NCBI GenBank assembly: GCA_029974225.1
Contig: JARKSP010000002.1
Span: 1 to 37,221 of the forward strand
DNA length: 37,221 bases
Reading direction: 5' to 3'
Origin: Erysipelotrichaceae bacterium
Lineage (GTDB): Bacteria; Bacillota_I; Bacilli_A; Erysipelotrichales; Erysipelotrichaceae
Part shown: positions 1-37,221 of the stretch, in pieces
How positions within the stretch are numbered: the stretch's first letter is position 1
How the letters are laid out: each line of letters starts with the position of its first letter
Translations under genes and position numbers: made by a program
The notes under the pieces: model-generated
Databases searched by the model: none
What the model was told of the DNA's origin: nothing
Seen by the model: only the letters and a program-made list of their open reading frames with translations

Positions 1-237
1 AGAACTCGCAATAACTATAGAACCTGGTTCTCTACATTTTGTGCATGGATGTGCGATAAGCAATATATTACCGACAATCCTGTCAGCGGCACTATAGCCC
101 TGATAGCTGTCTGCTTCAGCTAATTCAAGTAAAAAAGCAATCCCCGGCTTCCGACTGATAATTATCTTTTCTTCCTTAACCAGCACCAGTTTGACATCAT
201 CAGTCAACAAGGCTTTAGCTTTTAAAAAATCACTCAT
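1..237 (-). CDS. DUF1893-like protein, 3' part cut off by window edge
   Basis: Reading the minus strand from ATG at 237 gives an open frame of 79 codons running off the window start, so the C-terminus is missing. The product begins MSDFLKAKALL, then has LVLVKEEKIIISRKPGI and a GYSAADRIVGN segment. From memory this order (short beta hairpin, 'G(V/I)xxLLEL', then 'SAADKVVGKAAA') is that of the DUF1893 family, small proteins with a cytidine-deaminase-like fold and no settled function. A PCTKC motif follows, which could be a metal-binding CxxC pair as in deaminases, but the aligned family region is variable and I do not insist on it. The ribosome binding site is GGTGGAGAG about 6 bases before the ATG. 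It diverges from the gcv operon. Family assignment is from pattern recognition only. Confidence 0.6.
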   Translation of the reverse strand, partial: MSDFLKAKALLTDDVKLVLVKEEKIIISRKPGIAFLLELAEADSYQGYSAADRIVGNILLIAHPCTKCREPGSIVIASS

Positions 238-331
238 ATATACTCTCCACCTATATATTAGCACAAGTAATCCTTTTTCTGTTTTCGGATAAATGAATGT
301 CTTTTTAAATCTATCATTATCTGCCTTTTTG

Positions 332-340
332 TGCTAAACT
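332..340 (+). promoter_or_regulatory. Probable extended -10 promoter of the gcv operon
   Basis: TGCTAAACT at 332-340 is an extended -10 element (TGn followed by TAAACT). No good -35 lies 16-18 bases upstream, which is tolerated with a TGn motif. Transcription would start near 347, about 25 bases before the first glycine aptamer, so the leader would contain the whole riboswitch. Confidence 0.45.
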
Positions 341-370
341 GAAATTACATTAAGAAACAGATAAATGGAT

Positions 371-520
371 GAAGAAACCAGGAGAGATTACTTAAATGTA
401 AGGCCGAAGGTGAAGCAAGAACTCTCAGGCAAAAGGACTGGTTTTGGACAAACTCTGGAGAGCTAAAAGCACCCAAGAAGCAATCCTAAGGATAGGAGAA
501 TCTTTCAGGTCTATGACAGA
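371..520 (+). promoter_or_regulatory. Tandem glycine riboswitch
   Basis: Two consecutive glycine aptamers precede gcvT. The first (about 375-441) shows GGAGAG, GCCGAAGG, then AACTCTCAGGCAAAAGGAC, the family's conserved core. The second (about 450-521) shows CTGGAGAG, the more divergent CCAAGAAGCAA, and a closing TTTCAGGT...GACAGAGG. A short linker joins them as in cooperative tandem glycine riboswitches. The 5' strand of the second P1 (CTCT, 453-456) can pair with AGAG at 518-521, and this AGAG is also the base of the terminator stem that follows. Glycine binding would therefore be expected to stop terminator formation and switch the operon on. This matches known glycine-activated gcv operons in Bacillota. 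Confidence 0.95.
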
Positions 521-554
521 GGCAGCGTTTTTTCGCTGGCTCTCTTTGTTTTTT
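518..554 (+). terminator. Riboswitch-controlled intrinsic terminator
   Basis: AGAGGCAGCG (518-527) pairs with CGCTGGCTCT (534-543) with one G-G mismatch around a T6 loop, followed by TTTGTTTTTT. The 5' arm overlaps the 3' strand of P1 of the second glycine aptamer, so the terminator and the ligand-bound aptamer are mutually exclusive. Confidence 0.85.
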
Positions 555-576
555 AAGAAGATAGGAGTTAGATAAT

Positions 577-1665
577 ATGGAACTGAAAACACCCTTATAT
601 GATGTTCATGTTCAGGAAAATGGTAAGATTGTACCATTTGCAGGATATCTGCTTCCGGTACAGTATCCAACCGGCGTAATCAAGGAACATCTGGCTGTAC
701 GAAACGACTGTGGTTTATTTGATGTCTCGCATATGGGCGTAATTACCTTTAAAGGCGCCAGTGCCTTAGAGAGTCTGAACTATATCATGACCAACGACTT
801 CACCAGTATGGAAGTCTGCAGAGTCCGCTACACCGTAATGTGTAATGAGAATGGCGGCTGTATCGATGATCTGATTGTCTACAAGTTTGCCAGTGACTAC
901 TACTTTCTGGTAGTCAATGCCGCTAACAGAGAAAAAGACTATCGGCATATGAAGGACAACATTCTGGCCGGAACCGTTATCGAAGACATTTCTGATTCCG
1001 TCGCCATTCTGGCATTACAGGGTCCCAAAGCAATTGAAGTACTCTTAAAACTGCTGCCAATAGAAAGTATCCCGCAGAAAAACTACTCAGCCCAAGAAGA
1101 AGTATATATTGCTGATATGAAATGCATGATTTCCTATACCGGCTATACCGGCGAACAGGGCTATGAGATCTATACCGCCAGTGAAAATGCTCCGAAATTA
1201 TGGCAGCTGCTACGACAGACAGGTGCTGATTTCAATCTGATTCCCTGTGGTCTGGGTGCTCGTGACACCTTAAGGCTGGAAGCATCAATGCCGCTGTACG
1301 GTCATGAGATGAATGAAGAAATAACACCTCTGGAAGCTGGCCTGTCTTTTGCGGTCAAAATGAAAAAAGAAGATTTCATCGGTAAAAAAGCGCTAGTGGA
1401 AAAAGGTGAACCCCAAATCAGACGAGTCGGATTAAGTATGCTTGATCGGGGAATTATGCGAGAAAATCAGGAAATCTATCTGGACGGCCAGCTCATCGGT
1501 CATACCACCAGCGGCACTCACCTGCCTTATCTGCAGAAGGCTCTGGCTATGGCTCTGGTTGATAAAGAGCACAGTGAACCAGGCACCCTTGTGGAAGTTG
1601 ATGTCAGAGGCCGAAAACTGAAAGCGGAAATAATAGGATTACCATTCTATTCAAGAAATAAATAA
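577..1665 (+). CDS. gcvT: Glycine cleavage system T protein (aminomethyltransferase)
   Basis: GcvT takes the aminomethyl group carried on lipoylated GcvH and, with tetrahydrofolate, releases ammonia and 5,10-methylene-THF in the cytoplasm. The product has 362 residues, the usual length. Visible family motifs are the N-terminal stretch around PFAGYLLPVQY and RNDCGLFDVSHMG, the folate-site region ENGGCIDDLIVY, and GLGARDTLRLEASMPLYGHE (the RDTLRLE segment is a family hallmark). The C-terminal barrel domain follows from about residue 280. The start ATG at 577 has an ATAGGAGTT ribosome binding site about 10 bases upstream. It is the first gene of gcvT-gcvH-gcvPA-gcvPB-lplA-lpdA and lies 23 bases after the riboswitch terminator, so its expression should depend on glycine. 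Confidence 0.97.
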   Translation: MELKTPLYDVHVQENGKIVPFAGYLLPVQYPTGVIKEHLAVRNDCGLFDVSHMGVITFKGASALESLNYIMTNDFTSMEVCRVRYTVMCNENGGCIDDLIVYKFASDYYFLVVNAANREKDYRHMKDNILAGTVIEDISDSVAILALQGPKAIEVLLKLLPIESIPQKNYSAQEEVYIADMKCMISYTGYTGEQGYEIYTASENAPKLWQLLRQTGADFNLIPCGLGARDTLRLEASMPLYGHEMNEEITPLEAGLSFAVKMKKEDFIGKKALVEKGEPQIRRVGLSMLDRGIMRENQEIYLDGQLIGHTTSGTHLPYLQKALAMALVDKEHSEPGTLVEVDVRGRKLKAEIIGLPFYSRNK

Positions 1666-1686
1666 ACATAGCTAGGAGGTAAGAAA

Positions 1687-2067
1687 ATGTTTAATTATCC
1701 AAAAAAATTAATGTATACAGAAACTCATGAATGGGTTAAAAAAGAAGGCGATATCTATGTTGTCGGTATTTCTGACTATGCTCAGGATGCCTTAGGCGAT
1801 ATCGTGTTTGTTAATCTGCCAGAAGTTGATGATGAAGTTTTTGTGCAGGAACCATTTGGTGATGTTGAATCAGTTAAGGCCGTTAGCGATTTATATTCTC
1901 CTGTTAGCGGTGTAATCTGTGCAGTAAATGAAGATCTGCTGGATAATCCGGCCTTACTCAATGAAGACCCTTATAGAAACTGGCTGATAAAGGTTGAAGA
2001 TGTCAGCGATACGGAAGAATTTCTGGATGCGGAAAGCTATCAGCAGTTTTGTGAGAGCCAAGGGTAA
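1687..2067 (+). CDS. gcvH: Glycine cleavage system H protein (lipoyl carrier)
   Basis: GcvH is the mobile carrier of the glycine cleavage complex; its lipoyl-lysine arm receives the aminomethyl group from the P protein and passes it to T and L proteins. The 126-residue product has the expected THEWVKKEGD start, the GISDYAQDALGDIVFVNLP core and the lipoylation site in VESVKAVSDLYSPVSG, with the modified lysine at residue 64. A strong AGGAGGT site sits 7 bases before ATG. It follows gcvT by 21 bases. The lplA product encoded three genes downstream is the likely enzyme that lipoylates K64. GcvH in Bacillota can also feed lipoate to other complexes, which cannot be judged here. Confidence 0.97.
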   Translation: MFNYPKKLMYTETHEWVKKEGDIYVVGISDYAQDALGDIVFVNLPEVDDEVFVQEPFGDVESVKAVSDLYSPVSGVICAVNEDLLDNPALLNEDPYRNWLIKVEDVSDTEEFLDAESYQQFCESQG

Positions 2068-2072
2068 TTAAT

Positions 2073-3383
2073 ATGGCATCTTATGTTGTAAATACCCGAA
2101 AACAACAGCAGCAGATGCTCAGGGAATTAAAACTGGAAACCCTTGATGATCTGTTTGTCGATGTTCCTGCTAGTGTCAGACTGGAAAGCCTGAATATTCC
2201 CCAGGGTCAATCAGAATTAGAAGTTTATCATGAGATGAGTGAAATCAGCTCAAAAAATACTGTTTTTAAACATATCTTTCGGGGAGGCGGAGCTTATAAT
2301 CATTATATTCCTTCAATCGTCAATGCTGTTGTCAGTAAAGAAGAATTTTTGACTGCTTACACTCCTTATCAGCCTGAGATCTCTCAGGGCATTCTGCAGT
2401 CTATTTTTGAATATCAGACCCAGATGTGCCAGCTTAGCGGACTGGATGTTTCCAATGCTTCCGTTTATGATGGCGCTGTTGCAGCCGCTGAAGCGGCTTT
2501 GATGCTGCAGGAAAGAAGAAAAAGTGATATCCTGGTTGCTGAAACGGTCAACCCTCAGCTCTTACAGGTTCTTAAAACCTACTGTGAAAGCAGAGATGTC
2601 AAAGTTATTACTGTCAAGGCTATTGACTACGCTGTTGATTTTAATGATTTAAAAGAAAAGCTTAATGACACGATTGCCGGTGTAATCGTTCAATCGCCTA
2701 ATTTCTATGGCCTAATTGAGGATGTCAAAGCCATCAGCGAACTGACTCACAGCCATGGCGGTAAAGTGATTATGCATACTAACCCCATCGCCCTGGCTCT
2801 TTTGAAGAATGCTAAAGAGCTGGATGCTGATATCTGCACTGCGGAAGGACAGCCTTTAGGAATGCCGCTGGCTTTCGGGGGTCCCTATCTGGGCATTATG
2901 ACCTGTAAAAAAGAACTGATGCGCAAACTGCCGGGCAGAATTGTCGGTCAGACTGTCGATACCAATAACCAGCGTTGCTTTGTTTTAACCCTGCAGGCTC
3001 GTGAGCAGCACATCAGAAGAGAAAAAGCTTCCAGCAACATCTGCTCTAATCAGGCCCTCTGTGCCATGAGAGCTTCTGTATACTGTGCCGCTTTAGGACC
3101 TGACGGTTTAAGACAGGTCGCAAAAAACAGTGCCAGCAATGCTCACTATCTGGCCAGAAAGCTGATGGAAATTACCGGTTTCGAACTGAAAAGCACTAAA
3201 GAATTCTTTAATGAATTTCTGATGAGCTGTCCAATCGACAATGAAAAACTGGTAGCCGGATTAGCGGAAAAAGGCATTCTGGCAGGACTGCCGCTGGGAA
3301 AGGATATCCTGTGGTGTGCTACCGAAGTCAACACTAAAAAGGAAATCGATAACCTGGTAGAAATTATCAAGGAGGTCTTGTAA
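2073..3383 (+). CDS. gcvPA: Glycine dehydrogenase (decarboxylating) subunit 1
   Basis: This is the alpha half of the split P protein, which decarboxylates glycine and loads the aminomethyl group on GcvH. It has 436 residues, normal for the split form. Recognisable segments are the FRGGGAYNHYIPSIVNAVV stretch near residue 70, YTPYQPEISQG, LQSIFEYQTQMCQLSG, and GGPYLGIMTC with RKLPGRIVGQTVD in the second half. It has the aminotransferase fold but the PLP lysine is in gcvPB. The start lies 5 bases after the gcvH stop, with AAGGGTAA inside the gcvH end as ribosome binding site, so the two are probably translationally coupled. gcvPB follows after 2 bases. Confidence 0.97.
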   Translation: MASYVVNTRKQQQQMLRELKLETLDDLFVDVPASVRLESLNIPQGQSELEVYHEMSEISSKNTVFKHIFRGGGAYNHYIPSIVNAVVSKEEFLTAYTPYQPEISQGILQSIFEYQTQMCQLSGLDVSNASVYDGAVAAAEAALMLQERRKSDILVAETVNPQLLQVLKTYCESRDVKVITVKAIDYAVDFNDLKEKLNDTIAGVIVQSPNFYGLIEDVKAISELTHSHGGKVIMHTNPIALALLKNAKELDADICTAEGQPLGMPLAFGGPYLGIMTCKKELMRKLPGRIVGQTVDTNNQRCFVLTLQAREQHIRREKASSNICSNQALCAMRASVYCAALGPDGLRQVAKNSASNAHYLARKLMEITGFELKSTKEFFNEFLMSCPIDNEKLVAGLAEKGILAGLPLGKDILWCATEVNTKKEIDNLVEIIKEVL

Positions 3384-3385
3384 CT

Positions 3386-4828
3386 ATGAAACTTTTATTT
3401 GAAATCAGCAGTAAAGGTCGTAAATTAGATTTAATACCACCTTGTGATACCGAAGAATATAGCTTTAATGATGAACTGCTAAGAAAAGAGAAACTGCGAC
3501 TTCCGGAAGTCAGCGAAGTGGATTTATCTCGTCACTACACCGCCCTGGCCAAACAGGCTCATGGTGTTAACGATGGCTTCTATCCGTTGGGAAGCTGCAC
3601 GATGAAGTACAATCCTTCACTTAACGAAACTGTGGCTGGGGACAAAAACTTTACCAATATTCATCCTCTTCAGCCTGCTGAAACGATTCAGGGCTGTCTG
3701 GAAGTACTCTATCAGGCTAAAGAGCTGCTATGTGAAATTACCGGAATGGATGATATGAGTTTTCAGCCGGCAGCTGGAGCTCATGGTGAATATGCCGGTT
3801 TAATCCTGATTAAAAAATATCATCAGGATAGAAATGATCATAAACGTGTCAACATTATCGTTCCTGATTCTGCACATGGCACTAATCCGGCCAGCGCCAC
3901 AATGGTCGGCTTTAAGGTCATCAATATTCCTTCCAATGAAAATGGCGGAGTCGATATTGAAAAACTGAAAGCTGCCGTTGGTGAAGATACAGCCGGACTG
4001 ATGCTGACTAACCCTAATACCCTGGGTCTGTTTGACCCCAATATTCTGGAAATAACCAGAATTGTCCATGATGCCGGTGGCCTGTGCTACTATGACGGTG
4101 CTAATCTGAATGCCGTTATGGGGCGAGTCAGGCCGGGAGATATGGGCTTTGACTGTATCCATTTAAACCTGCATAAAACCTTCAGTACTCCGCATGGCGG
4201 AGGCGGTCCGGGTTCAGGACCGGTAGGCTGCAAAAACATTTTAAAAGACTTTCTGCCAGCTCTGGAAGTTGCTAAAAACAGTGGTGGCTACTACTTCTAT
4301 CAGCCCGAAAAAACCATGGGTCAGGTTAGAAGCTTCTATGGCAATTTCTTAGTAGTGGTAAAGGCTTTAACCTATATCAAATCACTGGGGAAAGAAGGTA
4401 TTCCTGAAGCCAGCGGCAATGCGGTCTTAAATGCCAATTATCTGATGAACAGACTTAAAGACTATTATGATGTCGCCTACGATACCATCTGTATGCATGA
4501 GTTTGTCTTATCATTGGGAAGGATGAAGCGCGAACATGGCATCAGTGCCATGGATATCGCTAAGGGTTGTCTGGATTATGGTATTCATCCGCCGACAATG
4601 TATTTCCCGCTGATAGTTCCGGAAGCATTGATGCTGGAGCCAACGGAAACCGAAAGCCGGGAAACCCTGGATCAGGCAGCAGATATCTTTATAGAGCTGT
4701 TTAAAACAGCCTTAAAGGATCCAGAAAAGCTACACAATGCTCCATTAAGTTGCTATATCACCAGGCCAAATGAAACCGAAGCTGCCAGAAATCCGATTTT
4801 AACCTATCAGTTTGAAAATGATCAGTAG
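3386..4828 (+). CDS. gcvPB: Glycine dehydrogenase (decarboxylating) subunit 2
   Basis: Beta half of the split P protein and the PLP-binding subunit. The product has 480 residues. The PLP lysine is K264 in HLNLHKTFSTPHGGGGPG, followed by the glycine-rich loop typical of P proteins; DSAHGTNPASA (161-171) and YYDGANLNAVMG (235-246) line the cofactor site. The ribosome binding site AAGGAGGT lies in the last codons of gcvPA. The split PA/PB arrangement is the usual form in Bacillota and many anaerobes, in contrast to the single-chain GcvP of enterobacteria. Its 3' end overlaps the lplA start by about 11 bases. Confidence 0.97.
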   Translation: MKLLFEISSKGRKLDLIPPCDTEEYSFNDELLRKEKLRLPEVSEVDLSRHYTALAKQAHGVNDGFYPLGSCTMKYNPSLNETVAGDKNFTNIHPLQPAETIQGCLEVLYQAKELLCEITGMDDMSFQPAAGAHGEYAGLILIKKYHQDRNDHKRVNIIVPDSAHGTNPASATMVGFKVINIPSNENGGVDIEKLKAAVGEDTAGLMLTNPNTLGLFDPNILEITRIVHDAGGLCYYDGANLNAVMGRVRPGDMGFDCIHLNLHKTFSTPHGGGGPGSGPVGCKNILKDFLPALEVAKNSGGYYFYQPEKTMGQVRSFYGNFLVVVKALTYIKSLGKEGIPEASGNAVLNANYLMNRLKDYYDVAYDTICMHEFVLSLGRMKREHGISAMDIAKGCLDYGIHPPTMYFPLIVPEALMLEPTETESRETLDQAADIFIELFKTALKDPEKLHNAPLSCYITRPNETEAARNPILTYQFENDQ

Positions 4829-5777
4829 CATATATTATCTGGAGACAGATTGTTTGAATCCTTATGAAAATCTAGCGATGGAAGAGTATCTCACTGATGC
4901 TCTTCCTGTTAATAGTGCTCTTCTGTTTTTATGGCAGAACAGAAACTGTGTTGTCATCGGCAAAAATCAGAACATCTATGATGAGTGCAACTTAGATCTG
5001 ATGAAATCCGATGAGGGAAAACCGGTCCGAAGGAAAACCGGCGGTGGAGCTGTCTATCATGATCTGGGTAATTTAAACTTCTCTTTCATCACTGACAAAA
5101 AGCACTACTCTAAAGAAAGTAACAATCAGATTATCATTAACGCTTTAAAGCGTCTGGACATTACTGCGGAAATAAGCGGTCGCAATGACCTGGTTATCAG
5201 AAAACAGAAATTTTCCGGTCATGCCTATCTGAATAAAAGAAACTGTCTGCATCATGGTACTCTAATGGTTGATGTAGATAAAAACAAGCTGGCAAAATAT
5301 CTCACTGTTAGCAAAGAAAAGCTTTCCGGCAAGCATGTCAGCTCAGTAAAATCAAGAGTCATCAACTTAAAGGAAGTAAATGAGAAACTGACTGTTGAAG
5401 AACTTAAAAAAGCTCTATTAGAAAGCTTTGAGGATTACTATCAGCTGTCGGTTGAAACAATCGTAATTGATGCTGATAGAATAAAGCAGCTGACTCAGCA
5501 ATATCAAAAGGCAGAGTTTATCTATGGTAAAAACAGCAGCTGCTCTTTTCACAAATCCTGCCGCTTTGTTTGGGGAGTAGTTAAAATATCCTATAGCCTT
5601 AAAGATAACCGCATCAGTGAACTGGAAATTGCCTCTGATTGTCTGGACAGCTCTCTGCCAGAAGAAATGCAGGCAATCCTGTTAAATAAACAACTGGATA
5701 AAAACCTGTATTCTTACAGTGAAAGGACAGAATATCAGGATATTATAAATTTATTACTGCAGGAGGAATATCTATGA
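4818..5777 (+). CDS. lplA: Lipoate-protein ligase A
   Basis: LplA activates free lipoate with ATP and attaches it to the lysine of acceptor proteins, here most likely GcvH K64. Using ATG at 4818 the product has 319 residues; a TTG two codons earlier (4812) is less likely. The ligase signature RRKTGGGAVYHD is at residues 71-82 and the lipoyl-AMP lysine region KFSGHAYLNK at 131-140, followed by CLHHGTLMVDVD. The C-terminal accessory domain (from about 250) is present. The start overlaps gcvPB, and the stop overlaps the lpdA start as ATGA. No lipoate synthase is in the window, so the operon appears built for scavenged lipoate; this last point is inference. Confidence 0.93.
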   Translation: MISSIYYLETDCLNPYENLAMEEYLTDALPVNSALLFLWQNRNCVVIGKNQNIYDECNLDLMKSDEGKPVRRKTGGGAVYHDLGNLNFSFITDKKHYSKESNNQIIINALKRLDITAEISGRNDLVIRKQKFSGHAYLNKRNCLHHGTLMVDVDKNKLAKYLTVSKEKLSGKHVSSVKSRVINLKEVNEKLTVEELKKALLESFEDYYQLSVETIVIDADRIKQLTQQYQKAEFIYGKNSSCSFHKSCRFVWGVVKISYSLKDNRISELEIASDCLDSSLPEEMQAILLNKQLDKNLYSYSERTEYQDIINLLLQEEYL

Positions 5778-7114
5778 TTTATGATTTAGCAATAATCGGA
5801 GCTGGACCAGCCGGTTACAGTGCCGCTTTAAAAGCTGCCAGAAGCGGTTTGAAGGTCATTATTTTTGAAAAGGATAAAATCGGAGGCACCTGTTTAAATC
5901 GCGGCTGCATTCCAACCAAATGTTTAATCCACTCCAGTCAGTTATACCGAAATCTTTCTTCAAGTTTTAAACATGGCATCACTGTTGAAGACTATGGTTA
6001 CGACTATGCAAGGATTCTGGCAAGAAAAAATGAAGTAGTTGAATCTTTAAGAACAGCTATTGAAAAAATGATGCAGAAAGAAAAAATAACCATCGTAAAT
6101 AAACAGGCTAAAATCTATAAGGATAAAACCATCAGAACTGACAGTGACATTTATCAGGCTGAAAACATCCTGATAGCCACCGGCTCTATCGTTGCCAAAG
6201 CCCCTGTCAAAGGGATAGCGATGGCTATAACTTCTGATGAGATACTGGAAGCCGACAGCGCTTTAAAAGACAGCTATATCATTATAGGCGGCGGGGTTAT
6301 CGGAGTGGAGCTGGCAACAGTTTTATTGAATTTAAACAAGCAGGTGACCATAATTGAAATGGCTGATCAGATTGTCTTTAATATGGACAGAGAAATCTCG
6401 CAAAAGCTGACTCTGGCACTGAAAAAACAGAACTGTCAAATCATAACCAGAGCGACAGTAACAGAAATAGCAGCCGCTGATGGTCAAAAGTCAGTTACCT
6501 ACCTGGATAAAAACAACAGTGCAATAACATTGTCGGCTCAGGAAGTCATTGTTGCCACCGGCAGAAAAGCCAATATCGGCAGCCTCTTTGATGATCTCGC
6601 TATCGAAACCGACAGGGGCATTGTAACTGATGACAACTACCAGACCAGTGTCGAAAACATCTATGCTGTTGGTGATGTCAGAAGCGGTAATATTCAGCTG
6701 GCTCATGTCGCTATCGGACAGGGAGAAAATGCTGTCGATGTTATCCTAAGGCAAAAGAAAACCATCAGTGAAGATACTATCCCTAACTGTATTTACACCA
6801 ATACCGAAATTGCCAGTGTCGGATTTACGGAAGCAGAAGCTAAAAAAAGAGGTCTTAACAGCTACAGCCGAAAAATTCTGACTGGTTCAAACGGTAAGCA
6901 TCTGATTGAAGACGGAGAAAACGGCTATATCAAACTGCTGTTTGATGCCGATGGTGACATCCTGATCGGTGCCCAGCTGTTCTGCAATGATGCTACCAAC
7001 ATTGTCGGTGAACTGGCACTGGCGATAGAAAACCGATTGACTCTTGCTCAGATTAAAAAAACTATCCATCCTCATCCGACAGTTGTGGAAATGATTTGGG
7101 ATAGTTGCCGCTAA
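5774..7114 (+). CDS. lpdA: Dihydrolipoyl dehydrogenase (L protein)
   Basis: LpdA reoxidises dihydrolipoyl-GcvH and passes electrons through FAD to NAD+. The 446-residue product has the N-terminal FAD site GAGPAGYSAA, the redox-active disulfide C40-C45 in GGTCLNRGCIPTKC, the NAD site GGGVIGVELATVL, the second FAD motif IYAVGDV, and the C-terminal catalytic H434 and E439 in HPHPTVVE that complete the active site of the partner subunit. There is no N-terminal lipoyl domain. A strong AGGAGGAAT site precedes the ATG, which overlaps the lplA stop by 4 bases. It is the last gene of the gcv operon; a terminator follows 9 bases after the stop. Confidence 0.95.
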   Translation: MIYDLAIIGAGPAGYSAALKAARSGLKVIIFEKDKIGGTCLNRGCIPTKCLIHSSQLYRNLSSSFKHGITVEDYGYDYARILARKNEVVESLRTAIEKMMQKEKITIVNKQAKIYKDKTIRTDSDIYQAENILIATGSIVAKAPVKGIAMAITSDEILEADSALKDSYIIIGGGVIGVELATVLLNLNKQVTIIEMADQIVFNMDREISQKLTLALKKQNCQIITRATVTEIAAADGQKSVTYLDKNNSAITLSAQEVIVATGRKANIGSLFDDLAIETDRGIVTDDNYQTSVENIYAVGDVRSGNIQLAHVAIGQGENAVDVILRQKKTISEDTIPNCIYTNTEIASVGFTEAEAKKRGLNSYSRKILTGSNGKHLIEDGENGYIKLLFDADGDILIGAQLFCNDATNIVGELALAIENRLTLAQIKKTIHPHPTVVEMIWDSCR

Positions 7115-7122
7115 TTGTAATG

Positions 7123-7153
7123 ACAGATGAGTTTAATCTTATCTGTTTTTTTA
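7123..7153 (+). terminator. Terminator of the gcv operon
   Basis: ACAGATGAG (7123-7131) pairs with CTTATCTGT (7138-7146), 9 base pairs with one G-T wobble, followed by a T7 tract. It lies just after lpdA. The convergent minus-strand operon ends at 7183; on that strand the hairpin has no T tract. Confidence 0.85.
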
Positions 7154-7182
7154 TCTCTTACTACTCTTTTTACAATAATGTT

Positions 7183-8016
7183 CTAGCCTAAGACTTCCTG
7201 TCCCAGCTGATACAGAAGCGGTTCAAATTTAACGCCATACCAGTGACTGTCATCAGCAATGGTATTTTCAATACATCTGACCACAAAGTCAGCGGCAATC
7301 TTAGCACTTTCGTAAACTGATTTTCCTCTGTTTAAGGCACCGGTAAAAGCTGAAGAGTAGATATCGCCGGTACCATGATACTTTCGGTCAATCTTCCTAT
7401 GACGATAGTATGATTTTACTCCCTTTTCTAAAATCAGAACCCCGGTGGTCGCCTCATCATAACTGACCCCGGTTAAGACAATCGTTTTAGCACCGCCTTT
7501 AGCTAATTTCTGTAGCAAAGAATCAGTATACTGTTCATCATAATTCTCTCTATATTCAGTAGCGGTCAGAAAACAGGCTTCCGTAATATTCGGCAGACAG
7601 ATATCGCTAGACAGCACCAGTTTCTTCATTTCCTCAACAAAAGCCATAGTAAAGCCATAGTAAAGCTTTCCGTTATCAGCCATAGCCGGATCGACGATAC
7701 TGTAGCCGCCTTTTTTCAGCAGTCTTCTGGTAATGTCCAGAACATGGTCAATCTGTCTAACGCTGCCCAGATAACCGCTGTAAACCGTATCAAAGGAAAG
7801 ATTTTCTTTTTGCCAGTGCTCTGCTATCGGCAGCATATCATCAGTCAGATCTCTGAAAGTATAACCTTCAAAACCTCCGGTATGGGTTGACAGAACAGCT
7901 GAAGGCAGGATTGCTGTCTCTACCCCACAGCTTGACAGCACCGGCAGGGCTACCGTTAAAGAACACTGACCGACGCAGGAAATATCCTGAATAGTTAAAA
8001 CTCTTTTATAGTTCAT
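7183..8016 (-). CDS. pdxK: Pyridoxal/pyridoxamine kinase (ribokinase-type)
   Basis: The enzyme phosphorylates pyridoxal, pyridoxine or pyridoxamine with ATP for B6 salvage. The 277-residue product starts MNYKRVLTIQDISCVGQCSL, has the ALPVLSSCGVETAILPSAVLSTHTGGF block typical of PdxY/PdxK proteins, the YSGYLGS segment, and the ribokinase anion hole with catalytic D218 in HGTGDIYSS. The true start is the ATG at 8016: an open extension to 8169 only reads through the upstream gene in another frame. The ATG is one base after the TGA of the GNAT-nucleoside hydrolase gene, so the two are probably translationally coupled. It is the last gene of the rapZ run. PLP made here is the cofactor of the neighbouring GcvPB, but I see no direct link beyond proximity. 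Confidence 0.88.
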   Translation of the reverse strand: MNYKRVLTIQDISCVGQCSLTVALPVLSSCGVETAILPSAVLSTHTGGFEGYTFRDLTDDMLPIAEHWQKENLSFDTVYSGYLGSVRQIDHVLDITRRLLKKGGYSIVDPAMADNGKLYYGFTMAFVEEMKKLVLSSDICLPNITEACFLTATEYRENYDEQYTDSLLQKLAKGGAKTIVLTGVSYDEATTGVLILEKGVKSYYRHRKIDRKYHGTGDIYSSAFTGALNRGKSVYESAKIAADFVVRCIENTIADDSHWYGVKFEPLLYQLGQEVLG

Positions 8017-8017
8017 A

Positions 8018-9529
8018 TCAATTAACCTTCTCCAAAAGTGAAAATACCAGTTGGTGGAACAGCTCGTTATTGGCTCCCAGCGCGACATAGCAGTTCCTTT
8101 CATCATCCGGGTAGGCTCTGGTATCACAGATTGTCTGACCATCAGCCATACCGCCTGAAAAGTCCACATCTACACGCATTAAACTTATTTCTTCCAATAC
8201 TTTCGGCTCCAGCAGATAGCCGACAACCAGGGCATCATGAATTGGGGCAGTTCCCAGAATTTCCTGGGGCTGATAGGCATCGTAAGCTTCAATTCTCTGC
8301 TCTATCATCAATGCCACGGCGTCAGTGACAATATTATTCATCGCTCTTAGTCTTTGGCAGTCTGCATAATCAAAGTTGGCTTTGTGGGTTGCATCTAACG
8401 GTACCATTGTACATTTAATACCGCTGGTTAAAACAATCTGTGCCGCTTCAGGATCAGCCCAGATATTAAATTCAGAACATCTGGTCGCATTAAACACCTT
8501 GAAGCCGCCACCCATAAAGATAATTTCTTTGATATTTTCGGCAATTTTAGGTTCGATTCTTAAAGCCATCGCCATATTGGTCATTGGTCCGGTAATGACC
8601 ATCGTGATTTTTTCCTTAGCTTCCAGCAGTGTTTCCACCAGCCACAGGACAGCATTCTTCTTTTCCGCTTTTCTGACTGGTGTCGGCAGCGGCAGGTGGT
8701 CATGATGATAGGTTATTTCCGGTTCTTTATCACCATCCTCTTTAACACCGGTAAATCCACCATAGCTTCCTCTTCTGGTCGGCAGCAGTCGGGTAACCAT
8801 ACTTGAACCACAACCGGCAAAGACTTTGACATCACTCTTTAAGGCTTCAACCACAGCCAGAGTGTTTTCGGTGGTATAGTTCAAGGCTTTGTTTCCCGCT
8901 ACCGTACAGATGCCCAGCAGCTCTATTTTTTCTGATAAGATGGCCATCATGATGGCAATGGCATCATCGCTACCCGTATCACAATCCATAATTACTTTAA
9001 TTTTTTCTTCCATAGCTATCCAGTACCTTTCTACTTTTCTGTTTCCTATTTCCATTGTTGAGTCATATTCTCCCTTGTTGGCTAAAATTATTTTCCTGCT
9101 GGCGATATTATCGCTGAAGCAGCTGACACTGATCTCTCTGATACCGATGCTCTGACAATAGTCTAAAGCCAGAGACAGCAGTTTTTTACCATAGCCCTGG
9201 TTTCGATAGGTTGGTAAAATGCTGTAACCGATATGTCCGCCAACCATTAGCAGCAGCGGATTCAGTTTTCTTCGGATATTGACCATTCCGATTACTTCTT
9301 CGGTTTCAGTCACCAGAAGCAACTGATCGGAATTAACTAAACCGCTTTGCCGATTTTCAATGCTTTCCATCTTATGACAATGATCAATCCACCTACTGAT
9401 ATTATCATAATAGTCCAGGTTACTACAACCATCGAAACTGCTTTCTGATTTCAGCATTTCATCGCGATATCTCTTTATCTGCCGGAAGTATCTTTTATCA
9501 ACTTTTTCCAGTCTTATCTGCGGCATCAT
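8018..9529 (-). CDS. GNAT acetyltransferase-nucleoside hydrolase fusion
   Basis: One open frame of 503 residues joins two enzymes. Residues 1-170 are a GNAT N-acetyltransferase: the acetyl-CoA loop is in YRNQGYGKKLLSLAL (108-122), preceded by GGHIGYSILP and followed by NIASRKIILANKGE. Residues 173-503 are an inosine-uridine type nucleoside hydrolase: the calcium-binding DCDTGSDDA is at 182-190, MGGGFKVF and EFNIWADPEAA in the middle, and APIHDALVVG near the end, all in the usual order and spacing. The start MM at 9529 has GGGAG 4 bases upstream and overlaps the end of the GH42 gene by 32 bases. An internal ATG at 9013 (residue 173) could start the hydrolase alone, but no good ribosome binding site precedes it. 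The hydrolase would release ribose from nucleosides; the acetyl acceptor is unknown. Confidence 0.88.
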   Translation of the reverse strand: MMPQIRLEKVDKRYFRQIKRYRDEMLKSESSFDGCSNLDYYDNISRWIDHCHKMESIENRQSGLVNSDQLLLVTETEEVIGMVNIRRKLNPLLLMVGGHIGYSILPTYRNQGYGKKLLSLALDYCQSIGIREISVSCFSDNIASRKIILANKGEYDSTMEIGNRKVERYWIAMEEKIKVIMDCDTGSDDAIAIMMAILSEKIELLGICTVAGNKALNYTTENTLAVVEALKSDVKVFAGCGSSMVTRLLPTRRGSYGGFTGVKEDGDKEPEITYHHDHLPLPTPVRKAEKKNAVLWLVETLLEAKEKITMVITGPMTNMAMALRIEPKIAENIKEIIFMGGGFKVFNATRCSEFNIWADPEAAQIVLTSGIKCTMVPLDATHKANFDYADCQRLRAMNNIVTDAVALMIEQRIEAYDAYQPQEILGTAPIHDALVVGYLLEPKVLEEISLMRVDVDFSGGMADGQTICDTRAYPDDERNCYVALGANNELFHQLVFSLLEKVN

Positions 9530-11399
9530 TTAACTCCCATTTAAAGTTCTCATAATCAATAAACAAGGTAATATTGTTGCCCAGGTCAATATTCTCCTGA
9601 TTCTCACCTTTGACAATCTTCTGTCCGGTTATCTCATCAAACAGCTTTTCCATCAGTTCTTCTTCAAAACTGCTGGCCAGATAATAACATTTCCCCTGAC
9701 CGAAGTAATTAACAGTGACCGCACTATAATTACCAAAAGGACAGTTATGCCATTTAACCAGTTCTTCAGCTGAAACTTTAAGCAGCATCTCCTTAAAAAC
9801 ATAGCCTTTGTACAATCTATTATCTAAATCAATACACTCCCGGCAGGTATCAGCCAGCAGACTCTCCTGCTGATCAACTATTATTCCGCTTAAATCGGTC
9901 AGATAAAGTGGCAGATCCTGATTTAAAACGAAATTATTATCCTGGTCCTTCCAGCTGCTTCTGGCTGTCAGAACTAGCTGACCGCCGCTTCTGACATATT
10001 CTTTCAGTTTCTCAACAAAACTTTCCTTCATCATAATCATATAAGGCAGGATGACCAGCTCATACTGACTTAAATCATCACTTTCAACAATTATATCAAC
10101 AGGAATATCTCTCATCCATAACTGTTTATATAGTTTAGTCATTTCATTTACATAGTTGAAACTATCAGACTGTCTCTGGCTTTTAAAACAGCTGGCACTG
10201 TCATAATCAAATACCACAGCTGCTTTCGCTTTAACCTTAATGTTAAAAACTTCCTTATTTTCCTTGAGATATTTAAACAGGTTTAAAACCTCGTAATATT
10301 TTCTTTTCTTTCTATTGTCGCTATCCAGAATACCGAAACAATACTGTTCAGCCCCTTTATTAAAGCCACGGTAGCGGAAAATCAGCATTGCCTTACAGCC
10401 ATGACCAAAAGCCTGAATGGCCCAGGTAGCACCCTGATTAGGCTTAACAGCACAGCCGATAATATCATGACCCTGGGCTCCCATTATCTGTTCGGTAATC
10501 CAGAATCTATCCTGTCTGAACCCTCTGGCCATATCTAAGGCTAAAGCTACCTCATATGGTTTTAAAGGTTCTACCAGTCCACCCCAGACCGGATAGTTAT
10601 TATAGGCAATGTCATCCAGTTTTCGGGCCAGATCAAAGGGGTCAAAGTGTTTATCCAGAGTTCCACCCTCTAAATTATGCAAAACCAGGGCTTCAGGAAT
10701 TATATTTTTTAATACCTGATACATCGATATTAGAAAATTGCTGATACTGATGCTTCTGAATCTTTCCCATTCAATATGCAGGGAAGGATTTTGAGCAGTA
10801 TGAGCTTTTTTAGGAAGCTGCATATCCTCAAATTTAACATAGGATCCGCTCCAGAAAGCTGTTCCCCATCGCTTATTGAGCTGTTCAATATCGTCATATT
10901 TTTCTTTCAGATAACTGATGAATTTTTTCTGACAGTTTTTACAGAAGCACATATCACTACCTTCATGGCCAATTTCATTGTCCAGCTGCCAGGCAACTAT
11001 CTGTTTTTCATTCTTATAGTGCTTTGCCAGGGCTTCTGTTAAAGCCAAGGCTTTCTGGATATATCTATCACTGTTATAGCAGTACCCTCTTCGACCGCCG
11101 AAAGGCTGACGATGACCATACTGGTCATTGGACATAACTTCCGGATACTTCAGATTAAGCCATCTGGGCATAGTCGCTGTCGGCACACACATCATTACTT
11201 TTAAGTCATACTGTCGACATTTTTCAATTACCTGATCAAAAAAACTGAAGTCATACTGATCTTCTAACGGTTCAAACATATCCCAGACAAAATCAGCAAT
11301 TCTGATAATATTACATCCCAGCTCTTTAATATTGCTTAAATCTTCATCAATCAGCTCTAAGCCCCACTGTTCCGGATAATAGTCAACTCCTAAATACAT
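9498..11399 (-). CDS. GH42 family beta-galactosidase
   Basis: A cytoplasmic retaining beta-galactosidase (no signal peptide) acting on small beta-galactosides. The 633-residue product has the GH42 start MYLGVDYYPEQW, the acid/base E142 in WQLDNEIGHEG, the nucleophile E303 in FWITEQIMG, and the zinc-type cysteines C107, C151, C153 and C156 (CFCKNC) found in many GH42 trimers. The catalytic barrel spans roughly 1-375, the trimerisation (class I amidotransferase-like) domain 385-570, and a short C-terminal beta domain ends the chain. The ATG follows AGAGGGGATT. It overlaps the preceding HAD gene by 10 bases and the following GNAT-hydrolase gene by 32. The exact substrate (lactose, galacto-oligosaccharides or arabinosides) cannot be read from sequence. 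No transporter is adjacent. Confidence 0.93.
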   Translation of the reverse strand: MYLGVDYYPEQWGLELIDEDLSNIKELGCNIIRIADFVWDMFEPLEDQYDFSFFDQVIEKCRQYDLKVMMCVPTATMPRWLNLKYPEVMSNDQYGHRQPFGGRRGYCYNSDRYIQKALALTEALAKHYKNEKQIVAWQLDNEIGHEGSDMCFCKNCQKKFISYLKEKYDDIEQLNKRWGTAFWSGSYVKFEDMQLPKKAHTAQNPSLHIEWERFRSISISNFLISMYQVLKNIIPEALVLHNLEGGTLDKHFDPFDLARKLDDIAYNNYPVWGGLVEPLKPYEVALALDMARGFRQDRFWITEQIMGAQGHDIIGCAVKPNQGATWAIQAFGHGCKAMLIFRYRGFNKGAEQYCFGILDSDNRKKRKYYEVLNLFKYLKENKEVFNIKVKAKAAVVFDYDSASCFKSQRQSDSFNYVNEMTKLYKQLWMRDIPVDIIVESDDLSQYELVILPYMIMMKESFVEKLKEYVRSGGQLVLTARSSWKDQDNNFVLNQDLPLYLTDLSGIIVDQQESLLADTCRECIDLDNRLYKGYVFKEMLLKVSAEELVKWHNCPFGNYSAVTVNYFGQGKCYYLASSFEEELMEKLFDEITGQKIVKGENQENIDLGNNITLFIDYENFKWELNDAADKTGKS

Positions 11400-12211
11400 A
11401 ATCCCCTCTCCCTGATATATTCCAGTGCTTCGCTCACCGCACTCTCGGCACAGGATCTTTGACAGACATAATCACAGTACGGCTTTACTTCCTCCACAGT
11501 ATTTCCGACACCGATAAAAAGAGCGGCATATGGTTTCATTGGCAGATCATTATAATTATCAATGATACAGGCAATACACTCTTTTTTGATTTTCAGCTTT
11601 TCTGAAAGTACTTTTAAGCCATAACCTTTGTCAATTCCCCTTAAATTAAACTCCAGATATCGACCGGCAGAATATAAAGGTTCGATATCATCAAAACCGG
11701 CAATCTCATTTTTCTCAATCGACTTTAAAAGTGGCATATCCGTTCTGGAAAAGCCGATTTTGATAATCTTTTCATTTCTTAAAAACTGAATATCCGGTTC
11801 TTCAAAAACGGTGAAAGCAACTGACCCGCTTAGATAGTCAATTTCCTCCTGGGTCAGATTGTAGGTATAAATATTGTCAAGCGTAAAAATATGAATTGTT
11901 ACATCATATCTGGTTCCAATTTTAAATAATCTTTCCACTGTTTCAAACGGTAAAGCCGAAACATTGATAATTTCATCATTTTCACAGCTGACAATCATCG
12001 CTCCATTGGCAGCGATGGCATATTGCCCTTTTTTGCCATGCAAACCTGTCTGTTTGAGATACTGAATCAAATCCTTATAGGCTTTACCGCTGGCCATAAC
12101 AAACTTTACTTTCTCATCTAAAGATCTGATACTTTTCTCATCTTCTGACGAAAGTTTCTTATTATAGTCAAGTAATGTTTCATCCAAATCACAGGCAATA
12201 ATCTTATACAT
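11390..12211 (-). CDS. Cof-type HAD-IIB phosphatase
   Basis: Cytoplasmic sugar-phosphate or nucleotide phosphatase of the Cof family, 273 residues. Motif I is CDLDETLLDYN (D8 nucleophile, D10 acid/base), motif II is VMASGKAY near residue 40, and motif IV is IIDNYNDLPM, where the usual leading glycine of GDNxND is isoleucine. The C2 cap lies between. The ATG has AGAGG 5 bases upstream, and this AGAGG is itself one arm of a possible hairpin (12215-12247). It overlaps the GH42 start by 10 bases, so the two are co-translated. Substrate unknown; the coupling to a beta-galactosidase suggests a sugar phosphate but this is inference. Confidence 0.88.
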   Translation of the reverse strand: MYKIIACDLDETLLDYNKKLSSEDEKSIRSLDEKVKFVMASGKAYKDLIQYLKQTGLHGKKGQYAIAANGAMIVSCENDEIINVSALPFETVERLFKIGTRYDVTIHIFTLDNIYTYNLTQEEIDYLSGSVAFTVFEEPDIQFLRNEKIIKIGFSRTDMPLLKSIEKNEIAGFDDIEPLYSAGRYLEFNLRGIDKGYGLKVLSEKLKIKKECIACIIDNYNDLPMKPYAALFIGVGNTVEEVKPYCDYVCQRSCAESAVSEALEYIRERGLCI

Positions 12212-12214
12212 AAA

Positions 12215-12247
12215 AACCTCTATTACAATTCTATCATAAAAGAGGTT
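12215..12247 (-). promoter_or_regulatory. Hairpin masking the ribosome binding site of the Cof HAD gene
   Basis: On the minus strand AACCTCT (12247-12241) can pair with AGAGGTT (12221-12215) around a 19-base loop. The 3' arm contains the AGAGG ribosome binding site of the gene starting at 12211 and is followed by TTTAT. It could reduce translation or act as a weak terminator between the two HAD genes. Only the pairing is visible. Confidence 0.4.
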
Positions 12248-12258
12248 CTTTTAACTGT

Positions 12259-12912
12259 CTATAATATCTCAATTAAATCTTCAATCCGATAAATTCTTTT
12301 AACGCCATCAAAGTTGTATCTTCCATCTTCGCACCAGATCCAGACAGGAGTGATTCCCGCATTATAGGCTCCTATTATATCATTGCTGTAGGAGTCACCA
12401 ACATAAACAGCCTGCTGTGGCAAAACAGCAAGCTGTTTTAAAGCCTCATTGAAGATTGCCGCCTCAGGCTTTGCTTTGCCGAAATCATCAGAAACAATAA
12501 TACAGTCAAAATAATGACGAATATTGGTGCTGTCGATTTTAGTATTCTGCCCGATACTGGTGCCATTGGTTATAATTCCCAGTTTATACCTGGTTTTTAA
12601 ATATTCCAGGGTTTTTAAGGTGTTTTCAAACAAAGGCTCGTAGGTGCCCAGATTTTTAATCCACCAGTTAAAAAAGTGCTCATAATCAATACTGTAGCCA
12701 TATTTCCGGTTAAATCTTTCAACCATCTGTCTTTTGTTGCCGCTGCCAAATTCATCCCACAGGACCAGATCCTGCACCAGCGATTCAAGATAGACAGAAT
12801 CAGTCTTCTCCTCTAGCACATAGTTTTGAAGATATATTCTGAAAGCACTGCAGGTGGCTTTTGTGCGATCAGCCAAAGTGCCATCATAGTCAAATATTAC
12901 TGCCTTAATCAT
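12259..12912 (-). CDS. HAD-IA family phosphatase
   Basis: A 217-residue HAD subfamily IA hydrolase with an alpha-helical C1 cap. Motif I is VIFDYDGTLADRT (D8, D10), motif II is GIITNGTS in the middle, the lysine motif is FGKAKPE, and motif IV is VGDSYSNDIIGA. This layout is that of YjjG/PGP-like phosphatases acting on nucleotides or phosphoglycolate; the specific substrate is not visible. AAGGAGAAT precedes the ATG. It follows the U32 gene by 26 bases, and the Cof HAD gene follows after 47 bases containing a hairpin. Confidence 0.88.
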   Translation of the reverse strand: MIKAVIFDYDGTLADRTKATCSAFRIYLQNYVLEEKTDSVYLESLVQDLVLWDEFGSGNKRQMVERFNRKYGYSIDYEHFFNWWIKNLGTYEPLFENTLKTLEYLKTRYKLGIITNGTSIGQNTKIDSTNIRHYFDCIIVSDDFGKAKPEAAIFNEALKQLAVLPQQAVYVGDSYSNDIIGAYNAGITPVWIWCEDGRYNFDGVKRIYRIEDLIEIL

Positions 12913-12938
12913 TATATTCTCCTTTTTAAATACTTTCC

Positions 12939-14975
12939 TTATAATACCGAGCGGTAATAAAGCCCTCTGGTATACTGGTTTAAGATATTCTCTTGCTTTT
13001 CATAGGCTGTTATCACTGCCTCTACTTCCGCTTTTGTTTCATCAGTGAAATACAGAATCAGATAATCCAGGCCCTGTAAATCAGTCATTCTATCCGCCAG
13101 AAAGATCGGCGTATGATTCAGAAGTTCTGATATTTTCAGATGACATCTGATAGGAAATCTGTATCCCATTCGGTCAGTGATATGACCCTTCTGATCACAG
13201 CTGCCGCAATCACGACCATTTTTCAGGGGACAGTTGACCAAAAGCATCAGCGGCAGTTTACCATAGGCAATAATTCCCTTATTCAGCGGGGTTTTTATCG
13301 ACCTTATCTCGTTTAAATCAAGCTCGGCGGAAATTGTTATGTCCTGAATCTTTTCTTTTTCCAGCACTTTGCAGGCCAGACTGTTGGCAACATTCAAAAA
13401 GTTGCCACCCATTATTTCAAAACCTGACTCATTGGCTAATTCAACAGCCGCCAGATTGTTGCAATAAGTCTTTTTAACTTTTCGGTCTTTAAAATACTTT
13501 AATCTTTCAAGGATATAGTCAGTATTATTAATCCATCTGGGAATCTCAACAATCAGTTTCTCCGCAGGTTCAGTTATTTCACTGTCAATAGGTATTATCA
13601 CACCCCTGATCTTATCCAGATTTTCCGGAAGCTGCTCTTTACAGGTCAGCCGAAGATAGATATCTTTTAAACTGTGTTTTTTATCTTTCAGGTCATAAGT
13701 GACTTCTTTTTGACGATAGCTGTTTCTTTCCTTTAAAGCATCCAGCTTATCAATCGCCGCTCTTCGCAAACTGTTTATTGTACTGTTTCTGATAAAAAGA
13801 TGTTCATCAATATCGAAGCTGATATTGTCCAGATAGTAACAGGTGCCCCCGAGTCTGGAAAGTGAAGTTTTAATTGTTTGTTCGTCAGTAAGCTTGCTGG
13901 CCGCAATCAAAGGTGTTGGACCAGTTACCGTAACTTCTTTATCGTTATCTGTTACTGTCAGCGACATTGCCTGATTTTCTCGGGCTTTAAAAGAGAAAGA
14001 TAATGGAATCCACTGCCGTTCATTGCGATAAATTTCGTGAATTTCATTGACGACTTCTTTAGAGGCTAAAACATCTTCCCTGGTTCTGATACCAAACATC
14101 TCTCTGGTCAGTTCATTTTTATAATATCCATCTGTAAAACCGCTTCGGGAAAAGATATCTTTTAATTGTCTTTCCAGGTCTTCAGCCACATGATTATTAT
14201 CCACTGCCTCCCGGCAGCATTTGGTGGCTATCGCGATGTATTCCGGTCTTTTCATTCTGCCTTCAATCTTTAAAGAAGATACACCTATTTCTTTTAGTTC
14301 CCTGACATATTTAAAAAGAGAAGAATCTTTCAGGGACAGATCATAGCCCGTTCCATTTTCAACCTCAAAGGGCAGACGACAGCTTTGGGCACACAAGCCT
14401 CTGTTTCCGCTGCGAGAACCAATCATGGCGCTTAACAGACACTGACCAGAAACCGACATGCACAAAGCACCATGGACAAAGTGCTCTACTTCAATATCAT
14501 ATTCCTTCGCTTTCAGGCAGAAACGCTGCAGCTGCTGCCTGTTCATTTCTCGGGCCACCACCACTCTTCTGATACCCAGCCTTTTTAAAACGGGTAAGGC
14601 ATAAGGGTTTTGAACACTCATCTGAGTAGAGCCATGCAATGGCAAATCAGGGAAAAACTCTCTGGCCAGGCTGGCAACTGCCAGATCCTGAACGATAATC
14701 GCATCAACACCAGCCTCATTAAGGTGTTTTAAAAGTTCAATAACCTCGGTTACTTCTTTTTCCTTAATCATTATATTGACAGTCACATAAACCTTGACAT
14801 TACGTTTGTGACAATAGCTAACCGTATTTAAAAGTTCATCTTCATCAAAATTGGCCGCATTTCTTCGGGCTGAAAAACTTTTAGCTCCCAGATAGATAGC
14901 ATCAGCTCCAGATCTGACGGCCGCAATCAGTGACTCAGGTGAACCGACCGGTGATAAAACTTCTATATTTTTCAT
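12939..14975 (-). CDS. U32 family peptidase-like protein with C-terminal DUF3656 region (RlhA-like)
   Basis: 678 residues, close in length to E. coli RlhA, which with DUF3656 is needed for hydroxylation of C2501 in 23S rRNA; related U32 proteins (TrhP) act on tRNA. The U32 barrel spans about 1-300, beginning EVLSPVGSPESLIAAVRSGADAIYLG. The cysteine set C172, C179, C195 and C199 (HGALCMSVSGQC and GLCAQSC) is the probable iron-sulfur site. The DUF3656-like part lies around 370-500, and a C-terminal cysteine group (NCPLKNGRDCGSCDQKG) is seen near residue 600. The name peptidase is historical; RNA modification is the better guess. The ATG lies one base after the rapZ stop. Confidence 0.87.
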   Translation of the reverse strand: MKNIEVLSPVGSPESLIAAVRSGADAIYLGAKSFSARRNAANFDEDELLNTVSYCHKRNVKVYVTVNIMIKEKEVTEVIELLKHLNEAGVDAIIVQDLAVASLAREFFPDLPLHGSTQMSVQNPYALPVLKRLGIRRVVVAREMNRQQLQRFCLKAKEYDIEVEHFVHGALCMSVSGQCLLSAMIGSRSGNRGLCAQSCRLPFEVENGTGYDLSLKDSSLFKYVRELKEIGVSSLKIEGRMKRPEYIAIATKCCREAVDNNHVAEDLERQLKDIFSRSGFTDGYYKNELTREMFGIRTREDVLASKEVVNEIHEIYRNERQWIPLSFSFKARENQAMSLTVTDNDKEVTVTGPTPLIAASKLTDEQTIKTSLSRLGGTCYYLDNISFDIDEHLFIRNSTINSLRRAAIDKLDALKERNSYRQKEVTYDLKDKKHSLKDIYLRLTCKEQLPENLDKIRGVIIPIDSEITEPAEKLIVEIPRWINNTDYILERLKYFKDRKVKKTYCNNLAAVELANESGFEIMGGNFLNVANSLACKVLEKEKIQDITISAELDLNEIRSIKTPLNKGIIAYGKLPLMLLVNCPLKNGRDCGSCDQKGHITDRMGYRFPIRCHLKISELLNHTPIFLADRMTDLQGLDYLILYFTDETKAEVEAVITAYEKQENILNQYTRGLYYRSVL

Positions 14976-14976
14976 C

Positions 14977-15825
14977 TTAAAACTCTTTATTGATGTCCCT
15001 ATGATAGGTAATGATGCGATGCTTTAAATCTTTTAACAGATTTTCCAGATGCCTGGTAAAAGCGACACTGCGATGACGGCCGCCAGTGCAGCCGATAGCG
15101 ACAACCAGTTCATTTTTTCCCTCTTCCACATAATATGGCAGAGCATATTTAATGAAGTCAAAGATTTTCTGTGCGAATACTTCAGACTGTTCAAATGAAA
15201 AGACATAGTTATAAACATTATCATCTAAGCCGGAATTCATTTTTAATTCGGCAATATAAAACGGATTTGGCAGGCATCTGACATCATATACCAGGTCCGC
15301 TTCCAGCGGCAGACCATTTTTGTAGCCAAAAGAAATCAGTTTAATAGTCAGGCTTTTATAGTCATCCTGTTTGAAAGAATCAATAGCATACTGCCTTAAT
15401 TGAGAATGATTGAAATGACTGGTGTCGATAACGATATCAGCTTCATTTTTAACTCTTTTACACATTCTGTATTCATAGTCAATCGCACTTTCCAAAGTCG
15501 GATGCTCTTCAGAAATGAGAGGATGAGATCTTCTGGTGTACTTGTAGCGATTCAGAATAGTGTCTCTATCGCAATCCAAAAAGACCAGAGTATATTCAAT
15601 ATTCTCTTTTTTAAGGTTATCTATTTCATTAAGTAAAGTGTCATATAACTCATTACTTCTGACATCAATAACCACCGCCAGCTTTTTATTGACATTCAAT
15701 TTACTGACCGCCACCAGTAAAGCCGGAGGCAGATTATCAATACAATAATAGCCAATATCTTCCAGCGTCTTTAAAAAGACCGATTTTCCGGCACCAGATA
15801 TACCTGATATTACTAAAACATACAC
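14977..15825 (-). CDS. rapZ: RapZ/YvcJ family nucleotide-binding protein
   Basis: RapZ in E. coli controls GlmS through small RNAs; the Bacillus homologue YvcJ hydrolyses GTP and affects competence. With start GTG at 15825 the protein has 282 residues. The P-loop GISGAGKS is at 8-15, DNLPPALL follows, and the C-terminal domain has the conserved GCTGGRHRSV and TYHRDI motifs. I chose GTG 15825 because GAGGTGAT (15837-15830) is an excellent ribosome binding site 8 bases upstream; the GTG at 15834 would lie inside that site. Unlike most Bacillota, the neighbours are not yvcK and whiA but a U32 gene one base downstream. It is the first gene of the seven-gene minus-strand run. Confidence 0.92.
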   Translation of the reverse strand: MYVLVISGISGAGKSVFLKTLEDIGYYCIDNLPPALLVAVSKLNVNKKLAVVIDVRSNELYDTLLNEIDNLKKENIEYTLVFLDCDRDTILNRYKYTRRSHPLISEEHPTLESAIDYEYRMCKRVKNEADIVIDTSHFNHSQLRQYAIDSFKQDDYKSLTIKLISFGYKNGLPLEADLVYDVRCLPNPFYIAELKMNSGLDDNVYNYVFSFEQSEVFAQKIFDFIKYALPYYVEEGKNELVVAIGCTGGRHRSVAFTRHLENLLKDLKHRIITYHRDINKEF

Positions 15826-15843
15826 ACTAATCACCTCTTAACA

Positions 15844-15849
15844 ATTATA
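15844..15849 (-). promoter_or_regulatory. Possible extended -10 box before rapZ
   Basis: On the minus strand TGCTATAAT ends at 15844, a consensus extended -10. The -35 region is weak. Transcription would start near 15837, giving a very short leader that begins at the ribosome binding site, so a second promoter further upstream is possible. Confidence 0.45.
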
Positions 15850-15907
15850 GCACATTCTTTTTAGATAATTATCTTTTGATAATCTGCGAGAGTCTATTAA
15901 AAGATTA

Positions 15908-15943
15908 TTATAAAAGTCTGAGGACTTTTAATATCTCCAGACT
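15908..15943 (-). terminator. Terminator after the first surface protein gene
   Basis: On the minus strand AGTCTGGAG (15943-15935) pairs with CTCAGACT (15922-15915) with one bulged G, followed by TTTTATAATAAT. An overlapping shorter hairpin (TAAAAGTC/GACTTTTA, 15911-15930) could form instead. It separates the surface protein transcript from rapZ. Confidence 0.7.
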
Positions 15944-16038
15944 TCATAGATTTTTTCTTGACTTTATAAAGCGCAGGACAAATGAATATCCAGCCAAAGG
16001 GACATCATCCTGATTTATCCCTGCTCATTCAGTTTATT

Positions 16039-17934
16039 TTAGAACAGTTTTTTCTTTTTAACGTAGACTATGACTCCAAAAACACCAGCAGCACTAATCA
16101 GCATGACTATTACCCACATCGTAATATTGATGTTGTCTCCAGTTGGCGGAACAGCATCCTTAGTGTACACAGCAGTAATGGTGGTATCCGCTGTGATGTT
16201 GGTACCGTCATGATCCCAGGCTCCGGTGTAGCCGCTCTTTGGCGGAACAGCCGGAGGATCTGCGACATCTTCGCCATTTTGAACTCCGATCACTGCCACC
16301 GTGGCTCCATCTGCCACATAGGTTACGTCAAAGACCTCTATTGAATAGTCGATATAGATCATGTGATCGACGTCTGGCGGAGTCACTCCGTATCCCTCAT
16401 TGTTGAGCTGCTGCTTGTATTGCTCTCTTACGGCAATCAGAGGAGTATCTGCCGGGTCAATGCTGACAGTTTTAGCGGTTCCTTCAAGCAGCAGTTCGGT
16501 AGCTAAATACACATGGACATTATTAAAGCCTGTAGCTACACAGACAATCGCCTGTGGCTGCTTGCCTTCCTGAGCCTTTGCTGTAATTGAGCCGTCAAAA
16601 ACTCCAACCGAAACATCATCAGCATGAATATCAATGGTTCCGTAACCAGCTGGATCGACATATGAACGATTATTATCACCAGTCAATTCACTGTTTTTAA
16701 CTTCTACCTGGGCTCCTTCACCCCATATAGTAAGTGCAATGACACCTGAAAGACTACTTTTTTCTATGCTGACAGTTGCTCCTGAAGCTGTTGCATCTAC
16801 ACTAACTGCAAGACCATTTTCAACAGAGACATTGACATTATCAAGTTTCAGGGTAGCAGGATTATTCTTAATGCTGATTCCAAACCCGCCAGGATTTCCG
16901 ACAATTTTGAAATTTTTAATAGTGACTTCATCGTTAGCATCAACGACAATTGCAGACCCGTATGATGAAGTCAGGGTGTATCCGTTACCGTCAATTGTCA
17001 CTTGGTCATTAATAATGACCGGACTGTTTATATCGATGTCTCGCAGCACTCCTACAAACCAGTCCGTGCCGGCAACAGCGTCAACGGCATCCTGAAGCGA
17101 ATAGTGATAGTTGTAGGTGGATGCATTTTTAGCTGCCACCGCAACAGGATAGACGATATGCCCCTCAACATAAACAGAAGGGTCAATATTCACCACGCCT
17201 GTTACCGATGCGTTTATCACCGCGTTAGATAACGTTGAATCTTCCTTATAGGCAATGATGTTGCTGTCTCCCGTGATGTTTACAACGGTGCCGTTTGTAG
17301 TATAGTAATTGTCAAAGGCATTAAGAATTATCGCGGCAAAGTCCTCGGTAGCAGAATCATCCCGGCTTCTAATGGTTGAATCATGAATATCTATGTTCAT
17401 ATGTTCGCCGAATATATACATCGCATAGTGACCTTCCAGATGGCTGCCGGTAATGCTGACATTGGCATAGCTTGTTCCTGCGTTCATAAGCAGGGCCATG
17501 TCAGGAAAATCTCCACCGCCGCCTGAGACCATCACACTTTCCAGAGTCAGGTCACCGCTATCACAGGCAAAAATACCGGCTTCCGCATCCTCGGCATAAA
17601 TATCCAGATTTCTAATGGTCACATCCTGTTTCGACTGAATATAGAGCGCAAATTTGTTCGGACCGCTGCCGAGATAGTTGATGATATAACCGTTACCATC
17701 AAGTGTGAGATTCTGGTTTACTATCCCTATATATTCATCTGCAGGTACGGTGATGTCCGACAGAAGCGTAACCGTGTCACCGGCCGGATCGGCGGCATTG
17801 ATGGCCTCCTGCAGCGAGTCATATTCAGCGCCTGAAGACTCCACTCTTGCTACGGCTGCCGCTTTTATCGTAGTCGGAAAGCAGCAGATCAGCACTGCAA
17901 AGAATACCAGAATTTTCAAAATTAATTTCTTCAC
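16039..17934 (-). CDS. Secreted beta-helix surface protein with sortase-like PPTGD anchor
   Basis: 631 residues. A signal peptide (1-26, ending TIKAAA) is followed by two related parallel beta-helix modules. Each opens with a 'LQEAINAA...GDTVTLL' type segment and a 'LTLDGNGY' strand: YDSLQEAINAADPAGDTV near 39 and HYSLQDAVDAVAG near 275, with TIDGNGYTL near 310. After about residue 530 comes a small FDVTYVADG...GYTGAWDHDG...TITAVYT domain of the InlB B-repeat/Flg_new style. The tail is PPTGD (596-600), a membrane segment and KKKK, a variant of LPXTG. Start is GTG at 17934 with AAGGA 5 bases upstream; an ATG overlapping it is out of frame and hits a stop at once. Likely a cell-wall adhesin or glycan-binding protein; no pectate-lyase catalytic residues are claimed. 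Paralogous to the next gene upstream (18420-20285). Confidence 0.88.
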   Translation of the reverse strand: MKKLILKILVFFAVLICCFPTTIKAAAVARVESSGAEYDSLQEAINAADPAGDTVTLLSDITVPADEYIGIVNQNLTLDGNGYIINYLGSGPNKFALYIQSKQDVTIRNLDIYAEDAEAGIFACDSGDLTLESVMVSGGGGDFPDMALLMNAGTSYANVSITGSHLEGHYAMYIFGEHMNIDIHDSTIRSRDDSATEDFAAIILNAFDNYYTTNGTVVNITGDSNIIAYKEDSTLSNAVINASVTGVVNIDPSVYVEGHIVYPVAVAAKNASTYNYHYSLQDAVDAVAGTDWFVGVLRDIDINSPVIINDQVTIDGNGYTLTSSYGSAIVVDANDEVTIKNFKIVGNPGGFGISIKNNPATLKLDNVNVSVENGLAVSVDATASGATVSIEKSSLSGVIALTIWGEGAQVEVKNSELTGDNNRSYVDPAGYGTIDIHADDVSVGVFDGSITAKAQEGKQPQAIVCVATGFNNVHVYLATELLLEGTAKTVSIDPADTPLIAVREQYKQQLNNEGYGVTPPDVDHMIYIDYSIEVFDVTYVADGATVAVIGVQNGEDVADPPAVPPKSGYTGAWDHDGTNITADTTITAVYTKDAVPPTGDNINITMWVIVMLISAAGVFGVIVYVKKKKLF

Positions 17935-17989
17935 ATTATTCCTTCACCCGTAAATTATAATCCTGTAATTTATCAGTAATACATTTTCC

Positions 17990-18095
17990 CGGACTTTTCA
18001 GTCCTCAGTAGCCTGTCACAGCTGGGCTGAACCGGAATATGATTCAGTCATACGCCAGCACAATACAGCTGACAGAAGAAGGCTAGTTTTCCTCT
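17990..18095 (-). ncRNA. Structured 5' leader of the first surface protein gene
   Basis: The leader can fold into a long stem: TAGCC (18085-18081) with GGCTA (18013-18009), then CTGTCAGCTG (18075-18066) with CAGCTGTGACAG (18024-18013, 2-base bulge), and CTGAA (18047-18043) with TTCAG (18031-18027) at the tip. A GAAA-capped hairpin GGACT/AGTCC (18004-17991) follows. Alternative pairing GCTGG/CCAGC is also possible, as in switches. It matches none of the riboswitch consensus sequences I know (glycine, c-di-GMP I/II, cobalamin, ZTP, fluoride). The region is also GC-richer than its surroundings. It could be a regulatory leader or a small RNA; the strand follows from the promoter at 18110-18138. 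Confidence 0.45.
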
Positions 18096-18109
18096 AACCT
18101 TTCAGAAAC

Positions 18110-18138
18110 ATTATAGTTATTATATAAAACTCTATAAA
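18110..18138 (-). promoter_or_regulatory. Promoter of the first surface protein gene
   Basis: On the minus strand TTTATA (18138-18133), a 17-base spacer and TATAAT (18115-18110). Start of transcription would be near 18103, giving a leader of about 170 bases with the structured element inside. The area is so AT-rich that other -10-like boxes occur nearby. Confidence 0.5.
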
Positions 18139-18295
18139 TTATAGTATGTTATATCATTATATATCTACATTTATCAATGCGTTTTTTTATAATTTGAATC
18201 TTATTTTCCTTAAGGTTTTCCCAGATAAAAGCAAGACCGTTATGTTTGTTTCGTTTTACACTTCCCCAATAAAACCGTAATAAATAATAAGGAAT

Positions 18296-18322
18296 ATGGG
18301 AACCGATTAAATCGGCTCCCAT
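18296..18322 (-). repeat. 27-bp near-perfect inverted repeat
   Basis: ATGGGA-n-CCGATT-n-AATCGG-n-TCCCAT, with 12 of 13 arm positions pairing. It lies about 100 bases after the second surface protein gene, in a 485-base gap between the two paralogous genes. No T tract follows on either strand, so it is a poor intrinsic terminator and could be a protein-binding site. The remaining gap (18139-18419) shows nothing else I can name; a 64-codon open frame there has no ribosome binding site. Confidence 0.5.
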
Positions 18323-18419
18323 GATTAATAAAACATCTTTCAATCATCTAAAATAATCAGAATATAAATTCACTGACAAAAGACAGATTACAAAACACCG
18401 CATGTGTGTTAACTGGATT

Positions 18420-20285
18420 TTATTTTCTTTTTTTTCTGTAAATAACAGCTGCGGCAATTGCTAAAGAACCCAGCAGTGCAAATATCACCAGTTGAGCTAT
18501 TCTGCTGTCAATTATTTTAAAAGGCGCTCTAGTATAGACAGCGGTAATGGTAGTATCTGCGGAAATATTTCTGCCATCATGGCTCCATTCTCCAACATAG
18601 CCTTTCTTTTCCGGAACAGCAGGTACATCCATAACATTTTCACCATCCTGAACTTTAATTACAGTAACAACATTTTCATCAGCCACATATGTCACATCAA
18701 AGACTTCCTTGGTATAATCTACCGCAATCATGTCGTCCTCATCTGGTGGTGTGGTCGCAAAACCTTCATTGTTAAGCTGCCTCTTATACTCTTTGCGCAC
18801 TTCAAGCAGACATTGACTATCAAATAGTAAACCAAGAATCCTGGCTTTTCCTTCAATAATCAATTCACTTTTCAAATACACCTGTGGGTCAGCAAAAGCT
18901 GCTGACTGGACCAGAACAATATTCTGATCTGAATTACCTTCATGAGATATGGCGGTAATTGACCCGCCGAAGACCTCAACAGTAACATCATTGGCGACAA
19001 TTGTGATAGTACCGCATTCATTACCGGGATTGTATGGTATATTGTTGATGCCTATTAATGTGGAATCATGAACTTCAGCGTAAGCTTTTCCGCCGCAGAC
19101 CGATAAAGCGATTATACCTGATAGATTACAACAATTTATATACGCTTTCGCTGCCTCAGCCAGAGGGGTGATATTAACCGCTGTACCATCTGGAATTGAG
19201 ATATTAACTTCGTCGAGTCTTAAAGCAGCTGTTTCATTGATAATATAAATTCCTACGATAGTGCCACCAATACAGGAAATTTTAAAATCTCTTATGCAAA
19301 CCTCAGCAACAGTATCAATAATTATTGTATAGTAAGTTTGTGAATATAATGATAACCCATTGCCATTAATTTCAATCTCACCATTGATGTTAGTGGCATA
19401 ATCAAGAGTCATGCTGCGGACAACTTCTACTGGCTGATTATTGGCGATTCCATAATCAATTGCTTCCTGAAGCTTATAGAATAAGAATAATTTCGGTCCA
19501 TCTTCGACAAAAGCCACAATCTCTTTAATTGTGCCGACAACCTCTGTCTGCTCATCAAGATTGACTTCAGCACTCAGGGTTCCGTTCAAGATTGCTACAG
19601 ATGGAATACCATCTTCATCTTTAGCAATTATCTTGCTTTTGGTAACATTTATGACCGTTTCCTCTGCTGAATATACATCACCTCTGTTGAGAACAATCGC
19701 CGCATAGTCTTCAGCATCACTGTAATCAGCACTGTAGATTTTGGTGTCGTTGATATTTATTGTCATATCCTGACCCCAGACATTTATCCCATAGTTACCG
19801 GTCAGATCGCAGTTATTGATATTAATAAAAGCCTTGCTGGAATCCAGCGTCAGATACAGTGCATAGTGTGGGACATCTGATTCAAAACCACGAACAATAA
19901 CATTGTCAAGAGTTAAGGTGCCGCCATCTTCATAGCTGATACCTCTATCAGACAATTTTGCCACAATCCTCATATTCTTAAGCGTAACATTACGTTTGCT
20001 TCCGTCTGAATATGCGATGACCAAGGCTGCATATTCCCCGAAGTAGTAAATCTCGCAGTTATTTCCCTCAATGATGATGGATTTGTCAATTGTAATAGGC
20101 GCAGTGGTGTTGCTGTCCTGAAGCAGTGTTACGGTATCACCGTTTTTAGCCGCATTAACCGCCTCCTGAACGGTCGCATATTCAACACCGTTGACCTTGG
20201 CTACGCCGGCTGCCCGTACCGGAACAGTAAGGCAGCCCAGCAATACTGCCAGACATACCACAATGCTCAAAATGAATTTCCTCAT
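18420..20285 (-). CDS. Secreted beta-helix surface protein with C-terminal membrane anchor
   Basis: 621 residues from ATG 20285, chosen because GGAGG lies 7 bases upstream and a good signal peptide (MRKFILSIVVCLAVLLG...PVRAAG) begins there; the frame stays open 42 codons further upstream without any start signal. The layout copies the neighbour at 16039-17934: two modules opening YATVQEAVNAAKNGDTVTLL and FYKLQEAIDYGIANN, then a FDVTYVADE...GYVGEWSHDG...TITAVYT domain. The tail differs: it has a transmembrane helix and RKKRK but no LPXTG-like motif, so it should stay in the membrane rather than be linked to the wall. Tandem duplication followed by divergence is the simplest history. The function is unknown; surface adhesion or glycan binding is a guess. 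Confidence 0.87.
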   Translation of the reverse strand: MRKFILSIVVCLAVLLGCLTVPVRAAGVAKVNGVEYATVQEAVNAAKNGDTVTLLQDSNTTAPITIDKSIIIEGNNCEIYYFGEYAALVIAYSDGSKRNVTLKNMRIVAKLSDRGISYEDGGTLTLDNVIVRGFESDVPHYALYLTLDSSKAFININNCDLTGNYGINVWGQDMTININDTKIYSADYSDAEDYAAIVLNRGDVYSAEETVINVTKSKIIAKDEDGIPSVAILNGTLSAEVNLDEQTEVVGTIKEIVAFVEDGPKLFLFYKLQEAIDYGIANNQPVEVVRSMTLDYATNINGEIEINGNGLSLYSQTYYTIIIDTVAEVCIRDFKISCIGGTIVGIYIINETAALRLDEVNISIPDGTAVNITPLAEAAKAYINCCNLSGIIALSVCGGKAYAEVHDSTLIGINNIPYNPGNECGTITIVANDVTVEVFGGSITAISHEGNSDQNIVLVQSAAFADPQVYLKSELIIEGKARILGLLFDSQCLLEVRKEYKRQLNNEGFATTPPDEDDMIAVDYTKEVFDVTYVADENVVTVIKVQDGENVMDVPAVPEKKGYVGEWSHDGRNISADTTITAVYTRAPFKIIDSRIAQLVIFALLGSLAIAAAVIYRKKRK

Positions 20286-20511
20286 ATTATTTTCCTCCAT
20301 GAACCAGTGTTCATATTTTATTAAACAAACATATACCAGAACTCTTTCGATTCTAACAGCCATTATAGCTATACTGATCTGAAAAGAAATGTTAACAATC
20401 AGCTTTCGCATAACTCTGACAATAGAAAGTAAAAATATCGGGCTTTTACAAACATTTTAAGAACTTGAATTTTTTTAATTATTATATTAATCTAATGTCT
20501 GTGCTATAGAA

Positions 20512-20541
20512 ATTATAACACTCTATTTTTAAAGTTATCAA
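20512..20541 (-). promoter_or_regulatory. Promoter of the second surface protein gene
   Basis: TTGATA (20541-20536), an 18-base spacer and TATAAT (20517-20512) preceded by TGT (extended -10). Transcription would begin near 20505, which leaves an unusually long leader of about 220 bases before the ATG at 20285. The leader is AT-rich; I see no strong hairpin in it. Confidence 0.7.
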
Positions 20542-20569
20542 TACTTTTCTATTTTCAGGGAAAATAAGT

Positions 20570-20575
20570 TATAAT
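20570..20575 (+). promoter_or_regulatory. Probable -10 box of the HAD gene
   Basis: TATAAT at 20570-20575, 21 bases before the ATG at 20596. The -35 (TTTCTA, 20546-20551) is weak. It diverges from the surface protein promoter and the two share the 20512-20575 stretch. Confidence 0.45.
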
Positions 20576-20595
20576 TGAAAAAGCGAGATTATATT

Positions 20596-21267
20596 ATGGC
20601 AGTAATTTTTGATTTTAACGGAACAATAATATTTGATAAAGCCATCATTGACCAGTCATGGCAGCAGTTTTTTTATAATCACACCGGCATCAGATATACC
20701 CCAGAACAGTTAAAACCATATATTCATGGTTTTAATCCTGATGTGACAATAAGGTTCTTTTTAAAAGATAAATTTGACCAGCAGATGATGCAGCAGCTGA
20801 TTGATGAAAAAGAAACCATTTATCGCGAACTTTGTAAAAAAAATGAAAATAACATCTATAAACTGGCCGATGGTATTGAACAGTTTCTAGATGAACTTAA
20901 AAAAAGAGAGATTCCCTGTACGATTGCTACAGCGGCTCCCAGCACCAATGTTGACTTTTTCTTTCAGTCACTGAAACTGGACCGCTGGTTTAAAAGAGAT
21001 GATGTGGTCGGCTCTGACCACACATTTCCAGGAAAGCCTAATCCGGAAATCTATCTGAGAGCTGCCGGAAAATTAAATACTGCTATTCAGGACTGTGTTA
21101 TCTTTGAGGATGCGGAAAGTGGGATTCAGGCGGCTATAAACGCTAACGCCAGGACGGTGGTGGGAGTAAGCTCCCTATTGAGCAGACAGCAGTTATTGGA
21201 TCTAGGTTCTGATATCGTTATTGATAACTATAAGGAATTAGATTTACTGTTAAAAATTGTTTTATAG
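20596..21267 (+). CDS. HAD-IA family protein, beta-phosphoglucomutase-like, with DxN motif
   Basis: 223 residues from ATG 20596 (a TTG at 20575 overlaps the -10 box and is not credible). The fold is that of the beta-phosphoglucomutase/phosphonatase group: FDFNGTIIFD at the start, ATAAPSTNV as motif II, GKPNPEIY as the lysine motif, and VIFEDAESGIQAA as motif IV. The second aspartate of the catalytic DxD, the general acid/base, is asparagine (N8). DFNGT occurs in a known subset of such proteins, so activity is possible but altered. Substrate unknown. It is monocistronic: a separate promoter for def follows. Confidence 0.85.
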   Translation: MAVIFDFNGTIIFDKAIIDQSWQQFFYNHTGIRYTPEQLKPYIHGFNPDVTIRFFLKDKFDQQMMQQLIDEKETIYRELCKKNENNIYKLADGIEQFLDELKKREIPCTIATAAPSTNVDFFFQSLKLDRWFKRDDVVGSDHTFPGKPNPEIYLRAAGKLNTAIQDCVIFEDAESGIQAAINANARTVVGVSSLLSRQQLLDLGSDIVIDNYKELDLLLKIVL

Positions 21268-21288
21268 TTAATTTATTGTCAATTTAAA

Positions 21289-21317
21289 TTGATTACATAT
21301 TATTTTTTCTGTATAAT
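21289..21317 (+). promoter_or_regulatory. Promoter of def-rnj
   Basis: TTGATT (21289-21294), a 17-base spacer and a consensus TATAAT (21312-21317). Start would be near 21324, giving a leader of about 60 bases before def. Confidence 0.8.
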
Positions 21318-21386
21318 ACTTGTAGAAAAATAGAAATAATAATCTATATTTCAGAAATTAACTTTTAACTTGTTAGGAGATTTTAT

Positions 21387-21941
21387 ATGTTTATTGATTC
21401 AAAAAATATCTTGCTGGATAGCGATCCGATTTTGCGGAAAAAAGCTGTCAGCGTTTGTGTGCCCTTATCTGCTGAAGACAGGGAAGTTTTAGAAGCTATG
21501 CTTGAATATGTCAGAAATTCACAGGATGAAAAATTCTGCGAAGAATATAATGTCCGACCATCAGTCGGTATTGCTGCTCCTCAAATTGGAGTGAGCAAGA
21601 AAATGATTGCTGTCTCGATTAAAGGTGAAGATGAACAGGTAATCGAATTTGCTCTGGCTAATCCTAAAATAATAGCCAATTCAACCAAGAAAACCTATCT
21701 GGAAAATGGCGAATCATGTCTTAGTGTCGCTACCGATGTTGAGGGAATTGTTTTAAGACATCAGCGAATAACTGTCAGAGCCTACAATATGTTAACGGAT
21801 AAAGTTGAAGAGATAAAGCTGAAAGGATATCCTGCTGTAGTAATGCAGCATGAAATTGACCACTTGAAAGGTATTCTTTATTATGACCATATCGACAGGA
21901 TAGATCCGCTATATAAGCCAGCGGATGCTATCAGTATTTAG
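21387..21941 (+). CDS. def: Peptide deformylase
   Basis: Def removes the formyl group from the N-terminal methionine of new proteins, a metalloenzyme of the cytoplasm. The 184 residues carry the three motifs: GIAAPQIG (61-68), ESCLSV with metal-binding C111, and HEIDH (155-159) with the two metal histidines and the catalytic glutamate. In motif 2 the usual EGCLS is ESCLS. The insert between the start and motif 1 and the length make it a type 2 (Gram-positive) enzyme. Ribosome binding site TTAGGAGATT. RNase J follows after 14 bases, so the two are co-transcribed; def-like genes also lie near rnjA in Bacillus. Confidence 0.96.
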   Translation: MFIDSKNILLDSDPILRKKAVSVCVPLSAEDREVLEAMLEYVRNSQDEKFCEEYNVRPSVGIAAPQIGVSKKMIAVSIKGEDEQVIEFALANPKIIANSTKKTYLENGESCLSVATDVEGIVLRHQRITVRAYNMLTDKVEEIKLKGYPAVVMQHEIDHLKGILYYDHIDRIDPLYKPADAISI

Positions 21942-21955
21942 AAGGAGGGGGTATT

Positions 21956-23689
21956 ATGAGCGAGTCCAATAAATTTAATTCACGCAAAATTTCTTCTTTT
22001 CTTCCAACCGATACTCGTATTTTTGCCCTAGGAGGAATGGGAGAAGTTGGAAAAAACCTATACTGTATTGAAGGAGACGATGAAATTATCATCATTGACT
22101 CTGGTTTGATATTTCCGAATGAAGAATTACTGGGGGTAGAATATGTTATCCCCGATTATACTTACCTGATTAAAAATCAGGAAAAAATAAAAGCTTTGTT
22201 TATCACTCACGGTCACGAAGACCATATCGGTGGCATCCCTTACCTTTTAAGAGTCTGTAATATTCCCGATATTTATGGTCCTGAATTTGCGATTGCCTTA
22301 GTGGAAAAGAAGCTTGAAGATGCCAGACTTCTGGCTAACACGACATTGCATGTGGTTAAAAACACCACCGACTTCCGATTCACTTCCAAGCATTTCCATG
22401 TCGCTTTTTTTCATGTTGTCCACTCCATCCCTGATTCATACGGTATCGCGATTAAAACACCGAATGGCTGGATTATGTCAACAGGAGACTTTAAATTTGA
22501 TCTGACTCCGGTCGGAAACAATTCAGACTATCAGATAATCTCCTTTATGGGTCAGTTCGGCATCAGCCTACTGTTATCGGACTCAACCAATTCCGCAGTC
22601 CACGGCTTTTCAATCAGTGAAAAACAGGTAGCTAAATCAATTTCCGAAATCATCGCCAAAACAAAAGGGCGTTTGATTATCGCAACTTTCTCAAGTAATG
22701 TTCATAGAATTCAGCAGATTATCTCCGGAGCAATCGCCCACAATAGAAAAATCAGCATTGTCGGACGCAGTATGGAAAATGTTGTCCAGATTGGCAGAAG
22801 ACTGGGGCATATTCACGCCAGTGAAGATGATTTTGTTGATCCGGAACTACTGAACACTTATCCGACAAATAAGATATGTATCCTGTGTACCGGTTCCCAG
22901 GGAGAACCGATGGCGGCCTTAAGCAGGATGGCTAACGCCTCACATCGATATATCAAGATTATTCCGGGAGATACAGTAATCTTCTCTTCAAATCCAATTC
23001 CCGGCAATGAAATAAGCGTTAACTCTATTGTTAATTCATTAACCAGACTTGGAGCCAATGTCTTGACCAATTCACTGCTGAACAACCTGCATACCACTGG
23101 ACACGCCTCTCAGGAGGAACAGAAGCTGATGCTGCAGCTGGTCAAACCTAAATATTTTATGCCCATGCATGGAGAATATAAAATGCTTAAAACCCATGCT
23201 GATACCGCTGTTGAAACCGGTGTGCCGGAAGAAAACATCTTCATCTGTGCTAATGGTAACGTCGTTGTTTTAAGAGATGAAGAAGCCTTTTTATGGGAGC
23301 ATAAGATTCCTACTGATGATATCTATATTGATGGTAATGATTCCAGCGGCATTGCTACTGCTGTTTTAAAAGACCGCAGTATCTTAGCTGATAATGGCTT
23401 AGTTGCCGCAATCGTAGCCATTGATTCCAGAACTAATTCCATCCTGTGTCGACCAAATATCATTTCAAGAGGTTTTGTCTATATCAAAGAGGGACAGATG
23501 ATGCTAAAAGAAGGTGAACTGTTGATCTATGAAGCTTTAAGAAAGAAGATGCAGCAGAAAACAACCTTTGGTGAATTGAAGAATACCATTAGAGAAACCC
23601 TGGAACCATATTTGTATTCCAAGACCAACAGACAGCCAATAGTCATTCCGGTTGTCCTTAACTATATTGATTCGGAATTCAGGAAATAG
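21956..23689 (+). CDS. rnj: Ribonuclease J
   Basis: RNase J is the 5'-to-3' exonuclease and endonuclease central to RNA decay in Bacillota. The 577-residue product has an N-terminal FALGGMGEVGKNLY, the metallo-beta-lactamase metal site HGHEDHIGG (85-93), a STGDFKFD motif, SDSTNS, the beta-CASP region with ATFSSNVHRIQQ and GRSMENV, GSQGEPMAAL, and HTTGHASQEEQK followed by PKYFMPMHGEY. The C-terminal domain completes the chain. AGAAGGAGG precedes the ATG. J1 and J2 cannot be told apart here. Its stop codon lies inside the stem of the following terminator. Confidence 0.95.
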   Translation: MSESNKFNSRKISSFLPTDTRIFALGGMGEVGKNLYCIEGDDEIIIIDSGLIFPNEELLGVEYVIPDYTYLIKNQEKIKALFITHGHEDHIGGIPYLLRVCNIPDIYGPEFAIALVEKKLEDARLLANTTLHVVKNTTDFRFTSKHFHVAFFHVVHSIPDSYGIAIKTPNGWIMSTGDFKFDLTPVGNNSDYQIISFMGQFGISLLLSDSTNSAVHGFSISEKQVAKSISEIIAKTKGRLIIATFSSNVHRIQQIISGAIAHNRKISIVGRSMENVVQIGRRLGHIHASEDDFVDPELLNTYPTNKICILCTGSQGEPMAALSRMANASHRYIKIIPGDTVIFSSNPIPGNEISVNSIVNSLTRLGANVLTNSLLNNLHTTGHASQEEQKLMLQLVKPKYFMPMHGEYKMLKTHADTAVETGVPEENIFICANGNVVVLRDEEAFLWEHKIPTDDIYIDGNDSSGIATAVLKDRSILADNGLVAAIVAIDSRTNSILCRPNIISRGFVYIKEGQMMLKEGELLIYEALRKKMQQKTTFGELKNTIRETLEPYLYSKTNRQPIVIPVVLNYIDSEFRK

Positions 23690-23711
23690 TGAGTTAACTC
23701 ACTATTTTTTA
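23684..23711 (+). terminator. Terminator of def-rnj
   Basis: A perfect 24-base palindrome, AAATAGTGAGTT and AACTCACTATTT (23684-23707), followed by further T's. The rnj stop TAG (23687-23689) is in the left arm. Confidence 0.85.
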
Positions 23712-23735
23712 TGTTAGAATGTTAATGGTGGTTTG

Positions 23736-24530
23736 ATGATAAAAAGAAAAAAAGTCTTAGTATTGACAATGTCAGCTCTTATATTTGTTCTGATATCAAG
23801 CATGATAGTTTTTTGGCGTGGCAAATATGTTGTTCCCTATAATTTCAAAGTATCATACATCAATGTAACATCGGAAAAGATTCCAGCCAATTTTAATGAT
23901 GTCAAAATTCTTTTTTTAACCGATATTGAATATGGTTATCTGTTTAATGAACAGCATATTTCCAAACTTAAGACAGCTATCAATAATCTTGATATTGATA
24001 TTGTTCTGTTTGGCGGAGATTTGTTTGATAAGAACTATGCTCCTGTCAGCAGTGATGTCGATATTCTTACTGACCTGCTGTCTTCTGTTGAAGCACCGCT
24101 GGGAAAATTTGCGATTCTGGGTGATTTTGATTTTGTCAGTGAAACAAGAGAAATACTGGTTAAAAGAATCCTGTCGGATTCTAATTATGAACTTATTACT
24201 TCCGAAATGAAGCTTTATAATAATCCAACCGGCTATATTACCCTATATGGCGACAACTATGGCAGTCATACTATTGAACAGATATCGACAGAGACTTACT
24301 CAATTGTTTTACTGCATGGAACTGACACCTATAAAAATCTGTCTTTGAGTATAAATCTGGTGCTTAGTGGTCACAGTCATGATAAGCAGGTCAATTTCTT
24401 TTCTAAGGCTGACTACAAGTTTGGCAGAACCAAAAACCTCTATCGCAGCAGAGGTATCGGATTAACAGAATTTGACTATCGAATTTTCAGTGATCCAGAA
24501 CTTGTCGTTATAATCTTAAAATCAAAATAG
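23736..24530 (+). CDS. Membrane-anchored metallophosphoesterase-like protein with altered metal site
   Basis: 264 residues from ATG 23736 (GGTGG 4 bases upstream). An N-terminal transmembrane helix (about 7-27) anchors a YkuE/YaeI-like calcineurin phosphoesterase domain outside the cell. The motif order is kept: LTDIEYG (63-65) where DxH is expected, GDLFD (94-98) as normal, GDFDF (129-133) in place of GNHD, H194 in LLHGTD and GHSH (212-215). Three usual ligand or catalytic residues (first His, Asn, His) are therefore replaced by Glu, Asp and Phe. It may bind different metals or be inactive. In YaeI-like relatives the substrate is UDP-diacylglucosamine or a cell-envelope compound; no specific role can be given here. 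Confidence 0.8.
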   Translation: MIKRKKVLVLTMSALIFVLISSMIVFWRGKYVVPYNFKVSYINVTSEKIPANFNDVKILFLTDIEYGYLFNEQHISKLKTAINNLDIDIVLFGGDLFDKNYAPVSSDVDILTDLLSSVEAPLGKFAILGDFDFVSETREILVKRILSDSNYELITSEMKLYNNPTGYITLYGDNYGSHTIEQISTETYSIVLLHGTDTYKNLSLSINLVLSGHSHDKQVNFFSKADYKFGRTKNLYRSRGIGLTEFDYRIFSDPELVVIILKSK

Positions 24531-24558
24531 GCAGCTGAATCAGACGGCTGCCTTTTTT
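24530..24558 (+). terminator. Terminator of the metallophosphoesterase gene
   Basis: GGCAGC (24530-24535) and GCTGCC (24547-24552) around an 11-base loop, then T6. It overlaps the stop codon and lies between two convergent genes. Confidence 0.88.
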
Positions 24559-24564
24559 ATTGCT

Positions 24565-25488
24565 TTACCAGCTTTTTATTATCGCTAATTCGCTAATCTC
24601 ATCGAGAATCAGCACAGCTCTATCATAAGCTTTTCTGATAATGAAGATGATACAGTCTTGACTTTGGAAAGATAGATTATTCAGATAATCATTGTCAGAT
24701 ATGACAATCTTATTAAAGATCGGATATGATACACCTGAAAGAGTAAAGACTTTTTTCAGATTTTCGGTTTTACTGAAGTCAATCTCTAAAATATTACTAT
24801 ATTCAGATAGTGACCACAGTTCACTATCAGCTGAATCCAGTCTGACAATAATGAGCGGCTTTCCATCTTTAAGCAGGATAAAGTCAATCGTACTTAATTG
24901 CTTAATTAAAAGTGTTTCTTCATCACAATCAACTGAAACCATAAAGTGAGCAAGATAGGATACCAGCTCATATTTACCCTCAGTAATTGCCAACCTGGAT
25001 AAATACTCTGTTTCCACTACTGCTATTGCTTTCTTTTCCAGCTCTTCCAGCTGCTGAACCGTCATTTCTAATCTGACAACTTCAATAGCCGTGATATAAT
25101 TCATTTCAATACTATCGTTAAGGTAGATTTTATCAGAACCTGCTTTGATCTTCTGATCATAATCTTCAGTAACCGTGCCAGAGATATAACCATCATGATA
25201 GGTAAAAATCAAGCCGCCAATCATCGGTTCCTCTGAATAGACAAGCTGGATTTTCGCGATATATCTGTCGTCGCAAAACAGATAGTATTCAAACAGCAGC
25301 TTGTTGCTATCGGAATATGAAATATAATATTCACTGTTCTCATCATATAGATTATTCTTCTCCAGATATTGCTCAGCATACCTTTGGGCAAATCCTTTAA
25401 GCATGGCTGCATCTTCACTATCTGGCTTTTTACTGCTGCAGCCAAACAAAATTGAGGCCAGCAGTATTATAAGCAGGATTCTTTTCAT
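24565..25488 (-). CDS. Lipoprotein of unknown function
   Basis: 307 residues with a typical lipoprotein signal: MKRILLIILLASILFGC, lipobox LFGC with acylated C17, then SSKKPD. The rest is mixed alpha/beta with no motif I recognise; acidic residues are common, and there are no further membrane segments, so it should sit on the outer face of the membrane. AAGGAC precedes the ATG. It is convergent with the metallophosphoesterase gene and follows the YjbQ gene by 50 bases. Both neighbours being envelope proteins hints at an envelope role, which is weak inference. Confidence 0.8.
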   Translation of the reverse strand: MKRILLIILLASILFGCSSKKPDSEDAAMLKGFAQRYAEQYLEKNNLYDENSEYYISYSDSNKLLFEYYLFCDDRYIAKIQLVYSEEPMIGGLIFTYHDGYISGTVTEDYDQKIKAGSDKIYLNDSIEMNYITAIEVVRLEMTVQQLEELEKKAIAVVETEYLSRLAITEGKYELVSYLAHFMVSVDCDEETLLIKQLSTIDFILLKDGKPLIIVRLDSADSELWSLSEYSNILEIDFSKTENLKKVFTLSGVSYPIFNKIVISDNDYLNNLSFQSQDCIIFIIRKAYDRAVLILDEISELAIIKSW

Positions 25489-25538
25489 ATTATTGTCCTT
25501 CTTAAAATTATTCTTTTCAAATTAAACTATGACAGTTT

Positions 25539-26063
25539 TTATTCACCAATAATTACAACTCTACATCTTCTTTCTCGGGAGTGAGTTCGATCAAAATCAA
25601 CAAAATAGATATAACCTGTTTTACTGACACCCAGTTTCCCCTGGTCCAATTCAAAGGTGGCACTATTACCTAATATCGTTGCTTTCAGGTGGGCATCACA
25701 ATTAAACAGTTCTTCTCTGGTTCCTGACGGCAAATACTTTCGATAGTCAGGCCAGGCTTCAACATCTTCAAAATGCAGTGTTCCCGGATAGAAGTATTGC
25801 CCCCATCTATTCTGATCGGGAATAATTTTCTCAAGCACATTATCCAAATCCTGCTGCAGAAATTCTTTCCCGTCCGGCATAACATCATGACAGTGTTCCT
25901 CAAAAAACACTGCACATGTGGTATGCGGTGATATAACACAGACAATTCCGTTTTGTATGCTGCTTCTGGTAATGACGGCTCTTACCTCTTCAGTAATATC
26001 AAAGTAAGTTGGACTGCCACCTTTACTTATTAATCCGGTGATTGTCTCTTTATAGACAGCCAT
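25539..26063 (-). CDS. YjbQ/UPF0047 family protein
   Basis: 174 residues from ATG 26063, chosen because GGGGGAAAG lies just upstream and the family homology starts there; the longer open frame to 26462 runs through the neighbour in another frame. Family marks are SPHTTCAVFFEEHCHD (45-60, with H47 and H57 as likely metal or phosphate ligands), HLKATILGNS, and GKLGVSKTGYIYFVDFD near the end. At 174 residues it is longer than the usual 130-140 because of a central insert around GRNRWGQYF-like sequence (residues 70-110). E. coli YjbQ has a weak thiamine phosphate synthase activity; the true function is unsettled. It starts one base after the neighbour's stop, so they form a pair. Confidence 0.87.
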   Translation of the reverse strand: MAVYKETITGLISKGGSPTYFDITEEVRAVITRSSIQNGIVCVISPHTTCAVFFEEHCHDVMPDGKEFLQQDLDNVLEKIIPDQNRWGQYFYPGTLHFEDVEAWPDYRKYLPSGTREELFNCDAHLKATILGNSATFELDQGKLGVSKTGYIYFVDFDRTHSRERRCRVVIIGE

Positions 26064-26064
26064 T

Positions 26065-26598
26065 CTACTTTCCCCCTTTTTTATCTTTTTCCGTTTTAAA
26101 CTGATTTTGTTTTTTCTCTTCCGATGCTGATTGCCGGGTTCTTCTGTTAGAAGCCTTGATTGTATCTGGATGGGTCTGATATTCCCTATCCAGAAACCAC
26201 TGATATAGTTCTTCAGCATCATTGAAGTAATAACAGAACAGCCAATATCTGCCTTTAAACAGGCTGTTTTTATTTTTATTGATTCTGACATAAACTTTTT
26301 TAGCCTGAGGAAATTCTCGAACTCTAAAGTCTTCAATCTGCTTAAAGTCATAACTATGAACCTGTCCGTAGGCTTTAAAAGATATTCTTTCATCACTAAT
26401 ATGCACCTCTTCAGGGTTTGATAAAGAGAAAAAGGTATTAAATATCTGATAAATACACACAATAGTGATAAACAGATTCAAAATGTTAGGGTTTTCTATA
26501 AAACTATAACTATTATATATTCCCAGCAAAAGACAGAAAATACCCACCAGAGTAACATTAACAAAAAATCGGTCCTTTTTATAAACATACTTTTTCAT
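26065..26598 (-). CDS. Small membrane protein with possible PH-like domain
   Basis: 177 residues from ATG 26598 (GGAGG 8 bases upstream; a TTG at 26613 overlaps that site). Two transmembrane helices (about 15-33 and 39-57) form a hairpin, followed by a soluble domain of about 90 residues (HISDERISFKAYG, then QIEDFRV and WLFCYYFNDAEELYQWF) whose strand pattern resembles bacterial PH-like domains. The tail is highly charged and probably disordered (SASEEKKQNQFK). No function known. It is directly followed by the YjbQ gene. Confidence 0.75.
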   Translation of the reverse strand: MKKYVYKKDRFFVNVTLVGIFCLLLGIYNSYSFIENPNILNLFITIVCIYQIFNTFFSLSNPEEVHISDERISFKAYGQVHSYDFKQIEDFRVREFPQAKKVYVRINKNKNSLFKGRYWLFCYYFNDAEELYQWFLDREYQTHPDTIKASNRRTRQSASEEKKQNQFKTEKDKKGGK

Positions 26599-26622
26599 TA
26601 AATCATCCTCCAAGACAAGTAA

Positions 26623-26640
26623 GGGGCTTATTAAAGCCCC
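26623..26640 (-). terminator. Hairpin after the galactitol-type PTS operon
   Basis: GGGGCTT (26640-26634 on the minus strand) with AAGCCCC (26629-26623), loop TAAT. The following TTACTTGTCTT is a modest T tract; the opposite strand has TTTTCTT, but no gene on that strand ends here. Confidence 0.65.
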
Positions 26641-26658
26641 TTTTCTTAAAACTGTAAA

Positions 26659-28023
26659 TTAAGCTTTTTCTATCTTTCTGATTCTGATTCCGTTATAAAC
26701 CGCAAAAGCGATAGCAATAACAATCAGTATGCCATAGGCTACAGGAGATGGCAAAGTACCAATAGTGAAAAGTAAGGCCGTTAGTGGATTAGCTCCATCA
26801 CAGATAGAAGAGATGGAACTTGCTCCCCCCATATCAAAATTGATAGAAGCCGCAACAGCCGTTGTAGGTGCTGCTAAATAGGTGGCAATATATAAACCGG
26901 CGGTCAGACATATCAGACCGGTTATCAGACTTCTAAAACCATTCCCTTTGCAGATTGGTAAGATTAATACAAACATGAAAGGGAAGACTGCCAGATCTAC
27001 TGCCGGTAAAACAGTATTTCCAGGCAAGATAACAGCTAATAGTAATGCGATTGGAACTAAAATTAAAGCTAAGGTGATTGTCATTGGATGACCAACACCA
27101 ATTGCCGAGTCAAGTCCGATATACATCTGTCCTCTGCCAGAAAAATGTTTGTCCACAAAGGCACTTGCAGCATCAGAAATAGGTATTAAACCTTCCATCA
27201 GCAAAGCTGCCATCTTGGGAATCAAGACCATGGTTGCAGCCAGATTTATTGCTGTTTCCATTGCTTTCTGGAAGTTCTGTCCGGCAGCAATTCCAATACC
27301 CAGGCCCAATACAAATCCAACAATAATAGGTTCGCCAAAGATACCTATTTTATCCTTTAAACCTTCAAGTGAAAAATCAATGTCTCTCAGTCCTGGAATC
27401 TTTTCGATGATCCAGTTGCAGAGTAAAGCAATTGGAGCAAAGGCAGCACTAAAACCGTGAGGCAAGGATACGCCAGGCATTCCTAACGTTGTTTCCAGAG
27501 CCGGAGCAGTAATATCTCCTAAAACTAAAACAATTACTTCATTACAGACAGCAGCAATCATACCTAACAGAACATTTCCGGTTACCGCTGCAACCAGTGA
27601 GCCAGTAAAAGCAAAATGCCAGAAGTTCCAGATATCAATGTTGATTGTCTGAGTGGTTCTAGTCAGAATCATAAAGATATTAACTAACAGACATACCGGA
27701 ATAATAAATACCCCGACTTTGGTAGCAATAGCTATGGCAGCGGCAGCTGGCCAGCCTATATCAATAGTGCCTAATGATAAATTATAATTAGCTGACATTT
27801 GTCCGACAGCAGCAGATAAAAATCCCATCAGACTGGTAGACAGATTTAGCCCGATAATACCGACACCAACTGTTAAACCACCACGGATTGATTTGCCAAT
27901 ACCGGCACCCATAAAAATACCAATTATGATAATCATTATCGGCATCATAACAATTGGTCCGCATTTACTGATAAATTCAAAGAATTCTACAATTTTATCT
28001 AACATTTTTAAAATTAGTTCCAT
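26659..28023 (-). CDS. PTS EIIC, galactitol (GatC) type
   Basis: The membrane channel of a PTS; it moves the sugar in while EIIB phosphorylates it. The 454-residue hydrophobic protein has about 10-12 transmembrane segments. GatC-like parts are MIIIIGIFMGAGIGKSIRGGLTVGVGIIGLNL, GTIDIGWPAAAAIAIATKVG, and VGHPMTITLALILVP, with GGASSISSICDGANPL near the end. The full operon order is EIIA-aldolase-TIM-EIIB-EIIC, and this is the last gene. AGGA lies 10 bases before ATG. The substrate may be galactitol or another polyol or ketose; the enzymes alongside do not fit the full galactitol path. Confidence 0.9.
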   Translation of the reverse strand: MELILKMLDKIVEFFEFISKCGPIVMMPIMIIIIGIFMGAGIGKSIRGGLTVGVGIIGLNLSTSLMGFLSAAVGQMSANYNLSLGTIDIGWPAAAAIAIATKVGVFIIPVCLLVNIFMILTRTTQTINIDIWNFWHFAFTGSLVAAVTGNVLLGMIAAVCNEVIVLVLGDITAPALETTLGMPGVSLPHGFSAAFAPIALLCNWIIEKIPGLRDIDFSLEGLKDKIGIFGEPIIVGFVLGLGIGIAAGQNFQKAMETAINLAATMVLIPKMAALLMEGLIPISDAASAFVDKHFSGRGQMYIGLDSAIGVGHPMTITLALILVPIALLLAVILPGNTVLPAVDLAVFPFMFVLILPICKGNGFRSLITGLICLTAGLYIATYLAAPTTAVAASINFDMGGASSISSICDGANPLTALLFTIGTLPSPVAYGILIVIAIAFAVYNGIRIRKIEKA

Positions 28024-28119
28024 AAGCCTAATTTCCTCCTTTTATTACTTATATTTATATTGTTTTTTAACTAATGCTTTACAAGTCCTAACAAAACTGA
28101 CCGGTAAAACCAGGCAATA

Positions 28120-28407
28120 CTATTCACCAAATAATGCTTTTTCAATCTGATCATAGATTTCTTCAGTTTTTCTATTGATCAGCAGGTTAGTAGCTATTAT
28201 TAATGGACAATGGCAGGTATATGAATTAGCAATCGTACTGACACATAAATCAGCATTGACTGATTTGCTTGGCACCTCTACTGCCTTACATTGAGTGATT
28301 GTGAATTTACCTTTATGCCCTCTTTTAATCAATTCATCCTCAAGCTTTTTGTGAACAACGGTGCTGGTAGCGACACCTGTGCCACAACATAACAAAATCT
28401 TCTTCAT
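28120..28407 (-). CDS. PTS EIIB, galactitol (GatB) type
   Basis: The 95-residue phosphocarrier passes phosphate from EIIA to the sugar bound on EIIC. The phosphorylated cysteine is C8 in the P-loop LLCCGTGVATST. Length and motif fit GatB. A good GGAG-type site precedes ATG (AGGAGAT). EIIC follows after 96 bases without any hairpin of note. Confidence 0.93.
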   Translation of the reverse strand: MKKILLCCGTGVATSTVVHKKLEDELIKRGHKGKFTITQCKAVEVPSKSVNADLCVSTIANSYTCHCPLIIATNLLINRKTEEIYDQIEKALFGE

Positions 28408-28461
28408 GATAAAATCTCCTTCTTTTATATTATAACTTATTTTCTACTGTCATTGGAATAT

Positions 28462-29160
28462 TTACCGTTTATAGAAATCTGTTCTGGCTCTATCTAAGGC
28501 TTCTACCATTTCTCTTAACATTGTCTCTGGACTTTCTGCACAGACGATTCCGCTGGTGGCTCCAGTGCCGTCAGCTCCTGAAGCAATAGCCTTGTAGACA
28601 TCTTTTCCACTGGAGATTCCAGCAGCCTGAAGTATTTTTATCTCTGATGATATTTTTCTGACTGCTTCGTTGGTAGCCTTCATATAATCCATAGCAGCTG
28701 TTTTGCCGGTACCGATTAAACTTTTTAACTCACAGACCAGCACATCAGGCTCCAGCTGAGCAATAGCTTTGGCATCAGCTACATCGTCAGCACAGACAAT
28801 AGTTAAAATATCCAGTTCTTTAGCTCTGGCAATGGTTTCAGTTAATTCTGAAACAGTCTTTGGATTTTCAGCATGGTTTAAAAATGTGGCCTGGACACCG
28901 GCTTCCTTTAGGGCTTCCGGCAGAACATGACCCATGCCTTTTCCCGGTCTTAAAGCTTCCATATTCTGAGCACAGATTACCAGACGGGGAAAATCCTGAG
29001 CCAGTCTGGCCAGGTCCACCAGAGAACCGGTGAAAATAATATCCACATCATATTTTAGCGCCAGCTCTTGAGCAACAGCCGCCAGTTTATAAACTTCTTT
29101 CCCCCATAAATAGCATTTAGGGTTTACTACCAGAAAAGGACTGCGTAATTCTCTTTTCAT
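28462..29160 (-). CDS. Triosephosphate isomerase, archaeal-style short form
   Basis: 232 residues from ATG 29160 (GGGGTGA upstream; an ATG eight codons earlier overlaps the aldolase stop). Catalytic residues are in place: N13 and K15 in VVNPKC, H96 in FLNHAENPK and E144 in VCELKSLIGTGK, with GTGK at 150-153. The short length, the HVLPEALKEAGV segment, the IVCADD strand and the AAGISSGKDV phosphate loop are those of archaeal TIM and its bacterial relatives, not of standard glycolytic TpiA (about 250 residues, NWK). Such TIM paralogs also act on erythrulose phosphates. Next to the aldolase, interconversion of the cleavage products is the likely role. Confidence 0.85.
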   Translation of the reverse strand: MKRELRSPFLVVNPKCYLWGKEVYKLAAVAQELALKYDVDIIFTGSLVDLARLAQDFPRLVICAQNMEALRPGKGMGHVLPEALKEAGVQATFLNHAENPKTVSELTETIARAKELDILTIVCADDVADAKAIAQLEPDVLVCELKSLIGTGKTAAMDYMKATNEAVRKISSEIKILQAAGISSGKDVYKAIASGADGTGATSGIVCAESPETMLREMVEALDRARTDFYKR

Positions 29161-29171
29161 AATTTCACCCC

Positions 29172-30002
29172 TTATTTGACACAATTACAGATGTGATAAT
29201 AATGTCTCAGGACATCTTTAACAGCTTCATCTGATATTTTCAGCAATTCGAACCAGTCTTTTGAATCACTGTTTTTCACTGCTTCTAAGGCAGCAGTGAC
29301 AATATCCGTAAAAACATTGATTTTACTAATACCTTCTCTAGCACATCTGGCCAGGTTTTCATCTCCGCTTGAAGAACCGCCATGTAATACCAGTGGAACA
29401 TCGACAGCATTGCGGATTTGCTGCAGTCTTTCAAAGTTGATTACTGGAGTCCCTTTATACTGACCATGAGCGGTACCAATTGAAATTGCCAGTGAATCGA
29501 CACCGGTCAGCTCAACAAATTTTTTGGCGGTTTCAACTTCAGTATAGATTGAATCATCATCCTCAGTGCCGTAGGTTTCCCCACTTCCGACATGACCGAT
29601 TTCCGCTTCCACTTCTATTCCTCTGGCATGAGCATAATCCACCACTTCTTTAGTTCTTCTGACATTCTCTTCAAAATCACAGTTACTGGCATCAATCATC
29701 ACTGAAGTGAAACCATAAGCAATGGCTTTTTTTATAGTTTCAAATTTGGTACCATGATCTAAATGCAAAGCTACATCAACTTTAGCTGATTCAGCATAGT
29801 ATCGGCCAATCAAAGCTGCTTCTTCCAACGACAGCAGGCAGTAATGTGATTCAGGTGCAAAAGATAAAATTAATGGCAGATTAAATTCTTCCGCAACATG
29901 AACAAAAGCTCGACAGGAATTATTATCATAATAATCAGGAGCAATCAGAGCATAACCTTCACTTTTGGCTCTTTCCAGCATTTCTTTGGATGTAACTAGC
30001 AT
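29172..30002 (-). CDS. Class II ketose-phosphate aldolase
   Basis: A zinc-dependent aldolase of the FbaA/GatY/KbaY group, 276 residues. Visible sites: HLDHG (H80, D82, H83), EAEIGHVGSGE (132-142), SIGTAHGQYKG (H179), VLHGGSSSGDE (H207), and KINVFTDI (227-234), which together form the zinc site and the phosphate pocket. The N-terminus APDYYDNNSC replaces the usual AFNVNN, which may change substrate preference. It cleaves a ketose (bis)phosphate to DHAP plus an aldehyde; whether the substrate is tagatose- or fructose-bisphosphate or a ketose-1-phosphate is open. Ribosome binding site AAAGGGGAT. Downstream TIM starts 11 bases after the stop. Confidence 0.9.
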   Translation of the reverse strand: MLVTSKEMLERAKSEGYALIAPDYYDNNSCRAFVHVAEEFNLPLILSFAPESHYCLLSLEEAALIGRYYAESAKVDVALHLDHGTKFETIKKAIAYGFTSVMIDASNCDFEENVRRTKEVVDYAHARGIEVEAEIGHVGSGETYGTEDDDSIYTEVETAKKFVELTGVDSLAISIGTAHGQYKGTPVINFERLQQIRNAVDVPLVLHGGSSSGDENLARCAREGISKINVFTDIVTAALEAVKNSDSKDWFELLKISDEAVKDVLRHYYHICNCVK

Positions 30003-30014
30003 TTAATCCCCTTT

Positions 30015-30470
30015 CTAGTCCAGTAATTCAGACTCACTAATTATTTTAAAAAACTCATCATAGGTTTCAACTTCCTTTAAAGCATCCATAACTTCATCCA
30101 TCGCAAACAGGTCCATCAGTTTAGGAAGCATTTCCATCTGACTTTTACCTTCTTTTAATGCCAGCATGAAGATTACTGAAACTTCAATAGCCTGATTTAT
30201 ATCGCCCATAAACTGAAAGACGACCGGCTTTTCCAGTGTCATAAAGCCAATCTGATTTTCTTTAACATATTCTGTATCAGTATGCGGTATCGCAACTCCC
30301 ATTTTATTTAGTGGTAATCCTGTAGGAAAAACTGCTTCCCTATCCATAATACCGGTCAGAAAATTTTCCTCCACAACTTCAGCTTTGACAAACTCCTCAG
30401 CCAGCAAGGCTAAAGCTTCATCCCTGTTTTCAACTTTCCGGTTAAATAAAGCAATCTTCTTATCAAACAT
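30015..30470 (-). CDS. PTS EIIA, galactitol/fructose type
   Basis: The 151-residue EIIA accepts phosphate from HPr on H63 (VAIPHTDTEY). The family pattern is MDREAVFPTGLPL, followed by AIPHTD and ending in a helical tail. The Fru/Mtl/Gat-type fold is clear. GGGAGGCGAG lies before the ATG. It is the first gene of the operon, with the aldolase 12 bases downstream. No sugar kinase or dehydrogenase is seen in the operon. Confidence 0.9.
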   Translation of the reverse strand: MFDKKIALFNRKVENRDEALALLAEEFVKAEVVEENFLTGIMDREAVFPTGLPLNKMGVAIPHTDTEYVKENQIGFMTLEKPVVFQFMGDINQAIEVSVIFMLALKEGKSQMEMLPKLMDLFAMDEVMDALKEVETYDEFFKIISESELLD

Positions 30471-30727
30471 TTAGCTCGCCTCCCTGACTACTTAAATGAT
30501 GCTAATATTTAATGCTTAAATCCGTTTTACTGAAGCACTATTTCTTCGCTAAATATTCAGGCACCATTCTATACTTGAAAAATAACTACCTTTTCAGTTT
30601 ATTTTACAACAAATTATATCTTATCCTATTGTTTTTTCTTTATCAATGCATTTCTATAATTTTATTATATATCAAATGACATAATAAAATTCATAGTTTT
30701 TAACACATTAATGTATTAGTTTTATAC

Positions 30728-30771
30728 TTAAGTTATTAAATTAACAAATTATGTTTAAGTTATTAAGTTAA
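30728..30771. repeat. 17-bp imperfect direct repeat in the EIIA upstream region
   Basis: TTAAGTTATTAAATTAA (30728-30744) and TTAAGTTATTAAGTTAA (30755-30771), one mismatch, start-to-start distance 27 bases. The surrounding 30471-30935 gap is extremely AT-rich and has no gene; it holds the upstream region of the EIIA operon, but I could not pick a convincing promoter. The repeat could be a two-site operator. Low complexity makes chance similarity possible. Confidence 0.45.
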
Positions 30772-30935
30772 TTGAGAAACATAAAATGCATGGAATAAAT
30801 GTAATTAAAAATATAAATATTGTAACATCAATTTTATTATAAGCTCAAAATAGTGTTAATAAAAATTAATCACCTATTCTTAGCTTTTTTAAGAAAAAAC
30901 GTTTAATGAATAAAGTTAAAATTATATTCAAATGC

Positions 30936-30964
30936 AAAAGGAAAAGTCGGAATAATTTCCGACT
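30936..30964 (-). terminator. Terminator of the NanE-PTS operon
   Basis: AGTCGGAA (30964-30957) with TTCCGACT (30952-30945), 8 perfect pairs, loop ATTA, then TTTCCTTTT. It lies 32 bases after the EIIC stop. Confidence 0.85.
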
Positions 30965-30995
30965 CATATTAAGGGTTGGTATACTATTACATTAA

Positions 30996-32276
30996 TTAGC
31001 GAAAGAATAAAGATAATAAAGCTTTTACTAGTGCTGGGAAAGCACTATAGTCGAAATCGTTGCTCCATCTTGCAAAATCTGCTATTGTTGTTTGCATTGC
31101 ACCAACAGTAAACATCTGGCCAAAACTTAAAAGTAAACCAGCAACAATACCTGCAGCTAATGCACCTTTCCATCCTCCTTGTGAATTACCAAATACACCA
31201 GAAGGACCACCACCAAAGAAGCAGGTGATAACTGGAGGTGTAAGAGCATAGATTCCAAGAGCACCGAATAGACCAACACATATAAGAACTGTTGCCAAAC
31301 AACTTAAGAAACCAATCATAACTGCTGTAGGAGCATAATTAAATACAATTGGACAGTCAAGTGCTGGGACAGCATTTGGAACAAGCTTTTCAGAAATTCC
31401 TTTAAATGCTTCTGTAATTTCCGCAACCATCATACCTACACCGGTCAATACGATTGTTATACCTACACCAAAAGCCATACCATTTTGAACAGCCCATAAT
31501 AAACCAGCTGTACCACCTGAAACATTTTCTGTAACCCAAGCAGGGCCAGCAACAATAACACTTACAGAATAAAGAATTGTCATAATAATTGCAGTAGAAA
31601 CAGAAATATCTTTCAAAAATGATAACTTTTCCGGAATCTGCAAATCTTCAGACGATGCAGTTTTATTATTCTTAAATAATTTCCCAACAAGTGATGCTAC
31701 AATCATACCAAATGATGTAGTATGTCCATATGCTATTTCATTTGTTCCCGTTACATCGCGCATAAATGGCTGAACAAGTGCTGGAGAAACTGCTGAATAA
31801 ATACCCAAAATAATGCCTCCAATAATCATTACAGCCAACTTACTTGGGTTTGGCACAACTTCAACAAGTATTGCGATATATACTAAAGAAATGTAATAAG
31901 TCTGATGCACAGTCAAATATACATACTTCAATTTAGTAAAGCGCGCAAGAATAAGGTTCACTACAAATCCAATGACCATGATGACTGCAATTGCAGAAGC
32001 CCATTGTTCTGTGAATACATCGGTACCAACGCCTGGAGCAACTGCTTCAATTTTGAAAATGTGGTTCATCAAAGCAGAAATAGGCAAAACTACTCTTGCT
32101 AACAGACTCGTACCCTGTTGAAGAATTAAGTAGCCCAATCCAGTTTTAATAGATCCTGAGAGAACTTCCTGAATTGGCTTTCTTTGAATGATCAGACCAA
32201 CCATAGCAACTAAACTCAGTAATATGAATGGTTGATTGAAGATATAGGTAGTGATAAAACTAACTACTAATTCCAT
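30996..32276 (-). CDS. PTS EIIC, ascorbate (UlaA/SgaT) type
   Basis: A 426-residue polytopic membrane protein of the SgaT/UlaA family, about 10-11 helices. Hallmarks are GTSLLARVVLPISALMNHIF, the EQWASAIAVIM segment, VHQTYYISLVYIA and FGGGPSGVFGNSQGGWKGA. In UlaA systems such proteins carry ascorbate, but many family members carry other sugars. The presence of NanE in the operon suggests an N-acyl amino sugar here. Start ATG after AGGAGGAATAAT; that site overlaps the EIIB stop. Last gene of the operon nanE-SIS-EIIB-EIIC. The base composition is more AT-rich than the genes left of 30000. Confidence 0.9.
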   Translation of the reverse strand: MELVVSFITTYIFNQPFILLSLVAMVGLIIQRKPIQEVLSGSIKTGLGYLILQQGTSLLARVVLPISALMNHIFKIEAVAPGVGTDVFTEQWASAIAVIMVIGFVVNLILARFTKLKYVYLTVHQTYYISLVYIAILVEVVPNPSKLAVMIIGGIILGIYSAVSPALVQPFMRDVTGTNEIAYGHTTSFGMIVASLVGKLFKNNKTASSEDLQIPEKLSFLKDISVSTAIIMTILYSVSVIVAGPAWVTENVSGGTAGLLWAVQNGMAFGVGITIVLTGVGMMVAEITEAFKGISEKLVPNAVPALDCPIVFNYAPTAVMIGFLSCLATVLICVGLFGALGIYALTPPVITCFFGGGPSGVFGNSQGGWKGALAAGIVAGLLLSFGQMFTVGAMQTTIADFARWSNDFDYSAFPALVKALLSLFFR

Positions 32277-32279
32277 TTA

Positions 32280-32594
32280 TTATTCCTCCTTTTTATTTAT
32301 TAATTTTTTCTCAATCAAATAGTTTTTGATTTTTGTTGTGATCTCATCCTGATCTATCAGATTATCAATAATAATGACATCTACGCCAACATTTGCTAAG
32401 TCTTTAGCGAATGTTGGAAAACTAACAATCAAATCACATCTTGCTCCCCTTGCTCGGGAAATACTTGTGTGCTCAACACGCACATTGAAAGGTGCGTTAA
32501 GTACTTTAAAAGCTTTATTAATATTCATTCTTAGTAAAGTACTAGTACCAACCCCTGCACCACATACTGTCATAATTCTTAATTCTTTCAACAT
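32280..32594 (-). CDS. PTS EIIB, ascorbate/lactose type
   Basis: 104 residues; the phosphocysteine is C11 in MTVCGAGVGTSTLL, a typical SgaB/UlaB P-loop. The fold continues with the HTSISRARGA segment and VIIIDN. Ribosome binding site AGGAGAAT before ATG 32594. It lies between the SIS gene (9 bases) and EIIC (3 bases). No free EIIA is present in this operon, which sets it apart from complete UlaABC-type sets. Confidence 0.92.
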   Translation of the reverse strand: MLKELRIMTVCGAGVGTSTLLRMNINKAFKVLNAPFNVRVEHTSISRARGARCDLIVSFPTFAKDLANVGVDVIIIDNLIDQDEITTKIKNYLIEKKLINKKEE

Positions 32595-32603
32595 ATTATT
32601 CTC

Positions 32604-33356
32604 CTAAAGGTTTCTTACTCTCCAATAATACTTGTTAATCAGGTTTGTATTATGGTTTTTGGCTTCTGGATATTCATACTCCAAATGACCATTATACCAA
32701 ACCTCTGGTATAATTCCTTCTTCAAGTAACAACTGACATGTCTGCACTAACAAGGCCTGTAACATAAAAGCAACTGGAATTGTTGAAGTTGCTCCAACCT
32801 TCATAATCATTCCGTCCAGTTGCACTGCAGCATCACCATATAGTGAACAGTTATCAATCACAACATCAGCAATGTCCATTAGTTTCTTGCCACTAGAATG
32901 ATGGGTTGTTAACTTTTCTGCATATGTTGGATTTGTAAAGGCAATTACTGGAACTCCTCTTGCTTTGCACTCAAATGCAACATCATTAGTAACTGCGTTA
33001 TTACCTGAATTAGAAACACAAATCATAACATCTGGTTTTTCAATACGATTATATTGAACAATTAGTTGTCCAATTCCTTCAATTTTTTCAATCTTACTGG
33101 TTTTGGTAATTTCATTAATTCCAGCTACAGCAGATTCAAATATTGCATGAGTATTTGCCATACATGCTGCTCGCCAAAAAACATCTTCTGTTACCAAACT
33201 AGAATGCCCAGAACCAAACAGATTAATTAAGCCACCATTTTTGGTACATTCAGCTAACAGCTTTGCGGCTTCTATCAGTTTTGGTCCCTGTGTATCATAT
33301 GCTTTCTGAACAACACACTGCATTATTTCAAAATACTCTTTCCATGCTTCTTTCAT
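32604..33356 (-). CDS. SIS domain sugar isomerase-like protein, UPF0309 family
   Basis: 250 residues with a SIS fold: phosphosugar loop NLFGSGHSSLVTED near residue 45, CVSNSGNNAVTND near 115, and THHSSGKKLMDIADVVIDN, the UPF0309 hallmark. The C-terminal helix ends HNTNLINKYYWRVRNL. SIS proteins isomerise or bind phosphosugars; UPF0309 proteins have no settled substrate. Beside NanE and a PTS, an amino-sugar phosphate is the natural guess. AGGATG precedes ATG. NanE lies 21 bases upstream. Confidence 0.88.
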   Translation of the reverse strand: MKEAWKEYFEIMQCVVQKAYDTQGPKLIEAAKLLAECTKNGGLINLFGSGHSSLVTEDVFWRAACMANTHAIFESAVAGINEITKTSKIEKIEGIGQLIVQYNRIEKPDVMICVSNSGNNAVTNDVAFECKARGVPVIAFTNPTYAEKLTTHHSSGKKLMDIADVVIDNCSLYGDAAVQLDGMIMKVGATSTIPVAFMLQALLVQTCQLLLEEGIIPEVWYNGHLEYEYPEAKNHNTNLINKYYWRVRNL

Positions 33357-33377
33357 AAATATACATCCTTTCTGTTA

Positions 33378-34100
33378 TTAATCGATTGCTGCATCCAGCA
33401 GAATCGTCTTTACAATTTTCTTCGGCATTGTAATTGATGTTCCTATTACAACAGCTGTGGCTCCTGCTTCAATTGCTTTTTTCATCTTTGCCCCACTATC
33501 ATATCTTCCTTCAGCTATGATATTTTTAACACCTGCAGCCTTTAATTCCCTAATGATTTCATAATCAGGTTCTGGTGTTGGCAATGCTCCAAATTCAATA
33601 GGTTTCTTTGAATAAGGCGTATAACCTGATAATGTAGTTCCTATAAAATCTGCTCCTGCTTGCCAACAATTCACCCCTTCTTCAACAGTTGAAATATCAG
33701 CAATAACAATTACATCAAACTGTTTTTTAATTTGTCGAATAAATTCTTCTGTAGTCAAATTATCGTATCTTTCTCGTTTCGTTCCATCAATAGCTACAGC
33801 ATCAGACCCAAGGTCGACCAATTCTTTTACAGTTTCTAAATCTGGTGTAATACGGAAATCTCCTGCATATCCATCTTTATAAACTTTCTTTAAACCGATC
33901 AAAGGAGTATCTACCGCTTCCATTACTTTTGGAATGTTTAACGAATTGGTACGTATAGCTGATGCCCCACCAACAACACAACTTTTGGCCATTGCTGCCA
34001 TTACTTCTGGATATCCCATCTCTTCATTCAAATCTGGACCTGCATAGCAAGAAACAATCATACCCTTATCAATCTTTCTTAAAAACTCTTCTCTTTTCAT
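33378..34100 (-). CDS. nanE: N-acylglucosamine-6-phosphate 2-epimerase
   Basis: NanE converts N-acetylmannosamine-6-phosphate to N-acetylglucosamine-6-phosphate in sialic acid and ManNAc breakdown. 240 residues from ATG 34100 (AAAGGA 8 bases upstream). Motifs: IGLKKVYKDG with the catalytic lysine (K71 or K72), AIDGTKRER, IADISTVEEG, FIGTTLSGYT, and AEGRYDSG (E197, R199). There is no nanA, nagA or nagB nearby, so the route from GlcNAc-6-P onwards must be elsewhere. It is the first gene of the operon; two long palindromes lie 170-220 bases upstream. Confidence 0.92.
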   Translation of the reverse strand: MKREEFLRKIDKGMIVSCYAGPDLNEEMGYPEVMAAMAKSCVVGGASAIRTNSLNIPKVMEAVDTPLIGLKKVYKDGYAGDFRITPDLETVKELVDLGSDAVAIDGTKRERYDNLTTEEFIRQIKKQFDVIVIADISTVEEGVNCWQAGADFIGTTLSGYTPYSKKPIEFGALPTPEPDYEIIRELKAAGVKNIIAEGRYDSGAKMKKAIEAGATAVVIGTSITMPKKIVKTILLDAAID

Positions 34101-34269
34101 TATTTTTCCTTTCTCTATTAACATCCTTTATAACAATACTAAGTTTTTTATATTATTTGTTCACATTAAATAATATGATACAGCCTGAAGTAATTTTAAA
34201 TGTTTAAAATCATCAGCTATAATAGCAATCATATTTATACATAGGCCATTACTTCTATGCACAAACCAA

Positions 34270-34286
34270 ATATCTTTAAAAGATAT
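34270..34286. promoter_or_regulatory. 17-bp palindrome upstream of nanE
   Basis: ATATCTTT-A-AAAGATAT, 8 perfect pairs about one central base, in the 289-base nanE/regulator gap. Candidate operator. The gap also holds the 34298-34316 palindrome; I could not pick a certain promoter in it. Confidence 0.4.
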
Positions 34287-34297
34287 GATAATTACAA

Positions 34298-34316
34298 TAA
34301 TATTGTGACAATATTA
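34298..34316. promoter_or_regulatory. 19-bp perfect palindrome upstream of nanE, candidate operator
   Basis: TAATATTGT-G-ACAATATTA, 9 perfect pairs about a central base. It contains TTGTCACA on the minus strand, the half-site of MtlR-type PRD activators, but the second half-site is only partly matched (TGTAATTA). It may bind the neighbouring regulator. Confidence 0.5.
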
Positions 34317-34389
34317 CCAAATCAACTAAATTGAACCAATGCGATTTCAAGAGTTTATAAGATTTATAATCCTTCAGTTTCAATCATTA

Positions 34390-36453
34390 TTACCATTTCT
34401 CTCTCTCTAATCTCTCAAATAATTCATTTGAATTATCTATTTTGCATAATTCTTCTATTGTATATTCATTTAGCAAATTCAATAATCCTTGCAATGCTTG
34501 AACATGGCTACTGTAGTCTATTGGAGCTAAGCAGAATATAACCTTTACTGGGTCAAATTGATCATGATTGAATGCAACACCATCTTCAAATCTCGTTAAT
34601 GAAACAGCCATTCTTTTAACTCCATAACCAATATCGCTATGAACCAAAGCTACACCTTTTGAAAAAACAACATATGGCCCCACTTCCTGAATTGATTGTA
34701 TAACTGAATCTAAAAAAATTTCACTAACATCACCGTTTTCTAATAAAGGTACACAAGATATCTTTACCGCTTCTCTCCAAGTTTTTGCTTTGTTCTTAAA
34801 AGAAATATATTTAGGTGTTAGTAGTTGATGCAATTTCAAGCGTTGATGTTTCTCCTGATGACTATACATTAATTCTAATTTTTCTTTGGTTTGATTCTCA
34901 TTCTCAATTAAATCATTCGTTATACATTTTGAATTGATGTAATATGAATCGTCTTTGATAGTTTCTAGCTTGTAATATTTAATAAGCATCTTGTTAATTT
35001 CAATATAATCTTTTTCAGTTAATAGTGGATTTACAACAACATAAGGTATATCATTTTTCCCAATATCGATGCTAGAAATCACAAAATCCAAGTTCATTTT
35101 TTTAAGAATTTGTAAATCAAACTTTGTAACAACTGCTAAAATTGCAATATTGCTGAATCTAGTTAAAATTGACTCTCTTAATAACTGTGCTGCTGCAGCA
35201 CCATTAATGCAGACAATAGCAACTTTTGCAGGTGGAAGCATTCTCATTTTTCTTTCTAGAGAAGAACAGAAATGTAATACCAAATAACCTATTTCATCAT
35301 CTTTAATACCTTTAAGTAGAGGGCTTTGGTTTTCTTTTATTATTTCTTTTAAATCATTGAAACACACAAAATATTTTCTTTTTATCTCTCTTAAATCCGG
35401 GTTAACAATATCAAGTTTATGTTTTACTTTAAATATTGTATGACCCAAATGTGCTTGTAAAGAGAAATATAGTTCCTTGTCATTTGTAAAATCCACATTC
35501 ATTTTATTACTCATTTCCTGAATGATTTCATCAATAACTATTTGCATTTCCATCCAATCAGTTTTCAAATATCTTTCTGGGACAATATACTGAATCCCTT
35601 CAAGAAACATCGTTATCATATAAACTTCTATATTTGGTATTAAAATAGATAATTCTTCTTCAATTTGTGAAGCAATATTTAAAGCTATAGCATAATTACG
35701 GCTTTGAGGTTGCTTATCAAATGTTTTCGGATATTTTTCAATAATATTTCCCATAGATGTTCTTTTCAACATTGTGACTAAATACATAGATAACAGCAAC
35801 TTTGATTCATATGTCAACTCTTTACTTATCTCTGATTCAACAAAATGAATTATATTCAATATATCTTCTAAATATGCGTTACAATATGATCCATGTATGA
35901 TTTTACCAATCGGTAAAATAGATGTGTATTTGTCATTTTTTAATTCGATATTCCTTGTCAGTAAATTAACACATAAATTTCGAATATCTCTTTCGTTTCC
36001 TAAAATCCTATATCCTTTAGATGATTTGGCATCCAATTTTAAATCTAGTGGAATAAGCCTTTCCCTTAGTTTTACTATATCGCTGTCAGTTGTGCGTTTT
36101 GAAATATCCAATTGGTCTGCCAGTGAGGAAGAAGTAACATATTCATCTGTTGCTATCAGCAATAAAGCAATTGCTTCTTGTCTTTCGTCGGAATTCATTT
36201 TATAATCATAAAAATTAAAATTAGAAACTAATTCTTCTAATTGCTTTTTTTGTTGTTTATTCAATAACAGTGAATACGTACCCTTCTTCAAAGCAACTAT
36301 TGGTAAACCATTATCTAATAAAAAGTCATTTATTTTTGTTACTCTATAGCGAATTTGCCTTGCTGTAAGTTTATGCTGTGTAATAAGATCAGTGATTTTC
36401 ACAACATTACCTTTAGCCAACAATTGCAAAAACTTTATTAGATTGCTATCCAT
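34390..36453 (-). CDS. PRD-containing transcriptional regulator with EIIB- and EIIA-like domains
   Basis: 687 residues, MtlR/LicR-type activator. Layout: N-terminal HTH (about 1-60), a second HTH (90-150, SSSLADQLDISKRTTDSD), PRD1 (about 185-295), PRD2 (300-405), EIIB-like (409-500, C415 in VAIVCINGAAAAQ), and a Fru/Mtl-type EIIA-like domain (545-685) with H605 in GVALVHSDIGYGV. PRD2 keeps both histidines (H335 in LQAHLGH, H394 in LVLHF). PRD1 lacks both: the first site reads LLLSMYL and the second VYMITMFL. The gene is upstream of nanE on the same strand, with 289 bases between. AGGAG precedes the ATG. It probably activates the nanE operon, under control of PTS phosphorylation; its EIIA domain may also serve the operon's EIIB, which has no other EIIA. 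Confidence 0.9.
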   Translation of the reverse strand: MDSNLIKFLQLLAKGNVVKITDLITQHKLTARQIRYRVTKINDFLLDNGLPIVALKKGTYSLLLNKQQKKQLEELVSNFNFYDYKMNSDERQEAIALLLIATDEYVTSSSLADQLDISKRTTDSDIVKLRERLIPLDLKLDAKSSKGYRILGNERDIRNLCVNLLTRNIELKNDKYTSILPIGKIIHGSYCNAYLEDILNIIHFVESEISKELTYESKLLLSMYLVTMLKRTSMGNIIEKYPKTFDKQPQSRNYAIALNIASQIEEELSILIPNIEVYMITMFLEGIQYIVPERYLKTDWMEMQIVIDEIIQEMSNKMNVDFTNDKELYFSLQAHLGHTIFKVKHKLDIVNPDLREIKRKYFVCFNDLKEIIKENQSPLLKGIKDDEIGYLVLHFCSSLERKMRMLPPAKVAIVCINGAAAAQLLRESILTRFSNIAILAVVTKFDLQILKKMNLDFVISSIDIGKNDIPYVVVNPLLTEKDYIEINKMLIKYYKLETIKDDSYYINSKCITNDLIENENQTKEKLELMYSHQEKHQRLKLHQLLTPKYISFKNKAKTWREAVKISCVPLLENGDVSEIFLDSVIQSIQEVGPYVVFSKGVALVHSDIGYGVKRMAVSLTRFEDGVAFNHDQFDPVKVIFCLAPIDYSSHVQALQGLLNLLNEYTIEELCKIDNSNELFERLEREKW

Positions 36454-36501
36454 TTTTGCTCTCCTTATTTAGAAAAATTCTTATTCACTAGTAACTTCCT
36501 A

Positions 36502-36531
36502 CTCATATCTTATATATGTCATAATTGTCAA
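36502..36531 (-). promoter_or_regulatory. Promoter of the PRD regulator gene
   Basis: On the minus strand TTGACA (36531-36526), 18-base spacer, TATGAG (36507-36502). The -35 is consensus, the -10 matches 4 of 6. Start near 36495, leader about 40 bases. The remaining 36532-36862 stretch is AT-rich with no gene or repeat that I can name. Confidence 0.6.
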
Positions 36532-36862
36532 ATAGGTCTGCTACTTTACATTAATAAAAGTTTTCACCAACAATAAAACTATTATTTGCCATTATAAATA
36601 ATGCAATAATCCATTAAAATTATTAAACCGAAATCAATTGATATACAAATGTCAGCTACTAGTATCTCATTAATATTTGATTAATTGCCAAGAATACAAT
36701 TGTTTTGAATTATTCTTTACTATCTAATTTTATTATATATGACACCTAAAAAAGTACAAAGTGAAACTTTTTACGCCTTTTTTGACAAAAATTGCACTAT
36801 ATACAAAATAATAATTTTTTTTATAATTAATCAAAATATAGGATTTAATAAATTAAAACACA

Positions 36863-36894
36863 CGAAAAAAACTTGCCAATTAAACTGACAAGTT
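36863..36894 (-). terminator. Terminator of the PFOR gene
   Basis: AACTTGTCA (36894-36886) with TGGCAAGTT (36878-36870), 9 pairs with one T-G, then a T7 tract. It lies 22 bases after the PFOR stop. Confidence 0.88.
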
Positions 36895-36916
36895 CTCTTT
36901 TTTATTATTTTTGATA

Positions 36917-37221
36917 TTAATCTTCTAATCTTGCTAATAAGTTTTTGAAACGTTTTTCAGCATCTGATCTTGCTTTAGCGTATAACTCTTCAGCATTTTC
37001 CGGATTAACCTTGACCAGGTTGTTAAATCTAGCTTCATTCATTAAGAAGTCATGGAACTTATCGAAGTCAGGTTTCTTATAGTCTAAAGTCAATGGTTTT
37101 TCATTGCGAGGGTCGAATCTGTAAATATTTACATATCCACATTCAACAGCATTCTTCTGAATTTCCTGATGTCTGACTAAACCTTTTCTGATACCATGTA
37201 ATGCACATGGAGAGTAAGCAA
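36917..37221 (-). CDS. Pyruvate:ferredoxin oxidoreductase, C-terminal part
   Basis: Only the last 101 codons are in the window; the gene enters from the right edge. The frame reads AYSPCALHGIRKGL, then QKNAVECGYVNIYRFDPR, EKPLTLDYKKPDFDKFHDFL, and ends in a helical tail to TAA at 36919. This is the C-terminal domain of single-chain PFOR (NifJ/Por): the conserved AY(S/A)PCxxHG cysteine that binds one cluster, followed by the AVExGYxxxYR(F/Y)(D/N)P segment. PFOR oxidises pyruvate to acetyl-CoA and reduces ferredoxin, the mark of an anaerobe. Confidence 0.9.
   Translation of the reverse strand, partial: AYSPCALHGIRKGLVRHQEIQKNAVECGYVNIYRFDPRNEKPLTLDYKKPDFDKFHDFLMNEARFNNLVKVNPENAEELYAKARSDAEKRFKNLLARLED

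Follow-up and report, generated by a model that had tools for sequence, protein, structure and literature searches.

A five-gene cluster in an Erysipelotrichaceae bacterium is probably one copy, decayed in part, of a PTS catabolic operon that has spread horizontally; its likely substrate is an N-acyl hexosamine unlike ManNAc near C3/C4. It lies in the window, the 37,221-nucleotide stretch of DNA analyzed here (assembly GCA_029974225.1, contig JARKSP010000002.1). The operon, the decay of its EIIA gene, an altered NanE pocket and two enzyme folds were read from the sequence. The features are as follows:

34390–36453, minus strand: PRD-type PTS regulator with HTH_11/Mga, two PRD, an EIIB-like stretch (Cys415) and an EIIA_2-like domain (His605, His650)
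34140–34389, minus strand: EIIA remnant, a decayed dedicated ascorbate-type gene, found by tblastn with intact EIIA from L119 and L110
33378–34124, minus strand: divergent NanE-like 2-epimerase, clade ‘NanE-II’ (NCBIfam NF002231, Pfam NanE)
32604–33356, minus strand: UPF0309/PRK02947 SIS-domain protein of subfamily ‘SIS-A’ with a NagS-family fold (NF002805, 232.6 bits)
32280–32594, minus strand: ascorbate-type PTS EIIB, MTVCGAGVGTS with the active Cys (Pfam PTS_IIB, NF007094)
30996–32276, minus strand: ascorbate-type (SgaT/UlaA-like) PTS EIIC (NF006919)
30944–30965, minus strand: terminator-like hairpin just 3' of EIIC, a 9-bp stem followed by a T-rich tail

The regulator, NanE-II, SIS-A, EIIB and EIIC frames were all intact on the minus strand, and annotation with Pfam and NCBIfam confirmed the cluster of nanE, UPF0309, ascorbate-type EIIB and EIIC and adjoining regulator that a sequence-only reading of this DNA had described. 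EIIC scored 431.5 bits with the ascorbate IIC model NF006919 (cut-off 380). NanE-II reached 217 bits with NF002231 (cut-off 189) and 174 bits with Pfam NanE; its true start is likely the ATG at 34100, after AGAAAGGA. The hairpin likely marks the operon end, a call resting mainly on position, as the count of terminator-like matches in the region was not above the shuffle mean. The same reading had noted no nanA, nagA or nagB, which is correct for the operon itself; elsewhere in the genome, nagA-family proteins above cut-off occurred in three places, together with nagB. For the operon genes other than EIIA, dN/dS between the window and G153 was 0.04–0.17; as averages over the full divergence, these values are no proof of use once EIIA was lost.

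In its full form the operon reads SIS-B, regulator, EIIA, NanE-II, SIS-A, EIIB and EIIC. Gene order was conserved in 12 PTS-linked relatives across Bacillota, Chloroflexota and Actinomycetota, drawn from Lachnospiraceae, Fournierella, Erysipelotrichia, Pelolinea and Thermophilibacter. A conserved operon that combines a PTS with enzymes of the NanE-like and UPF0309 kinds therefore does occur in several phyla. EIIC was 65–94% identical in relatives and SIS-A 43–89% within its subfamily, while the EIIB motif with its active cysteine was kept in all ten relatives compared. UPF0309 adjoined NanE-II in 18 of 19 relatives versus one of 21 canonical NanE loci (p = 5e-9; p = 2e-6 after collapsing related loci), an arrangement that exceeds chance. 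NanE-II also appeared in other settings: four Erysipelotrichaceae genomes carried NanE-II and SIS-A with no adjoining PTS, a point against the reading preferred here; the neighbors of the NanE-II gene in G173 were a Man-type PTS and a NagB-like deaminase; and a more distant NanE-II/SIS pair in L136 had an ABC importer beside it, together with an FGGY kinase. The sampled flanks of the relatives' operons held only genes for two-component kinases, ABC transport parts, PTS EI, TetR and methyltransferases, with no glycoside hydrolases or other substrate clues among them. No plasmid-borne close relatives of NanE-II were present among the best matches listed, all of which were at most 42% identical. 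Literature searches on UPF0309, and on NanE combined with SIS and an ascorbate PTS, returned no description of the operon or its sugar and no paper assigning the cluster to a known sugar, and we could not match this operon, present in three phyla, to any described system that we found.

The window copy looks EIIA-less because its own EIIA gene decayed to a remnant. Intact EIIA proteins of the sister species L119 and L110 matched positions 34307–34140 in tblastn (E values of 1.5e-9 and 9e-11), and the remnant shows a 151-nt 5' deletion plus four further indels, a broken frame, stops in all frames and loss of the active histidine codon of the LALAHARP motif. Nucleotide identity has fallen to 167/265 (63%). 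Assembly or sequencing error as the cause was rejected in view of this deletion, the four other indels and the 37% substitution. In the sister species, the counterpart of the remnant forms the N-terminal part of an EIIA–NanE fusion, an architecture seen in L119, L110 and L107. All 12 PTS-linked relatives have an intact dedicated ascorbate-type EIIA, either between regulator and nanE or fused to NanE, each with ALAHARP or a close variant. The earlier statement that the operon has no EIIA is therefore accurate for an intact dedicated gene, but a decayed one lies between regulator and nanE; the relatives' gene order assigns this EIIB an EIIA gene of its own, so that part of what the sequence-only reading had named as its refutation applies. 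The locus offers a worked case of a seemingly EIIA-less PTS explained by EIIA decay, not by a regulator acting as donor, and calls for caution with similar clusters.

With the dedicated gene gone, the EIIB would be fed by another EIIA (contigs C84 and C90 of this genome encode two more of the ascorbate type) or by the regulator domain, or the operon is heading for loss. The sequence-only reading had taken a regulator-borne EIIA as the design of the system, which was not supported, as every PTS-linked relative has its dedicated EIIA besides the regulator domain. Its observation of an intact EIIA-domain histidine was correct: in the 687-aa regulator, PTS_EIIA_2 spans residues 544–683, and His605 is invariant in 15/15 aligned regulators (Cys415 in 14/15). 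The model of that reading, in which this domain donates phosphate to EIIB, and by which the dedicated EIIA became dispensable in this lineage, appears unlikely. In its favor, both histidines (H605, H650) are intact, mannitol/ascorbate-type IIA families match the domain and agree with the EIIB and EIIC in type, a precedent has been proposed for the ascorbate-type PTS without EIIA of pneumococcal SP2129–2131 (PMC3302838), and G145 has a related regulator–EIIB–EIIC–SIS–SIS cluster in which likewise no separate EIIA was seen. However, the relatives with a dedicated EIIA all conserve H605 to the same degree, which makes this conservation no pointer to donor activity; the window domain has not shifted towards the EIIA signature (it reads VALVHSD, as against VALVHSE for L119 and the ALAHARP of genuine EIIAs), and the genome encodes the other EIIAs named above. 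Because the domain, including H605, is conserved in every relative with a real EIIA, its role is most likely regulatory, as judged from these alignments. We consider it very improbable that the galactitol/fructose-type EIIA directly downstream (30470–30015) is the missing component: it is the next gene on the same strand, 526 bp from the operon, but it differs in type, comes with an EIIB, an EIIC, an aldolase and a TIM-like enzyme of its own, lies beyond the terminator-like hairpin and does not occupy the EIIA position of the relatives, between regulator and nanE.

That the whole operon is a dying remnant, with EIIA loss having stopped transport and the remaining frames not yet decayed, seems rather doubtful. 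Besides the lost EIIA, the DNA upstream of the regulator has no SIS-B, and NanE and SIS are slightly more divergent from outgroups in the window than in L119 (identities to L121 of 153 versus 159 of 236 for NanE and 166 versus 173 of 248 for SIS). Against this, the five genes have stayed stop-free although the EIIA remnant drifted as far as it did, EIIC has evolved no faster than in L119 (299 versus 299 of 422, to L121) and SIS-B is equally missing in sister species with intact EIIA.

The enzymes bear on the sugar. The ‘nanE’ assignment held for family and fold, with the model of NanE-II matching solved NanE structures (best E 1e-19), but the protein belongs to a divergent clade and is not a canonical NanE. 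In ManNAc-6P epimerase, Lys63, Arg40, Asp124 and Glu180 are catalytic, Gln11 contacts C1 and Arg208 contacts C3/C4 of ManNAc-6P (PMC8482478). Alignment with canonical NanE showed equivalents of all four catalytic residues in NanE-II, and the acetamide-methyl-stacking Tyr and carbonyl-binding Lys are invariant. Every member of the clade, however, has Tyr for Gln11 and Glu, Ser, Met or Asn for Arg208 (Tyr27 and Met in the window), while canonical NanE keeps Gln and mostly Arg. Because the catalytic residues and the stacking Tyr are kept, the PTS substrate is most likely an unusual N-acyl amino sugar; because the C1- and C3/C4-contacting residues are replaced across the clade, ManNAc itself is not favored. 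The proposed N-acyl mannosamine-type PTS would keep its N-acyl amino-sugar class, though less probably with ManNAc as the sugar.

For SIS-A, the nearest solved folds were 3cvj and 9eol/NagS (Z 32.0 and 31.4, versus 20.5 for MurQ); BH3325 and NagS ranked closest and MurQ next, with GmhA also among the neighbors. Both NagS and MurQ act on 2-acetamido-sugar 6-phosphates. NagS (Streptomyces SCO4393) is a GlcNAc-6P dehydratase with confirmed orthologs at 58.7% identity or more, while UPF0309 homologs 26–36% identical to it had no or negligible activity (PMC12680351). The fold consequently does not give the reaction, and a NagS-type dehydratase function was not adopted for SIS-A, nor was MurQ etherase membership. 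MurQ is a fold neighbor, and no MurQ model appeared among NCBIfam matches at E ≤ 0.001. The earlier description of UPF0309 as unknown is partly outdated, since the family now has one known activity, NagS, the only function we found assigned in the literature searched. Bacteria of this kind are rich in UPF0309 proteins, with as many as 14 matches in a genome of about 1.3–2.4 Mb, and a conserved operon that joins a pair of these proteins with a PTS and a re-tuned NanE provides a tractable entry to their chemistry.

From these data we infer the substrate class, the reactions and the present phosphate donor. Phosphate would pass from PEP through EI, HPr and EIIA to the EIIB cysteine and on to the sugar, which EIIC would carry in and which would arrive as the 6-phosphate. 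The regulator may use its PRD, EIIB-like and EIIA-like domains to sense phosphorylation status and control the operon accordingly. NanE-II would epimerize C2 of the sugar 6-phosphate with NanE lysine chemistry, and SIS-A, NagS/MurQ-like, might isomerize this phosphate or eliminate at C3 after enolization by a conserved Glu90; products would pass to the housekeeping nagA/nagB. More speculatively, two NagS/MurQ-like SIS enzymes and the re-tuned NanE could constitute an undescribed amino-sugar pathway, converting an N-acyl hexosamine 6-phosphate modified at C3/C4 in a way new to catabolism, and the EIIA–epimerase fusion of some species could couple transport to the first catabolic step. A less probable alternative to the amino-sugar reading is a non-amino sugar; NanE-II would then be a 2-epimerase or 3-epimerase, and the SIS proteins would be aldose–ketose isomerases of an ordinary sugar phosphate. 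Such isomerases are numerous among SIS enzymes, GmhA is a fold neighbor, Gln11 and Arg208 are replaced, and distant NagS homologs did not use GlcNAc-6P. The L136 pair sits with an FGGY kinase, which weakens the amino-sugar reading; to our knowledge, this kinase family is not usually employed for N-acetylhexosamines. The invariant acetamide-stacking tyrosine and carbonyl-binding lysine, the NagB-like deaminase grouped with NanE-II in G173 and the use of 2-acetamido sugar 6-phosphates by the nearest functionally known relatives of both enzymes argue against the alternative and for an N-acyl amino sugar.

Among known systems, NanE-II shares with ManNAc-6P 2-epimerases (Staphylococcus aureus 6vva/7mfs, Clostridium perfringens 4utw) the fold and the catalytic residues, including a Tyr149 equivalent, but differs throughout the clade at Gln11 and Arg208, has an extra loop, SKxPIxFGxxPxPxPDY, and is about 28–37% identical to the solved structures. 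SIS-A resembles Streptomyces NagS in fold and in the four essential residues His53, Arg64, Glu94 and Asp179 (NagS numbering), but at about 28–30% identity it falls below the range of confirmed orthologs, and the catalytically important Asn228 is replaced by His in the window and by His or Ser in the subfamily. With the MurNAc-6P etherase MurQ it shares the SIS fold, at 13–16% identity over the aligned part. The L-ascorbate PTS (UlaABC/SgaTBA, TC 4.A.7) has the same EIIC type, EIIB active cysteine and, in the relatives, EIIA type; unlike it, the operon has no ulaD/E/F/G-type enzymes among its genes by Pfam and NCBIfam, carrying NanE-II and UPF0309 enzymes instead, and its EIIA is decayed in the window and NanE-fused in sister species. 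Pneumococcal SP2129–2131 similarly has EIIB and EIIC, no separate intact EIIA and an adjoining EIIA-domain regulator, but there no EIIA was reported and the neighbors are transketolase halves, whereas in the window an EIIA existed and then decayed.

The five genes named in the earlier, sequence-only reading were all found intact on the minus strand in the window annotation, and the last of them is directly followed by a hairpin:

36453-34390, minus strand, PTS regulator, intact frame
34124-33378, minus strand, NanE-family protein, intact frame
33356-32604, minus strand, UPF0309 SIS protein, intact frame
32594-32280, minus strand, EIIB, intact frame
32276-30996, minus strand, EIIC, intact frame
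30965-30944, hairpin directly after EIIC

Ribosome-binding-like sequences lie upstream of nanE and of the SIS, EIIB and EIIC genes. Genes past the hairpin form a separate set encoding a galactitol/fructose-type EIIA, a class II aldolase, a TIM-like enzyme and gat-type EIIB and EIIC. In this second PTS set (25539-30470, minus strand), the TIM-like enzyme is PRK04302, and the gat-type EIIC gene is followed by a small ORF and, judged by eye, a YjbQ-like one. The genome is Erysipelotrichia-like (1.57 Mb, 120 contigs), and its closest relatives at the locus are Erysipelotrichia MAGs with NanE identities of 89% and 88%. Elsewhere on the minus strand, inspection by eye showed a single open frame apparently joining a GNAT-like and a nucleoside-hydrolase-like protein (8018-9529) and two large paralogues whose start is signal-like and whose body is rich in repeats (16039-17934 and 18420-20411).

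The window epimerase belongs to a divergent clade, here NanE-II, that in 12 relatives adjoins ascorbate-type PTS genes in the order second SIS protein (SIS-B), regulator, EIIA, NanE-II, UPF0309 SIS protein of subfamily A (SIS-A), EIIB and EIIC; this order is complete in L121, L122, L124, L125, L126 and L129 and varied or truncated by contig ends in L127, L123, L133, L107, L119 and L110. An ascorbate-type EIIA is encoded in all 12; its motif is ALAHARP-like (ALGHARP in L133), and it is free-standing in nine and fused to the NanE N-terminus in three (382-392 aa; L119 2721-3899, L110 277-1455, L107 8220-9368). No description of this EIIA-NanE domain combination was found. In the L119 fusion, a GGAGAAAG-like site ahead of the NanE part suggests that a separate NanE start is also possible.

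The claim that the window operon has no EIIA holds only for an intact gene; a decayed remnant lies between regulator and nanE. Intact EIIA sequences from sister species matched this gap at 34307-34140 (tblastn E 1.5e-9 and 9e-11), with additional similarity upstream in another frame. The remnant (167/265 nt identity) has lost its initial 151 nt together with the active-site histidine codon and carries four further indels and stops in all three frames, while the remaining operon genes are intact (dN/dS 0.04-0.17 versus L119). The absence of an intact EIIA is thus, at the sequence level, a loss in the window lineage.

Alignment confirmed regulator H605 as the EIIA-domain histidine. It is invariant in 15/15 regulators, including every one that has a dedicated EIIA next to it, which argues against a regulator-borne EIIA as the design of this PTS; H605 is thus best read as regulatory, although it could act as donor now. 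A regulator EIIA domain feeding an ascorbate-type PTS was proposed earlier for pneumococcal SP2129-30 (PMC3302838). The window genome encodes four free-standing and two regulator-borne EIIA_2 proteins. Two free-standing ones (contigs C84 and C90) lie within ascorbate-type PTS clusters; the C90 cluster (L147, 4907-7732) consists of consecutive genes for EIIA, a UPF0309 SIS protein, EIIB and EIIC. The orphan EIIB may be fed by any of these.

Searches of the order returned the NanE-II group at 52-90% identity, with ordinary NanE well separated at no more than 45%, and a scan of genome contigs added members from Lachnospiraceae, Fournierella, Pelolinea (Chloroflexota) and Thermophilibacter (Actinomycetota). 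They group together in the tree (support 92/91 with and 93/99 without the distant L136), where the window sequence stands beside those from Lachnospiraceae, Fournierella and Pelolinea, suggesting horizontal spread. In Staphylococcus aureus NanE (PMC8482478), Gln11 is located at C1 and Arg208 binds the hydroxyls on C3 and C4; the catalytic residues are Lys63, Arg40, Asp124 and Glu180, and the methyl of the acetamide is stacked by Tyr149. All NanE-II members have SCYA where ordinary NanE has SCQA, and Met, Ser, Glu or Asn at position 208, mostly Arg in NanE. As the catalytic set and the Tyr149 equivalent are retained while Gln11 and Arg208 are replaced, we infer NanE chemistry on a substrate differing around C3/C4. 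The predicted model (mean pLDDT 87.5) matches solved NanE structures.

UPF0309 adjoins NanE-II in 18/19 relatives versus ordinary NanE in 1/21 control loci (p = 5e-9; 2e-6 with related loci collapsed), the controls being shorter, about 1.5 kb each side, and covering neighbouring but not distant genes. The window SIS protein falls in subfamily A (43-100% identity to it), apart from the rest of the family searched at about 30-40%. In G109, G120 and other genomes, UPF0309 SIS proteins are expanded; they reach as many as 14 matches in one genome and frequently lie in tandem. By sequence and fold, the nearest solved relatives of the window protein (model pLDDT 86.5) are BH3325 (3cvj; Z 32.0) and SCO4393 (9eol; Z 31.4), followed by MurQ (20.5). 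SCO4393 is NagS, a GlcNAc-6P dehydratase (PMC12680351), whose homologues at 26-36% identity had nil or negligible activity. NagS-essential His53, Arg64, Glu94 and Asp179 are retained, but Asn228 is replaced by His; given this and the inactive homologues, the one known reaction of the family cannot be assigned to the window member.

The earlier observation is partly confirmed and its interpretation partly supported. In favour of the proposed amino-sugar substrate are the acetamide contacts that NanE-II conserves, the activities known for the closest characterised relatives of the two enzymes, nagA/nagB elsewhere in the window genome and a NagB-like deaminase adjoining NanE-II in G173; the inactivity of distant NagS homologues and, in L136, an FGGY kinase and ABC importer beside a distant NanE-II/SIS pair speak against it. 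The L136 importer is CUT2-like. The Man-type PTS cluster that holds NanE-II in G173 (C60; L108/L134) also encodes the deaminase, another NanE, HAD hydrolases and a ceramidase-like protein. The NanE-II/SIS-A pair may also act on an internal metabolite, since four Erysipelotrichaceae genomes carry it without an adjoining PTS: in L130, L132 and L135 it follows RNase J and ftsK genes and precedes M16-peptidase or thyA genes, and in L128 it lies on a short contig without PTS genes. A Bmp-like lipoprotein gene also precedes the L130 pair.

No described ascorbate-family PTS operon with NanE-II and UPF0309 enzymes was found in the literature searched. We rate the locus as a PTS operon of the ascorbate family whose set of enzymes is unusual; the window copy is a degenerate example of it.
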